Shown here: in pieces, positions 1-47,359 of the stretch | Position numbering within the stretch: the first letter of the stretch is position 1 | How the letters are laid out: every line of letters begins with the position of its first letter | Assembly: GCF_000515355.1 (NCBI RefSeq) | Contig: NZ_KI911621.1 | Coordinates: 15,577-62,935, forward strand | Direction: 5' to 3' | DNA from: Promicromonospora kroppenstedtii DSM 19349 | GTDB taxonomy: Bacteria; Actinomycetota; Actinomycetes; Actinomycetales; Cellulomonadaceae | DNA length: 47,359 nt | Position numbers and translations under genes: made by a program | Notes under the pieces: model-generated | Told to the model about the DNA's origin: nothing | Databases searched by the model: none | What the model saw: the letters and a program-made list of their open reading frames with translations, nothing else

Positions 1-740
1 GGGGCCTGCGGCTCACCGAGGCGGGTCGCCTCCTGGCCGACGGCGGCCGGGAGGTCTCCCGGACGGTCGCCCAGGTGCAGGCGCGGTGGGACGAGTTCAT
101 GGGCTCGGCGTCGGGCACGGTGCGGGTGGCGACGCTGCCGAGCGCGGCGACGGTGCTGCTGCCGGGGGTGCTGGAGCGGCTCGCCTCGACGGGGGTGACG
201 CTGGAGTGCACCGATATGGACATCGCGGAGTCCGAGTACTCGGAGATGGTCGCCGACCACGACATCGTGATCGGGCACAGCTTCACCGGGCCCGTGCCGG
301 CCGGAGCGGGGCACCTGGTGACGGCGGCCCTGCTGCGGGAGCCGCTGGATATTGCTCTGCGCGCGGGGCATCCGCTTGCCTCGAAGACGCGGGTCACGGC
401 GCGAGACCTGGTGGCCTACGAGTGGTACGGCGTACCGCTCGGGTACCCGTTCGACGGGCTGCGCATCGCGGTCGAGACGACCGCGGGGCAGCCCGTGCGG
501 GTGGCGCAGCGGCTGCGGGACAACCGGCTGATCGAGGCCCTGGTGGCCGCGAGCGACCGGGTGGGAGTGCTGCCTCGGTACTCGACGGCGCCCGGTGCCG
601 GGCTGGTGCTGCGGCCGGTGCACGGAATGGACGCGGCGCGCTGGATCGTGGCGATCCTGCGGCCCGATCATGCGGAGCGGTTGGCCGTGCGGACGGCGCT
701 GGAGGCGTTCCGGGCGGTGGGGCAAGAGGTGGTGCGCTGA
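1..740 (+). CDS. LysR-family transcriptional regulator, C-terminal part (5' truncated by window)
   Basis: The reading frame is open from base 3, so the gene starts outside the window. The first visible residues (GLRLTEAGRLLADGGREV) match the end of the LysR winged HTH and the linker helix. They are followed by GTVRVATLPS, the usual first strand of the LysR effector-binding domain. The remainder fits the two-lobed periplasmic-binding-protein-like fold of about 200 residues. An internal ATG at 75 is not the true start because coding similarity extends upstream of it. LysR proteins bind DNA as tetramers and respond to a small ligand; the ligand and target genes cannot be read here. It lies 20 bp upstream of the SnoaL-like gene on the same strand. 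Confidence 0.85.
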   Translation, partial: GLRLTEAGRLLADGGREVSRTVAQVQARWDEFMGSASGTVRVATLPSAATVLLPGVLERLASTGVTLECTDMDIAESEYSEMVADHDIVIGHSFTGPVPAGAGHLVTAALLREPLDIALRAGHPLASKTRVTARDLVAYEWYGVPLGYPFDGLRIAVETTAGQPVRVAQRLRDNRLIEALVAASDRVGVLPRYSTAPGAGLVLRPVHGMDAARWIVAILRPDHAERLAVRTALEAFRAVGQEVVR

Positions 741-760
741 CGTCGTGGGATGCTGCGTGA

Positions 761-1129
761 ATGTCAGCTCAAGAGGTCATGGAACGGCTCGCGGAGGTCA
801 TTGACGGGCACCGGTGGGACGACCTGCCGAGCCTGCTGGATCCCGCCTTCACCTGCCGTTACGTGCATACGGGTGAGACCTACGGCGCCGACGCGTGGGT
901 GCGGCTCAACGCGGAGTACCCGGGCTTCCAGAACCTGCGGCTCGAGGACTGCGTGGCGGACGGCGACCGCGCTGCGGGCCGTGCGCATGTCACGGGGATG
1001 TCCGACGGCGAGCTGGAGCACTTCGAGGTGGCGACGTTCATCACCGTGCGGGACGGGCTCATCGTGGAGATGACGGAGGTGTGGACCGACGTCGGCCAGG
1101 AGGCGCCGGAGGGGACGCGGCCATCCTGA
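761..1129 (+). CDS. SnoaL-like / NTF2-fold protein
   Basis: A 122-residue protein that fits the NTF2/SnoaL fold: an N-terminal helix (EVMERLAEVIDGHRWDDL), a pocket-forming segment and an alternating C-terminal sheet (EHFEVATFITVRDGLIVEMTEV) with the typical 'R-DGLIVEM' strand. Length is normal for the superfamily. Members are small cone-shaped enzymes or ligand binders (polyketide cyclases, isomerases, hydrolases) and many have no known reaction, so no substrate is proposed. It follows the LysR gene by 20 bp and may be co-transcribed with it. It ends about 130 bp before the tRNA gene. Confidence 0.75.
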   Translation: MSAQEVMERLAEVIDGHRWDDLPSLLDPAFTCRYVHTGETYGADAWVRLNAEYPGFQNLRLEDCVADGDRAAGRAHVTGMSDGELEHFEVATFITVRDGLIVEMTEVWTDVGQEAPEGTRPS

Positions 1130-1258
1130 GGTGGCCGGCGGTCCGGTGGTGCGTGCGGTTCGCGGCGGCGCGGGCAAGGCGCGCCACGCGGGCGGAGCCG
1201 CTGACTGGGCGCGAGGTTTGCTAAGGTAACGCCCGCACCGTGCTTCGAGCGCGGGCTT

Positions 1259-1329
1259 GCGGGCGTAGCTCAATGGTAGAGCCTTAGTCTTCCAAACTAA
1301 TTACGCGGGTTCGATTCCCGTCGCCCGCT
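1259..1329 (+). tRNA. tRNA-Gly (anticodon TCC)
   Basis: The cloverleaf can be folded by eye. The acceptor strands GCGGGCG and CGCCCGC pair over 7 bp with discriminator T. The D arm is GCTC/GAGC, the anticodon stem TTAGT/ACTAA encloses the loop CTTCCAA, and the T arm has the loop TTCGATT. The loop gives anticodon TCC, which reads glycine GGA. CCA is not encoded. The 3' half from base 1289 on is identical to the attR repeat, so this gene is the integration target and its 3' half is now supplied by the element. Confidence 0.96.
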
Positions 1330-1395
1330 CAGAGTGCGGAAGCCCAGGTCAGAGAGTGTTTCTGACCTGGGCTTCGTGCATTCTGGAGGGCTGGA
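1289..1395 (+). repeat. attL, 107-bp direct repeat
   Basis: Identical base for base to 25083-25189. It starts in the anticodon loop (CTTCCAA) of tRNA-Gly, runs through the tRNA 3' end and the terminator hairpin, and stops 66 bp beyond the tRNA. The bases next to the repeat differ on both sides (t/g on the left, a/g on the right). Strand exchange near the anticodon loop would be typical for tyrosine integrases at tRNA genes. The exact crossover site inside the repeat cannot be told from one integrated copy. Confidence 0.93.
1339..1375 (+). terminator. Hairpin terminator behind tRNA-Gly
   Basis: A perfect 15-bp inverted repeat (GAAGCCCAGGTCAGA and its complement) around the 7-base loop GAGTGTT lies 9 bases after the tRNA. 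No long T tract follows, which is common in high-GC actinobacteria. The same hairpin is duplicated at 25133-25169 inside attR. Confidence 0.75.
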
Positions 1396-1408
1396 AGCGG
1401 CGCCGGCT

Positions 1409-1426
1409 GGCCCTAAATGGCCCTAA
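1409..1426 (+). promoter_or_regulatory. Paired GGCCCTAA motifs, candidate integrase or excisionase arm sites (left)
   Basis: Two copies of GGCCCTAA start exactly 10 bp apart at 1409 and 1419, one helical turn, just inside attL and ahead of the integrase start. The same octamer family occurs in four copies at the inner right end (24924-24980), again with 10-bp spacing. Tyrosine integrases bind such arm-type sites on both sides of the core; assigning these motifs to that role is inference. Confidence 0.45.
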
Positions 1427-1460
1427 GTCGCTCGCGGCAGGGCCAGGAGCCGGAGTCCTA

Positions 1461-2915
1461 ATGTCCGCTTCACCCGATCCGCGGCCGGCCTCGTCTGGCG
1501 AGGCGCGCACACCTCGGAGCATGACCAAGCGTCCCCGCCGCAGCATCCGTCGCGCCTACGGCAACATCCGGCAGCGCGGCCCGAACCGCTGGCAAGCCAG
1601 GTACACCGGGCCCGACGGCGTGCGGCGCCCGATCGGCACGTTCGAGTCCGAGAAGGCGGCGAACGCGGCCCTGGCCCGCGTGCTCAGCGACGTCTACCAG
1701 GGCACCTACCGCGAGCCCGAGACGGGCGACGTGCCGCTGCGGGAGTATGCGCAGCGCTGGCTCGCCACGCGCGACCTCAAGCCCTCCACCCTCGACGGTT
1801 ACGAGCGGCTGCTGCGGCGCTGGATCCTGACGCCACTGCCAAGCCCGGGCGGTGCGCGGCAGCTCGACCTCGGCACACTCCCCCTGCGTTCGCTGTCGCA
1901 CACCATGGTGAGCGAGTGGTACGCAGCGCTGCTGGTGGCGACGGCGGAGTCTGCTGCGGAGTGGCTGGCCCGCGGTGGTGGGCCGAGCGATGCGGCGCAC
2001 GTGCGGGCGTGGGCGCGGGCGGCTGGCCTGCCGGTCGGGGACTCTGGACGGATGCCGGCACGGCTGTGGGATGCGTGGCGGTCTGCCGGTTCGCCCGCCG
2101 CCGCGTTGGTCGAGTCGCGGCATGCTGGGACGGTGACCGGCCGCACCCAGGCCGCGCACGCCTACGCGCTGCTGCGGACGATCTGCGGTGACGCTGTGCG
2201 CGATCGGCTCATCGAGGCGAACCCGTGCAGCATCCGCGGCGCCGGCCAGACCCGGCCGGCCGAACGCGTGGTCCCCGGTGACACCGTCGTGGACGCGATT
2301 GCGGCAGCCTTCGACGGGCCGTCGGAGCGGTACCGCGCGGCGGTGATCGTCGCAGCGCATTCTGGCCTGCGGGCGGGCGAGCTGTTCGCGCTCGAACGCC
2401 AGCACGTCGAGCGGACGCCGCAGGGCGGTGTGCGGCTCAACGTGCGGCAGACGCTTGTGGACGTGCCGGGCAAGCCCGTCGCGTTCGGCCCGCCCAAGTC
2501 CGACGCTGGACGCCGCAAGGTCCACCTGCCGCCCGAAGCCGCCCGCGCCCTCCTGGCCCACCTGGACCGTTACACCGGGCCTGGTCCTCGGGCACTGGTG
2601 TTCGCCACGGCTACCGGGCGGCCGGTGCGCGGCGGGAACCGCTCGTCGATGTTCTCTCGCGCCAAGAGGCGTGCTGGGGCGCCTCTTGAACTCCGCTGGC
2701 ACGACCTGCGACACCTCGCGGCGACCCGCGCAGCCGAGGCCGGGGCGACGCTGGCCGAACTGCAGCGGCGGATCGGGCACTCGACGGTCGCCGCCGCCAT
2801 GGTCTACCAGCACGCCACCGACGACGGCGACGAGCGGCTGGCGGCACGGATGGCCGAGATCCAGGCCGCGAGGCGGGCGTCGAATGTCGTGGAGTTCCCT
2901 GGGCTGAGCGGGTGA
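1461..2915 (+). CDS. Tyrosine recombinase (integrase) with inserted Lsr2-like helix motif
   Basis: Catalyses site-specific integration and excision at tRNA-Gly. About 484 residues from ATG 1461, which has GGAG five bases ahead; ATG 1521 is an alternative. The order is an AP2-like arm-binding domain (YGNIRQRGPNRWQARYTGPD), a SAM-like core-binding domain, and the catalytic domain with Arg in HSGLRAGEL (about residue 303), HDLRH (about 413), IGH and the nucleophile Tyr in VYQH (about 449). The core-binding domain is interrupted at roughly residues 174-211 by a segment containing AHVRAWARAAGLPVGDSGR and MPARLWDAWRSAG. This resembles the C-terminal DNA-binding helices of Lsr2 (WAR..G..V...GR.PA pattern). 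Such an insertion is not part of the ordinary integrase plan. The gene is adjacent to attL and reads into the element. Confidence 0.93.
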   Translation: MSASPDPRPASSGEARTPRSMTKRPRRSIRRAYGNIRQRGPNRWQARYTGPDGVRRPIGTFESEKAANAALARVLSDVYQGTYREPETGDVPLREYAQRWLATRDLKPSTLDGYERLLRRWILTPLPSPGGARQLDLGTLPLRSLSHTMVSEWYAALLVATAESAAEWLARGGGPSDAAHVRAWARAAGLPVGDSGRMPARLWDAWRSAGSPAAALVESRHAGTVTGRTQAAHAYALLRTICGDAVRDRLIEANPCSIRGAGQTRPAERVVPGDTVVDAIAAAFDGPSERYRAAVIVAAHSGLRAGELFALERQHVERTPQGGVRLNVRQTLVDVPGKPVAFGPPKSDAGRRKVHLPPEAARALLAHLDRYTGPGPRALVFATATGRPVRGGNRSSMFSRAKRRAGAPLELRWHDLRHLAATRAAEAGATLAELQRRIGHSTVAAAMVYQHATDDGDERLAARMAEIQAARRASNVVEFPGLSG

Positions 2916-3024
2916 CCTAGGCCTGCCGCTGTCCGGCGCTCTTCCGCGGGGCCGGGCAGCGGCGGGTGCTTGGAGGTTGGTGCACACCTACCTGTCGATG
3001 ACCGCGATCGGACAGGAGCGAGAG

Positions 3025-3399
3025 ATGGATACCGAGGGTGTGCTGCCGTTTGCTATTGACGATCCCCTGCTCACAGCGGCCGAGGCCGCCGAGGTGCTGG
3101 GGGTGTCTCGCTGGTGGTTCGGCGAGCTGGTGCGTAGAGGGCGCGTCGGGCCGTGTGCGCGGATCGGTGGCCGGCTGCGAGTGCGGCGATCGGTGCTGGA
3201 CCGCTACCGGGCCGAACAGGCGGGCGACCCTGAGAACCCGTACCTGACGTACGAGGACATCGGTGCGTATCTCGGTGTCTCGTCGTGGACGGCCGGGGAG
3301 CTGGTGCGGCGTGGGCGGCTAACCGGAACTCGGATCGGCCGACGAGTCGTGGTGCGACGGTCTGCGGTGGAGGTCTACATCGAGGCCTGCACGGGGTAG
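3025..3399 (+). CDS. Tandem-HTH excisionase-like protein
   Basis: 124 residues from ATG 3025, preceded by AGGAGCGAG. It holds two consecutive copies of the excisionase-type winged HTH (HTH_17). The first contains LTAAEAAEVLGVSRWWFGEL and the second LTYEDIGAYLGVSSWTAGEL; each is followed by LVRRGR and a basic wing ending in VRRSxxxxY. Xis proteins usually have one such domain of about 60-70 residues, so this is a duplicated form. It lies 109 bp after the integrase, where a recombination directionality factor is expected. It may bind paired sites near attL or act as a transcriptional regulator; which one cannot be told from sequence alone. Confidence 0.82.
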   Translation: MDTEGVLPFAIDDPLLTAAEAAEVLGVSRWWFGELVRRGRVGPCARIGGRLRVRRSVLDRYRAEQAGDPENPYLTYEDIGAYLGVSSWTAGELVRRGRLTGTRIGRRVVVRRSAVEVYIEACTG

Positions 3400-3428
3400 A
3401 TCCAGCACTGGGCGCCGGGGCGTTCGCC

Positions 3429-3863
3429 CAGGTCGTACGGTCCCGCCAAATCGGCGGGACCGTACTTGTCCGTTTGTTTCTTGAAGTCCGTCGAGCGCGT
3501 GGCACGTCCTGACCCTCCGATCGGGCGGCGGCCGTTCTGGCGCGGCGGCCCCTGCCCGAAGCCGACATCGACACCCGGACCAAGTAGTTTCGGCGCTGCC
3601 GCCTGACGCATCTGCCCAGGTCGTATGGTCCTGCCAATTTGGCAGAACCATTGTTGTCCGGTTTGTTCTCCCGACCGGCGCAGACAGTGACGCGTCGCAG
3701 TTCGGCAGAACCCCAGGTCACGCGGCGGTGCCAAATTGGCACCACCGCGGCTGTCCGGATTAGCCCTAAGGACCGTGACAGCTGCCCCTCTGACCCCGTG
3801 GTGTGCCGGAGCGAACCCGCAGGTCGCGCGGTGGTGGCGATTTGCCACTACCGTGCGTGTCCG
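3429..3863 (+). repeat. Array of four 44-bp hairpin units with constant ends and covarying stems
   Basis: Units lie at 3429-3472, 3617-3660, 3714-3757 and 3820-3863, each exactly 44 bp. Every unit is CAGGTC, a 13-base arm, a 5-base AT-rich loop (AAATC, AATTT, AAATT, GATTT), a complementary 13-base arm, one base, then TGTCCG. Unit 1 is a perfect palindrome (GTACGGTCCCGCC/GGCGGGACCGTAC). Arms differ between units, yet pairing is kept at several columns by double changes (C-G to G-C, C-G to T-A, A-T to G-C) and one G-T. Units 1-2 and 3-4 form two subfamilies with shared flanks (GTTTGTT versus TTAGCCC). The 814 bp between the excisionase and the next gene contain no convincing CDS. Function unknown. 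Confidence 0.8.
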
Positions 3864-3969
3864 AGTTAGCCCACATACATCTGCACCTGCCTCTGCAGGA
3901 CGATCTGCGCCCACGTACACGTCCATACGTCGAGGGTGACGAACGAGCGCGCGCTCTGCGCACACCAAG

Positions 3970-3997
3970 ATGTCCGCACACCAGGGTGTGCGGACAT
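3970..3997. repeat. 28-bp near-perfect palindrome
   Basis: ATGTCCGCACACC, two central bases (AG), then GGTGTGCGGACAT: 13 perfectly matched base pairs with almost no loop. That geometry suits a dimeric protein-binding site better than an RNA hairpin. It lies about 110 bp after the hairpin array and 216 bp before the S1-domain gene. It could be an operator for a gene of the element or a site used in excision or transfer. No partner protein can be named. Confidence 0.6.
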
Positions 3998-4213
3998 ATC
4001 TGTGCAGGTCAGGTGCGCGCACCACTTTGATGCCCTGAGGTCCCCCACGGCGGTGACGTTTGTCTTCGTAGACGAACCCGGAGCACTCCTCGGGGATCGC
4101 ATCGGTGATGGCGCCGGCCTGTCTGAACACGGGCGCGTGCGGAGCGGACCAGCGTCGGCCAGGCCCTGTACTCTCCGGCTCACCGCCGGTGCTCGGAGCG
4201 AGAGAAGGTACAG

Positions 4214-5467
4214 ATGATCATGAACGCCGACGGCCCCTGGACGGTGGCCGCACGGTTGGCTGCTGATCGCGAGCACTCCGGTCAGAAACACGGCGCTACC
4301 GATGACGGCGGTACCGACAGGCGACGCGCTGAGCAGCGAGGGCGAAGCCGTCTGATGGATGCGCTTGCACCATTGGCAGCTGGTGACGACGGCATCCGCG
4401 GAGGGGACAGCGAGCTCTGGCGGGCAACGATCAGTAGTTGGGTCGATGACGAGGCACCCTGGGCATGGTCGTCCTGGAGCGTCTTCAGCGCCGCAGAGGC
4501 AGAACTGCTGAAGGACGTCCAGACCATGATCATGGTCTCTCGATACGAGATCGCCGGCCTCGGCCGTAGCGATCCCGTGGCGTCCAACTGGGCACGACGG
4601 ATCCGTGAGCTCGCGGCGCCGGCACTTCACGTGATGAACGCACGGGGTCGGTTCTCCGACGAAGACGCGGAGACCGAACCGAGCGGACCTCGCGTCGACA
4701 TGCACGACAGGGATCACGCGCCCGTTGCCGAGGTCGAGATCCCGTCCGGGGCCGTCGTGGATTCCACGGTGGTGTGCCATCACCAGTTCGGCATGGGTGT
4801 CTGGGTCGCGGATCATGGCCAGTTCGGTCACGTGAACGTCCCAGCGATCCGGGATGGGAAGATCCGCGGCGTCGAGGACTTCCCGGCGATAGGTGCGCGG
4901 GTTCGAGCGGTGGTGCTCGGGTACAGCGGGCCAAGCAGGCAGCTTCGCTTGTCGACAAGATCGTCGGACCTTCCCGGATTGACCGAGCATGGCAAGGCGT
5001 TGCTGCGGCAGATCGTTGAGGCGGTCGGTGCCGGAGACGTGGATGTCGACGATGAGCACGACCGGTGGCGGGTGTACTGGGATGCCGTGCCGCACGAGGA
5101 CCTACGTGTGCTCCTTAAGGAAATTGCCGGCGAGGGAGAAGGATTATCACGGCAGATCGTCGTCGAGGCCTTGAAGTATGTCGACGAGCTCGAAGGGCGC
5201 ACCTGGGTTGACCTGCTGCCGCAGGGCCAAGGCCGCGACTTCGCGGAGCGTCGTCTGCGGGAATGGGCGCTCATCCGCGATCTCGTGGAGCGTCCACGAG
5301 AGATCGCAAGCGACCTGCCGGATCTCACACCATGGTGCCAGCGTCGACTCATAGAGCGGGTGACCTCGGACCTTGTCCTGAGCGACCTCGCCGAGCACGG
5401 CTTGTCCAAGAAGATCCGGTACGGAGCCAGGGAGAAGCGCGCCGGTCGGTGGAAGGGCTGGGCGTGA
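4214..5467 (+). CDS. S1-like RNA-binding-domain protein of unknown function
   Basis: 417 residues from ATG 4214, with AGAAGG six bases ahead. The centre (about residues 175-250) reads as an S1/OB domain: GAVVDSTVVCHHQFGMGVWV, then GQFGHVNVPAI, GARVRAVVLGYS and RQLRLSTRS, the usual five-strand pattern. The N-terminal third is acidic, polar and low in similarity to anything I recognise. The C-terminal half is helical (LLRQIVEAVG, LRVLLKEIAGEGEGLSRQIV) and ends in a basic tail (KKIRYGAREKRAGRWKGWA). S1 domains bind single-stranded RNA or occasionally DNA. It is the first gene after the hairpin array, so an interaction with transcripts or ssDNA of that array is conceivable, but this is speculation. 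Confidence 0.7.
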   Translation: MIMNADGPWTVAARLAADREHSGQKHGATDDGGTDRRRAEQRGRSRLMDALAPLAAGDDGIRGGDSELWRATISSWVDDEAPWAWSSWSVFSAAEAELLKDVQTMIMVSRYEIAGLGRSDPVASNWARRIRELAAPALHVMNARGRFSDEDAETEPSGPRVDMHDRDHAPVAEVEIPSGAVVDSTVVCHHQFGMGVWVADHGQFGHVNVPAIRDGKIRGVEDFPAIGARVRAVVLGYSGPSRQLRLSTRSSDLPGLTEHGKALLRQIVEAVGAGDVDVDDEHDRWRVYWDAVPHEDLRVLLKEIAGEGEGLSRQIVVEALKYVDELEGRTWVDLLPQGQGRDFAERRLREWALIRDLVERPREIASDLPDLTPWCQRRLIERVTSDLVLSDLAEHGLSKKIRYGAREKRAGRWKGWA

Positions 5468-5530
5468 GGAGCGGCGTGGACCTGATCGGAGCGAGGCGTC
5501 GCGGCGGGAGGACGCGGGTACGCTCGTTGC

Positions 5531-5872
5531 ATGGCGAGCAACCCGGTCGACATCGAGTTCGTGCAGGTGGCTACAACATTCGATGCCGTGGAAGAGGCCG
5601 AGGCCCTAGCCACGTCTGCTGTCGAGGCACGGCTTGCGGCATGCGCGCAGGCTGAAGGTCCGATCACGAGCGTCTACCGCTGGGACGGCGCAGTGCAGAA
5701 GGACAAGGAATGGCGCGTCACGTTCAAGACGACCGCTGCCCTCGCGGACCGGCTCACCGAGTACATCGTGCGTGAACACTCCTACGATGTTCCGGAGGTG
5801 CTGGTGACACCCGTGATCGGCGGACACCAGAAGTACCTGGAGTGGGTGCAGAACGAGACACAGCAGGAGTGA
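5531..5872 (+). CDS. cutA: CutA-family divalent-ion tolerance protein
   Basis: 113 residues, the normal CutA1 length. Family features are visible: an early VATTFDAVEEAEALA segment, the conserved loop with two alanines and a Cys (EARLAACAQ), the SVYRWDGAVQKDKEW strand, and the C-terminal HSYDVPEVLVTPVIGG, then YLEWV. CutA1 proteins are very stable trimers related to PII signalling proteins and were originally linked to copper tolerance; their biochemical role is unsettled. The stop is 2 bp before the next ATG, so it forms an operon with the HTH-TPR regulator, which suggests a signalling rather than metal-resistance role here (inference). Confidence 0.88.
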   Translation: MASNPVDIEFVQVATTFDAVEEAEALATSAVEARLAACAQAEGPITSVYRWDGAVQKDKEWRVTFKTTAALADRLTEYIVREHSYDVPEVLVTPVIGGHQKYLEWVQNETQQE

Positions 5873-5874
5873 TC

Positions 5875-6867
5875 ATGCGCGTGGTCGACCCGAGATTTGC
5901 TGCAGCGCTGCGCCGTCTCCGGACCGAGCGCGGCATGTCGCTGCGCGACCTAGCGAAAGCGTCGTTCATCGGCAAGTCCACAGTGTCGGAACTGGAGAAC
6001 GGGCGCATGCGCCCGAGCGCCGACATGGCTGCTCACCTGGATGACGTCCTGGGCGCCGACGGCGTACTGGCTCGGATGGTCATCCAGTCCGCGGTGGCCG
6101 ACGAACACGCAGCGCGACTCTCCGATGTGACCGCACGCCAGTCACGCGTGGACGGCGCGACGGTCGCGGCCTTGGCCGCGGTCCTGGCTGCCCAACGCCA
6201 CTTGGACGACGTGGTCGATCCGCACATGATCGTGTCCTCGACTGCTGTTCAGTGCTCCGCCGTCGAAGCGTTGGCGAAGGACGCGACAGGACCGTACGCG
6301 GTCGAGGTGCGTCGTCTAGCCGCGGAATGGACTCAGTTCCTCGGGTGGCTGTATGCACAGACGCGCCTGGATGCCCAGGCCGTCGAGACCTTGCGACGGG
6401 CCGTGGCGATGGCTGATGAGATCGGTGATGGCACGTTGTCATCGCAGGCAAAGAACTACCGGGGGTACGTGGAGCGTCGCCGGCAGAATCCCCGAGGGAT
6501 CGCCCGCCATTTCCAGGCCGCGTACGAGACGCCGGGTGCGGGCGATCTGCACCGTGCGGACTCCGCCATCCAGGCAGCGCAGGGCATGGCCATGCTCGGC
6601 GAGATCTCGGCTGCGACTCAGATGATCAACACTGCTGAAGATCTGATCGCGTCCTCGGAACGCGACGAGGCGGCGCCGTCGACCTACTGGCTCACACCGA
6701 CGTGGCTGCAATTTCCCCTCGGTTTGGTGCACCACGCCCTCGGGAACGACCTTGATGCCGTCGACAACCTGCGGTCCGGGCTGGACGCACTGCCGGATGA
6801 GTGGATGGCCGCAGGCTGGAGCAGCGAGTACCGGCGCACTCTCCTCCTTGCCGAGCAGGCGGCCTGA
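5875..6867 (+). CDS. XRE-type HTH regulator with helical repeat (TPR-like) domain
   Basis: 330 residues from ATG 5875; the SD CAGGAG overlaps the end of cutA. The N-terminal HTH (FAAALRRLRTERGMSLRDLA, then STVSELENGRMRPS) is a classic Xre/Cro fold. From about residue 120 onward the chain is almost all helix with TPR-like spacing (AVEVRRLAAEWTQFLGWLYA, LDAQAVETLRRAVAMADEIG, LGNDLDAVDNLRSGLDALP). Such HTH-TPR proteins are common actinobacterial regulators and often respond to a peptide or a partner protein. It precedes the HAD and radical SAM genes and probably controls them. A pair of 13-bp direct repeats sits just after its stop. Confidence 0.85.
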   Translation: MRVVDPRFAAALRRLRTERGMSLRDLAKASFIGKSTVSELENGRMRPSADMAAHLDDVLGADGVLARMVIQSAVADEHAARLSDVTARQSRVDGATVAALAAVLAAQRHLDDVVDPHMIVSSTAVQCSAVEALAKDATGPYAVEVRRLAAEWTQFLGWLYAQTRLDAQAVETLRRAVAMADEIGDGTLSSQAKNYRGYVERRRQNPRGIARHFQAAYETPGAGDLHRADSAIQAAQGMAMLGEISAATQMINTAEDLIASSERDEAAPSTYWLTPTWLQFPLGLVHHALGNDLDAVDNLRSGLDALPDEWMAAGWSSEYRRTLLLAEQAA

Positions 6868-6876
6868 CAGAGAGTT

Positions 6877-6910
6877 CCGGACACCGAACCCTCTTCGCCG
6901 GACACCGAAC
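6877..6910 (+). promoter_or_regulatory. Two CCGGACACCGAAC direct repeats upstream of the HAD gene
   Basis: CCGGACACCGAAC occurs at 6877-6889 and 6898-6910, 21 bp start to start, two turns of the helix. The pair fills the 81-bp gap between the HTH-TPR gene and the HAD gene. It lies where a promoter's -35 region would be, as the HAD ATG at 6949 has its only SD-like run one base away and may be leaderless. This is a good candidate operator for the HTH regulator encoded just upstream (inference). Confidence 0.5.
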
Positions 6911-6948
6911 GTCTCCCTTTCCTGCGGCAGGCCTGGCGTACTGGGAGC

Positions 6949-8088
6949 ATGCGAAATACAGCCCTCAGGACGCAGACAGCGACGGCAATCGGAACCGCCC
7001 CGCGTTACCTGGTGGCGTTGGACATCGACGGCACTCTGATAGACAGCAATCGACGGATTCCAGCCGGGACAGTCGAGGCGCTGGATCTGGTCCGTGCGGC
7101 AGGCCATGAAGTCGTGCTCGCCACAGGCAGATCGCTGGCGGGGCTGCTGCCGATCGCCACCAGGCTGGGGCTCACGCAGGGGTGGGCTGTGTGCTCCAAC
7201 GGTGCCCTGACGGTTCACCTGGATCGGACCGCGCCGTCGGGCTACGACGTCGTCGAGGCGCGCACCTTTGACCCCTCACCCGTCATCGGCCGAGCTCTGG
7301 ACGTTGCACCGGGCGTGCGTGTCGCGGTTGAGGAGGTCGGATGGGGGTGGCGGACTAGCAGCGCATTTGATCCGGACGAGCTGAACGGCGAACAGAAGAG
7401 AGTCCAGATTTCCGAGCTGAAGGCACGGCCCGCAACCCGGATCGCGCTCAATGCGCCTGAGATCCGCCGACACATGAGTGCCCTGCGCGCCACGGAAGTC
7501 ACCGTCGCCCCGCAACGACCCGACTGGCTAGACATCACCGCGCCGGGCGTGAACAAGGCCGTCGCGCTCGACGTCGTCCGCACCCACCTGGGCGTCCCAG
7601 CGGTCGCGGTCGGGGATGGCATCAACGATCTTGACATGCTGGCCTGGGCCGATCGCTCCGTCGCGATGGGACAAGCGCCAGCGATCGTGCGCAGCGCCGC
7701 CGACCAGACGACCGGCACGATTGACCAGGCTGGTGTGCTCCCCGTGTTGGCCACGCTGGTGCCTGCAGTGGATGGCGCGTTGTCACCGTTGGCCGCGCAG
7801 ATCGCCACCGCCGAACGCACGACTCCCGGCCCTGTGGTGCTTCGGGTCTGGCACGGGGCTGGACCGGACCTTGCTCGGTGCGAAGTCTGGACCTTGCGGG
7901 GCGGTCGTTGGGTTCGGCATGCGCCGATCCCGTCCGGGATTGGGGCCACAATGCGCGCCATCGAGACCGCCTCGTTGGAGGCCGGGCTGCCCTATCCGCG
8001 TGGGGATGAGGGCCGCCGCCGTGCGCAGTGGCGCAGCTTCACCAATGACGGGCGGGCTGGGTTCGAACTCCCGCTGAGCGCCCTCTGA
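6949..8088 (+). CDS. HAD-superfamily hydrolase (Cof/IIB type) with C-terminal extension
   Basis: 379 residues. All four HAD motifs are present: motif I DIDGTLIDS (about residue 26), motif II LATGR, motif III Lys in NKAVAL, and motif IV GDGINDLDML. The cap between motifs II and III is of the C2B type found in Cof-like sugar- and nucleotide-phosphate phosphatases. Such proteins are about 265-280 residues long; here about 100 further residues follow (from PLAAQIATAERTTPG to the end), containing a predicted sheet (VVLRVWHGAG, RCEVWTLRGGRWVRHAPI) that I do not recognise. It acts in the cytoplasm; substrate unknown. The phosphatase, radical SAM enzyme and kinase together look like a small metabolic cassette. 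Confidence 0.85.
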   Translation: MRNTALRTQTATAIGTAPRYLVALDIDGTLIDSNRRIPAGTVEALDLVRAAGHEVVLATGRSLAGLLPIATRLGLTQGWAVCSNGALTVHLDRTAPSGYDVVEARTFDPSPVIGRALDVAPGVRVAVEEVGWGWRTSSAFDPDELNGEQKRVQISELKARPATRIALNAPEIRRHMSALRATEVTVAPQRPDWLDITAPGVNKAVALDVVRTHLGVPAVAVGDGINDLDMLAWADRSVAMGQAPAIVRSAADQTTGTIDQAGVLPVLATLVPAVDGALSPLAAQIATAERTTPGPVVLRVWHGAGPDLARCEVWTLRGGRWVRHAPIPSGIGATMRAIETASLEAGLPYPRGDEGRRRAQWRSFTNDGRAGFELPLSAL

Positions 8089-8259
8089 CGACCAGTCCGC
8101 GTTGATCTTGCGGCTGGGCGCACCCCTGTTCTGCCTCACGCAGGACCGCTCGCCGTAGAGCCCGCCTCCCCCGGGGCGGGTAGCCAAGGCGGGTCGGGAT
8201 CATCGCCCTTGGTCCCGGCCCGCGCCCCCAGGCACCACCGACACCACCTGGAGGAACAG

Positions 8260-9228
8260 ATGACCGCAACGACCGAACCACCCGCCGTCACCCGAGCGAC
8301 CGGCCTGGACTTCGTCTGGTTGGAGATCACCGGCAAGTGCCAGCTGGAGTGCATCCACTGCTACGCCGAGTCCGGCCCCACCGGAACGCATAGCGCCATA
8401 CAGCGCACGGACTGGTTGGGCGTGATCAACCAGTGCGCCGACCTCGGCGTCGAGATGGTGCAGTTCATCGGCGGCGAGCCAACCCTGCACCCCGACCTCG
8501 CAGATCTGGTCGAGTACGCCCTGGACCATGGCCTGGAGGTCGAGGTCTTCTCCAACCTCGTCCACGTCTCGACACGCATGTGGGACACGTTCACCCGCCC
8601 CGGGGTGCGGCTGGCGTGCTCCTGGTACTCGAGCGACCCCACCCAACACCAGCTGATCACGGGCCGGAACACACACGCCCGCACCCGCGCGAACATCAGC
8701 AAGGCCCTCGCCCACGGCGTCCCGCTCCGTGCGGGAGTCATCGGCATGCTCGACGACCAGAACGTCGCTGCGGCGACCGCGGAGCTGGAAGCTCTTGGAG
8801 TGGCCAATGTCGGGATAGACCATCTCCGACAGGTCGGGCGTGGCATCCGCGACCGAGACGCTACGGTGGCCGAGCTGTGCGGCGGCTGCGGCGACGGCGT
8901 TGTAGCGATCGGCCCCGACGGCGCCGTGTGGCCGTGCGTCTTCACGCGGTGGATGCCGGTTGGGAACGTCCAGGACACCCTCCTGAGCGACATCCTCGAT
9001 GGGCAGGCGCACACGGTCGCGACTCAGGAACTGCGGGCGGAGTTCGACCGTCGTACCGAGCCGCATGCGTGGGGGTGTGGCCCGGACTGTCAGCCGAACT
9101 CGAAGTGCAACCCGATGTTTCCCTCCTGTAACCCGCAGGCGTGCAACCCGCACGACAAGACCTGTTCCCCGAACTACAAGAAGCCCGGCGAGCCCTGCAA
9201 CCCCTGGCGGTGCGGACCCACCAAGTGA
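8260..9228 (+). CDS. Radical SAM protein with SPASM-like region and Cys-rich tail
   Basis: 322 residues from ATG 8260, preceded by GGAGGA. The cluster-binding motif CQLECIHC (CxxxCxxC) sits near residue 28. GGEPTLHPDL is the SAM-binding GGE motif. A second Cys cluster (ELCGGCGDGVVAIGPDGAVW, then PCVF) resembles the SPASM/twitch region of peptide-modifying members. The last 50 residues hold eight Cys, several in CNP or CGP contexts, which is unusual. Members of this architecture often modify ribosomal peptides or carry out sugar or alcohol oxidation. No short precursor gene is evident nearby; the 170 bp upstream contain only a GC-rich stem-loop candidate near 8160-8180. It runs convergently into the AAA ATPase with a 2-bp gap. 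Confidence 0.87.
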   Translation: MTATTEPPAVTRATGLDFVWLEITGKCQLECIHCYAESGPTGTHSAIQRTDWLGVINQCADLGVEMVQFIGGEPTLHPDLADLVEYALDHGLEVEVFSNLVHVSTRMWDTFTRPGVRLACSWYSSDPTQHQLITGRNTHARTRANISKALAHGVPLRAGVIGMLDDQNVAAATAELEALGVANVGIDHLRQVGRGIRDRDATVAELCGGCGDGVVAIGPDGAVWPCVFTRWMPVGNVQDTLLSDILDGQAHTVATQELRAEFDRRTEPHAWGCGPDCQPNSKCNPMFPSCNPQACNPHDKTCSPNYKKPGEPCNPWRCGPTK

Positions 9229-9230
9229 CC

Positions 9231-9953
9231 TCAGCTCTCGTAGAACGCCCCAGGCGAGCGCAAGAACCTGCGCCACAGGTTCACCGAGGCGAGGTCCTCC
9301 CACTCACGCTCACCAATTCCCTCCTCGGTCAGCTCGATGAGTTGGGCACCGGGGATGGAGGCCACGAGAGGTGAGTGAGTGGCATAGATGACCTGGGCAC
9401 GGTGCTCGGTCACCAAGTCCTGAAGCCGGTACAGCAGCTGCAGGGTGGACTCGAACGACAGCGGCCCCTCGGCCTCGTCAAGCAGATAGAGGCCAGGGCC
9501 GCTGAACTGACCAGCGATGGCCTGGAGATAGGACTCACCATGACTGACTTGCCACGACGCGTTCCCATACCCAGGCACGCCGTAGCCGGTCATGCGCCCG
9601 AGCATCTCGTGCGCTGTCTCAGCCCGCAGGAAGAACCCGGTCGCGTTGCTCTTGGTCATGAACCGGCCCGCCAACGTGCGCTCCAGGGTCAGCACCTTGC
9701 CCAGCGGGCTCATCTCCTGGTTGATCGGGTAGTCACGACCGCTGTGCCCGCCGCGCACATCGATGCCGTACTGCTCGGCGACCGCTTCCAGCAGGGTGGA
9801 CTTGCCCGTGCCGTTACCCCCGACCAGGATCACGATGTCGCTGGCGAACTCCAAGCCCTTGTCCAACAGCTGCCCGATCGCCGGGACCGTCCACGGCCAC
9901 ACACCACGATCAGCCACCAGTCCAGGGTCCACACCCACCCGTTCGATCAACAC
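9231..9953 (-). CDS. AAA/ABC-type ATPase (AAA_21-like)
   Basis: 240 residues. Walker A is VGGNGTGKST (about residue 45), an ABC-like signature region is SHGESYLQ, and Walker B is LYLLDEAEGPLS, followed by a His switch in YATHSPLVAS. This is the layout of soluble single-domain ATPases related to SMC/RecF and bacterial OLD-like proteins, without membrane segments or long coiled coils. GTG is the start at 9953, 35 bp from the divergent kinase gene. Radical SAM and AAA genes meet tail to tail, so this protein is expressed from the shared divergent promoter region instead of the radical SAM operon. Role unknown; possibly remodelling or regulation of a partner. Confidence 0.82.
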   Translation of the reverse strand: MLIERVGVDPGLVADRGVWPWTVPAIGQLLDKGLEFASDIVILVGGNGTGKSTLLEAVAEQYGIDVRGGHSGRDYPINQEMSPLGKVLTLERTLAGRFMTKSNATGFFLRAETAHEMLGRMTGYGVPGYGNASWQVSHGESYLQAIAGQFSGPGLYLLDEAEGPLSFESTLQLLYRLQDLVTEHRAQVIYATHSPLVASIPGAQLIELTEEGIGEREWEDLASVNLWRRFLRSPGAFYES

Positions 9954-9988
9954 CCCAGCAGGCTATCGACGTCGGCACGGAGAGGCAC

Positions 9989-10822
9989 ATGACCAACGAG
10001 CACCGCGAACGGCTGGCCGCCTACCTGCGCGACGCCGCTGACCGCCTCGGAGTGACGATCGAGGGCAAGACCGTGCACGGGCTCTACGACCGCACCATCG
10101 CCGCACCCGTGTCTGGGCCGGCCTGGCTCAGGCTCACCACGGAACAGCCGAGATGGGCCGCCGAAGACACCATGTGGGACGGCATCGCCACGGCGACAGG
10201 TGAGCCGTTCGCCGGCATCCCGATGCCCCAGCACCTGCGGTCCGACGTCTGGACCGACGACGGCCTCGTCGTCCGCGCCGACCTGCTCACCTACGTCGGC
10301 CAGCAGGCAATCAGTACAGGACTCGTTCTCGACCGTGACGTCGATCTAGGTGACCGCTGGTGGCAGGCGCTGCATACCGGACTGGAGCCTCTTCAACGCA
10401 TCACCACAACCAAACGCGTGGGCGCAGACCCCCGCGAAGAATCCTTCCGGAACCACTTTCTCGCGTCCTTCGGGGCGAAGATCGACCCCGAGCGCGTCGA
10501 GATGGCCATGTCCCACGGCGACCTGCACTTCGGGAACCTCACCGCACCGGAACTGATCATCCTGGACTGGGAAAACTGGGGATGGGCACCCACCGGCTAC
10601 GACGCCGCACACCTCCTGTGCTCCGCGATACTCCAACCATCGGTTGCTGCCAGGGTGCAAGCCGAGTTCGCCGACGTACTCGACACCTACTCCGGAGCCG
10701 TAGCAGTGCTCACCGCGGCATCCAAGTACCTCCACCATGTTGAGAGTGGCGAGTTCCCAGACGTCGCCATTCCAATCCGGCGTTGCGCCGAGGCCGCAAT
10801 CCGCGACCGACTCACGGCCTGA
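9989..10822 (+). CDS. APH-family phosphotransferase
   Basis: 277 residues. The catalytic loop SHGDLHFGNLT (about residue 173; HGDxHxxN) and the metal-binding ILDWENWGWAP are those of the aminoglycoside/choline/homoserine kinase superfamily. The N lobe is short. Family members phosphorylate hydroxyls on antibiotics, choline, fructosamines or other metabolites; the acceptor cannot be deduced. Given its place beside a HAD phosphatase and a radical SAM enzyme, a housekeeping-like metabolic reaction is at least as likely as drug resistance. It is transcribed divergently from the AAA ATPase, and its SD-like GAGAGG is short. Confidence 0.8.
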   Translation: MTNEHRERLAAYLRDAADRLGVTIEGKTVHGLYDRTIAAPVSGPAWLRLTTEQPRWAAEDTMWDGIATATGEPFAGIPMPQHLRSDVWTDDGLVVRADLLTYVGQQAISTGLVLDRDVDLGDRWWQALHTGLEPLQRITTTKRVGADPREESFRNHFLASFGAKIDPERVEMAMSHGDLHFGNLTAPELIILDWENWGWAPTGYDAAHLLCSAILQPSVAARVQAEFADVLDTYSGAVAVLTAASKYLHHVESGEFPDVAIPIRRCAEAAIRDRLTA

Positions 10823-11030
10823 GTGGGCAGACGTACGTCCAACACGACCGAAAAGCGACAACCGCTGCCTACAAAAGGAGGCTCTAGGCTGACCGGGCCG
10901 CCACCATGTCAGACAGGCGCTGCTGGTGGGGCGAGGAGATTTGAGCCTCTGGCCTTCTCCCGGTGAAGCGAAACTCTTCGACGCCCGCAGAGCCGTCTGA
11001 CGAAGCGATCGCGATCGCCCTGGTGAGCTT

Positions 11031-11058
11031 CAGAAACGGCGGAGTCTCGCCGTTTCTG
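11031..11058 (+). terminator. 11-bp stem-loop, possible terminator
   Basis: CAGAAACGGCG, six-base loop GAGTCT, then the exact complement CGCCGTTTCTG. It lies about 210 bp after the kinase stop, and no T tract follows. It could end kinase transcription or belong to the leader of the TIR gene. Confidence 0.4.
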
Positions 11059-11128
11059 GAGGGCTCCGGACCAGCCTCACATGGATGGGCAATCGTCCGC
11101 AAGCGCGGGCGTTCATTGCCACAGGACC

Positions 11129-11176
11129 CGTGTCACCACGCGTGTCACAGTGGCAATCGTGTCACGAACCGTGTCA
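11129..11176 (+). repeat. Four CGTGTCA motifs with 12/17/12-bp spacing
   Basis: CGTGTCA starts at 11129, 11141, 11158 and 11170, about 250-300 bp upstream of the TIR gene start. The 12-17-12 spacing makes a symmetric two-plus-two layout. A TTGCCAC/GTGGCAA inverted pair brackets the first two copies. This may be a regulator-binding site for the TIR gene. Confidence 0.45.
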
Positions 11177-11426
11177 GCCCTGGCCAACTCGCAAGCGTCC
11201 GGCCGACCCTCTTCCAACGCCAAACTACTGTCGGGCGATTGCGGCGTTGCCCGACATCGTGGTCACCGACGACCCCGTAGTGGTGGGCACCGCGGTCGGG
11301 GGTTGGGGAGGGCGACCGCAGGCAGTCAGCAGGTTCACCCCTACAGTGCCGAGCCGATGTCAGTGGTCCGGAGGACACTCCTCTCATCATCACGATGAAC
11401 TGATTTCGGATCGGAAGGGCGTTGCC

Positions 11427-12194
11427 GTGAACTTCTACAAGTACCAATGGAATGGGCTCAGGAAAGGGGCGACGATCGTCGTCCAGCTGAGCACGGGCGC
11501 CAACGTTCGCCTCATGGACAGCACGAACTTCAACGCGTACAAGGCTGGCAGGAACCACCGATACATCGGTGGCTTGGTGAAGAAGAGCCCGCACCGCATA
11601 GTGGTGCCTCGCACCGGAACGTGGTACCTGACGATCGATCTCGCTGGGCTCCGAGCGACAAGCGTGCGGCACTCCGTCGAGGTCGAGCCCCCCTCTCTGC
11701 CGACAGCCAGAAGTGCTGCGTTGCCCTCACTGGCCGGCATCCAACACGATCGAGCTCCGGTCGTACCAGACGACGACGGTGAGACGTGGGACGTCTTCAT
11801 CTCGCACGCGAGCGAAGACAAGGAGGCTGTGGCCGAGCCGCTCTACAAGGAACTGACCGAGTTGGGCGTCAAGGCGTGGCTCGACAAGGGCGAGCTGAGG
11901 ATCGGTGACAGCCTGCGCCGGAAGATCGACTACGGTCTCGCCCACAGCACGTTCGGCGTCGTCGTCCTGTCGAAGCACTTCTTCGCCAAGGGCTGGCCGC
12001 AGTATGAGCTCGACGGGATCGTGGGAATGAGCGTCAGCGGAGAGCAGCGGATGCTGCCTGTCTGGCACGAGATCTCTCGCGACGAGATCGCTCGTCAGTC
12101 ACCATCGCTCGTCGACAAGATCGCCCGCAACACCGTCACAAGCACCATCGCGGAGATCGCCGCAGAGATCGCAGATGTCGTACGCGCGGCCTGA
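11427..12194 (+). CDS. DUF1883-TIR domain protein
   Basis: 255 residues from GTG 11427, with CGGAAGG ahead. This start gives the standard DUF1883 N-terminus (NFYKYQWNGLRKGATIVVQL); open sequence further upstream is not coding-like. Residues 1-90 are DUF1883 (ANVRLMDSTNFNAYKAG, then IVVPRTGTWYLTIDLAG). Residues about 118-245 are a TIR domain: WDVFISHASEDKEAVAEPLY, KAWLDKGELRIGDSLRRKID, FGVVVLSKHFFAKGWPQYEL. The Glu of the W..YEL segment is at the position of the catalytic Glu in NAD-cleaving TIRs. Bacterial TIR proteins often deplete NAD+ or make signals during phage infection; DUF1883 may be the sensing part. It begins the defence-like block of the element. Confidence 0.88.
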   Translation: MNFYKYQWNGLRKGATIVVQLSTGANVRLMDSTNFNAYKAGRNHRYIGGLVKKSPHRIVVPRTGTWYLTIDLAGLRATSVRHSVEVEPPSLPTARSAALPSLAGIQHDRAPVVPDDDGETWDVFISHASEDKEAVAEPLYKELTELGVKAWLDKGELRIGDSLRRKIDYGLAHSTFGVVVLSKHFFAKGWPQYELDGIVGMSVSGEQRMLPVWHEISRDEIARQSPSLVDKIARNTVTSTIAEIAAEIADVVRAA

Positions 12195-12463
12195 ATGGAC
12201 AGTAAGTCCAGCAGGTCAGCGGCGAAGATGGGTGGGTGGGCGCCTGTTGCGCGCAGCGCGCACACCCCCGGAGCGCGGAGGTCCCCCGCCGTCCGGACGG
12301 CCCAGAGCACCGCAAGCACGCCTTGAGACAGTAGAGAAAGCTCCCACGACCTGCACTCATACATGGCCAAACTCACCCGCACCGGAAGGTCGGCGCAAGC
12401 TGTCAGGACGCTAGTCTAGGCGAGCGACCTCGCAGATCGAACAAGGATGCCGACGGAGGTGAC

Positions 12464-13417
12464 ATGCTACTGACGCCGAACTGGCGCGATTGGTATCACT
12501 TCCGCCACCAGCAGGAATGTTTTAAGTCGGGCACCGCATTTGAGGACTATGTGTCTAAGGTCCTAGAGCTGTATCACGACGACTATGTCAATCCAGCACC
12601 AGCTGGAAGCCTGGGGGACGGCGGCTGCGACGGTCTCGCCGAGTCGGGAAGCATCTTCTACGCTTGCTATGGCCAAAGGCCGGGACGCCTCGCTGAGCGT
12701 GAACTAGCCACGAAGATCCGAACTGATTTCGCACGCGGACTCTCGGAGTGGGACTCTTTCCACACATGGAAGTTTGTGACGAACGCTCCAGTAGGTCCGG
12801 AAGCGCTAAGAGCAATTACAGAGATTCAGGTCCTGCATGGACCAGCAACAAATAGACCACTAAACATCCGATACATTAATAAAGAACGCCTTTGGAAGGA
12901 TGTCGTCGGCACGTTTGATTTGGAAGTTCTCAACGAAGTATTTCCGGGCGCGCCCGGTATTGAGAACGTGGAACTCGCAGACCTCGTTCCATTGCTTGAT
13001 AGTTTAGGGGCCGAGAGCGCGGCGATCGACACCAATTATGCGGTGCTTCCCGTACCCATGACCAAAATGGATTACAACGAGCTGCCCGAGCATAGCCGGC
13101 TAGAGTTTAACGCAGGCAGGCGCCTCGCTCTGCGAATCGACCGATGGTACGGCGAACTTTCTGATCCTGGAGTTTATGATGCCAATGGGGAAAGATTTCG
13201 TTCTCTATACCAGTCGGCCCGGGCGGTTACGAGCGTACCGGCCGAGATCCTTGAGCGGCTGTACGTTTCGATCGCGGGGCCGAATTTCCGGATGGACGGA
13301 AAGCGCGCGAACGCGGCGTTCGCGGTCGTCTCGTACTTCTTTGACTCCTGCCACATATTTGAGATGCCACCCCAAGCCATTGAACACGAGGAGGGTTCTG
13401 GTGCTGCTGCCCACTAA
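12464..13417 (+). CDS. ABC-3C system effector-like component
   Basis: 317 residues from ATG 12464, with GGAGGTG just ahead. The gene order (this protein, a small middle component, then a DUF2326-type ATPase) and the overlaps match the ABC three-component defence systems described by the Aravind group. The N-terminal third (GTAFEDYVSKVLELYHDDYV, then SLGDGGCDGLAESGSIFYAC, YGQRPG) has the E...GDGGxDG...xxxxYxxR layout of a restriction-endonuclease-like domain. The second half is helical and is probably the system-specific C-terminal domain. The presumed role is a nuclease or effector released or activated by the ATPase. The region is more AT-rich than its surroundings. The subtype assignment is from memory of the family. 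Confidence 0.75.
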   Translation: MLLTPNWRDWYHFRHQQECFKSGTAFEDYVSKVLELYHDDYVNPAPAGSLGDGGCDGLAESGSIFYACYGQRPGRLAERELATKIRTDFARGLSEWDSFHTWKFVTNAPVGPEALRAITEIQVLHGPATNRPLNIRYINKERLWKDVVGTFDLEVLNEVFPGAPGIENVELADLVPLLDSLGAESAAIDTNYAVLPVPMTKMDYNELPEHSRLEFNAGRRLALRIDRWYGELSDPGVYDANGERFRSLYQSARAVTSVPAEILERLYVSIAGPNFRMDGKRANAAFAVVSYFFDSCHIFEMPPQAIEHEEGSGAAAH

Positions 13418-13652
13418 GGGCGTTTCGCCCGAGCGCGCCCTCATGACTGTCGGATCTGAGATCCTTGAAGAACTGCGCGACCCAATGTCAATTTCAACGC
13501 TCTGGGAGCGATTTAGCGCTCGCGACCGCTCGTCATCTAAGAGGGGCAAAATCACCTTTGACTGGTTCTCGCTCGCGCTGGCGGCTCTGTACGCGATGAG
13601 ATTGGTCGATACCTCCGAGGGTGGATACATTAGGCGCGCCCATGTTTCTTAG
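13401..13652 (+). CDS. ABC-3C middle component (small winged-helix-like protein)
   Basis: 83 residues from GTG 13401, preceded by GAGGAGGG. It overlaps the 3' end of the effector by 17 bases and the start of the ATPase by 11, so all three are translationally coupled. The sequence has the pattern expected of the ABC-3C middle component: LLPTKGVSPERALMTVGSEI at the N-terminus, ISTLWERF in the middle, then ITFDWFSLALAALYAMRLVD and a short strand. Such proteins link effector and ATPase. An in-frame ATG further upstream would lie deep in the effector gene and is not the start. Confidence 0.72.
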   Translation: MLLPTKGVSPERALMTVGSEILEELRDPMSISTLWERFSARDRSSSKRGKITFDWFSLALAALYAMRLVDTSEGGYIRRAHVS

Positions 13653-15387
13653 GGAACTATACGCGTCTGACAAACGATTCAAGCATCTCCGCTTTCACGC
13701 AGGCCTTAATATGCTTGTTGCTGATCGCGCTGACGCTTCGGCGCAGGGCGACAGCAGAAACAGCATTGGGAAAACAAGTTTTGTGAAAGTTCTTCGCTTT
13801 CTTCTAGGCGGTGAACTGCCTCCGGAGTTCAAGTCACCAGCACTTTCGGATCACGAGTTCATTGCCGTACTTAGTCTCCCCGCAGCAGGCGGCGATGGCG
13901 AGGATGTTGTCAGGGTTAGCCGAGCGGTCTCACCCGCAGCACGAGTCCAGGTGTCGGGATGGACGTTGGTTGGTAGATCGTCGGATATGCACATGGACGA
14001 TTGGCGCAATCTCCTATCTCGTCACGTTTTTCGCATTCCTGCCGATGTTACGCGCCCAACTCCTGGCCAACTTTGGGCGCAACTTATTCGTACAAGCTTC
14101 AGCAATCCTGTCAAGGGACATGCAACCGAAACCGACTGGGAGACCGGCGTAAAGATCGGATTCATGCTCGGATTGTCACCAGAGATCCTGGGTAGAGCTG
14201 GCGACGTATACCGTCTTAATAAGCAGGGCAAAGCGATCCGTGCCGCCGTGCGCGAGGGCGCAATCGCGCATCTTTCGCTCGATGAGCCAGCGCTTCGCGC
14301 GCAACTTGCGGCTGCTCGCCGTCAACGTGATCGGACGCAAACCGACCTGAAGTCTTTCAGAGTCGATGAACAGTATTCGGAGCACCAGCAGCACGCTGAT
14401 GAGCTGACTGCCTCGATACAGAAGCTCAACGACGAGGCGTTGGCTCTCCAACGGCGATCGCGCGAGCTTGATGAGACTGTGCGTGCGGAGGTCGTGTCCC
14501 GCTCGGACACCGAGCTCACGACGAGACTTGCCCGCGTATACGCGGAGATCGGTTTAGTCCTTCCTGACGCCGTCGGCCGTCGCTACGATGAAGTCCAAAC
14601 ATTCCATGAGTCAGTCGTCCGAAACCGGCGCTCGTTCCTGGAGCAAGAACTTGAGATGGTTCAAGCGCGCTTAAGCGCTCTTGATTCAGAACGTCGAGCC
14701 CTGGATGACCAGAGGTCTCAAATCTTGCGACTCCTTAGAGAGACCGTCGCGCTCGACACGTTCGTGGCGGTTCAGCGTGACCTTGCCAGTCACGAGGCGG
14801 ATGTTGCGGACCTTGAGAGACGGCTTGAGGCAGCAAATTCAATCAGCACGATCAATGACACAATCACATTGCGAACAGCAGAGCTTGTTGCATCGGTTCG
14901 GTCGGAGATAAATGAGCGAGGCGACAGGCTCGAACACTCCATATCCCTGTTCGGCGCCCTCGGCGCGGAAATTTACACGGACCGCGACGCTTCTCTGCTT
15001 GTCACACCGACAGCGAAGGGCCTTCTAGGCGTCGACCCGCACATTTCAGGCGACGCTAGTACGGGCGTTCGCAGCGTCGAGACGTTTATGTTCGACATGG
15101 TTTGTGCGATCGCAGCGATCGAGGCGGGTCGGGCGCCGCGTTTGCTTGTTCATGACAGCCATCTATTTGATGCTATCGACGGGAGGCAGGTCGCCTCTTG
15201 TCTAAACATCGGCGCGCGGCTAGCGGAAGAGTACGGGTTCGAGTACATCGTGACTATGAACTCTGACTTTCTCGCCTCGGTCGAGGATCAAAGCGAAGGT
15301 GCTTTCGATAGTGAGCCCTACATGATGAACGTACGACTCACCGACGAGTCTGATTCGGGAGGGCTCTTTGGCTTCCGATTCGAATAG
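13642..15387 (+). CDS. ABC-3C ATPase (DUF2326/SMC-like)
   Basis: 581 residues from ATG 13642, the family-typical N-terminus MFLRELYASDKRFKHLRFHA. The P loop is degenerate-looking but of the family type (GDSRNSIGKTSFVKVLRFLL; NSIGKTS). A long coiled coil spans about residues 215-410 (ALRAQLAAARRQRDRTQTDL, QLEMVQARLSALDSERRALD-like heptads). The C-terminus carries the DUF2326 part with the D loop region (PRLLVHDSHLFDAIDGRQV) instead of a classical DEP Walker B, and ends in GGLFGFRFE. Such ATPases sense DNA or phage activity and drive the other two components. No strong SD is seen; translation is probably coupled to the middle component. Confidence 0.82.
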   Translation: MFLRELYASDKRFKHLRFHAGLNMLVADRADASAQGDSRNSIGKTSFVKVLRFLLGGELPPEFKSPALSDHEFIAVLSLPAAGGDGEDVVRVSRAVSPAARVQVSGWTLVGRSSDMHMDDWRNLLSRHVFRIPADVTRPTPGQLWAQLIRTSFSNPVKGHATETDWETGVKIGFMLGLSPEILGRAGDVYRLNKQGKAIRAAVREGAIAHLSLDEPALRAQLAAARRQRDRTQTDLKSFRVDEQYSEHQQHADELTASIQKLNDEALALQRRSRELDETVRAEVVSRSDTELTTRLARVYAEIGLVLPDAVGRRYDEVQTFHESVVRNRRSFLEQELEMVQARLSALDSERRALDDQRSQILRLLRETVALDTFVAVQRDLASHEADVADLERRLEAANSISTINDTITLRTAELVASVRSEINERGDRLEHSISLFGALGAEIYTDRDASLLVTPTAKGLLGVDPHISGDASTGVRSVETFMFDMVCAIAAIEAGRAPRLLVHDSHLFDAIDGRQVASCLNIGARLAEEYGFEYIVTMNSDFLASVEDQSEGAFDSEPYMMNVRLTDESDSGGLFGFRFE

Positions 15388-15434
15388 GACTTCGTCAGGA
15401 ATCTCATCAACGGTCAGCGCGGAAGGATCTCGCC

Positions 15435-16187
15435 ATGGCCACAGAACACGAGCGTGAGCGCGGCCTGGGTTGGCTTCCCCGGATTGCCGCCGGCGCAGTC
15501 GGCGCCGTGGCCGTTTGCGGCGGCGGCGTCGCCGTCTTCGCTACGACGAACGAGGCCGGCAGTGTGGCCCTTCTCATCGTCGGCGGAGCCTTCACCTACT
15601 TAGCGCTGAGCGGGCAGGTTTTCCATCGGCTGAAGGTCGGCGACAACGAGGCCGAGTTCAGCCGCCGCGTTGTTGCTGGAGTCATCCGAAGCATCGAGGA
15701 TGCTGACGAATCGAACGGGGGCAAGAGTCGCGCGGAGACGGCGGCTGAGATCCTTGAGAAGGCTATCTACGAGGCGCCGACCGCTCCCCGCAGGGCCGTC
15801 GTCGCTATGGACGGGTTCCGATACGAGCAGGCTGTCATGGGCGCGCTGCGCCGGGTGGCTAGCGACGTTCAGGTCGAGTCGGGCCCAGTCGATAGCGGTA
15901 TCGATGCGATTGTGGGTGGCTCTGTCGCAATCATCTTGAAGTATCGCGCCAACTTGACCGGGCCACGACCGCTGCTCCACATGACTAATGACATAGCGGA
16001 GCCGATCCTTGGATCGGACGGCAACACCGTCGGGCCTAACGCACTGCTGGTGATCACCAATGCAGAAGTTCCCAAGTGGATCGAGGACGGAAGAGTAACG
16101 GACTATACGGACCGCGTGAAGGTGGTGACATGGCGTCCCGGGATGGGTGAGGAAACTCTTGCGCATGCGCTTGCGGAACTCTCTTGA
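15435..16187 (+). CDS. Membrane-anchored restriction-endonuclease-like protein
   Basis: 250 residues from ATG 15435, preceded by GGAAGGA. Two adjacent hydrophobic segments (about residues 15-37 and 41-58: IAAGAVGAVAVCGGGVAVFA and GSVALLIVGGAFTYLALSG) anchor it to the membrane. The C-terminal half reads FRYEQAVMGALRRVA, then DSGIDAIVGGSVAIILKYR. A conserved Asp followed by a hydrophobic strand ending in K is typical of Mrr/PD-(D/E)XK nucleases, although the acidic residue before the Lys is replaced (IILK), so activity is uncertain. A final strand, NALLVITNAEVP, fits the same fold. It lies 47 bp after the ABC-3C ATPase on the same strand and may be an accessory effector of that system. Confidence 0.6.
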   Translation: MATEHERERGLGWLPRIAAGAVGAVAVCGGGVAVFATTNEAGSVALLIVGGAFTYLALSGQVFHRLKVGDNEAEFSRRVVAGVIRSIEDADESNGGKSRAETAAEILEKAIYEAPTAPRRAVVAMDGFRYEQAVMGALRRVASDVQVESGPVDSGIDAIVGGSVAIILKYRANLTGPRPLLHMTNDIAEPILGSDGNTVGPNALLVITNAEVPKWIEDGRVTDYTDRVKVVTWRPGMGEETLAHALAELS

Positions 16188-16498
16188 AGGCTTGTCCTGG
16201 CGCGAGTTAATCGAGTGCCTGACTTGCGACACGTTTCGGGGTTCGCTGAGGGCGTGACTTGGTGACCTGCGGGTTTGTCTGTGGGTGGGCTCGTTGGCCC
16301 GCACTAAATCGGCGGCCTATCGTGCTCGTCGTGGCGTACGTGCGGACCGTGAAGCCGGCCGGCAGTGCAGATCGTGCACTCCCGGCACCATAGGTCACGC
16401 TCGATCGAGCACATCGGATCGGCGCACACGGACGCGGACTGGGAGCTGCTGGTGGCCGCCGCGCGGCAAAAGAGGTCTCGCGACCACGACTTCAGATC
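16188..16498. other. 311-bp region without an intact gene; holds a transposase relic
   Basis: Between the membrane nuclease-like gene and the minus-strand helical gene there is no intact CDS. The only recognisable content is the IS1634-type fragment at 16331-16478. I could not identify terminal inverted repeats or a target duplication. Confidence 0.6.
16331..16478 (+). pseudogene. Relic of an IS1634-type transposase N-terminus, frameshifted
   Basis: Two frames together spell the conserved start of IS1634-family transposases. From GTG 16331 the frame reads VAYVRTVKPAGSA and then hits a stop. The next frame, from about 16365, continues with VQIVHSRHHRSRSIEHIGSA and HTDADWELLVAAARQKR. The shift falls exactly where VQIVHS should follow the first part. 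The rest of the transposase is missing. This dates an IS insertion and decay inside the element's defence-like block. Confidence 0.7.
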
Positions 16499-17485
16499 TC
16501 ATTGCTCTCCCTCGCGCGCTCCTGCCAAAGCGTTTGCCCGCCTCTCGACATCCAGCCACTCGTTGTATGTGGAGTTCGCCGCTCGCATGCGAGTCAACCA
16601 AGGCTCGTCGGGCCACCCGTAGTAGTCGCGTAGCCGGATCCACACGTTTTGTAGGCCTAGGAACACCGCCCCAAGCAGAGCTGAAAAATGGTTCAGGCTA
16701 AGGCCCATCTGCACAAGACCAATTCCTGGATCAAACGATTCCTTGGCTTCGAGCATGAAGAACCGGGAACCATGCGATTGCCCGTGTGCCGTAGCTGACG
16801 TAATTCTGTGCATTGTCAACCCAATGCCCGGTTCCGTGACCTCCGATGCGACAAGCAGCGCCTCAATGAGCTTCTGATCACTTGGGAGACGTTTTCCCAG
16901 AAAGCGAGCGTGCTGAAGACCTGGGATACGCGACTTCCGGAATTGGTAATCGAATCCGAACCGCGCCGCTTCGGCCTTTATCGCTAAGATCGAGCGTGCA
17001 CTCTGTTCCAACGAGGCCGTCGCCGCATAGTTTTCGGGGTCATCAGTCGTTATGAATCCTCGCACGAGGTTGCGCTGTTCACCGAGTGTGAGGAGCCGGA
17101 TGTTAAAGCGTCTCCTTACTCGCTCCCTAACGTCAATTCCCGGTTCATATAACCAGTTCAAGACACCGAGGGATTCAAGAACCGTACGGGACAAAGATGA
17201 GACGGCCAGCACCGTTTCGCGTGCAAGTATGACTGCTGACATCGCGTAGAGGTGGTCGGCAGCAACGTTGACGTGGAAAGCGGCCTGATGAACGACCTCA
17301 AACGTGGGCCTGCCCCACGAACCGTCGAGGCGGCGATCTGCGAGTTCAGCCTCGGCGGGCGAGCCTCGTTGAACATGTGGGGCATCGACCGCGAAAGGTT
17401 CGACCAGCAGTTCGGCGAGTTCGCGAAGATGTCGCGCCCCAGCTTTCATCTCGTCGGGGACGGCCTCCGTTCGCAATGTCGACAT
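16499..17485 (-). CDS. Helical protein of unknown function (DUF5677/HEPN-like?)
   Basis: 328 residues from ATG 17485, with GAAGGGG five bases ahead. The sequence is nearly all alpha-helical, e.g. VVHQAAFHVNVAADHLYAMS, LSRTVLESLGVLNWLYEPG, VRERVRRRFNIRLL, and ITSATAHGQSHGSRFF. The RTxLES segment and a later conserved-looking His pair (AHGQSHG) recall DUF5677 and other HEPN-like proteins found in abortive-infection contexts, but I cannot confirm an R-x4-6-H RNase motif. It is monocistronic on the minus strand between the IS relic and the nuclease-like gene. Function unknown; a defence role is inferred only from location. Confidence 0.65.
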   Translation of the reverse strand: MSTLRTEAVPDEMKAGARHLRELAELLVEPFAVDAPHVQRGSPAEAELADRRLDGSWGRPTFEVVHQAAFHVNVAADHLYAMSAVILARETVLAVSSLSRTVLESLGVLNWLYEPGIDVRERVRRRFNIRLLTLGEQRNLVRGFITTDDPENYAATASLEQSARSILAIKAEAARFGFDYQFRKSRIPGLQHARFLGKRLPSDQKLIEALLVASEVTEPGIGLTMHRITSATAHGQSHGSRFFMLEAKESFDPGIGLVQMGLSLNHFSALLGAVFLGLQNVWIRLRDYYGWPDEPWLTRMRAANSTYNEWLDVERRANALAGAREGEQ

Positions 17486-17661
17486 ATCGCCCCTTCGAGA
17501 TGGATCTGATTATGCGGTCCGGCTGAGGCCTACCGATCTGGCGCCTGAGCACGTCTGTTGACTCTTACAGCCGTTCCAATACGGCCCTTCGAGATGCCAA
17601 CGAAGCACGCATATCAGAATGGGACCTCTGAAAACTCAGAACCGAACGTTCCCCCACTTCG

Positions 17662-20103
17662 CTAGCCGCGCGGCTCGATCGTCGGCCCGAGAGAATCCGA
17701 AATCTGGACGGTGGGCGCGGGATGCGCTGCAAAACGCTTGCTCAGCGCATCGTTCAAAAGGCCGATATCCGACTCCCGCCACGTGGTCTTGTCAGTTGCG
17801 AGAACGACAGCGTCCGCCCGAAGAATCCTCGCCACCTCCGCGATCTTCCGCGCTGTGCCCTTCTTCTGCTTTTGGGCCCCGTCAAAACCGGCGGACGTCT
17901 TGGCCTCTGTAACCAGGATCCGGCCGTTGGCGTGCGAAACGAGGTCGATCTCGGCCACCTGGTCGTCGCCCTTCCAGAACTCGAGCTCGCCGACGTCGCC
18001 ATACCGACCGCTGTGGCTGCGGGCCCGCAAGCGGGCCGCCGCGAACAGCGGGATGTCCCCGTTCTCAGTGAGGAGTTGCCGGAATGCGTTGTGCAAGTCG
18101 TAGTAGCGCTTCGGTTCTCGACCTCGTTCCCATCGGGCCGAGGTTAGGAGATTGCGCGCGCTGCACCTAGGGCACTCGTAGCCCCGACCGAGTTGCTCAT
18201 CCGGGACGAACGACCAGCGGACACACTCTTCACACTTGAGGATCGCACCGCGCCGTATCAGGTCCGCCCGAAGCAGGGTGTCAACCAGGCCTCGCACCGG
18301 ATCGTCCGTGGGAGCCCCGTGTGCGAGGAACATGTCGTCGAAAGTCACGAAGGAGTCGGCACCAACCCAACGGGGCTGACGTGCTCGCTCCTCGGGGGAC
18401 ATTGCGGCGTACCGCTTCTTGCGTTGCCTGTCCGACTCGTCGAGGACCGCGAACAACTTCAGCACCGGATGCATCGGGCCAGCGACGATTTCGGTCAGCG
18501 CCGCGCGGGATCCGAGGCGGCGTGCCACGAGTTCCGCGTTCGTTCCCGGAGTCGAGTGCCGAACCTCGTACCCGTGTACGGCCGCCATCGCCCGGGCCCA
18601 CGACAGCATCCCGAGGTTCGCGAGCCTGGGATGCGCAAGCCGGCCGGACATCACGGCTCCGGCCTGGACGAGCCCGAACGACGCTGCCTCAACGGCAAGG
18701 CCGTGCTGGCTGCTGCGCACAACAGAGTCGGGAAAACTCCCCGGCGAACTGACCAGGAGACGTTCTGGACCGATTCCCCTGCCAACCGGCATGGCACCGT
18801 CCTCGAACCGAAAGTCCACGATCCATGCCGGCAGCCCGCCGAAGAACCCATTCTCACTCGGGCTCGGCATAGCGAACCGCGTCGCCATCGTTAGGGTGCC
18901 GTCCTCATCGCGTTCAACTGCGACAGAGGCGGGAGCGTCCGCGTTCTCGTCGAACGCACGGAACGTATGCGACGCCGCGGCATCGGGAAAGTCTGTCCGC
19001 GCAATACCATGCGCTTGGCTCGGCGGATTCATCAGTATCTTCGGCAACCCGTCGTCCAGGCGTCGAAGGTACTCGCCGAGTTCCTTGTCGCTCAGCGACG
19101 CCGAGACATATCCGGGCGACCTCGACGGATCTGCGAACTGACGGTGCCGGTCCATGACCATGGGCAGCGTGGTCGCCTTGAAGGTCTCCTCGTCGGAGAA
19201 CATCGACGACGGCAGCCAGAGCCCGGTGCCACAGAACAGGTCATATGCGCGTGCCAGCGCGAAGTCCTCGGCCGTGTCACCAACCACAACCGCACCGCTT
19301 GCTCCCGCGCGCCGGTTTCGCCTGACGAGAGGCTTTACGCCTTGATCCAGCACGTCGAACCGAGAGCGAACGGTCCCTTCCGGCTCGCCCACCCAGAGCG
19401 CGTCGTCCGGAGTCCAACTTGGCTGATCTCTCATGAAGTCGCGCAAGAGCACCCGCGGCGCCGGTTCGTCTCGTTCTCCGTCGGTCTCAGCCACCATCCC
19501 CAGACGACTCGCAGCGATGAGCGCCGCATCCGACTCCCACGAAAGCGGAATCGCAACGTGCGACGGCACTCCGTCCTCGAAAAGCAGGGAAGCCGACACA
19601 AGTTCTGAGGACCCATTCGTTCGAATAGTTGTGTCCCTCAGAGACCACAGGAGAGGCTCACCGGCCATGCCAGGATCGAGGAACGGCGTACACCAGCGTC
19701 CTAGAAGTTCCCTGGCCGTCTCCTGGGCAGGATCGTCATCCTCTACGGACTGGCCGGCGATCTCACCCCTGATCCGCAAGATGCCAGGCGGGTTCAGTTT
19801 CTCCGCGCTGTCGATCCTCACCTGGAGCCCGCCGGGCAGCGCCCAGTCAAGCTCACCGTAAGTTGGCTGCAGTCCCAGGACATGGTCGGGGTCGAAGTGC
19901 TCGACGATCTGGAGCATTCGCCTGCTGACTGAACCGTCTGGAGTGTACGGGACAAGGAGATGCCCTCCACCGGCCCATGTGTTGCTCACGGCCTGGAGCG
20001 CTAGGCGTGCCCATCGACGCCAGTTCTCATCTCCGCGGAAAAGTACGGCAACCCGAGGCGGGCGCATGGTTGTGCGCACCGTGGTATGCGCCAGAACGGA
20101 CAT
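17662..20103 (-). CDS. Large protein with zinc ribbon and C-terminal PD-(D/E)XK-like nuclease domain
   Basis: 813 residues from ATG 20103, with CCAGGATC ahead; a TTG at 20178 would lie within the preceding gene and is less likely. The N-terminal 600 residues are not recognised (start MSVLAHTTVRTTMRPPRVAV; includes LLVPYTPDGSVSRRMLQIVE). Near residue 622 a zinc ribbon begins (KCEECVRW, then ECPRC about 24 residues later). Near residue 716 is EIDLVSHANGRILVTEAKTS, a typical D-x(n)-ExK strand pair of the PD-(D/E)XK nuclease superfamily, followed by helices and a VVLATDKTTW strand. The start overlaps the stop of a 69-residue gene as TGATG. Together with neighbours this is probably a two-gene defence unit. 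About 176 bp of empty sequence follow its stop. Confidence 0.7.
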   Translation of the reverse strand: MSVLAHTTVRTTMRPPRVAVLFRGDENWRRWARLALQAVSNTWAGGGHLLVPYTPDGSVSRRMLQIVEHFDPDHVLGLQPTYGELDWALPGGLQVRIDSAEKLNPPGILRIRGEIAGQSVEDDDPAQETARELLGRWCTPFLDPGMAGEPLLWSLRDTTIRTNGSSELVSASLLFEDGVPSHVAIPLSWESDAALIAASRLGMVAETDGERDEPAPRVLLRDFMRDQPSWTPDDALWVGEPEGTVRSRFDVLDQGVKPLVRRNRRAGASGAVVVGDTAEDFALARAYDLFCGTGLWLPSSMFSDEETFKATTLPMVMDRHRQFADPSRSPGYVSASLSDKELGEYLRRLDDGLPKILMNPPSQAHGIARTDFPDAAASHTFRAFDENADAPASVAVERDEDGTLTMATRFAMPSPSENGFFGGLPAWIVDFRFEDGAMPVGRGIGPERLLVSSPGSFPDSVVRSSQHGLAVEAASFGLVQAGAVMSGRLAHPRLANLGMLSWARAMAAVHGYEVRHSTPGTNAELVARRLGSRAALTEIVAGPMHPVLKLFAVLDESDRQRKKRYAAMSPEERARQPRWVGADSFVTFDDMFLAHGAPTDDPVRGLVDTLLRADLIRRGAILKCEECVRWSFVPDEQLGRGYECPRCSARNLLTSARWERGREPKRYYDLHNAFRQLLTENGDIPLFAAARLRARSHSGRYGDVGELEFWKGDDQVAEIDLVSHANGRILVTEAKTSAGFDGAQKQKKGTARKIAEVARILRADAVVLATDKTTWRESDIGLLNDALSKRFAAHPAPTVQISDSLGPTIEPRG

Positions 20104-20312
20104 CAGCTGATCCTGGCAAGGCCGTGCCACGAACCGCTTGAACGGGACATCCGAAGCGCGCCGGATGCCACCAGACAAGCGAGGTTCGCACCTTCCTCCA
20201 GCTCACGAAGTTGCGAGATCTGTCGTGGCCGACTGTCTCGAATCTCCTCCAAGACAGAGCCGAGCGACGCTCTCGTCGGAGTCGTATCGTCATGCAACGG
20301 CCGCTCGCTCAT
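20103..20312 (-). CDS. Small protein coupled to the zinc-ribbon/nuclease-like gene
   Basis: 69 residues from ATG 20312, beginning MSERPLHDDTTPTRASLGSV. It ends in a TGA that shares one base with the ATG of the 813-residue protein (TGATG), a strong sign that both are real and translationally coupled. Visible features are a central helix pair (LEEIRDSRPRQISQLRELEE, GANLACLVASGALRM) and a basic, serine-rich end. No family recognised. The AGGA element before its ATG is very close (two bases), so the exact start is not certain; an earlier start in the same frame is possible. The 204 bp between it and the relaxase stop hold no clear gene. Confidence 0.5.
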   Translation of the reverse strand: MSERPLHDDTTPTRASLGSVLEEIRDSRPRQISQLRELEEGANLACLVASGALRMSRSSGSWHGLARIS

Positions 20313-20516
20313 CGTCCTGCGTATTGCCACGCAAGCATGCTGCCAGATGGCCTGTATGCGAGGGCGGGGAACCTGGGGTGAACTTGAGGCAACGTGCCGC
20401 CGTCCCATCGAGGTCCACGATCGAGTCGCAGAACTCAACTCTGAACCGCTTGCACGGACCATGCACCAGACGGGAGCGCTGCGAGGTCCTTGCGATCGCC
20501 ACGGCGGACCAACGCA

Positions 20517-23500
20517 CTACATTCCGATTCCCTCCTCACGCCGGGTCGCGCCGGGCCGTCGGCCGTGCGTGGTCTGGGATCGAAACGCCTGACGTAGGGC
20601 CGCGGCGGAACGCGCCGCATCGACAGCCTGTGCATCGGTGTCGACTGCCTCGTTACCGAGTGGTGCGGCGCTCGCGATGCTGTAGCGGTCGCGGTAAGCG
20701 GCGATCATGCGTGTGGCGGTCTGCCAGGCGAGTCGGGCGCCGGTGTCGCCTGGTTCGGGGCCGAGCGCCGCACGCCAAGGTTCGTGGTCGCTCGTAGCGC
20801 GTTGGACGAGATCGGTGACGCGTTGCTCGATCAACACCGCCCGCTGCGCCAGCGCCAGCCGGTATTCGTCGGTCATCGGCCCGGTGGCTTCCGGGATGAG
20901 GCCGGCGATCCGGCGGGGTGCGGGCCGTCGGATGGTCAGCCCGTCGTTGCGGACGGGTCGGGTTGTGGCGGTGACGAGGCGGTGGTGCAGGACGGCTGCG
21001 GGGTCGTCGGCGTCATCCAGGCCGCGCTGAGCGACGAGCTGGGGCAGCAGGTGGTCGACGTCGTGGCCGTCGGCTTCGGCGCGGCGTAGTTCGGCGGTCA
21101 GGGCGCCGAAGGCAGGGGCGGTGATGACCTGGTCCGCGCCCCGGGGTGAGAGCCCGCTGTGGTGGAGCAATCGGGTCCAGCGGTCCCGCTGTGCGCCCCC
21201 GGCCAAGGTTTCGTATTCGGCGGCGAGCTGCGCGATCGATCCCCACCGCTCGCGCTCATCCCGCCGTACCTGGGTGGCGGCTTTCTCGGCTCCGACCGTG
21301 CGGACGATCCTGGCCAGGATGCTCCGGGGTGTGGGGTCTTCGTAGTCGTCCGGGGTGATCTCCAGTGGCGTGTCGGTGATGACGTAGGCGGTGTTGTTCT
21401 CCCTTCCGCGAGTCAGGCCGACGTACAGGTGCTCCCGGGTGATGCCCGGCCCGGTGATGAAGTGGCTCGTGTCTACCGTGAGGCCTTGGGCGCGGTAGGT
21501 GGTCACGGCGTAGCCGAGATCCAGGTGCTCCGTGGCGTAAGCGGCGGGCAGCACGATCGTGTTGCCGTACCTGACCTCCGGCCGCCGCACGACGAGCGAC
21601 CCGTCGTCGCGGACCTCAACAAGGGTCCACCGGTCGCCGTTGCGCACCCACGATCCGCTCCTAGTTCGAAGGCGGCGGTCGTTGCGGCGCGTGATGACCA
21701 CATCGCCGGCCGAGGCTTGGAGTCCGTCGGCGAGACGGACGGACCGGCCGCGTTCGGTGGTTCCGGTCTGGAGTCGTTCGGCGCGGGCACGTTCGTTGAT
21801 GGCCCGCACGGTCTCGTTGTCCCCGGCAACCAGAACCGAGTCCTTGCCGTCTGCGAAGTCGGCCTGCCAGGCGGCATAGGCGACCTCGACCATCGCCTGG
21901 GCGTCCCCGTCACGGACCCGACCGTTCTCAAGGTAGGCGTCAATGGCTTCGTCGTGTCCGTGGCGTAGGGCGAGGGAGGCGTGTTTCTCCCACGTATGGG
22001 TGAACCGGTGCACCTCGGTCAGCTCCGGTGCCCCGTCCTCGGTCTGGCGGGCAGCGGCAAGGAGCGCGAAGGCTCCGCCGGCCTCGACGGCCTGTAGCTG
22101 GGCCGGGTCACCGACCAACAGCACCTTCGCCCCCACCTCGGCCGCGTGCGCCGTGATCCGGTCCAGGGTCAGGGTCCCGGCGAGCGTGGCCTCATCGACG
22201 ATGGCCAACTGTCCCGCGCTGAACGCAGCGCCCTGGTGGAGATGGTCGTGGAGCCACTTGGCGGTGTTCTCGCATCCGATGCCCAGGTCTTCGGCCAGGA
22301 TCGCCGCTGCGACCGCAGACGGCGCAAGCCCAACGACGGACCCTGACCCGTGCTCGTGCTCCCACGCAGCGCGCAGCGCGCGCATGGTGGTGGTCTTCCC
22401 GGCCCCGGCTGGGCCGACCAACAGGTCCACCTGTCGTGCCGAGACAGCGACACGGGCGATGGCTTCGGCCTGCTCGCCCGAGACCACCCACGTCCGCTCA
22501 CCGGGACCGCCCGTGGTGATGGCGTGCTCGACAGCGTCCAGGCTGATGGTCGGGCCCGTTCGGGTGCCGGCCCAGTCCAGGAGCCGTGCCTCGGCGTCCA
22601 GCAGGGCCTGTGAGGAGTAGAGGGCTGAGTCCTTCGGGCGCAGGATGCTGCTTCCGTCTGGTCGGCGGAACTCCTCGGGGGTGACGGCCAGGTCGTGCGG
22701 CGTCAACAGCACCGAGCCGCCCTGGGCCCGGTCCGTGATCGCCGCGAGCACGGCCATCCGGTCCCCAGCGGTGGCGAACCGCAGGGCTTTGGTCTGCCGG
22801 GCCGCTTCGGCGTACAGGTTCCAGCGCCGCCACGTCGGCCGCTTCTCCGAGACCACGATCACCACCGTCTGGGCAAGGGCGTCGATCAGGTCCAGCGGGA
22901 CGTCATCGGCTCGCAGCACTCGAGGCGGCGCCTTGGACACGAGGTCGCTGGCCCACGTGCCGGGGTCGCGGCCCAGGATCTGGGCAGTATGCAGCCGCCA
23001 CGCTCTGGCCAGATCGGCCAGGGAGTGGTGCGTCTTGTCCGGGCGGGTCTCCCGGCTGGCCCGCTGCCGGTACTTGTTGATCGTGGGCCGGCTGGGGCGG
23101 CGCCCGTACTTCGCGACGTGCTCCGCGATCAGCTCGTCAGCGCGAGTGTTGACCTGTACCGACCGGCGCGAGAACGCCACCAGCAGATCATCCGGCACGC
23201 CCTTGATCGACCAGCCCGGGTTGCGGCCCTGCCCGACCCTGGGCCGCAGCTCCCATCCGACACCCAAGGTGCGGGTCAGGTGGTCCATCACGATTGCTTC
23301 GTGCAGCTCCGACATCGCGACCGTCGCGGCGTGCAGCCCTCGCCCGTCCAGGGACCGCCACTTCCCGTCCAGGACGGTCTTGACCTTGTTGGAGACCACG
23401 ACGTGGGTGTGCAGGTGCGGGTCGTTGGTCCGTGAGTCCCAGTGATCGAACGCCATGCCGATCAACCCGGTCACCGGGACCTGCGCCACCGCGCCGCCCT

Positions 23501-24026
23501 CCCCTGCCGCGCTGGTCGCGTTCCCAGCGACAGACGCCCCGGTCCTGGTCGCGGCCAGCTCGCGTTCCATGAACGCGAACACCTCGGCCACCGCCACGTG
23601 GTGGATCGCCACGATCTGTTCCTGGACCCCGGCATCGGCCACACCCCACAAGATCGAGGCCGACTTCGGCAGCGCGAACGAGAAGTCATACCCCGCCACC
23701 GCACGCCGAGACTTACCGCCCGCGTTAGGTCCGTACACCGGATAGGCGCGGCCGAGCCGTTCCCCCGTGATCGGGTCCAGGGCCTTGCCCGCCAACCGAG
23801 CCATCTGCTCCTCGGTCACCATGTCCCCCACGAGCAGACGCCCCAGCTCGTTCGAGCCCAGGCTCGCGACACCGGAACCCATCCACCGGCCGGGCGGCGT
23901 GCCCGTCTCGGTGTAGTACCGCGTCAACGGGGTACTCATCGACCGGTCGCCATCTCCGGCCGCGACCGACCTCATGAAGTACGAGTACCCGTCCCCGCCC
24001 GACATCACGGCAATCGTCACAGCCAT
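20517..24026 (-). CDS. MobF (TrwC/TraA-type) conjugative relaxase-helicase
   Basis: About 1169 residues from ATG 24026, with GAGGAGGT ten bases ahead; GTG 24035 touches the SD and is unlikely. The N-terminal relaxase domain has candidate catalytic tyrosines (YSYF and TRYYTETGTPPGRW), PKSASILWG, and the three-His metal site HWDSRTNDPHLHTHVVVSNK near residue 195. The second half is a RecD-like SF1B helicase with Walker A VGPAGAGKTTTMRAL (about residue 536), IVDEATLAGT, and late motif TTYRAQGLTVDTSHF. MobF enzymes nick oriT, stay linked to the 5' end and unwind the transferred strand. No coupling protein or pilus genes accompany it, so transfer probably needs a helper. The oriT is expected nearby, possibly in the 360 bp upstream. 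Confidence 0.95.
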   Translation of the reverse strand: MAVTIAVMSGGDGYSYFMRSVAAGDGDRSMSTPLTRYYTETGTPPGRWMGSGVASLGSNELGRLLVGDMVTEEQMARLAGKALDPITGERLGRAYPVYGPNAGGKSRRAVAGYDFSFALPKSASILWGVADAGVQEQIVAIHHVAVAEVFAFMERELAATRTGASVAGNATSAAGEGGAVAQVPVTGLIGMAFDHWDSRTNDPHLHTHVVVSNKVKTVLDGKWRSLDGRGLHAATVAMSELHEAIVMDHLTRTLGVGWELRPRVGQGRNPGWSIKGVPDDLLVAFSRRSVQVNTRADELIAEHVAKYGRRPSRPTINKYRQRASRETRPDKTHHSLADLARAWRLHTAQILGRDPGTWASDLVSKAPPRVLRADDVPLDLIDALAQTVVIVVSEKRPTWRRWNLYAEAARQTKALRFATAGDRMAVLAAITDRAQGGSVLLTPHDLAVTPEEFRRPDGSSILRPKDSALYSSQALLDAEARLLDWAGTRTGPTISLDAVEHAITTGGPGERTWVVSGEQAEAIARVAVSARQVDLLVGPAGAGKTTTMRALRAAWEHEHGSGSVVGLAPSAVAAAILAEDLGIGCENTAKWLHDHLHQGAAFSAGQLAIVDEATLAGTLTLDRITAHAAEVGAKVLLVGDPAQLQAVEAGGAFALLAAARQTEDGAPELTEVHRFTHTWEKHASLALRHGHDEAIDAYLENGRVRDGDAQAMVEVAYAAWQADFADGKDSVLVAGDNETVRAINERARAERLQTGTTERGRSVRLADGLQASAGDVVITRRNDRRLRTRSGSWVRNGDRWTLVEVRDDGSLVVRRPEVRYGNTIVLPAAYATEHLDLGYAVTTYRAQGLTVDTSHFITGPGITREHLYVGLTRGRENNTAYVITDTPLEITPDDYEDPTPRSILARIVRTVGAEKAATQVRRDERERWGSIAQLAAEYETLAGGAQRDRWTRLLHHSGLSPRGADQVITAPAFGALTAELRRAEADGHDVDHLLPQLVAQRGLDDADDPAAVLHHRLVTATTRPVRNDGLTIRRPAPRRIAGLIPEATGPMTDEYRLALAQRAVLIEQRVTDLVQRATSDHEPWRAALGPEPGDTGARLAWQTATRMIAAYRDRYSIASAAPLGNEAVDTDAQAVDAARSAAALRQAFRSQTTHGRRPGATRREEGIGM

Positions 24027-24386
24027 ACGCCGCACACCTCCTCAGCACGAGGTGTGCAGCCCGCACCCAAAGCGGGCTAAATTGCTCTAGGCGCCTCGAT
24101 CTGCAAGAGGCGTGTGGCCTTTCCCCGAGGCGGTCCGCGGGACCTTCTGTCCATCCGCCCGACTGCCCTAGCCGTGCAGCCGTGCCTGTCTCGCCGCCGT
24201 GTCAGTCGCGCTGCACGCAGCCACGTACTCGTCCGCCATCGCGGCTCGCCGACTTTGCCCGTGCTGCCGTGGCGCCGAAGGGGCGCGCGGTGGAGTCCCC
24301 CTACGAGCTTGAGCAGACTTCCCGGAGCATGCGAATGGCCGCCTTCCCCGGTAGTGGGATGGCGCCCCTGCGGTGACGCCAGCGGC
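24027..24386. other. 360-bp non-coding region upstream of the relaxase (candidate oriT)
   Basis: No credible CDS. It contains the relaxase SD and an imperfect hairpin at about 24091-24112 (GCGCCTC, nine bases, GAGGCGT). In many mobilizable elements oriT lies directly upstream of the relaxase gene and carries such an inverted repeat next to the nick site. I cannot identify the nick sequence, so this is a positional inference only. Confidence 0.3.
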
Positions 24387-24890
24387 CTAGCCGAACGACT
24401 CTCGGAAGACCCCATCGGGGTCCACGACCTCCAGGAAATCGATGAAGTCGAGGTTCGCCAAGACAAGGTTCACCTCAATCGCGAGGACAGCCTCAGGGAC
24501 GATTCTGAACGTAGCTAGGTACGTCTCGGAAGCGTTGAAGACATCCACGATGAGGAGAGTGTTGTCGAGCATCGACCGCGCGTCCGCGACGAAGACGAAA
24601 TCCTCCACCTCGACCATCTCCGGGATTCTCGCAGGAGTGATTCGGGCCAACCGCGGGTCCTCCACGACCAGGAGGCTTGCCCTGTCCGTACTATTCGGCC
24701 CAACTTGCTGGCGAGCGTCGGCGAGCACCTCCTGGAAGCGGGCATCGTCGGTGTAGTCCGTTCGAACCAGGACGCCGGACAAGTCGAGCTCATCGAGGGG
24801 CGGGACGATCTTCGCTGGCATGTCGCTCACGGCCGCCAACCTAGCGTCGAACCGCCCAGCCGGACTGAGTGTTACGTCGGGGCGACCCAC
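24387..24890 (-). CDS. DUF6924-family protein
   Basis: 167 residues from GTG 24890, with AGGAGC ahead; ATG 24821 would give the shorter family-like start MPAKIVPPLDELDLSGVLV. The DUF6924 pattern is clear: VLVRTDYTDDARFQEVLADA near residue 41, then LLVVEDPRLARITPARI, FVFVADARSMLDNTLLIVDV, FRIVPEAVLAIEVNLVLANL and the closing DFLEVVDPDGVFRESF. The family is of unknown function, widespread in actinobacteria, and sometimes linked to contact-dependent or immunity-type loci. It is the last gene before the right end of the element. Confidence 0.78.
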   Translation of the reverse strand: MGRPDVTLSPAGRFDARLAAVSDMPAKIVPPLDELDLSGVLVRTDYTDDARFQEVLADARQQVGPNSTDRASLLVVEDPRLARITPARIPEMVEVEDFVFVADARSMLDNTLLIVDVFNASETYLATFRIVPEAVLAIEVNLVLANLDFIDFLEVVDPDGVFRESFG

Positions 24891-24920
24891 TGGCGCTCCT
24901 GGCGAAGCAGGCCTGACGAG

Positions 24921-24983
24921 ACTGGCCCTTATTGGCCCTAACTCCCGCCAAGCTGGCCCTAGTTAGGGCCAATAAGGGCCAGT
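24921..24983. repeat. 23-bp perfect inverted repeat with GGCCCTWA motifs at the inner right end
   Basis: A 23-base arm at 24921-24943 is exactly complementary to 24961-24983, with a 17-base spacer. Each arm contains two GGCCCT(T/A)A octamers starting 10 bp apart (24924 and 24934; mirror copies at 24963-24970 and 24973-24980). The same octamer pair occurs in one orientation inside attL at 1409 and 1419. It lies about 100 bp from attR and just upstream of the DUF6924 gene. It may serve as paired arm-binding sites for integrase or excisionase; a transcription terminator is the alternative. Confidence 0.6.
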
Positions 24984-25082
24984 CCCGACCCCACGCGAAC
25001 CCACTCCAGCATTACAATAAGACCAGGTCAGCCGCCGTTTTCGGCCGGTTGGCCAGCATCATCCGATCGCCACCCGGCAAGG

Positions 25083-25189
25083 CTTCCAAACTAATTACGC
25101 GGGTTCGATTCCCGTCGCCCGCTCAGAGTGCGGAAGCCCAGGTCAGAGAGTGTTTCTGACCTGGGCTTCGTGCATTCTGGAGGGCTGGA
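25083..25189 (+). repeat. attR, 107-bp direct repeat with tRNA-Gly 3' remnant
   Basis: An exact copy of 1289-1395. It holds the tRNA-Gly 3' part (CTTCCAA onward, to 25123) and the 15-bp terminator hairpin (25133-25169), but no 5' half, so it cannot yield a tRNA. It marks the right junction of the element. Confidence 0.93.
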
Positions 25190-25310
25190 GGCAGCGCTGT
25201 GTGGGCCCTAAATAGCCCTTCGGGACTGGGCCAGGACCCGGAGCCACAACGCCCGCGCTTCATCTGCCTCGCTCGGCCGGCCGGCAAGAACTACGATCCA
25301 GACCAGGCCG
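25190..25310 (+). pseudogene. Diverged relic of a second element's integrase-proximal end
   Basis: Past the end of the perfect repeat, the sequence stays alignable with what follows attL (1396 to about 1500). Shared blocks include GGCCCTAAAT with a decayed second octamer, GGGCCAGGA, CCGGAG, CCGCTTCA-like bases and CGGCCGGCC. The integrase ATG 1461 corresponds to ACG at 25249 in the relic. The similarity fades near 25310, and no integrase body follows. This fits the left end of an older, related element at the same tRNA, later truncated. The 176 bp to the methyltransferase stop hold nothing else I can name. Confidence 0.6.
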
Positions 25311-25365
25311 AGCGCTTTGGTCTACCGCCGACGCGTCCTCAGAAGAGTTCAGCTGCAGGACGCAC

Positions 25366-26373
25366 CTAGAGCGTCAAGCGCACTTTCCATCCCTCAGCGT
25401 TCGGCACGACGACACCTGCTACGTCGGCCCAGCCCGGGCGTCCTGCTTCCCGCCACTGCTCGATCCACCCAGTCAGCACTCGTGTTGCATCGGCATCCCC
25501 CGAGGTGACCAGTTCGCCGTCCGTGAGGAATGCGGCGCCGTCTTCATTGGCCATACCGATGCTGGTGAAGCGATCAGAGAGCCCGGCGGTAGCCAGCTCG
25601 TCCGGAACGGTCTCATACAACCAAGCCCTGAAGTCGTCGAGTTCTTCCGCCGCCACAAGCGGCGTGTTCGACACGTCAGGCCCGGTCCTGAGCCGGTCCA
25701 GTACCAGGCCGAGCGCCCCGGGGACCTTCCGTTGCGCCAGGCTACTGATCCACCACGGTTCGGCATCATCAGGAACGTGGGATGCCGTGACATAGCGAAG
25801 CGGCAGTCCAAAGACGGTAACGGGTTCGGGATGCATCTCGATATACCCACCAGGTCGCACTGCGACAACCCGCGGATGCCCGGCGGTCACGGTGACGGCA
25901 ACGATCGCGTGCGCAGTCGCAAGTTCTGCGACCTTGACCGGTGCCACGATGACGGCGTCCCGGGCAACCTGGTCGATCCAAGCAGACGGGATCACGTGCG
26001 GGGTCGCCCAGGCCACGACACGGTCGTAAGGCGCTCCACCCGGGTCGCCCGCATAACCATCGCCGTTGCTCACAGTCACGTTCGTGACGCCGGCCGCTTC
26101 CAGGCGAGCCTGCGCCCGGGGCACCAGGTCGGCAAACACCTCGACCGATCTCACGAGTCCACTCGGGCCGACAAGGCTGGCGAGCAGCGCGGACGTGTAA
26201 CCGGATCCGGTGCCGATCTCCAGGACGCGGTGTCCGGGCCGGACATCGAGGTCTTCGAGCATCTTCTGGATCGAAGCGACGCCGGAAGACTGAGGGAGTG
26301 TGGAGCCGTCCGGTTCAGTGACGAAGTGGTCGTAGTCGACAGCGGCGACCGCGTTGGCAACGGCGGTGGTCAT
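25366..26373 (-). CDS. PIMT-like O-methyltransferase of the lasso cluster (aspartimide-forming)
   Basis: 335 residues from ATG 26373, with AAGGAG seven bases ahead. The N-terminal 210 residues are a protein-L-isoaspartate methyltransferase: LPQSSGVASIQKMLEDLDV, the SAM-binding motif I VLEIGTGSGYTSALLA, and NGDGYAGDPGGAPYDRVVAW. About 120 further residues (from WWISSLAQRKV to the end) are absent from repair PIMTs but usual in RiPP-associated ones. In known cases (cellulonodin-2, lihuanodin, OlvSA lanthipeptide, graspetides) such enzymes methylate a specific Asp side chain in the cyclised peptide, which then collapses to an aspartimide. The probable target is D6, before T7, in the core. It is the last gene of the A-C-B1-B2-M operon, and its start lies 59 bases inside B2. 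Confidence 0.88.
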   Translation of the reverse strand: MTTAVANAVAAVDYDHFVTEPDGSTLPQSSGVASIQKMLEDLDVRPGHRVLEIGTGSGYTSALLASLVGPSGLVRSVEVFADLVPRAQARLEAAGVTNVTVSNGDGYAGDPGGAPYDRVVAWATPHVIPSAWIDQVARDAVIVAPVKVAELATAHAIVAVTVTAGHPRVVAVRPGGYIEMHPEPVTVFGLPLRYVTASHVPDDAEPWWISSLAQRKVPGALGLVLDRLRTGPDVSNTPLVAAEELDDFRAWLYETVPDELATAGLSDRFTSIGMANEDGAAFLTDGELVTSGDADATRVLTGWIEQWREAGRPGWADVAGVVVPNAEGWKVRLTL

Positions 26374-26809
26374 GGGTGGCTCCTTCGAGTACGGGCGGGA
26401 TCGTCATGGTGCGCAGAAAAGAAGGCGTGGTCGCGGGTTCGTCGACCGGAACGCCGTCGGCCTCGACCCACGCATGGAACGTGTACGGGTGGACCTGCAC
26501 GCCGTGGCACCACACCACGGCTCGCCCGCGTAGGGCGGCCAGCCACGTCGTCGTCAGTGAGATCTCGAGACAGGCAGCACGACCTGGCCACCAGGTCGCC
26601 GCGCGGCGAACGGTCCGCACCAACGCGTGGGCCTGATCCACCGTAGCCAGGTCATGCGCACGACCGTTGCAGCACCTCGTTGCCGCGAGTAAGACCCGAA
26701 GAGGCAAGAGCCTCAGGAAGGCGATCACCAGCACGAGGGCGATGAACGCCAGCACAGTCTTCGATCCGGACATCCGCCCGACCTGGGGGGCCGCCATCGT
26801 CACGCTCAT
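26315..26809 (-). CDS. Lasso peptide leader peptidase (B2, transglutaminase-like)
   Basis: 164 residues; the ATG overlaps the B1 stop as ATGA (26806-26809). The family core is present: a hydrophobic N-terminal helix (TVLAFIALVLVIAFLRLLPL), ALVRTVRRAATWWPGRAACL with the catalytic Cys, and FHAWVEADGVPVDEP with catalytic His and Asp. It removes the leader after the threonine-containing recognition site once B1 presents the precursor. The last 19 or so residues are read through the start of the methyltransferase gene in another frame and are Arg-rich, an odd, probably non-essential tail. Length is near the usual 140-150. Confidence 0.88.
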   Translation of the reverse strand: MSVTMAAPQVGRMSGSKTVLAFIALVLVIAFLRLLPLRVLLAATRCCNGRAHDLATVDQAHALVRTVRRAATWWPGRAACLEISLTTTWLAALRGRAVVWCHGVQVHPYTFHAWVEADGVPVDEPATTPSFLRTMTIPPVLEGATHDHRRCQRGRRCRLRPLRH

Positions 26810-27078
26810 GCTCCTGCCTCCTGGATGAGGCGGCCGCCGAGCAGAGTAGTGCGCAGATGTTCGGTCCAGGTCGCGGCCTGCGTGTCATCCTGTCGCGCGA
26901 TGCGCTCGACGATGTCCGGTATAGGTCCGCCCGGCCCCTCCACGAGCGTGCAGAGCAGTGCGGCAGCGGTGGGATTCAGGGCGTAGACGCGGTCGCGGGC
27001 GACGTCGATCAGTACGCTGCCGCCGTCAGGCGTCGGTGTGGACGTGACGTGGTCGGCCAGTCGATAGCGGGGCGTCAT
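26806..27078 (-). CDS. Lasso peptide RiPP recognition element protein (B1, PqqD-like)
   Basis: 90 residues from ATG 27078, with GAGGAGG six bases ahead; a longer frame to 27108 would overlap the cyclase stop and lacks an SD. It has the PqqD/RRE pattern: RYRLADHVTSTPTPDGGSVL, then DVARDRVYALNPTAAALLCT, and C-terminal helices. B1 binds the leader (YxxP..G..T-type segment) and delivers it to B2 and the cyclase. It sits 13 bp after the cyclase stop and overlaps B2 by four bases, so stoichiometric coupling with B2 is expected. Confidence 0.9.
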   Translation of the reverse strand: MTPRYRLADHVTSTPTPDGGSVLIDVARDRVYALNPTAAALLCTLVEGPGGPIPDIVERIARQDDTQAATWTEHLRTTLLGGRLIQEAGA

Positions 27079-27091
27079 CTGCTGCCTCCTC

Positions 27092-28876
27092 TCAGGTGAT
27101 CCAGGCAATGCGGGAACGAGCCTCTTCGGAGCGAAGCCAGACCTCGGTAGCGATCAGGTCGTTGATGCCGGCCAGGCGGACATCGGCACCGCGGATCGCC
27201 CGGTCGAGCACCATGGCTGCGTGCCCGTGTTCGACCAGTCCGGAGCCGACCAGACGCGACCTCGCGAAGAGGGCACGCAGGTCGCCGGCGTTGCGGGACA
27301 GGCCCGCGTAGTGGAGCGCGGTGTAGTCACCCTTCGTGGACCGGTCCAGAACCGATGCAGGAACGTGCTGGTTCAGGGCCGCTCGCAACAGAGGCTTGGC
27401 GACGAATGCGCTGGTACGTTCTCGTGCGGGTACCGAAAGGCACGCACGCGCCACACCATCGGTCACGAAGGGAGCTACCTGACGCAGACCATGCGCCTGA
27501 GCTATCTCCAGATCGATGCGGTGGTCCCTCCCGAACGTCAGGACTGCGTTGGCGGCGATGCGATCCCCGATGGGTCCCTCGTCTCCGACGCGGTCGTCGG
27601 GCAAAGGCACACAGTCAGCGGCCGCACGGTGGCCCTCGGTGGTAAGCCAGGCGGCGTCAGGTGCTCCGAACCACCGCAGCCGACCTGCCGCTCCTTGGTG
27701 CGACGAACGACCGGTACGAAGCTCACGGACGAGCCTTCTCAGTGCGGACCGCTCCGACGTCCTGGCCAAGCGTGTGGCCGCGACGACGATCGGGAGCGGT
27801 GCACTCGTGCGCAGCTGTGCCCAAGCACGCGCTTCGCGGACGAGGCGCGGTACGTCACGGACGAGATCCGCAAGATAGGCCAGCGACCCGGACAGGACGG
27901 CGTCACCGCCGTCGCCCGTCAGGTGAACAGAAGAACCGAGGTCCATCAGTTGTTGCTGCCACCAGCGGGTGCGGGCATACAGGACGGCATCGGACCACGG
28001 CTCGTCGGTATACGGGACCCGGTCAAGGTCCGTGTAGGGAAGGACGGTCTTGGGGATACGACGCACCTCATGCCGAAGCATCGGCTGCGTTGCGGCAATC
28101 CGCGTGGCATGAGCCAGGTCTTCATTTCCCACCTGTGCCGAATCAAGGGTGAGCCCGATCAGGGGCACCGCTCGTGCGGCTAGTGCTGCGACCGAGCTTG
28201 AGTCCAGACCACCGGAAAGGTCCGAGGTGACAAGCCCGGTCAACGGGGCACCGACCTCGGCACGCAGCGCCTCGTAGAGCCGATTGCCACCGGCAGCAAG
28301 ACTCAGCGCAGCGTTCCTCGGTGGCCGGCCCATGGTCGTCGGTGCGTGGCTGGGCCGTAGGACGAGCATCCTGGTGGGCGGCACGACTGCCACTCGTTCG
28401 TGTGCCGATCGTGTCGAGAGCGGAATGACATCCGGGCACGAGAGTCGTAGCCCCAGCCATCCCTGATCGACTCCGGTTCCCAGCAGATCGGCCAAGACGT
28501 AGGACGAAGACGCGAAGTGTGCGGCACCGTCATGAACCGCGTGGAACACGAGACGGGTTCCGGCGACGTCACCGGTGACGATGGTCCTCCGGGCATCCGC
28601 CCAGACGACGTGGCTGTTCCCGCCCCGGTCGATCAACGGTTCGACCTCCAGTCGGCTGGCGAACCGACGTGCCTGGCGAGCCAGCTCTGTGTGGCCACAC
28701 GTGACCTCGCCCAGAACGACGCACCACCAATCCGGACCATCGAGGACGCGCACCTGGTCATCCGGCCAGGCACCGAGCAACCACACCGCTACATACCGTG
28801 ACCGCAGCATGCGACTGCCCGCAGGACGGGGCGGGAGGTCCGCCCCCGTCGTAATCGATCCACCGAAACTACGCAT
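27092..28876 (-). CDS. Lasso peptide cyclase (C, asparagine synthetase-like)
   Basis: 594 residues from ATG 28876, starting MRSFGGSI as many lasso cyclases do. The ATP-pyrophosphatase PP-loop is SDLSGGLDSSSVAALAA (about residue 222), and the synthetase domain includes LTGDGGDAVLSGSLAYL and VAPFVTDGVARACLSVP. The N-terminal half is a degenerate glutaminase-like domain without the N-terminal Cys. The enzyme adenylates an Asp or Glu side chain and joins it to the freed N-terminus of the core, trapping the tail in the ring. Here G1 to D9 is predicted. It lies 35 bp after the precursor gene and is the second gene of the operon. Confidence 0.92.
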   Translation of the reverse strand: MRSFGGSITTGADLPPRPAGSRMLRSRYVAVWLLGAWPDDQVRVLDGPDWWCVVLGEVTCGHTELARQARRFASRLEVEPLIDRGGNSHVVWADARRTIVTGDVAGTRLVFHAVHDGAAHFASSSYVLADLLGTGVDQGWLGLRLSCPDVIPLSTRSAHERVAVVPPTRMLVLRPSHAPTTMGRPPRNAALSLAAGGNRLYEALRAEVGAPLTGLVTSDLSGGLDSSSVAALAARAVPLIGLTLDSAQVGNEDLAHATRIAATQPMLRHEVRRIPKTVLPYTDLDRVPYTDEPWSDAVLYARTRWWQQQLMDLGSSVHLTGDGGDAVLSGSLAYLADLVRDVPRLVREARAWAQLRTSAPLPIVVAATRLARTSERSALRRLVRELRTGRSSHQGAAGRLRWFGAPDAAWLTTEGHRAAADCVPLPDDRVGDEGPIGDRIAANAVLTFGRDHRIDLEIAQAHGLRQVAPFVTDGVARACLSVPARERTSAFVAKPLLRAALNQHVPASVLDRSTKGDYTALHYAGLSRNAGDLRALFARSRLVGSGLVEHGHAAMVLDRAIRGADVRLAGINDLIATEVWLRSEEARSRIAWIT

Positions 28877-28911
28877 CGGATCAGGCCTCCCGTCTCGTCG
28901 CTGCAGGTCGG

Positions 28912-29058
28912 TCAGTAGTAGTACTTCTTCATGTCGGCGGTGTCGTTCTTGCCCTGACCCAGCGTCAGTCGCGTAAGGGTGCCCAGCTCGGTCACCACCG
29001 GCGGCTCGACCGCCACGGTGTCGAGGTCGGCGAGAACATCCGAGGACTTGGTCTCCAT
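28912..29058 (-). CDS. Lasso peptide precursor (A) with predicted core GQGKNDTADMKKYYY
   Basis: 48 residues from ATG 29058, with GAAGGAG six bases ahead; an in-frame upstream ATG (29094) has no better SD. The leader (METKSSDVLADLDTVA, then VEPPVVTELGTLTRLTL) has the P..TELG.LT..T pattern recognised by B1, with Thr at position -2. Cleavage after RLTL leaves a 15-residue core starting with Gly. D9 is at the right distance for a nine-member ring. D6-T7 lie inside the ring and match the Asp-Thr site modified in aspartimide lasso peptides. The tail MKKYYY has three bulky Tyr that could act as plugs. It is the first gene of the operon. Confidence 0.88.
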   Translation of the reverse strand: METKSSDVLADLDTVAVEPPVVTELGTLTRLTLGQGKNDTADMKKYYY

Positions 29059-29369
29059 CGCATACTCCTTCTCGTGAGGTGTCCGAACGGCCATGGAGCT
29101 GGCCGCGGGCAGACGACGGTTTCGGACCGTCGCTTGCCTGGTGGACCCATCAAATCCGAGCAGGAATGCTCAACCCATCGCAGCGATGACGCAGTGCTGT
29201 AGCAGAGTTGTGGCATCGAGCCTCTGACCAGCGCCGATACGGGTGACCCTGGGAGGCCGACGGCACCGTCCGCGGAGCACAGGGCCGTCGTTCCGACGGC
29301 GAGCCAGGTCAGACCGCCAGCAGGGTCACTCGTCGTGGGATCCGTCCCCGTCGGGCGCGGACTCTGAGC
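29059..29369 (-). promoter_or_regulatory. 311-bp leader/promoter region of the lasso operon
   Basis: No CDS. On the minus strand it contains a 7-bp stem (CGACGGT, loop TTCGG, ACCGTCG; 29114-29132) about 55 bases ahead of the precursor ATG. A clear -35/-10 pair is not visible to me. As the deaminase operon upstream points the same way, read-through into the lasso genes is possible. Confidence 0.4.
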
Positions 29370-29831
29370 TCACGGGAGAAGGTGCGCATTGGGTTCGCGC
29401 GCAGCGCCGGCCAGCTCGGCCAACTCAAGGACCTCACGGCCAGCGGCACGCAGCGTCTCGGCACCGACGCAGTCGACGAACAGGTCGGGCTCGCGCCAGG
29501 CGAACACGACCCGCGGGATGCCGGCCCGCAGGATGTGCTGGGTGCAGGTGACGGGGCGTGACGCACGTGTGCTGCACGGTTCGAGGGAGGTGTAGATCGT
29601 GGCAGTAGCAAGCAGGCCGCGGTCCGCCTCGCCGACATCAGCAAGTGCGGCTTCTTCGGCGTGCTCATGAAGATCGCCCCGCCGCGACCATCCCGTACCC
29701 AGAACCGTGCCGTCATCGGCCACGACCATCGCTCCGACCGAGAACGCCGTCTCGGACGGAGGGCACCGCCAGGCCAGACCGATGGCCCGCTCAAGGAGAG
29801 CCCTGTCTCGGGACTCGCGGAACTCGCTCAT
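29370..29831 (-). CDS. RibD-type / dCMP-type deaminase
   Basis: 153 residues. The zinc-deaminase motifs are present: HEHAEEAAL (HAE) and SLEPCSTRASRPVTCTQHIL (PCxxxxxxxxxC with a longer spacer, as in RibD deaminase domains). The N-terminal RALLERAIGLAWRCPPSETA is like RibD. The ATG overlaps the stop of the reductase gene by four bases (ATGA). In riboflavin synthesis this domain deaminates a diaminopyrimidine nucleotide, and deaminase plus reductase are one RibD protein; here they are two genes. The substrate may be another pyrimidine or pterin nucleotide. Confidence 0.85.
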   Translation of the reverse strand: MSEFRESRDRALLERAIGLAWRCPPSETAFSVGAMVVADDGTVLGTGWSRRGDLHEHAEEAALADVGEADRGLLATATIYTSLEPCSTRASRPVTCTQHILRAGIPRVVFAWREPDLFVDCVGAETLRAAGREVLELAELAGAAREPNAHLLP

Positions 29832-30505
29832 CGCCGCGGAATGTAGCGCAGCAGCACGCAGTCACCAATGGCACGCGTCTCGACCAGGGCCATCCGGTGC
29901 TTGCTGTCCTGCGGGAAGCCGCTGGGGTTGACGAAGCGCGGCGCACTCTCGTCGCCGACGAAGAACGGCGCGAACACCACGTGCAGCTCGTCCACGAGCC
30001 CTGCGGACAGGAACATCGTGTGAATCGTTCCGCCGCCTTCGACCATCAGCCGTTCCACGCCACGCGCGGCCAGATCGGCCAGAACACCGGCCGGGTCGAC
30101 ACTGTCCCCAAGCCCCACGACCGAGGCGGCCGGTCCCATCCGATCGGACAGTGCCGGCGCAGCGGCCGCCGTGGTGTACACGATCTTGTCGATGTCACCG
30201 GTCGCAAAGAACTTCGCCTCGGGATCGATGTCTCCGCTGGCCGTGACAGTCACCTTCACGGGAGTCTCCGGCCTCCCGTCGGCAAGCCGCTTCGCCCGGC
30301 GCTCCTCCGAGCGGACCATCAGTCGAGGATTGTCAGCCCGGATCGTACTGGCCCCCACGAGGATCGCGTCGACGTCGGCCCGCACGCTGTCGACCCGGTC
30401 GAAATCCTCGTCGTTGGACAGCAGCAGCCGCTCGGGCGTCGCGTCGTCGATGTACCCGTCGAGGCTCGCCGCCACAGAAAGCACGACATACGGTCGGCTG
30501 GTCAT
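29828..30505 (-). CDS. RibD C-terminal / dihydrofolate-reductase-fold reductase
   Basis: 225 residues. MTSRPYVVLSVAASLDGYID is the standard RibD_C start, followed by DAILVGASTIRADNPRLMVR and a late RLMVEGGGTIHTMFLSAGLV (EGG motif) with VDELHVVFAPFFVG. NADPH-dependent reduction of a ribosylated aminopyrimidine is the family reaction. It starts 2 bp after the HTH-SLOG gene stop and overlaps the deaminase. The three together form a compact operon, so the pair is likely a split RibD-like unit for a dedicated pathway instead of bulk riboflavin (inference). Confidence 0.87.
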   Translation of the reverse strand: MTSRPYVVLSVAASLDGYIDDATPERLLLSNDEDFDRVDSVRADVDAILVGASTIRADNPRLMVRSEERRAKRLADGRPETPVKVTVTASGDIDPEAKFFATGDIDKIVYTTAAAAPALSDRMGPAASVVGLGDSVDPAGVLADLAARGVERLMVEGGGTIHTMFLSAGLVDELHVVFAPFFVGDESAPRFVNPSGFPQDSKHRMALVETRAIGDCVLLRYIPRR

Positions 30506-30507
30506 TT

Positions 30508-31236
30508 TCAGGCCCCCACCTTCATCGAGACGATGCGCTCAACGAGCATTCCGTACTGCGCCGAGTTCTCACAGGCCCCGATCTCGTCGAGAACGGAACC
30601 CGCAAGGCCACCATGATGACGTGGATCAGCTCGCATCTGTTCATAGCAGCGGCTCGCGGTGCCGCCCGTGCGAGGGAACGGCACGATCGTCCTGCCAGCC
30701 TGCCGTGCGAGCGTCACCTCCGCGGCAGTCCCCGCTCCGCCACCGATCACGAGGAACAGATCCGCGCCACGGACCACGTTCTCGTGCTCGAACAGCGCCG
30801 CGGTCATGGTGAAACCGGACGGTCGGAACTGGTCCGCCACATACGTCATGACTTCGATACCAACGCCGATCGGTCCATGGTTGACGTCAAGGTTCTCCGA
30901 CACGACGAGCCGGGCAAGCTCAGCGACCGTCGCATCGATCAGTCCTGCGTCGCTGCCCGCGACCCGGCTGCCGCAGATCGCGATACGTAACCTCGACTGC
31001 TTGCGCCCACCGGTGTCGGCACGCTCGTCGACATTGCGGATCATCACATCCAGATCGTCCACCGACACCTGAAGGACGGTGGCGAGGCGCGGTCGGAACC
31101 ACGCCAAGGGCTGGGTCTCGCCAGACTCCCAGCGAGCGACCGTGGTGCGCTCGATTCCCAGCCGCTCCGCGAGCGCCTCCTGGCTCAGCCCCAATGCCCG
31201 ACGTCGGCTTGCCAGCCGGTCACGTCGCCGCTTCAT
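30508..31236 (-). CDS. HTH-SLOG fusion protein
   Basis: 242 residues from ATG 31236. Residues 1-62 are an XRE-type HTH (RRRDRLASRRRALGLSQEAL, then ERTTVARWESGETQPLAWF). Residues about 84-235 form a Rossmann-like SLOG domain: LRIAICGSRVAG, GADLFLVIGGGAGTAAEVTL and AGRTIVPFPRTGG. SLOG proteins bind nucleotides or related ligands; LOG-type members hydrolyse nucleotide N-glycosidic bonds. The PGGxGTxxE motif of LOG is changed to GGGAGTAAE. It may sense the product of the downstream reductase/deaminase pair and repress the operon. It is the first gene of the minus-strand block that ends with the lasso genes. Confidence 0.82.
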   Translation of the reverse strand: MKRRRDRLASRRRALGLSQEALAERLGIERTTVARWESGETQPLAWFRPRLATVLQVSVDDLDVMIRNVDERADTGGRKQSRLRIAICGSRVAGSDAGLIDATVAELARLVVSENLDVNHGPIGVGIEVMTYVADQFRPSGFTMTAALFEHENVVRGADLFLVIGGGAGTAAEVTLARQAGRTIVPFPRTGGTASRCYEQMRADPRHHGGLAGSVLDEIGACENSAQYGMLVERIVSMKVGA

Positions 31237-31437
31237 CCCCGCACCCCTGTCCACATATCCCCCGGAGCGCACACGCGGCACCCGAGGGGCAACGATGCCG
31301 CGCCCGCACCGCGAGCGCCAGCAACCGGGCCGAGACGCCTCGAAGGAACGTCGAGCCTCCCGCCCGCCCGCACCGATGCGGGGAAGCGGCACACGCCACC
31401 ATGGGCCAGTAACGACCCCCTGTGGGACCGTGTCGAC

Positions 31438-32172
31438 ATGAGACCCGCACGGCACCGCACCCCCGCCCGCGGTCCGCAGACCCCCGGCGCGACGCGAACC
31501 GCACCTCGCGCGCGCCGCCTGGTACGCGCTGCGCTCGTCGGTGTCGCGACCGGCGCCGCCATCGTCGTCATCGCGCTTCTCGTGCGCGAACAGTGGCCGC
31601 CGCTCGTGCAGTTCGACGAACGTGCAGTGACGGAGGGCGCCGCGTTCGCGGCTCAGCATCCCGAGCTGCTGCGGGCACTCATCGCATGGCAGTGGGCCTT
31701 CCTCGCAATCCACCTGCTCGTGCCCGTCGGAGCGATCTGCCTCGTCTACTGGTGGCGCACCGGCAACGCCACGCGCACCTGGTGGGCGCTCACGACGATC
31801 CTCACGGCCTGGGGCCTGTCCAACCTGCTGAAGGAGCTCGCGCGCCGCGCGCGGCCGGTGCTGGACCAGCCGGTGGAGAGCGCCGACGGCTTCTCGTTCC
31901 CGTCGGGGCACGCCGCGAACACCGCGGCGATGACCACGGCACTCGTGGCCCTCGTGTGGCCGTCGCTCAGATCGCGCGCCCTACGCGCCACGGCAATAGT
32001 CGGGGCCGCAATGCTCACGGTCGCCACCGCGGTCGACCGGGTCATGCTCGGCGTCCACTACCCCTCCGACGTGGCGGCCGGCGTCCTCTTCGGCGTCGGT
32101 TTCGTGCTGGCGTCGTACCTCGCCTACCAGCACTGGTCGGCGCCGCGCCGCGAACCGGGTACGTCCTCCTGA
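31438..32172 (+). CDS. PAP2-superfamily phosphatase, membrane protein
   Basis: 244 residues, about five to six membrane segments, first at about 33-49 (GVATGAAIVVIALLV). The three PAP2 motifs are intact: KELARRARP (KxxxxxxRP), FPSGHA, and DRVMLGVHYPSDV. It dephosphorylates lipid phosphates such as phosphatidic acid, undecaprenyl pyrophosphate or phosphatidylglycerol phosphate at the membrane. Its TGA shares a base with the ATG of a second PAP2 gene, so the two are co-translated. Confidence 0.88.
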   Translation: MRPARHRTPARGPQTPGATRTAPRARRLVRAALVGVATGAAIVVIALLVREQWPPLVQFDERAVTEGAAFAAQHPELLRALIAWQWAFLAIHLLVPVGAICLVYWWRTGNATRTWWALTTILTAWGLSNLLKELARRARPVLDQPVESADGFSFPSGHAANTAAMTTALVALVWPSLRSRALRATAIVGAAMLTVATAVDRVMLGVHYPSDVAAGVLFGVGFVLASYLAYQHWSAPRREPGTSS

Positions 32173-32855
32173 TGCTCGACCTCGATCGGTGGGCCGACGA
32201 CACCTCGACGCCCGAGGGGCGCGAGGTGCGCCGCGACCTCGGCCTGCGGGTCGGCGTCCCGGCAGCGGTGTGGTGGGTGCTCGTCGTGGGGCTCGGGTTC
32301 CTCCTGACCGGCCCCCTGGCGGGGCTCAGAGAGCAGGAGAACGCGGTCAACGAATGGTTCGTCGAGCAGCGCACGGCGACCCTCGACCTCCTCACGGAGG
32401 TCTGGGGCGTGCTGGGGACGACCGAGACGATCATCGGGATCTGCCTCGTCGTGGTCAGCGTCGTCTGGTGGCGCACCAGGCTGTGGTGGTACGCGGTGGT
32501 CCCGGCGATCGCGGTCGCCGTCCAGGCGGCGGTCTTCATGCTGGCGACGCTCGTCGTGAGCGCCGAACGCCCCGAGGTGGAACAGCTCGACGCGGCACCG
32601 CCGACCTCGAGCTTCCCGAGCGGCCACTCCGGCGCCTCGGTGGCGCTCTACGTCTCGCTCGCGCTCATGGCCCAGAGGATCCGGTACGCGTGGCTGCGCG
32701 TCAGCGTGACCGTCGTGCTGCTGGCACTGCCCCTGCTCGTCATCTACTCCCGGTTGTACCGAGGGATGCACTATCCGAGCGATGTCGCCGTGGGGGTCCT
32801 CAACGGCCTCGTGTGCGTGGTGCTCGGGTGGTATTGGCTGCGCCGGACGCCTTGA
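32172..32855 (+). CDS. Second PAP2-superfamily protein, motif 1 incomplete
   Basis: 227 residues from ATG 32172 (TGATG overlap with the first PAP2 gene). Motif 2 (FPSGHSGASVALYVS) and motif 3 (SRLYRGMHYPSDV) are good. In motif 1 the RP is present (VVSAERPEVE) but the Lys seven residues before it is replaced by Thr. It has five or six hydrophobic segments. Reduced or altered activity is possible. The pair may act on the same lipid phosphate or as a heterodimer (inference). Confidence 0.85.
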   Translation: MLDLDRWADDTSTPEGREVRRDLGLRVGVPAAVWWVLVVGLGFLLTGPLAGLREQENAVNEWFVEQRTATLDLLTEVWGVLGTTETIIGICLVVVSVVWWRTRLWWYAVVPAIAVAVQAAVFMLATLVVSAERPEVEQLDAAPPTSSFPSGHSGASVALYVSLALMAQRIRYAWLRVSVTVVLLALPLLVIYSRLYRGMHYPSDVAVGVLNGLVCVVLGWYWLRRTP

Positions 32856-32889
32856 CACGCTCCCCCACCTCCTAACACCATGGTCGAAC

Positions 32890-32903
32890 TGGGAGCGCTT
32901 CCA
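32890..32903. promoter_or_regulatory. CebR-like operator box upstream of GH6 cellulase
   Basis: TGGGAGCGCTTCCA differs at one base from the palindrome TGGGAGCGCTCCCA bound by CebR, the LacI-type cellobiose-responsive repressor of cellulolytic actinobacteria. It lies 85 bp upstream of the GH6 start. A LacI-family gene is downstream at 35200-36279. Binding by that protein is inference. Confidence 0.72.
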
Positions 32904-32987
32904 CAATCTTCCAGTTCTGTGCACGTCCCATGCATCACCGCGACGAACACGCAACGACGCGTTCGCAGAGACCCTGGGAGATCCCTC

Positions 32988-34304
32988 ATGAAACGACCCC
33001 GCCGGCTCCTGGCCGCGCTCACCGCGTGCGCGCTCGGCACCGCCCTGTTCGGCGGCACCGCCCTGATCGGCAGCGGCGGCGCCACCCAAGCCTGGGCGGC
33101 CAACGACGTCCTCGGCCCCGGTACCAAGCTCTACACCAACCCGCAGAGCTCCACGAAGGAGGCAGCGCACGCCCTGCGCGGCCAGGCGAGGCGGGACGCG
33201 CTGCTGCTCAGCAAGATCCCCAGCTCCACGTGGTTCACGGACGGCAGCCCCGCCGAGGTGGAACGGGACGTCCACAAGCTGGTGAAGCGCACCGGCACCA
33301 AGGTCCCCGTGCTGGTCGCGTACAACATCCCGTTCCGTGACTGCGCGCTCTACTCGGCCGGCGGCGCTCGCGACGTCGCGGAGTACAAGGCATGGATCGA
33401 CGGCTTCGCCGCCGGCATCGGCCGCGAGGAGGCCGCCGTCGTCCTCGAGCCCGACGGGCTCGGCGTCATCCCCTGGTACACGACGCTGGACGGGCAGCTC
33501 GAGAACTGCCGCCCGCCGGAGTACGACCCCGAGACCACCGGCAGGGACGCCGCGGCGGAGCGGTTCGAGATGCTCAACTACGCCGTCGACCGCCTGCAGG
33601 AGCTGCCGAACGCCGTCGTGTACCTCGACGGCACGAACACGTCCTGGCTGAACGTGGGCGAGGCCGCCGACCGGCTCGTCAAGGCCGGCGTCGAGCGCGC
33701 GGACGGGTTCTTCCTGAACGTGTCCAACTACGAGTTCACCGAGAACAGCGTGGCCTACGGCACCTGGATCTCCCAGTGCATCGCCTACGTCACCGAGGTC
33801 TCGCCCGGCGACTACGCGAACTGCGGCAACCAGTACTGGAGCGGCGGCCCGGCGAACGACTGGACCGGCGTGACCTTGTCCAACCAGGGAGTCTGGAGCC
33901 CGACGGCGGCCGACCCGGCGCTGAACACCGCGGGCATCGACTCGCGCTACGAGGCGGCGCTGGGCGACGTCGAGCCCACCACGCACTTCGTCGTCGACAC
34001 GAGCCGCAACGGCCGGGGCGCCTGGGCCGCGCCCGCGGGCGTCTATCCCGACGCCGAGACGTGGTGCAACCCGCCCGACCGTGGGCTGGGCCTGCGGCCC
34101 ACGACCGACACCGGCAACGAGCTCGTCGACGCCCTGCTGTGGATCAAGATCCCCGGCGAGTCCGACGGCGAGTGCTTCCGCGGCCTCGGCGGGCCGGAGG
34201 ACCCCGAGCGCGGCATGGTCGACCCGGCCGCGGGCCAGTGGTTCCCCGAGCAGGCACGGGAGCTCATCGAGCTCGCCCAGCCGCCGCTCGGCGTCCACCA
34301 CTGA
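32988..34304 (+). CDS. GH6 cellulase, secreted, catalytic domain only
   Basis: 438 residues from ATG 32988, with GGGAG seven bases ahead; the open frame back to 32880 runs through the operator and is not coding. It has a long Tat/Sec-like signal (RPRR, hydrophobic stretch, cleavage after ATQAWA). The GH6 core follows: SSTWFTDGSP, VPVLVAYNIPFRDC, VVLEPDGLGVIPW with the catalytic Asp, and FVVDTSRNGRG. Inverting hydrolysis of beta-1,4-glucan outside the cell; endo or exo mode cannot be decided by eye. There is no carbohydrate-binding module or linker. It is the first gene of a two-gene unit with GH16. Confidence 0.93.
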   Translation: MKRPRRLLAALTACALGTALFGGTALIGSGGATQAWAANDVLGPGTKLYTNPQSSTKEAAHALRGQARRDALLLSKIPSSTWFTDGSPAEVERDVHKLVKRTGTKVPVLVAYNIPFRDCALYSAGGARDVAEYKAWIDGFAAGIGREEAAVVLEPDGLGVIPWYTTLDGQLENCRPPEYDPETTGRDAAAERFEMLNYAVDRLQELPNAVVYLDGTNTSWLNVGEAADRLVKAGVERADGFFLNVSNYEFTENSVAYGTWISQCIAYVTEVSPGDYANCGNQYWSGGPANDWTGVTLSNQGVWSPTAADPALNTAGIDSRYEAALGDVEPTTHFVVDTSRNGRGAWAAPAGVYPDAETWCNPPDRGLGLRPTTDTGNELVDALLWIKIPGESDGECFRGLGGPEDPERGMVDPAAGQWFPEQARELIELAQPPLGVHH

Positions 34305-34378
34305 CGACCTTCACCCGCCCAGCCCGGCACCACCCACCAGCCAGGCACCACCCACCACGAGTACCAACGGAGGTACGC

Positions 34379-35182
34379 ATGCGATCGACGACGACGCAGC
34401 CCCGCTCCACCGCCCGACCGCGGCGCCGGCTCCTGGGCCTGGCCCCGGCGCTGGCCCTCGGCCTGCTGCTCGGGCTCTCGGCGACACCTGGTCTGACGCC
34501 CCCGGCCGCCGCCGTCGGCGGCAGCTTCACCGACAACCTCGACTCGTACAACACCGGCCGCTGGAACAAGGCCGACGGCTGGAGCAACGGCGGCATGTTC
34601 AACGCCGGCTGGCGGGCCGACCACGTCTGGCACAGCGGCGGCGTGATGGGCCTGAACCTGAACAACACGCCGTGCCCGAGCGGCTGCTCGGGCAAGCCGT
34701 ACGCCTCCGGGGAGTACCGCAGCAACGAGCTGTACTCCTACGGGCGCTTCGAGGTCCGCATGAAGGCGGCGTCCGGGTCGGGGATCGTCACCTCGTTCTT
34801 CACCTACACCGGGCCGAGCGACGGCCAGCCGTGGGACGAGATCGACGTGGAGATCCTCGGCAAGAACACGTGGCAGATGCAGACCAACTACTTCACGAAC
34901 GGCGTCGGCGGGCACGAGTCGGTCATCAACCTCGGCTTCGACGCCGCGGCCGGGTACCACGACTACGCCATCGAGTGGTGGAACGGCGGCACGATCAACT
35001 GGTTCGTCGACGGCCGCCTCGTCCACCAGGAGAACGGCTCGCGGGGCCCGCTCCCCACGCGCCCGCAGCGCATCATGATGAACCTGTGGCCGGGGACCGG
35101 CGTCGACAGCTGGCTCGGGCCGTTCAACTACACCGGCCAGCGGACGGCGACCTACGACTGGGTCAAGTACACGCAGTACTGA
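34379..35182 (+). CDS. GH16 glucanase (lichenase-like), secreted
   Basis: 267 residues from ATG 34379, with CGGAGG five bases ahead. It has an Arg-rich signal peptide (TARPRRRLLGLAPALALGLL; cleavage near PPAAA). The mature chain has the GH16 jelly roll with the catalytic motif WDEIDVEILGK (ExDxE), YSYGRFEVRMKAASGSGIV, TNYFTNGVGGHE and YHDYAIEWWNGGTINWFVDG. This set is typical of beta-1,3-1,4-glucanases (EC 3.2.1.73). The 74-bp gap after GH6 holds a small imperfect repeat of CACCACCCACCA but no terminator, so both genes are probably one transcript. Confidence 0.92.
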   Translation: MRSTTTQPRSTARPRRRLLGLAPALALGLLLGLSATPGLTPPAAAVGGSFTDNLDSYNTGRWNKADGWSNGGMFNAGWRADHVWHSGGVMGLNLNNTPCPSGCSGKPYASGEYRSNELYSYGRFEVRMKAASGSGIVTSFFTYTGPSDGQPWDEIDVEILGKNTWQMQTNYFTNGVGGHESVINLGFDAAAGYHDYAIEWWNGGTINWFVDGRLVHQENGSRGPLPTRPQRIMMNLWPGTGVDSWLGPFNYTGQRTATYDWVKYTQY

Positions 35183-35199
35183 TCTCGCCCGGCGCGGGG

Positions 35200-36279
35200 T
35201 CAGGCCCCGCCCGGCGCCGACCCCCGCACGACCAGGCGGGTCGGCAGGATGACCGGGGTCGGCGACTCACCACCGATCAGGCGCACCAGCATCGTGGCCA
35301 TCTCCTGACCGAGACCACGGATCGGCTGGCTGACGGTGGTGAGCGCCGGCTCCGTGTGCTGCGCGATCTCCAGGTCGTCGAAGCCCACCACCGCGACGTC
35401 GTCGGGCACGCGGCGGCCCTGCGCCTTGAGGGTGCGGACGGCGCCGGCCGCCATGTTGTCCGAGGCGGCGAAGACGCCGTCGATGTCGGGGTGGACGGCG
35501 AGCAGCCGCTCCATCGCCCGGGCACCACCCTCGAAGCTGAAGTCGGCGTGCTCGACCAGGTCCGAGCGGCATCGTGCCACGGCCATGGCGTCCACGAACC
35601 CGTCGTACCGGGCGACGGAGGCCTGCAGGTCCATCGGGCCCGTGATGGTGGCGATGCGGGTGCGCCCGGATCCGAGCAGGTGCTCGGCGGCGAGTCGGGC
35701 ACCGCCCCGGTTGTCGACGTCGACGTACCACCGCGCCTCGCCGTGCAGCGGCCGGCCGCCGACCACGACCGGCAGCCCGGTCGCCGCCACGAGCCGGTTC
35801 AGCGGGTCGTCCCCGCGCAGGGCCATGAGCATCAGCCCGTCGGAGCGCCGTGACCGCAGCACGCGCTCGAGCCGAGCCTGACCCCGCTCCGACGACGCCA
35901 GCATGAGCGTCAGGTCCAGATCCGACCGGTCCAGCGCTCCCGCCACGCCGACGAGCACCTGGGAGAAGAACGGGTCGCCGAACAGTGCCGGGTCGTCGTC
36001 GGACACCGCCAGGACCACGGAGCTGCCTGTGCTCGTCGCCAGCGCACGAGCCGTCGCGTTGGGAACGTAGCCGAGCTCGGTCGCCGCGCGGGCCACGGCC
36101 TCCCGCTTGGCGGGACTGACGTTGCGGGCGTTGTTCATGGCGCGGGACGCCACCGAGCGCGACACCCCGGCCCGCAGCGCGACCTCGTCGAGGGTGGGCA
36201 CCTTGAACACACTGTCGGGCAGCTGTCCGGGCGAGGTCTCGCGACGGTCCACCGGACCGGCCGTCGTGGAGTCAGGCAT
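35200..36279 (-). CDS. LacI-family regulator, probable cellobiose-type repressor
   Basis: 359 residues. A 25-residue tail precedes the LacI HTH (VPTLDEVALRAGVSRSVASR, hinge VPNATARALATSTGSS), followed by a periplasmic-binding-like effector domain (VYVDVDNRGGARLAAEHLLG-type segment, VFAASDNMAAGAVRTLKAQG, VAVVGFDDLEIAQHTEPAL). It meets the GH16 gene tail to tail with a 17-bp gap. The CebR-like box before GH6 makes it the natural local regulator, releasing DNA on binding a cello- or glucan oligosaccharide. I do not assign cebR firmly because cebEFG transport genes are not in view. Confidence 0.88.
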   Translation of the reverse strand: MPDSTTAGPVDRRETSPGQLPDSVFKVPTLDEVALRAGVSRSVASRAMNNARNVSPAKREAVARAATELGYVPNATARALATSTGSSVVLAVSDDDPALFGDPFFSQVLVGVAGALDRSDLDLTLMLASSERGQARLERVLRSRRSDGLMLMALRGDDPLNRLVAATGLPVVVGGRPLHGEARWYVDVDNRGGARLAAEHLLGSGRTRIATITGPMDLQASVARYDGFVDAMAVARCRSDLVEHADFSFEGGARAMERLLAVHPDIDGVFAASDNMAAGAVRTLKAQGRRVPDDVAVVGFDDLEIAQHTEPALTTVSQPIRGLGQEMATMLVRLIGGESPTPVILPTRLVVRGSAPGGA

Positions 36280-36333
36280 GCGGCTCAGCCTAGTGCGGGC
36301 CCCCGCGGCGCCCGCGACCGACGATCCCCACGC

Positions 36334-38463
36334 TCACCACGCCGTCCGCACGTACACCAGCGTCTGCCGCAGCTCCTCGAACCCGTAGGAGTCCTGCTCC
36401 TGCAGCCGCTCCATCTCCGCACTGTCGTGCTCCGTCCAGACGACCCGGCTCCCGGACCCGGCCACGTCCAGCCACGAGACCCCCTCGGAGTCGGGGCCGA
36501 GCGTCGTCAATGCCGGCACCTCCACCCCGTCCCGCGCGTGCAGCCGCAGGTAGTAGATGTCCCCGTCGCCCGCCCAGAGCACCCCGTCGTCGAGAGCCCC
36601 GATCGTCCACCCGGCGTCCTCGCGAACGACGGTGGCCTCTCGCGACCCGGTATCGACCGCCACCATCCACTGCCCCGACTCGAACAGCAGCATGTCCCCG
36701 GACAGGAACGCGTAGTGGTTCCACGCCGCGTCCTGATCGAGCCGCACGAGCTCCCGCAGGCCGGTACCTGCGGAGAGAAGCCCCATCACGCTCGGCCCCT
36801 CGGCGGGATTGCGCGAGACGACGACACCCTCGTCACTGTCCGAGATCGCGCACACGTCCGTCACCACGTCCCGGTCGACGTCGGCCTCGGGCGCCTCCAG
36901 GTCCACCAGATCGACCGACCCCACGCACCGGTCCGCGGCACCGAAGTTCTGGTCCGTGACGTGCAGGATCGCGAGCGTCCGTCCTCCCGCCGCGATCTTC
37001 CAGACTCTCCGTGCGGGGTCCGGCTGGTATCGCGCGACCGTACGGACCTCGCCGTCCGGCGCCTGCACCTTGACCACGACCGGCTCCTCCTCGAAGAACC
37101 CCCTGGTCCAGGCGACATGCGTCTCCGTGAGGACCGGGCTGCCGACGTCGAGATACGGGGGACGCTCGGCGTCGGACGTGCCCGACGAGCCCGACACGGC
37201 GGCCGAGAGCTGCCAGTGCTCCAGGACGGACTCGCCGTCCGCCCCGGCGGTCGGTCGCGCCAGCACCGTGATCAGCTCCGACGCAGGGCCGACGTCGGGC
37301 CTGCGCGGTGCGGCGACCAGTGTGCCGTCGCGACGCACCGCGAACGGAACGTTGAGATCGCTCCCGATGAAGGCTCCGACCATGAAACCAGGAGGATTCC
37401 CCAGGTCCACCCGGTGCTCGGTGACGTAGTCGACGCACTCGACCGCCGGCCGGGCGTCCGCGGCGTCGAGCGCCCGGACGACCGTGAAGCCCCCGGTCGG
37501 GGCGTCCGCAGGGACCGGGATCGTCCCGGTCGCCTCCGGCGTGGCGGGCTCCGCGGCACAGTCGGGGGCAGCGGCAGCCATCTCCGGGATGTCGAGATCC
37601 CCCAGCCCGACGGCGGCGTCCTGCCCGGTCACGGCGTCGTCGTCCCGGACCGCGTCCTCGTCACGGGCCGCGCCGTCGTCGTCACGATCCGTGTCGACCG
37701 CGGGCAGGCCGAACGTCTCCACCACCCAGCGGTGCGCCGGCGTCGTGACGGCGTCGAGCACCGGCACCCCGACGGGACCGTGCACGACCAGGGCGAGCAG
37801 AGCGCAGACCGCGACCGCGGCGGCACTCACCACAGCGTTGCGCCGCGCCCGACGCGCGGCCACGGCCTTGCTACGGTCCAGCGCCTCGCGGCCGTCGAAG
37901 ACCGGCTCGTCCACGGCCTCCGGGTCGACGTCGGTCAGGAGCGAGCGCAGCCGGTCGAGACCGCGGGAGCCGGCGGCCTTGACGGTGCCGACGGATCGAC
38001 CGATCTCGCGGGCGACCTCCGCCTCCGGCAGGTCGAGGATGTGCCGCAGCACCACGACCCGCCGCTGCTGCGGCGAGAGGCTCCCGAGGGCCCGCGCGAG
38101 CTCGTCGCGGAGGGCGACCTGCGCGGCGTGGTCGTCCTCGTGCGCGACCGGGAGCTTCTCGTCGCCCGGGACGTCGGTCAGCCGCGTCCGCCGCCACGTA
38201 TCCGTCTTGAGGTTGACCAGCACCTTCCGCGCGTACGCGCGCGGGCTCCCGGCCCGGGCGGCGTCCCAGCGCCGGTAGACGCGCTCGAACGTGCCCTGCA
38301 CCAGGTCTTCGGCCGGGGCCCGCTCGCCGACCAGGAAGAACGCCGTCCGGTACAGGTACGGCCCCTCGGTCTCCACGAACGCGACGAACTCCTCGTCGCG
38401 CGACCGGTCGCCCACCCGGACCTCGACCTGTCTGCCCACAAGTGTCTCCATGCTCCTACCCAC
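36334..38463 (-). CDS. ECF sigma factor (SigE-family) fused to a membrane and extracellular domain
   Basis: 709 residues; GTG 38463 or ATG 38451 as start (an AGGAG abuts the ATG). Residues 20-185 are a complete ECF sigma factor: region 2 (FVAFVETEGPYLYRTAFFLV, DLVQGTFERVYRRW) and region 4 (LGSLSPQQRRVVVLRHILDL, GRSVGTVKAAGSRGLDRLR). One membrane helix follows (AVVSAAAVAVCALLALVVHG, about 215-234). Then come a Thr/Asp-rich linker and some 400 residues of repeated beta strands with W or Y at strand ends (propeller-like). The extracellular part may sense or scaffold; the sigma part would lie in the cytoplasm tethered to the membrane. No separate anti-sigma gene is adjacent. Target genes unknown. 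Confidence 0.85.
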   Translation of the reverse strand: MGRSMETLVGRQVEVRVGDRSRDEEFVAFVETEGPYLYRTAFFLVGERAPAEDLVQGTFERVYRRWDAARAGSPRAYARKVLVNLKTDTWRRTRLTDVPGDEKLPVAHEDDHAAQVALRDELARALGSLSPQQRRVVVLRHILDLPEAEVAREIGRSVGTVKAAGSRGLDRLRSLLTDVDPEAVDEPVFDGREALDRSKAVAARRARRNAVVSAAAVAVCALLALVVHGPVGVPVLDAVTTPAHRWVVETFGLPAVDTDRDDDGAARDEDAVRDDDAVTGQDAAVGLGDLDIPEMAAAAPDCAAEPATPEATGTIPVPADAPTGGFTVVRALDAADARPAVECVDYVTEHRVDLGNPPGFMVGAFIGSDLNVPFAVRRDGTLVAAPRRPDVGPASELITVLARPTAGADGESVLEHWQLSAAVSGSSGTSDAERPPYLDVGSPVLTETHVAWTRGFFEEEPVVVKVQAPDGEVRTVARYQPDPARRVWKIAAGGRTLAILHVTDQNFGAADRCVGSVDLVDLEAPEADVDRDVVTDVCAISDSDEGVVVSRNPAEGPSVMGLLSAGTGLRELVRLDQDAAWNHYAFLSGDMLLFESGQWMVAVDTGSREATVVREDAGWTIGALDDGVLWAGDGDIYYLRLHARDGVEVPALTTLGPDSEGVSWLDVAGSGSRVVWTEHDSAEMERLQEQDSYGFEELRQTLVYVRTAW

Positions 38464-38936
38464 GCGCCGGGACCGCCGCAGGTTGAGACCGTACCCGGGC
38501 CTCTTGCCCGACCGGGGTTCGACCTCTGACCAGCGCCGACACGGTCCGTGCGCCCAGGCCGCACCGTCCGGGTGGCGTTGGCCCCGGCAACCGCAGGACT
38601 TTGGTCCCTGGACCGGCGGCGGTGACGTCGATCACGCTGGTTCGGTGCTCACCACGGTGAGAGCCAGACCGCCGATCGACAGGACCAACGCATGAACCGC
38701 ACGTGGAAGATGGCAGTCGCCCCGGTGCGCCGACCGGTCACGACTACGCGGTCCGCAGGATCCTCGAGGAGCTGGCGCGCGCGAGGTCGCTGGCCGACGA
38801 GCTGGCCGACCGGCTACGGCAGACCGCCGCGCCGTCGCCGCCGCGGCTGCCCTGACGGGAGCCGCTGCTTCGACCACTTCCGAGTCGGAACGGGGCCCGG
38901 ACCGGACGGCACCGCAGTGGACAGCGGGAGGATTCC
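38464..38936. other. 473-bp intergenic region with one doubtful small gene
   Basis: Separates the minus-strand sigma-factor fusion from the plus-strand ABC operon, so it must hold both promoters. No clear promoter boxes seen. The only gene candidate is 38703-38855; another frame from ATG 38692 encodes an Arg/Trp-rich sequence with no features. Confidence 0.5.
38703..38855 (+). CDS. Possible 50-residue helical protein
   Basis: From GTG 38703 the frame reads to TGA 38855 and yields a plausible amphipathic helix (DYAVRRILEELARARSLADE, LADRLRQTAAPSP) with actinobacterial codon use. There is no good SD and no known family. It would lie 81 bp ahead of the ABC ATPase gene. It may equally be a gene remnant. 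Confidence 0.3.
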   Translation: MEDGSRPGAPTGHDYAVRRILEELARARSLADELADRLRQTAAPSPPRLP

Positions 38937-39962
38937 ATGACCGACTCGCCGGCTGTCGAGGCACGCGGCCTCGTCAAGCACTTCACCAGCCGCAAGTCCG
39001 TCACCAAGGCCGTCGACGGTATCGACCTGTCGATCGGCGAGGGCAGCGTCTTCGGCCTGCTCGGCCCCAACGGGGCCGGCAAGACCACGGTCGTCCGCAT
39101 GCTCGCCACCCTGCTGCGGCCCGACGCCGGGACCGCCAGCGTCCTGGGCCACGACGTGGTGCACGACGCCGACGCCGTCCGCTCCGCCGTCGGCCTCACC
39201 GGGCAGTACGCGTCCGTGGACGAGGACCTGACCGGCACGGAGAACCTCATCATGCTCGCCCGCCTCTACGGCTTCGCGCCCGCCGCGGCCCGCCGCCGGG
39301 TCCAGGGCCTGCTGGAGGCGTTCGACCTGGCCGACGCCGGATCGCGCCAGGTCAAGACCTACTCCGGCGGCATGCACCGGCGCATCGACCTCGCCGCCTC
39401 GCTCGTGCTCGCCCCGCGCGTGCTGTTCCTGGACGAGCCGACCACAGGCCTGGATCCACGCAGCCGCAACCAGGTGTGGGACATCGTCCGCGTGCTGGTG
39501 GACGACGGCGCCACCGTGCTGCTCACGACGCAGTACCTCGACGAGGCCGACCAGCTCGCCGACCGCATCGCCGTCGTCGACCACGGTCGGACCATCGCCG
39601 AGGGGACATCCAGCGACCTCAAGCGGTCGGTCGGCGAGGGGGCCGTGCACCTGCGCGTCGCCGAGGTGACCGACCGCACCCGGGCCGCCGAGATCACCGA
39701 GCGCGTGCTCGGCACCGAGGTCACCTACGACTCCGACCCGCACGCCATCGCGGCCCGCGTCCCGGACGACGGCGCGGACGCCGTCCCCCGCCTGCTCCCC
39801 GCCCTGACCGAGGCCGGGATCAGCGTGCCCGAGTTCACGCTCGGCCAGCCGAGCCTCGACGAGGTCTTCCTCGCCCTCACCGGCCAGCCCGTGCCGGACG
39901 ACGAGGAGCCGGCCCCGGAGCACGGCACCCGATCCCGCGAGACCACCGAGGTGCCGCGATGA
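38937..39962 (+). CDS. DrrA-type ABC exporter ATPase
   Basis: 341 residues from ATG 38937, with GGGAGG ahead. Walker [10 protein letters not shown], signature YSGGMHRR, Walker [14 protein letters not shown] and the H-loop region [15 protein letters not shown] are intact. The C-terminal extension with [15 protein letters not shown] is the hallmark of the daunorubicin-resistance (DrrA/CcmA-like) family. It powers drug or lipid export with the adjacent permease, whose start overlaps by four bases (ATGA). Confidence 0.95.
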
Positions 39963-40768
39963 CCGTCACGACCCTGCGCGACGCCGTCGCCCTGACCGAC
40001 CGGCCCACCCGGCCGTCTGCGCTCGGGACCACGCTGACGTTCGGCTGGCGCGCGCTGCTGAAGATCAAGCACGTGCCCGAGCAGCTCTTCGACGTGCTGG
40101 TCTCCCCCGTCATCTTCACGCTGATGTTCACGTACCTGTTCGGCGGGGCGCTGGCCGGCTCCACGCAGGCGTACGTGCAGTTCCTGCTGCCGGGCATCCT
40201 GGTGCAGACGATCCTGTTCGTGACCATCTACACCGGCTACACGCTCAACAACGACATCTCCAAGGGCGTGTTCGACCGGTTCCGCTCGCTGCCGATCTGG
40301 CGCCCGTCGCCCGTGGTCGGCGCCCTCCTGGGCGACACCGTGCGCTACACGATCGCCTCGGTGATCACGATCGCGCTGGGCCTCCTGCTGGGATTCCGGC
40401 CCGAGGGCGGGCTGGCGGGCGTGGTACTCGGCGTGCTGCTCCTGCTGGTGTTCGCCTTCGCGCTGAGCTGGACGTTCATCATCCTGGGGCTGCTGGTCCG
40501 CTCGCCGAACGCCGTCATGGGCATCTCGATGCTGGTGCTCATGCCGCTGACGTTCGCCTCGAACGTGTTCGTCGACCCGGCCACCATGCCGTCCGGGCTG
40601 CGCGCGTTCGTCGAGGTGAACCCCGTGACCCACCTGGTCACCGCGGAGCGCAGCCTGATGGCGGGCAGCCCGGACACGTCCGCGATCCTCTGGGTGCTGG
40701 TCGCGTCCGTCGTCCTGACGGCAGTGCTGGGGCCGATCGCGATGCGGATCTACCGGACCAAGACCTGA
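39959..40768 (+). CDS. DrrB-type ABC-2 permease
   Basis: 269 residues from ATG 39959. Six hydrophobic segments (e.g. [60 protein letters not shown]) and the ABC-2 signature around [20 protein letters not shown], then [14 protein letters not shown]. It forms the membrane part of the exporter with the preceding ATPase. Substrate unknown; homologues export anthracyclines, glycolipids or peptides. Confidence 0.93.
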
Positions 40769-40814
40769 GCCCTGGCCGGAGTTCCGGAACCGGGGCGCGC
40801 CTACGATCGAGGTC

Positions 40815-41558
40815 ATGGACTCTGCGACCGTGCACCGGATCCTCGTCACGGGTTCCGCCGACGGGCTGGGCCGCCTCGCGGCCGACACGCTCCTGACCGA
40901 GGGGCACGAGGTGGTGGTGCACGCGCGCGACCCGGACCGGGCGGAGGCCCTGCGGCCGCTGGTCGACCGCGGCGCTCATCTCGTGGTGGCCGACCTCGGC
41001 GAGCGGGACGCCGTCCGCGACCTCGCCGCCCGCCTGGCCGACGACGCCCCACTGGACGCGGTGATCCACAACGTCGGGGTGTGGAGCGGCCGGGCGGTCA
41101 TGCCGGTCAACATCGTGGCCCCGTACCTGCTCACGGCCCTGCTGCCGGATCCGCGGCGCCTGGTTTACCTGAGCAGCGGCTCGCACTACAGCGGTCGCCC
41201 GGTGCTCGACGGCGTCGACTGGCAGGGGCGGAAGCCGGGCTCGTACGGCGACAGCAAGCTGTACGTCACAGCCCTGGCGGCCGCCGTCGCGCGCGTGCGT
41301 CCGGGTGTGCTGAGCAACGCCGTCGACCCCGGGTGGGTGCCCACCCGCATGGGCGGGGCGGGCGCGCCGGACGATCTGGAGCTGGGCCACCGCACGCAGG
41401 AGTGGCTGGCGACGAGTGACGATCCGGAGGCGCTGACGACCGGTGGGTACTGGTACCACCGGGAGCGGCAGGAGCCGCATGCGGCGGCGCTGGACGTGGG
41501 GTTCCAGAACAGGCTGCTGGGGGCGCTGGAGAGGGAGACCGGCGTCGCGGTCGAGTAG
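40815..41558 (+). CDS. SDR-family oxidoreductase
   Basis: 247 residues. Rossmann start RILVTGSADGLGRLAADTLL (TGxxxGxG), NVG motif (HNVGVWSG) in place of NNAG, catalytic Ser in YLSSGSHYS and YGDSKLY (YxxxK). Late NAVDPGWVPTRMGG follows the usual PG motif. An NAD(P)-dependent alcohol/ketone oxidoreductase of the extended daunorubicin-ketoreductase-like group, possibly with altered N-terminal specificity. It begins 46 bp after the permease and may share its transcript. Confidence 0.88.
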   Translation: MDSATVHRILVTGSADGLGRLAADTLLTEGHEVVVHARDPDRAEALRPLVDRGAHLVVADLGERDAVRDLAARLADDAPLDAVIHNVGVWSGRAVMPVNIVAPYLLTALLPDPRRLVYLSSGSHYSGRPVLDGVDWQGRKPGSYGDSKLYVTALAAAVARVRPGVLSNAVDPGWVPTRMGGAGAPDDLELGHRTQEWLATSDDPEALTTGGYWYHRERQEPHAAALDVGFQNRLLGALERETGVAVE

Positions 41559-41693
41559 CGGTCTCCAGGTCGATCGGGCGGTCTTTCACAGCGCGATCTT
41601 GCTCCTCGCGCCCGAGGCCAGCGCTCGACCATAACCCCTGTGGGAAACTCCCCCGTGCGCTACGCAACCGTGGAGTCGTCCGACGGCGGGACG

Positions 41694-42473
41694 ATGACCG
41701 ACGTCCGCCCCTACCTTGCGTGGCTCGAGCAGCACGCCGACGAGCTACCACCAGGCGCCCGGACGTTCGCACTCCATCCGGAGCACTACGACTTCTCTCA
41801 TCAGTGGTGCCCGCGCAGCGCGTCGTTCGACCGCATGTCCACTCGGCACACCGACGACGGCGTCGAGGTCGTCCTGGTCCTGGCCGCGTGGGGCGAGGCG
41901 CCGCCCGAGTTCGTCGTGCGGTACCACGGTGTGTCCCACATCGAGCTGGACGGCGACCAGGATGACGACATGCGCTCGAACCTCATGGCCGACGAGCTGC
42001 TGCCACACGCCGACGGCGTGAGCCACGAGCTGGAGTTCACCAACCGCACCATCACCGTCGTCGCGCGCGACCTGACGGCGGGGTGGCGCGGCAAGGCCGG
42101 ACCGGAGAGTCCTCGCGATCCCGGCGACGACGCTGGCGAGGTGAGCCTCGCGACGCTGGTCTGGCATCTCCAGCATCGACCTCGCATGTTCGTCATGGAC
42201 GACTCGTTCGCCACGCTGGCCGCGTTCGTCGGCGGCTTCGACTGGGCCCGAGAACGACTCCTGCGTGGCTTCTCGCGTTGGCTCCACGACCGGCTCAGGA
42301 CCTGCGGTCCCAATATCGTCTGGGAGCGCCACATCGTGGAGGCGGTCGTTCCGCCTGAACGGCAGGACGTCAGGCAGCGCGACCTGACCGCGGAGGAGGA
42401 CACCGCGGCGTGCGCACTCGCCCTGGATCTGCTCAGCACGTACCTTGCCGAACGCGGCGACGTCGCGGAATGA
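41694..42473 (+). CDS. Hypothetical protein
   Basis: 259 residues from ATG 41694; GTG 41640 would add 18 residues and cannot be excluded. No family recognised. Features: an early acidic segment (YLAWLEQHADELPPGARTF), strands VEVVLVLAAWGEAPPEFVVR and HELEFTNRTITVVARDLTAG, then a helical C-terminal half rich in Trp and Arg (DWARERLLRGFSRWLHDRLR). No signal peptide or membrane segment, so probably cytoplasmic. The next small gene begins one base after its stop, so both are likely one operon. Confidence 0.65.
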   Translation: MTDVRPYLAWLEQHADELPPGARTFALHPEHYDFSHQWCPRSASFDRMSTRHTDDGVEVVLVLAAWGEAPPEFVVRYHGVSHIELDGDQDDDMRSNLMADELLPHADGVSHELEFTNRTITVVARDLTAGWRGKAGPESPRDPGDDAGEVSLATLVWHLQHRPRMFVMDDSFATLAAFVGGFDWARERLLRGFSRWLHDRLRTCGPNIVWERHIVEAVVPPERQDVRQRDLTAEEDTAACALALDLLSTYLAERGDVAE

Positions 42474-42474
42474 C

Positions 42475-42777
42475 GTGGGCGCGTTCAACTCGCTCGATGT
42501 GACGACCGACTGCCCGGCGTGCCAGACGACCGCACCGCGCGAGATTCAGTTCCGGTACGGCACGGTCTGGCAGTACCGCTATCAGCTGGGCGACGCCCTG
42601 CGCTGGGACCGTGACCATGTCGGGGACCCCGACGCGTCCGGCGTCGTCCTGGATGGCTGGCTGTGCGAGTGCCCAGACTGCGACCACGACGGGCGGATCG
42701 CGGTCTATGTACGCAAGAACGTGCTCATCGCGGTCGGCCCCGTCGAGGATGTGCCGCAGCTCGCCGAGCTCGAGTGA
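42475..42777 (+). CDS. Small putative zinc-binding hypothetical protein
   Basis: 100 residues from GTG 42475, directly after the preceding stop; a TTG at 42445 is the other option. Two Cys pairs, DCPACQT and CECPDCD, about 50 residues apart could bind one zinc. The rest is a small beta-rich domain (EIQFRYGTVWQYRYQLGDAL, GRIAVYVRKNVLIAVGPV). Function unknown. Such proteins are often found beside an unrelated partner as a two-gene module. Confidence 0.65.
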   Translation: MGAFNSLDVTTDCPACQTTAPREIQFRYGTVWQYRYQLGDALRWDRDHVGDPDASGVVLDGWLCECPDCDHDGRIAVYVRKNVLIAVGPVEDVPQLAELE

Positions 42778-42849
42778 CTGGCTCTGCCCCACGATCTAGG
42801 CGGCATCATTCTCAAGGCCGACAGCAATTCCGATGAACGGATGGGATTC

Positions 42850-43392
42850 ATGAACGACGACCTCCGTCGACGACCCCTGACCTACACCGGCGTCGGCAGC
42901 ACAGCCCCCGCAGCCGAACAGTGGCCGCCGCCCGCAGGGTGGCGCGCCTACGAACACACGGTCCGGCTGGGTTCCGGAACCGACCTCTGGGACACGGCCT
43001 CGTCGGTGGTCCTCTCCTGGGGCATCAAGACCCGCAGCGGGTTCACCGTGCAACCGGCGCTCGAGGCCGGACGTAGCGCACGACAGGGCGAGCGCTACTG
43101 GCTCGTCGCACGCATCGGACCCTTCCGCGTACGAGAGCCGGTCGAGATCATCGCAACGGTCTCGACCGGCAACCGGGCCGCGCTTTCCTACGGCACCCTG
43201 GACGGCCATCCGGTCTCCGGCGAAGAAGCATTCATCGTCCACCGGGACGACAACGGGAACGTGAACCTCACGCTGCGCTCCCTCACTCACGCCGGCCGGG
43301 GCATGTGGCGCGGACTCTTCCCGTTGATCCTGGTCGCTCAGCGCATCTATCGACGGCGGTACCTGCGCGCGCTCCGGCCCGGCGACAGTTGA
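42850..43392 (+). CDS. DUF1990-family protein
   Basis: 180 residues from ATG 42850; ATG 42841 in the same frame is possible. It has the DUF1990 pattern: PLTYTGVGSTAP near the start, PPPAGWRAYEHTVRLGSGTD, LSWGIKTRSGFTV, FRVREPVEIIATVS, and ALSYGTLDGHPVSGEEAFIV. The final helix is basic (RIYRRRYLRALRPG). The family has no established function. Probably cytoplasmic. Confidence 0.82.
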   Translation: MNDDLRRRPLTYTGVGSTAPAAEQWPPPAGWRAYEHTVRLGSGTDLWDTASSVVLSWGIKTRSGFTVQPALEAGRSARQGERYWLVARIGPFRVREPVEIIATVSTGNRAALSYGTLDGHPVSGEEAFIVHRDDNGNVNLTLRSLTHAGRGMWRGLFPLILVAQRIYRRRYLRALRPGDS

Positions 43393-43460
43393 GTACCGTT
43401 TGAGACTCGGAGCCTGCCCCGTGCTGGCCACGGCACGATCGGCACGAGTTGGAAGGTCTG

Positions 43461-43685
43461 ATGTTCGCGATAAGTCCGGCGGAGTGGGTCGTCCTCGTCG
43501 TATGGGTCGCGGGGGTTGCGGCTGCGGTCTATTCAGTGCGAGGAAACGTCTTGCTCAGCCGCCGCCTGCTGGTGCTGACAGTCGCCACGTTCCTGCCTCT
43601 CGTCGGTTCGATCGTGGGTTTCGTACTGGCGGTTCTCCGGTTCAGGCAGGACCGGTCAGCAGAGTGCGAAAATGTGTCGGATTGA
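43461..43685 (+). CDS. Small membrane protein, PLDc_N-like
   Basis: 74 residues from ATG 43461, with GGAAGG ahead. Two membrane helices (WVVLVVWVAGVAAAVYSVRG and LTVATFLPLVGSIVGFVLAV) separated by a short basic loop, the layout of PLDc_N/immunity-like small proteins. Its end overlaps the first codons of the open frame for the next gene by 14 bases, though the true start of that gene is probably later. Confidence 0.62.
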   Translation: MFAISPAEWVVLVVWVAGVAAAVYSVRGNVLLSRRLLVLTVATFLPLVGSIVGFVLAVLRFRQDRSAECENVSD

Positions 43686-43725
43686 CGGCCTGGCACATTG
43701 GTCTCGGCACATCGCGGCCCCACAC

Positions 43726-44325
43726 GTGAGCGCCCCGCTCCGAATGTGGTGCCTCCGCCACGCCGAGTCCGAGAACGTCACCGCCGCCCTCGCCGGCGCC
43801 CTGCCGAACGCACCGCTCACCGCGCACGGACGTGAGCAGGCCCTCCGCACCGCCCACACCCTGGCGGGCGAGCCGATCAGCAATGTCTATGCCAGCCCCG
43901 CCAGACGAGCCCTCGAGACAGCACGACCCCTCGCCACAGCAATCAACCTCCAGGTCGAACCGGTACCCGAGCTCGTCGAGATCGGCATCGGGCAGCACGA
44001 CGGCAGCAGCGACCCCGCCGTACGCGCACGCACGGCCGAGGTCCTCCGCGCCTGGGTCGTCGACGGCCGCCTCGACGAGCGGGTCGCCGACGGCGAGACC
44101 GGCCACGAGGTCCTCGCCCGGACAACAACGGCCCTTCAGCGCATCGCCGGACGACACGAGGGCGAGACCGTCGCCGTCGTCGGTCACGTCGGCAGCCTGA
44201 CCCTCGCCCTGAGCCGGCTGTGCTCGCTCGGCGCCTCCGTGTGGGGAGCGCCGCTCCCCCACGCCGAGCCGTTCCTCGTCGAGTGGGACGACGGCGGATG
44301 GAACTGTCCCGCCTGGCCGGCGTGA
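43726..44325 (+). CDS. Histidine phosphatase (phosphoglycerate-mutase-like)
   Basis: About 199 residues from GTG 43726; ATG 43672 and ATG 43744 share the frame. The phosphohistidine motif is CLRHAESEN (RHxE type), followed by LTAHGREQALRTAHTLA, VYASPARRALETARPLA, LVEIGIGQHDG and the second His in VAVVGHVGSLTLALSRL. Family members act on sugar phosphates, nucleotides or cofactors. No hint at the substrate here. Confidence 0.85.
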   Translation: MSAPLRMWCLRHAESENVTAALAGALPNAPLTAHGREQALRTAHTLAGEPISNVYASPARRALETARPLATAINLQVEPVPELVEIGIGQHDGSSDPAVRARTAEVLRAWVVDGRLDERVADGETGHEVLARTTTALQRIAGRHEGETVAVVGHVGSLTLALSRLCSLGASVWGAPLPHAEPFLVEWDDGGWNCPAWPA

Positions 44326-44478
44326 CCACACTTCTGGGCCCACAGGCCCACCTTCGGGCGAAGGACTGGCGTTCACCCATATTTCACCCGTTAGGGTGTC
44401 CGACGTTGCCAGTCCGTGACCGCGCTCACAGGTCGCCTCCGGTGCGCGTGTCCGAACAACCACACCCAGGAGCTACGC

Positions 44479-46032
44479 ATGAGCTTTGCCGATTCCATCG
44501 GCACCGTGAACGAGCTGATCTGGTCGATCCCGCTGATCGCCCTGTGTCTTCTCGCCGGTCTGTACTTCTCCCTCCGTACCGGCTTCCTCCAGGTGCGCCA
44601 CATCCCCGACATGGTCGCCCAGCTCAAGAAGGGCGAGAAATCGGAGGACGGCACGTCCTCCTTCCAGTCCCTGATGATGTCGCTCGCCGGCCGCGTGGGC
44701 GTGGGGAACATCGCCGGCGTCGCGACGGCGATCGCCTTCGGCGGTCCCGGGGCCGTCTTCTGGATGTGGACGTCCGCATTCCTGGGCGCCGCCACGTCCT
44801 TCATCGAGTGCACGCTCGGCCAGATCTACAAGGAGAAGGACCCGGACACCGGTGAGTACCGCGGTGGCCCGGCGTACTACTTCGAGAAGGCCTACAAGCA
44901 CAAGGCCCGTGGCCTCTCGCTGGCCTACGGGATCCTCTTCGCGGTCGTCACCATCCTCGCGATGAGCTTCTTCCTCCCGGGTGTGCAGGCCAACGGCATG
45001 GCGTCGGCGATCGACACCGCGTGGGGTGTCCCCACCTGGGTGACCGCCATCGGCCTGGTGATCCTGCTGGGCTTCATCGTCATCGGTGGCGTCAAGCGCA
45101 TCGCGAACTTCGCGGTGGTCGTCGTCCCCGTGATGGCCCTGCTCTACATCCTCATCGCGGTCATCGTCTTCTTCGTCAACTTCACCGAGATCCCGCAGGT
45201 GTTCGGGCTGATCTTCGGCAGCGCCTTCGGCGTCCAGCCGGTGTTCGGGGCGATCATCGGCCTCGCGATCAAGTGGGGCGTGCAGCGCGGCATCTACTCC
45301 AACGAGGCGGGTCAGGGCACCGGGCCGCACGCGGCTGCGGCCGCCGAGGTCTCGCACCCGGCCAAGCAGGGCTTCGCACAGTCCTTCGCGGTGTACGTCG
45401 ACACGCTGTTCGTCTGCTCCGCGACCGCGTTCATCATCATCTCGACGGGCATGTACAACACTTTCGCGGGCGAGGTCTGGCCGAGCGACGTGATCCAGGA
45501 GGGTGGCGGCGGGCTGAGCAGCGACGTGGAGCCCGGACCGGGCTTCGTGCAGCAGGGCCTCGACTCGGTGTTCCCGGGTGCCGGCCCCACGTTCATCGCC
45601 GTCGTCCTCTCGTTCTTCGTGTTCACCACGATCGTGGCGTACTACTACATGGCCGAGACCAACCTGAACTACCTGACCCGCAAGATGACCAACCGCCTGG
45701 CGGCGCGCGCCATGCAGCGCGCGCTACAGGCCCTGGTGCTGGTCTCGGTGGCCTACGGCGCGGTGACCACCGCAGGGGCGGCCTGGGGTCTCGGCGACAT
45801 CGGCGTCGGCTCGATGGCCTGGCTGAACATCGTGGGCATCCTGTTCCTCCAGGGTCCTGCACTGAAGGCGCTGAAGGACTACCGGGAGCAGAAGAAGCGG
45901 GGGCTCGACCCGCAGTTCGACCCGCGGCGGCTCGGCATCGAGAACGCGACGTTCTGGGAGGACCGCGCCGACGGCCGGCTCCGGAGCGGAGCCGTCGGGG
46001 AGCCGACGGCGAAGCAGCTCGACCGCGACTGA
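44479..46032 (+). CDS. AGCS-family sodium:alanine/glycine symporter
   Basis: 517 residues from ATG 44479, with AGGAG seven bases ahead. About eleven membrane segments. Family motifs seen: SLAGRVGVGNIAGVATAIAF, GGPGAVFWMWTSAFLGAATS, and WGVQRGIYSNEAGQGTGPHA. It imports small neutral amino acids with Na+. Typical length is 450-550 residues. A strong stem-loop follows the stop. Confidence 0.95.
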   Translation: MSFADSIGTVNELIWSIPLIALCLLAGLYFSLRTGFLQVRHIPDMVAQLKKGEKSEDGTSSFQSLMMSLAGRVGVGNIAGVATAIAFGGPGAVFWMWTSAFLGAATSFIECTLGQIYKEKDPDTGEYRGGPAYYFEKAYKHKARGLSLAYGILFAVVTILAMSFFLPGVQANGMASAIDTAWGVPTWVTAIGLVILLGFIVIGGVKRIANFAVVVVPVMALLYILIAVIVFFVNFTEIPQVFGLIFGSAFGVQPVFGAIIGLAIKWGVQRGIYSNEAGQGTGPHAAAAAEVSHPAKQGFAQSFAVYVDTLFVCSATAFIIISTGMYNTFAGEVWPSDVIQEGGGGLSSDVEPGPGFVQQGLDSVFPGAGPTFIAVVLSFFVFTTIVAYYYMAETNLNYLTRKMTNRLAARAMQRALQALVLVSVAYGAVTTAGAAWGLGDIGVGSMAWLNIVGILFLQGPALKALKDYREQKKRGLDPQFDPRRLGIENATFWEDRADGRLRSGAVGEPTAKQLDRD

Positions 46033-46039
46033 CCCGGAC

Positions 46040-46073
46040 CGGCCCAGGCCAGAGAACGCTCTGGCCTGGGCCG
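46040..46073. terminator. Bidirectional terminator between convergent genes
   Basis: CGGCCCAGGCCAGAG, loop AACG, then the exact 15-base complement. It fills the gap between the symporter stop (46032) and the stop of the convergent DUF2625 gene (46075), so it can serve both. Confidence 0.85.
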
Positions 46074-46074
46074 A

Positions 46075-46830
46075 TCAGACCCGGTCGCCGAACTTCCCCA
46101 GCGGCCCGAGGTCAGCACCGTCGATCTGCGCGGCAGTGGACCGAGCGAGCCCGACCAGCTCCGCCATCGGCACCACGGCCCTGCTGGTGGCGGCAAGATC
46201 CACGTGCGCCTCCTTGGTCCAGAGCGGCGGGAAGAAGTTCAGGCCGCTGTCACCGCTGAGATCACGGGTCTCGGCCTCCCAACCGGTCCAGCGCAGGCCC
46301 TCCGTGAAGTCGGCCAGTCCGCCGTCGAGCACCCACGCGAGCCACGCCGCGTGGCCGGCCTCCAACCGCTCCCACTGGAGAGTGTCCGGCGCGAGGTAGA
46401 TCATCTCTCCGGGATTCCCGGGCCGTCCGACGCCGTCGGGGTCGGTCCCGTTGAGCACGAAGGTCCCGCCGAGGGCGTCGTGGGCCACGACGATCCCCAG
46501 CGCCGCGGACCAGTCAGCGGTGGGTACCGGCGGGAAGTCGTTCACCGCGGCCAAACCGGGCAGCCTGGCGGGCGGCTGCTGCCCGAAGACGTCCGGCGCG
46601 GGGCTCCCGTACACGCGCAACCAGCCGTGATCGATCAGGAGCCCGCCCGTGTGCACGACGAGGGCGCCGAGGTAGGACTTCGTCGTGACCTGGAGCTGCT
46701 CGAGGGTGCGCCGGCTGGTCGCGTCGTCGGGCGCGAGGATCTCGACGGGGACCGAGGCCTCGGCCACGCGCCGCCGCAGCTCCGGCCAGGCGGGTTCCTG
46801 CGTGGCGGTCAGGTTCTCGAACAGTCGCAC
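46075..46830 (-). CDS. DUF2625-family protein
   Basis: 251 residues from GTG 46830; a TTG at 46863 is possible but weaker. DUF2625 pattern: PAWPELRRRVAEASVPVEIL near the start, TTKSYLGALVVHTGGLLIDH, LRVYGSPAPDVFG and FEGLRWTGWEAE-like late segment (FTEGLRWTGWEAETRDLSG). No signal or membrane helix. Function of the family is unknown; members sit near diverse stress and transport genes. Confidence 0.8.
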   Translation of the reverse strand: MRLFENLTATQEPAWPELRRRVAEASVPVEILAPDDATSRRTLEQLQVTTKSYLGALVVHTGGLLIDHGWLRVYGSPAPDVFGQQPPARLPGLAAVNDFPPVPTADWSAALGIVVAHDALGGTFVLNGTDPDGVGRPGNPGEMIYLAPDTLQWERLEAGHAAWLAWVLDGGLADFTEGLRWTGWEAETRDLSGDSGLNFFPPLWTKEAHVDLAATSRAVVPMAELVGLARSTAAQIDGADLGPLGKFGDRV

Positions 46831-46910
46831 CGCTCGATCGTAGTCGCGCGGCGGGTGCCGCAACGGGAGCGGGTTGACCCTCGACCCGCTCGACCCTCCA
46901 GGGTCCAGCC

Positions 46911-47359
46911 ATGCCCACTCCGCTCCCCCGCACCTGGCTCGTCTTCCTCGCCGCGAGCACCCTCAGCCAGCTCGGCGACTCCGTCCTCTGGTTCGCCCTC
47001 GGCTGGGCCGCGGCGTCGCACGGCGGCCAGGTGGCCGCGCTCGTCCTGACGGCTTCCGGCCTGCCCCGCCTGATCCTGGTGCTGGTGGGCGGCTCCGTCG
47101 CGGACCGCGTCGGCGCCCGACGCCTGCTCCTGTGCACCGAGGCCGTCATGGTCGTGATCTGTCTCGCTCTCGCCTTCGGTCTGGACGCCACCGGTCCGAC
47201 GCCGTGGCTTCTCGCCGCCGCCGGCCTGGCCTCCGGCGTGGTCTCGGCGTTCTCCCTGCCCGCCCTGGGCTCGATGCCCCGCCGCCTGGTCGACGACGCC
47301 GCGCTCCCCCGCGCGCTGGCCCTCCGTCAGGGCCTGGGCCAGACCGTGCTGCTCGCCGG
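46911..47359 (+). CDS. MFS transporter, N-terminal part (truncated by window)
   Basis: From ATG 46911 to the window edge, about 149 residues. Four hydrophobic segments with the MFS loop motif between helices 2 and 3 (GGSVADRVGARRLLLCTEAV; G...DR.GRR). It resembles enterobactin-exporter-like MFS pumps. The substrate cannot be told from this part. Confidence 0.82.
   Translation, partial: MPTPLPRTWLVFLAASTLSQLGDSVLWFALGWAAASHGGQVAALVLTASGLPRLILVLVGGSVADRVGARRLLLCTEAVMVVICLALAFGLDATGPTPWLLAAAGLASGVVSAFSLPALGSMPRRLVDDAALPRALALRQGLGQTVLLA

Follow-up and report, generated by a model that had tools for sequence, protein, structure and literature searches.

Lassimiditides are aspartimidylated lasso peptides, of which a 2026 review (PMC13001092) names two as characterised, cellulonodin-2 and lihuanodin. 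A set of five genes on the minus strand of a Promicromonospora kroppenstedtii DSM 19349 contig combines lasso peptide genes with a PIMT-like methyltransferase gene, which poses the question whether its product belongs to this kind of peptide. We analysed the whole stretch of 47,359 nucleotides around it (hereafter the window), together with similar loci in other genomes and plasmids.

A complete lasso peptide operon

The five genes occupy positions 25366-29058 of the window, and every frame is open (Table 1). A leader-bearing precursor, a B1, a B2, and a cyclase, which together define a lasso cluster, are all found, with two scores just under their cut-offs: that of the cyclase for its best NCBIfam model, NF033561 (albusnodin/ikarugamycin cyclase, 288.8 against 300), and that of B1 for Pfam PqqD (22.2 against 23.4). 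The model that B1 does pass, NF038044, is named for actinodefensin clusters. The SGGLDSS loop of the cyclase was recognised by eye.

An earlier note, made from the sequence alone, had described a complete precursor-C-B1-B2-M cluster, and the open frames and family models bear this out. It had also described the four partner genes as overlapping. Among neighbouring genes of the operon, B1 and B2 share 4 bases and B2 and M share 59, but a 35-base gap separates the precursor from the cyclase, and the cyclase does not reach into B1 if B1 starts at its ATG. This ATG is preceded by GAGAGGAGG; the alternative, longer start is a TTG at 27108. Ribosome-binding sites lie ahead of at least the precursor, B1, B2, and M. 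A scan found no sigma-70-like promoter at the operon, such scans being of little value for actinobacteria.

Table 1. Genes of the lasso operon, with window coordinates and the evidence for each assignment.
Feature	Position	Strand	Evidence
Lasso precursor, 48 aa	28912..29058	-	NF033521, 22.1 bits (cut-off 19); Shine-Dalgarno GAAGGAG before ATG; frame
Lasso cyclase C, asparagine-synthase family, 594 aa	27092..28876	-	Pfam Asn_synthase, 101.4 bits (cut-off 21)
B1, PqqD-like leader-binding protein, 90 aa	26806..27078	-	NF038044, 70.6 bits (cut-off 45); start site
B2, leader peptidase, 164 aa	26315..26809	-	NF033537, 80.7 bits (cut-off 33); Transglut_core3, 75.6 (cut-off 26)
PIMT-like O-methyltransferase M, 335 aa	25366..26373	-	PCMT, 103 bits

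Sequence hallmarks in the precursor and the methyltransferase

According to the review, cellulonodin-2 and lihuanodin have in common a DTAD at core positions 6-9, with Asp6 as the modified residue and Asp9 as the one that closes the ring; the methyltransferases of lassimiditides carry a WXXXGXP motif in their C-terminal domain, and DTAD and WXXXGXP are the two sequence hallmarks of aspartimidylated lasso peptides (PMC13001092). The window has both features as the review describes them, this description being the basis of the likeness.

The precursor consists of a 33-aa leader, METKSSDVLADLDTVAVEPPVVTELGTLTRLTL, and a 15-residue core, GQGKNDTADMKKYYY, laid out as GQGKN-DTAD-MKKYYY. The core and the Thr at leader position -2 had been claimed before, and both are seen in a frame that matches NF033521. 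DTAD takes up core positions 6-9, where lassimiditides of group 1 have D(T/S)AD. Among the small ORFs of the window, the pattern T-x-G-x4-D[TS]AD turns up close to a stop a single time, against none in 300 single-base shuffles. At position -17, the leader has a Val, against a Tyr in all eight other lassimiditide-type leaders that we read by eye.

In the methyltransferase, the PCMT match spans residues 5-148 and leaves 187 residues beyond it, in keeping with the long C-terminal extension claimed for this PIMT-like protein. The extra C-terminal part described for lassimiditide enzymes is present together with its motif, WREAGRP at residues 307-313, of which W307, G311, and P313 are invariant in 10 of 10 aligned methyltransferases. 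A further trait of group 1 enzymes is a C-terminal domain with a fold like that of the Thermotoga maritima PIMT (1DL5); in the window protein, the profile match to 1DL5 stops at position 148, and an AlphaFold model, built from 3 sequences only, has a mean pLDDT of 41 and was set aside. WXXXGXP also exists outside lasso clusters: it is reported in graspetide and imiditide enzymes (PMC13001092), and we found it in 13 of the 14 proteins of our methyltransferase tree set, including those of loci L029 and L051, which have no recognised lasso cyclase nearby.

Related clusters in genomes and plasmids

Besides the window, we read eight other precursor-C-B1-B2-M clusters. Searches of plasmids matched 97 records for the methyltransferase and 44 for the cyclase; in four of the six regions examined, these four all from Streptomyces, this gene order is annotated (NZ_CP108348.1, core GTNNFDTADDTQYKNA; NZ_CP109045.1, GTQNFDTADDTQYKNA; NZ_CP134606.1, GTNNFDTADETQYKNA; NZ_CP118575.1, GTNNFDHADDTEYKNA). 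The same order was read directly in four genomes: G592 (core GTAAHDTADMNTARYY), G654 (GAADDDTADMNTAKYY), and G470 and G472, both of the window's own genus, which have the core GKYAEDSQDEGRYFE with DSQD in place of DTAD. B1 and B2 of G470 and G592 were assigned by size and place only, and the G654 cluster may be broken or mis-sequenced because its cyclase reads in two frames. Asp is found at positions 6 and 9 of all nine cores. DTAD is found in six of them and so is not universal among similar clusters, and even this count is biased upward because a D[TSN]AD pattern had served to find some of the precursors.

The four plasmid clusters resemble that of the window in their five genes, in the order of these, and in keeping Asp6 and Asp9, but their cores follow GT[NQ]NFD[TH]AD[DE]T[QE]YKNA and their proteins are distant (34-36% identity to the window for the methyltransferases, 30-32% for the cyclases). 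Of the other two plasmid regions, one is the albusnodin-type cluster of Amycolatopsis sp. AA4 (NZ_CP024895.1); its cyclase is named for the same family and is 33% identical, and its core also starts with Gly, but a GNAT-family gene stands where the window has the methyltransferase, and the core lacks DTAD. The other, from a Nonomuraea plasmid (L040), is unannotated, and we found no small ORF with D[TSN]AD in it. Overall, the window methyltransferase is 33-37% identical to those of seven of the other clusters, and alignment of the cyclase with eight others gave identities of 30-33%; as judged from these sequences, the window cluster belongs to a divergent Promicromonosporaceae branch.

Several loci differ in single respects. 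The plasmid core of Streptomyces sp. WZ-12 (L037, 5677-5799) has DHAD in place of DTAD, which puts a His behind the Asp that is the expected site of modification. The methyltransferases of the two GKYAEDSQDEGRYFE clusters (L026, up to 7796; L027, 3250-7189) group with 100/100 support with two from the genus that have no recognised lasso cyclase nearby; they were perhaps recruited separately, in a tree for which the program warns of long branches. The core patterns that we used gave no precursor in G317 and G446 (cyclases 31-32% identical), and a methyltransferase was present with no cyclase motif nearby in G465 and at two places in G467, one of whose two methyltransferases was left out of the tree.

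Predicted product and its probable novelty

In lasso peptides in general, B1 binds the leader of the precursor and B2 cuts it off. In the window, B1 would bind the precursor leader and B2 would cleave after Leu-1, upon which the cyclase would link the Gly1 amine to the Asp9 side chain, to give a 9-residue ring threaded by the MKKYYY tail. The methyltransferase would then esterify Asp6 on the already folded lasso, and attack of the Thr7 backbone amide on this ester, with departure of methanol, would leave an aspartimide at D6-T7. The steps are modelled on cellulonodin-2 and lihuanodin as summarised in the review (PMC13001092), what we observe here being genes and motifs. Because both hallmarks are present and Asp6 and Asp9 occur in every core read, the G1-D9 ring, D6-T7 aspartimide, and MKKYYY tail proposed in the earlier note stand as the predicted structure, to which the family models and the gene order also point.

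Taken together, these features make it very probable that the operon makes a lassimiditide. Our confidence is slightly lowered because WXXXGXP is common to other classes of RiPPs and because the DTAD count was partly selected; the sub-cut-off cyclase with its identity of only 30-33% to the others, the Val at -17, the divergent B1, the non-universality of DTAD, and, to a small degree, the negative promoter scan also count against this reading. The lasso could instead be made and end as a methyl ester, or with Asp or isoAsp at the modified position. Aspartimides do hydrolyse, and PIMT homologues of other RiPP classes are described as yielding isoAsp (PMC13001092, PMC10787088), but the Asp of the window core is followed by Thr, an arrangement that in lihuanodin directs hydrolysis back to Asp and lets the cycle repeat (PMC13001092). 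We regard such a final product as improbable.

If it is a lassimiditide, GQGKNDTADMKKYYY is probably an undescribed core of an already known kind of peptide. A search for the exact core found no match in the open-access literature, which favours the earlier suggestion of an undescribed member; that suggestion is no more than likely, because predicted lassimiditides or their clusters are already listed beyond the reach of this search, 58 of them by Cao et al. 2023 (as told in PMC13001092) and 67 by Kim and colleagues 2023. A degenerate DNA pattern for the core had 0 matches in viral contigs. The precursor had no tblastn match in plasmids at E 10, a search that is insensitive because similar precursors do occur there. 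With its core (GQGKN before DTAD, a tail ending in YYY) and enzymes only about a third identical to the others, the cluster would test how far the DTAD and WXXXGXP rules reach.

Occurrence of the cluster and methyltransferases without partners

In the family sample, the cyclase of the window matched 6 of 221 genomes (E 1e-30) and its methyltransferase 9 (E 1e-25), three of these with more than 60% identity, the window's own being included in each count. The order sample gave the methyltransferase in one genome of 297, the window's own (E 1e-40), and the class sample the cyclase in 2 of 394, own included (E 1e-60). A profile of ten methyltransferases matched five of these 394 at E 1e-50: the window's own, G592, G654, G563, and G589. 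The last two were excluded from the nine cores; the G563 locus (L050) is truncated by the end of its contig, and the ORFs read in that of G589 (L051) include no cyclase. The cyclase of G592 occurs in 1 of 22 genomes of its order, G592 itself. Two loci, L005 and L006, match only part of the methyltransferase query. The assembly from which the window comes consists of 209 contigs and has a completeness of 83%.

The closest methyltransferases found, lone METHYLTRANSFERASES, are those of Promicromonospora iranensis (77%) and Myceligenerans salitolerans (64%). Together with that of the window they form one clade with 100/100 support (88/87 for the inner pair). Their frames are open and keep WXXXGXP, but no precursor, cyclase, or B1 accompanies them in their loci. 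At the P. iranensis locus, a stretch that matches window 31333-31124 sits 12 bases from one that matches 26599-25369. No counterpart exists there for some 4.5 kb of the window arrangement, which include the precursor, the cyclase, B1, and the first part of B2, and what remains of B2 is split between frames. Only B2 and M were seen at the M. salitolerans locus, and no cyclase was found in that genome at E 1e-5. Neither 17-kb locus showed a G-x4-D[TS]AD precursor. The window's genome encodes a second lasso precursor on contig C179 (L034, minus strand, near base 5185 in the numbering of the reverse complement); its core is GSKKKAGTEDKRYAYR, without DTAD, and P. iranensis keeps a lasso precursor with this same core.

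These lone enzymes offer a natural way to ask what the methyltransferase does without the peptide. The pN/pS of the gene between the window and P. iranensis is 0.23, the window gene has a dN of 0.312 relative to M. salitolerans and that of P. iranensis one of 0.284, and the tree branches of these two measure 0.13 and 0.16, respectively. By these measures, in a comparison that covers P. iranensis only, its methyltransferase does not clearly seem to be speeding up, which would fit a recent loss of the partners and continued use equally. A role of its own for the PIMT-like enzyme of this branch, beyond the lasso peptide, is a rather unlikely prospect; such a role could lie in the repair or modification of some other protein, or in protection from the lassimiditide of a neighbour.

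Least probable, at a very low level, is that the window locus is itself silent or decaying like its relatives. That neither of the two nearest has a precursor, cyclase, or B1 at its locus speaks for it, as does rarity within the genus: among the 13 genomes listed, one has a window-type cyclase (the remaining matches being 32-35% identical) and two have a methyltransferase of more than 60% identity. Against it stand the five open frames of the window cluster and the ribosome-binding sites noted above. Other readings were ruled out: a chance ORF by the family models, the gene order, and the eight other clusters; a graspetide or pamtide by the lasso leader, B1, B2, and cyclase; and an albusnodin-type product by a precursor score below the albusnodin model NF033525 (20.6 bits, cut-off 30) and by the methyltransferase where the Amycolatopsis cluster has its GNAT gene.

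Genomic neighbourhood

An exact second copy of the 3' end of a tRNA-Gly (TCC) is present at a distance of 23.8 kb (window 1259-1330 and 25099-25123), and the two copies frame an apparent integrative element that carries a TrwC-type relaxase (20517-24035). Some 240 bp separate the 3' end of the lasso operon, which is outside this element, from the attachment-site repeat. The lone methyltransferase of P. iranensis is adjoined by DNA that matches the repeat region and parts of the relaxase. Within the element (11085-15387), a DUF1883-TIR protein (PADLOC PDC-S66, 203.6 bits; ThsB, 123.2) and two ABC-3C CTD10-domain proteins, one of them a PDC-M68B match (371.5 bits), are likely phage-defence cargo. 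Upstream of the operon, on the same strand (29370-31911), are a deaminase gene, a gene resembling a RibD_C reductase, and an HTH gene that matches SLOG weakly. The deaminase/RibD pair falls in the part without counterpart in P. iranensis, through either loss there or gain in the window, and of the HTH gene the first part is retained there beside the gap.
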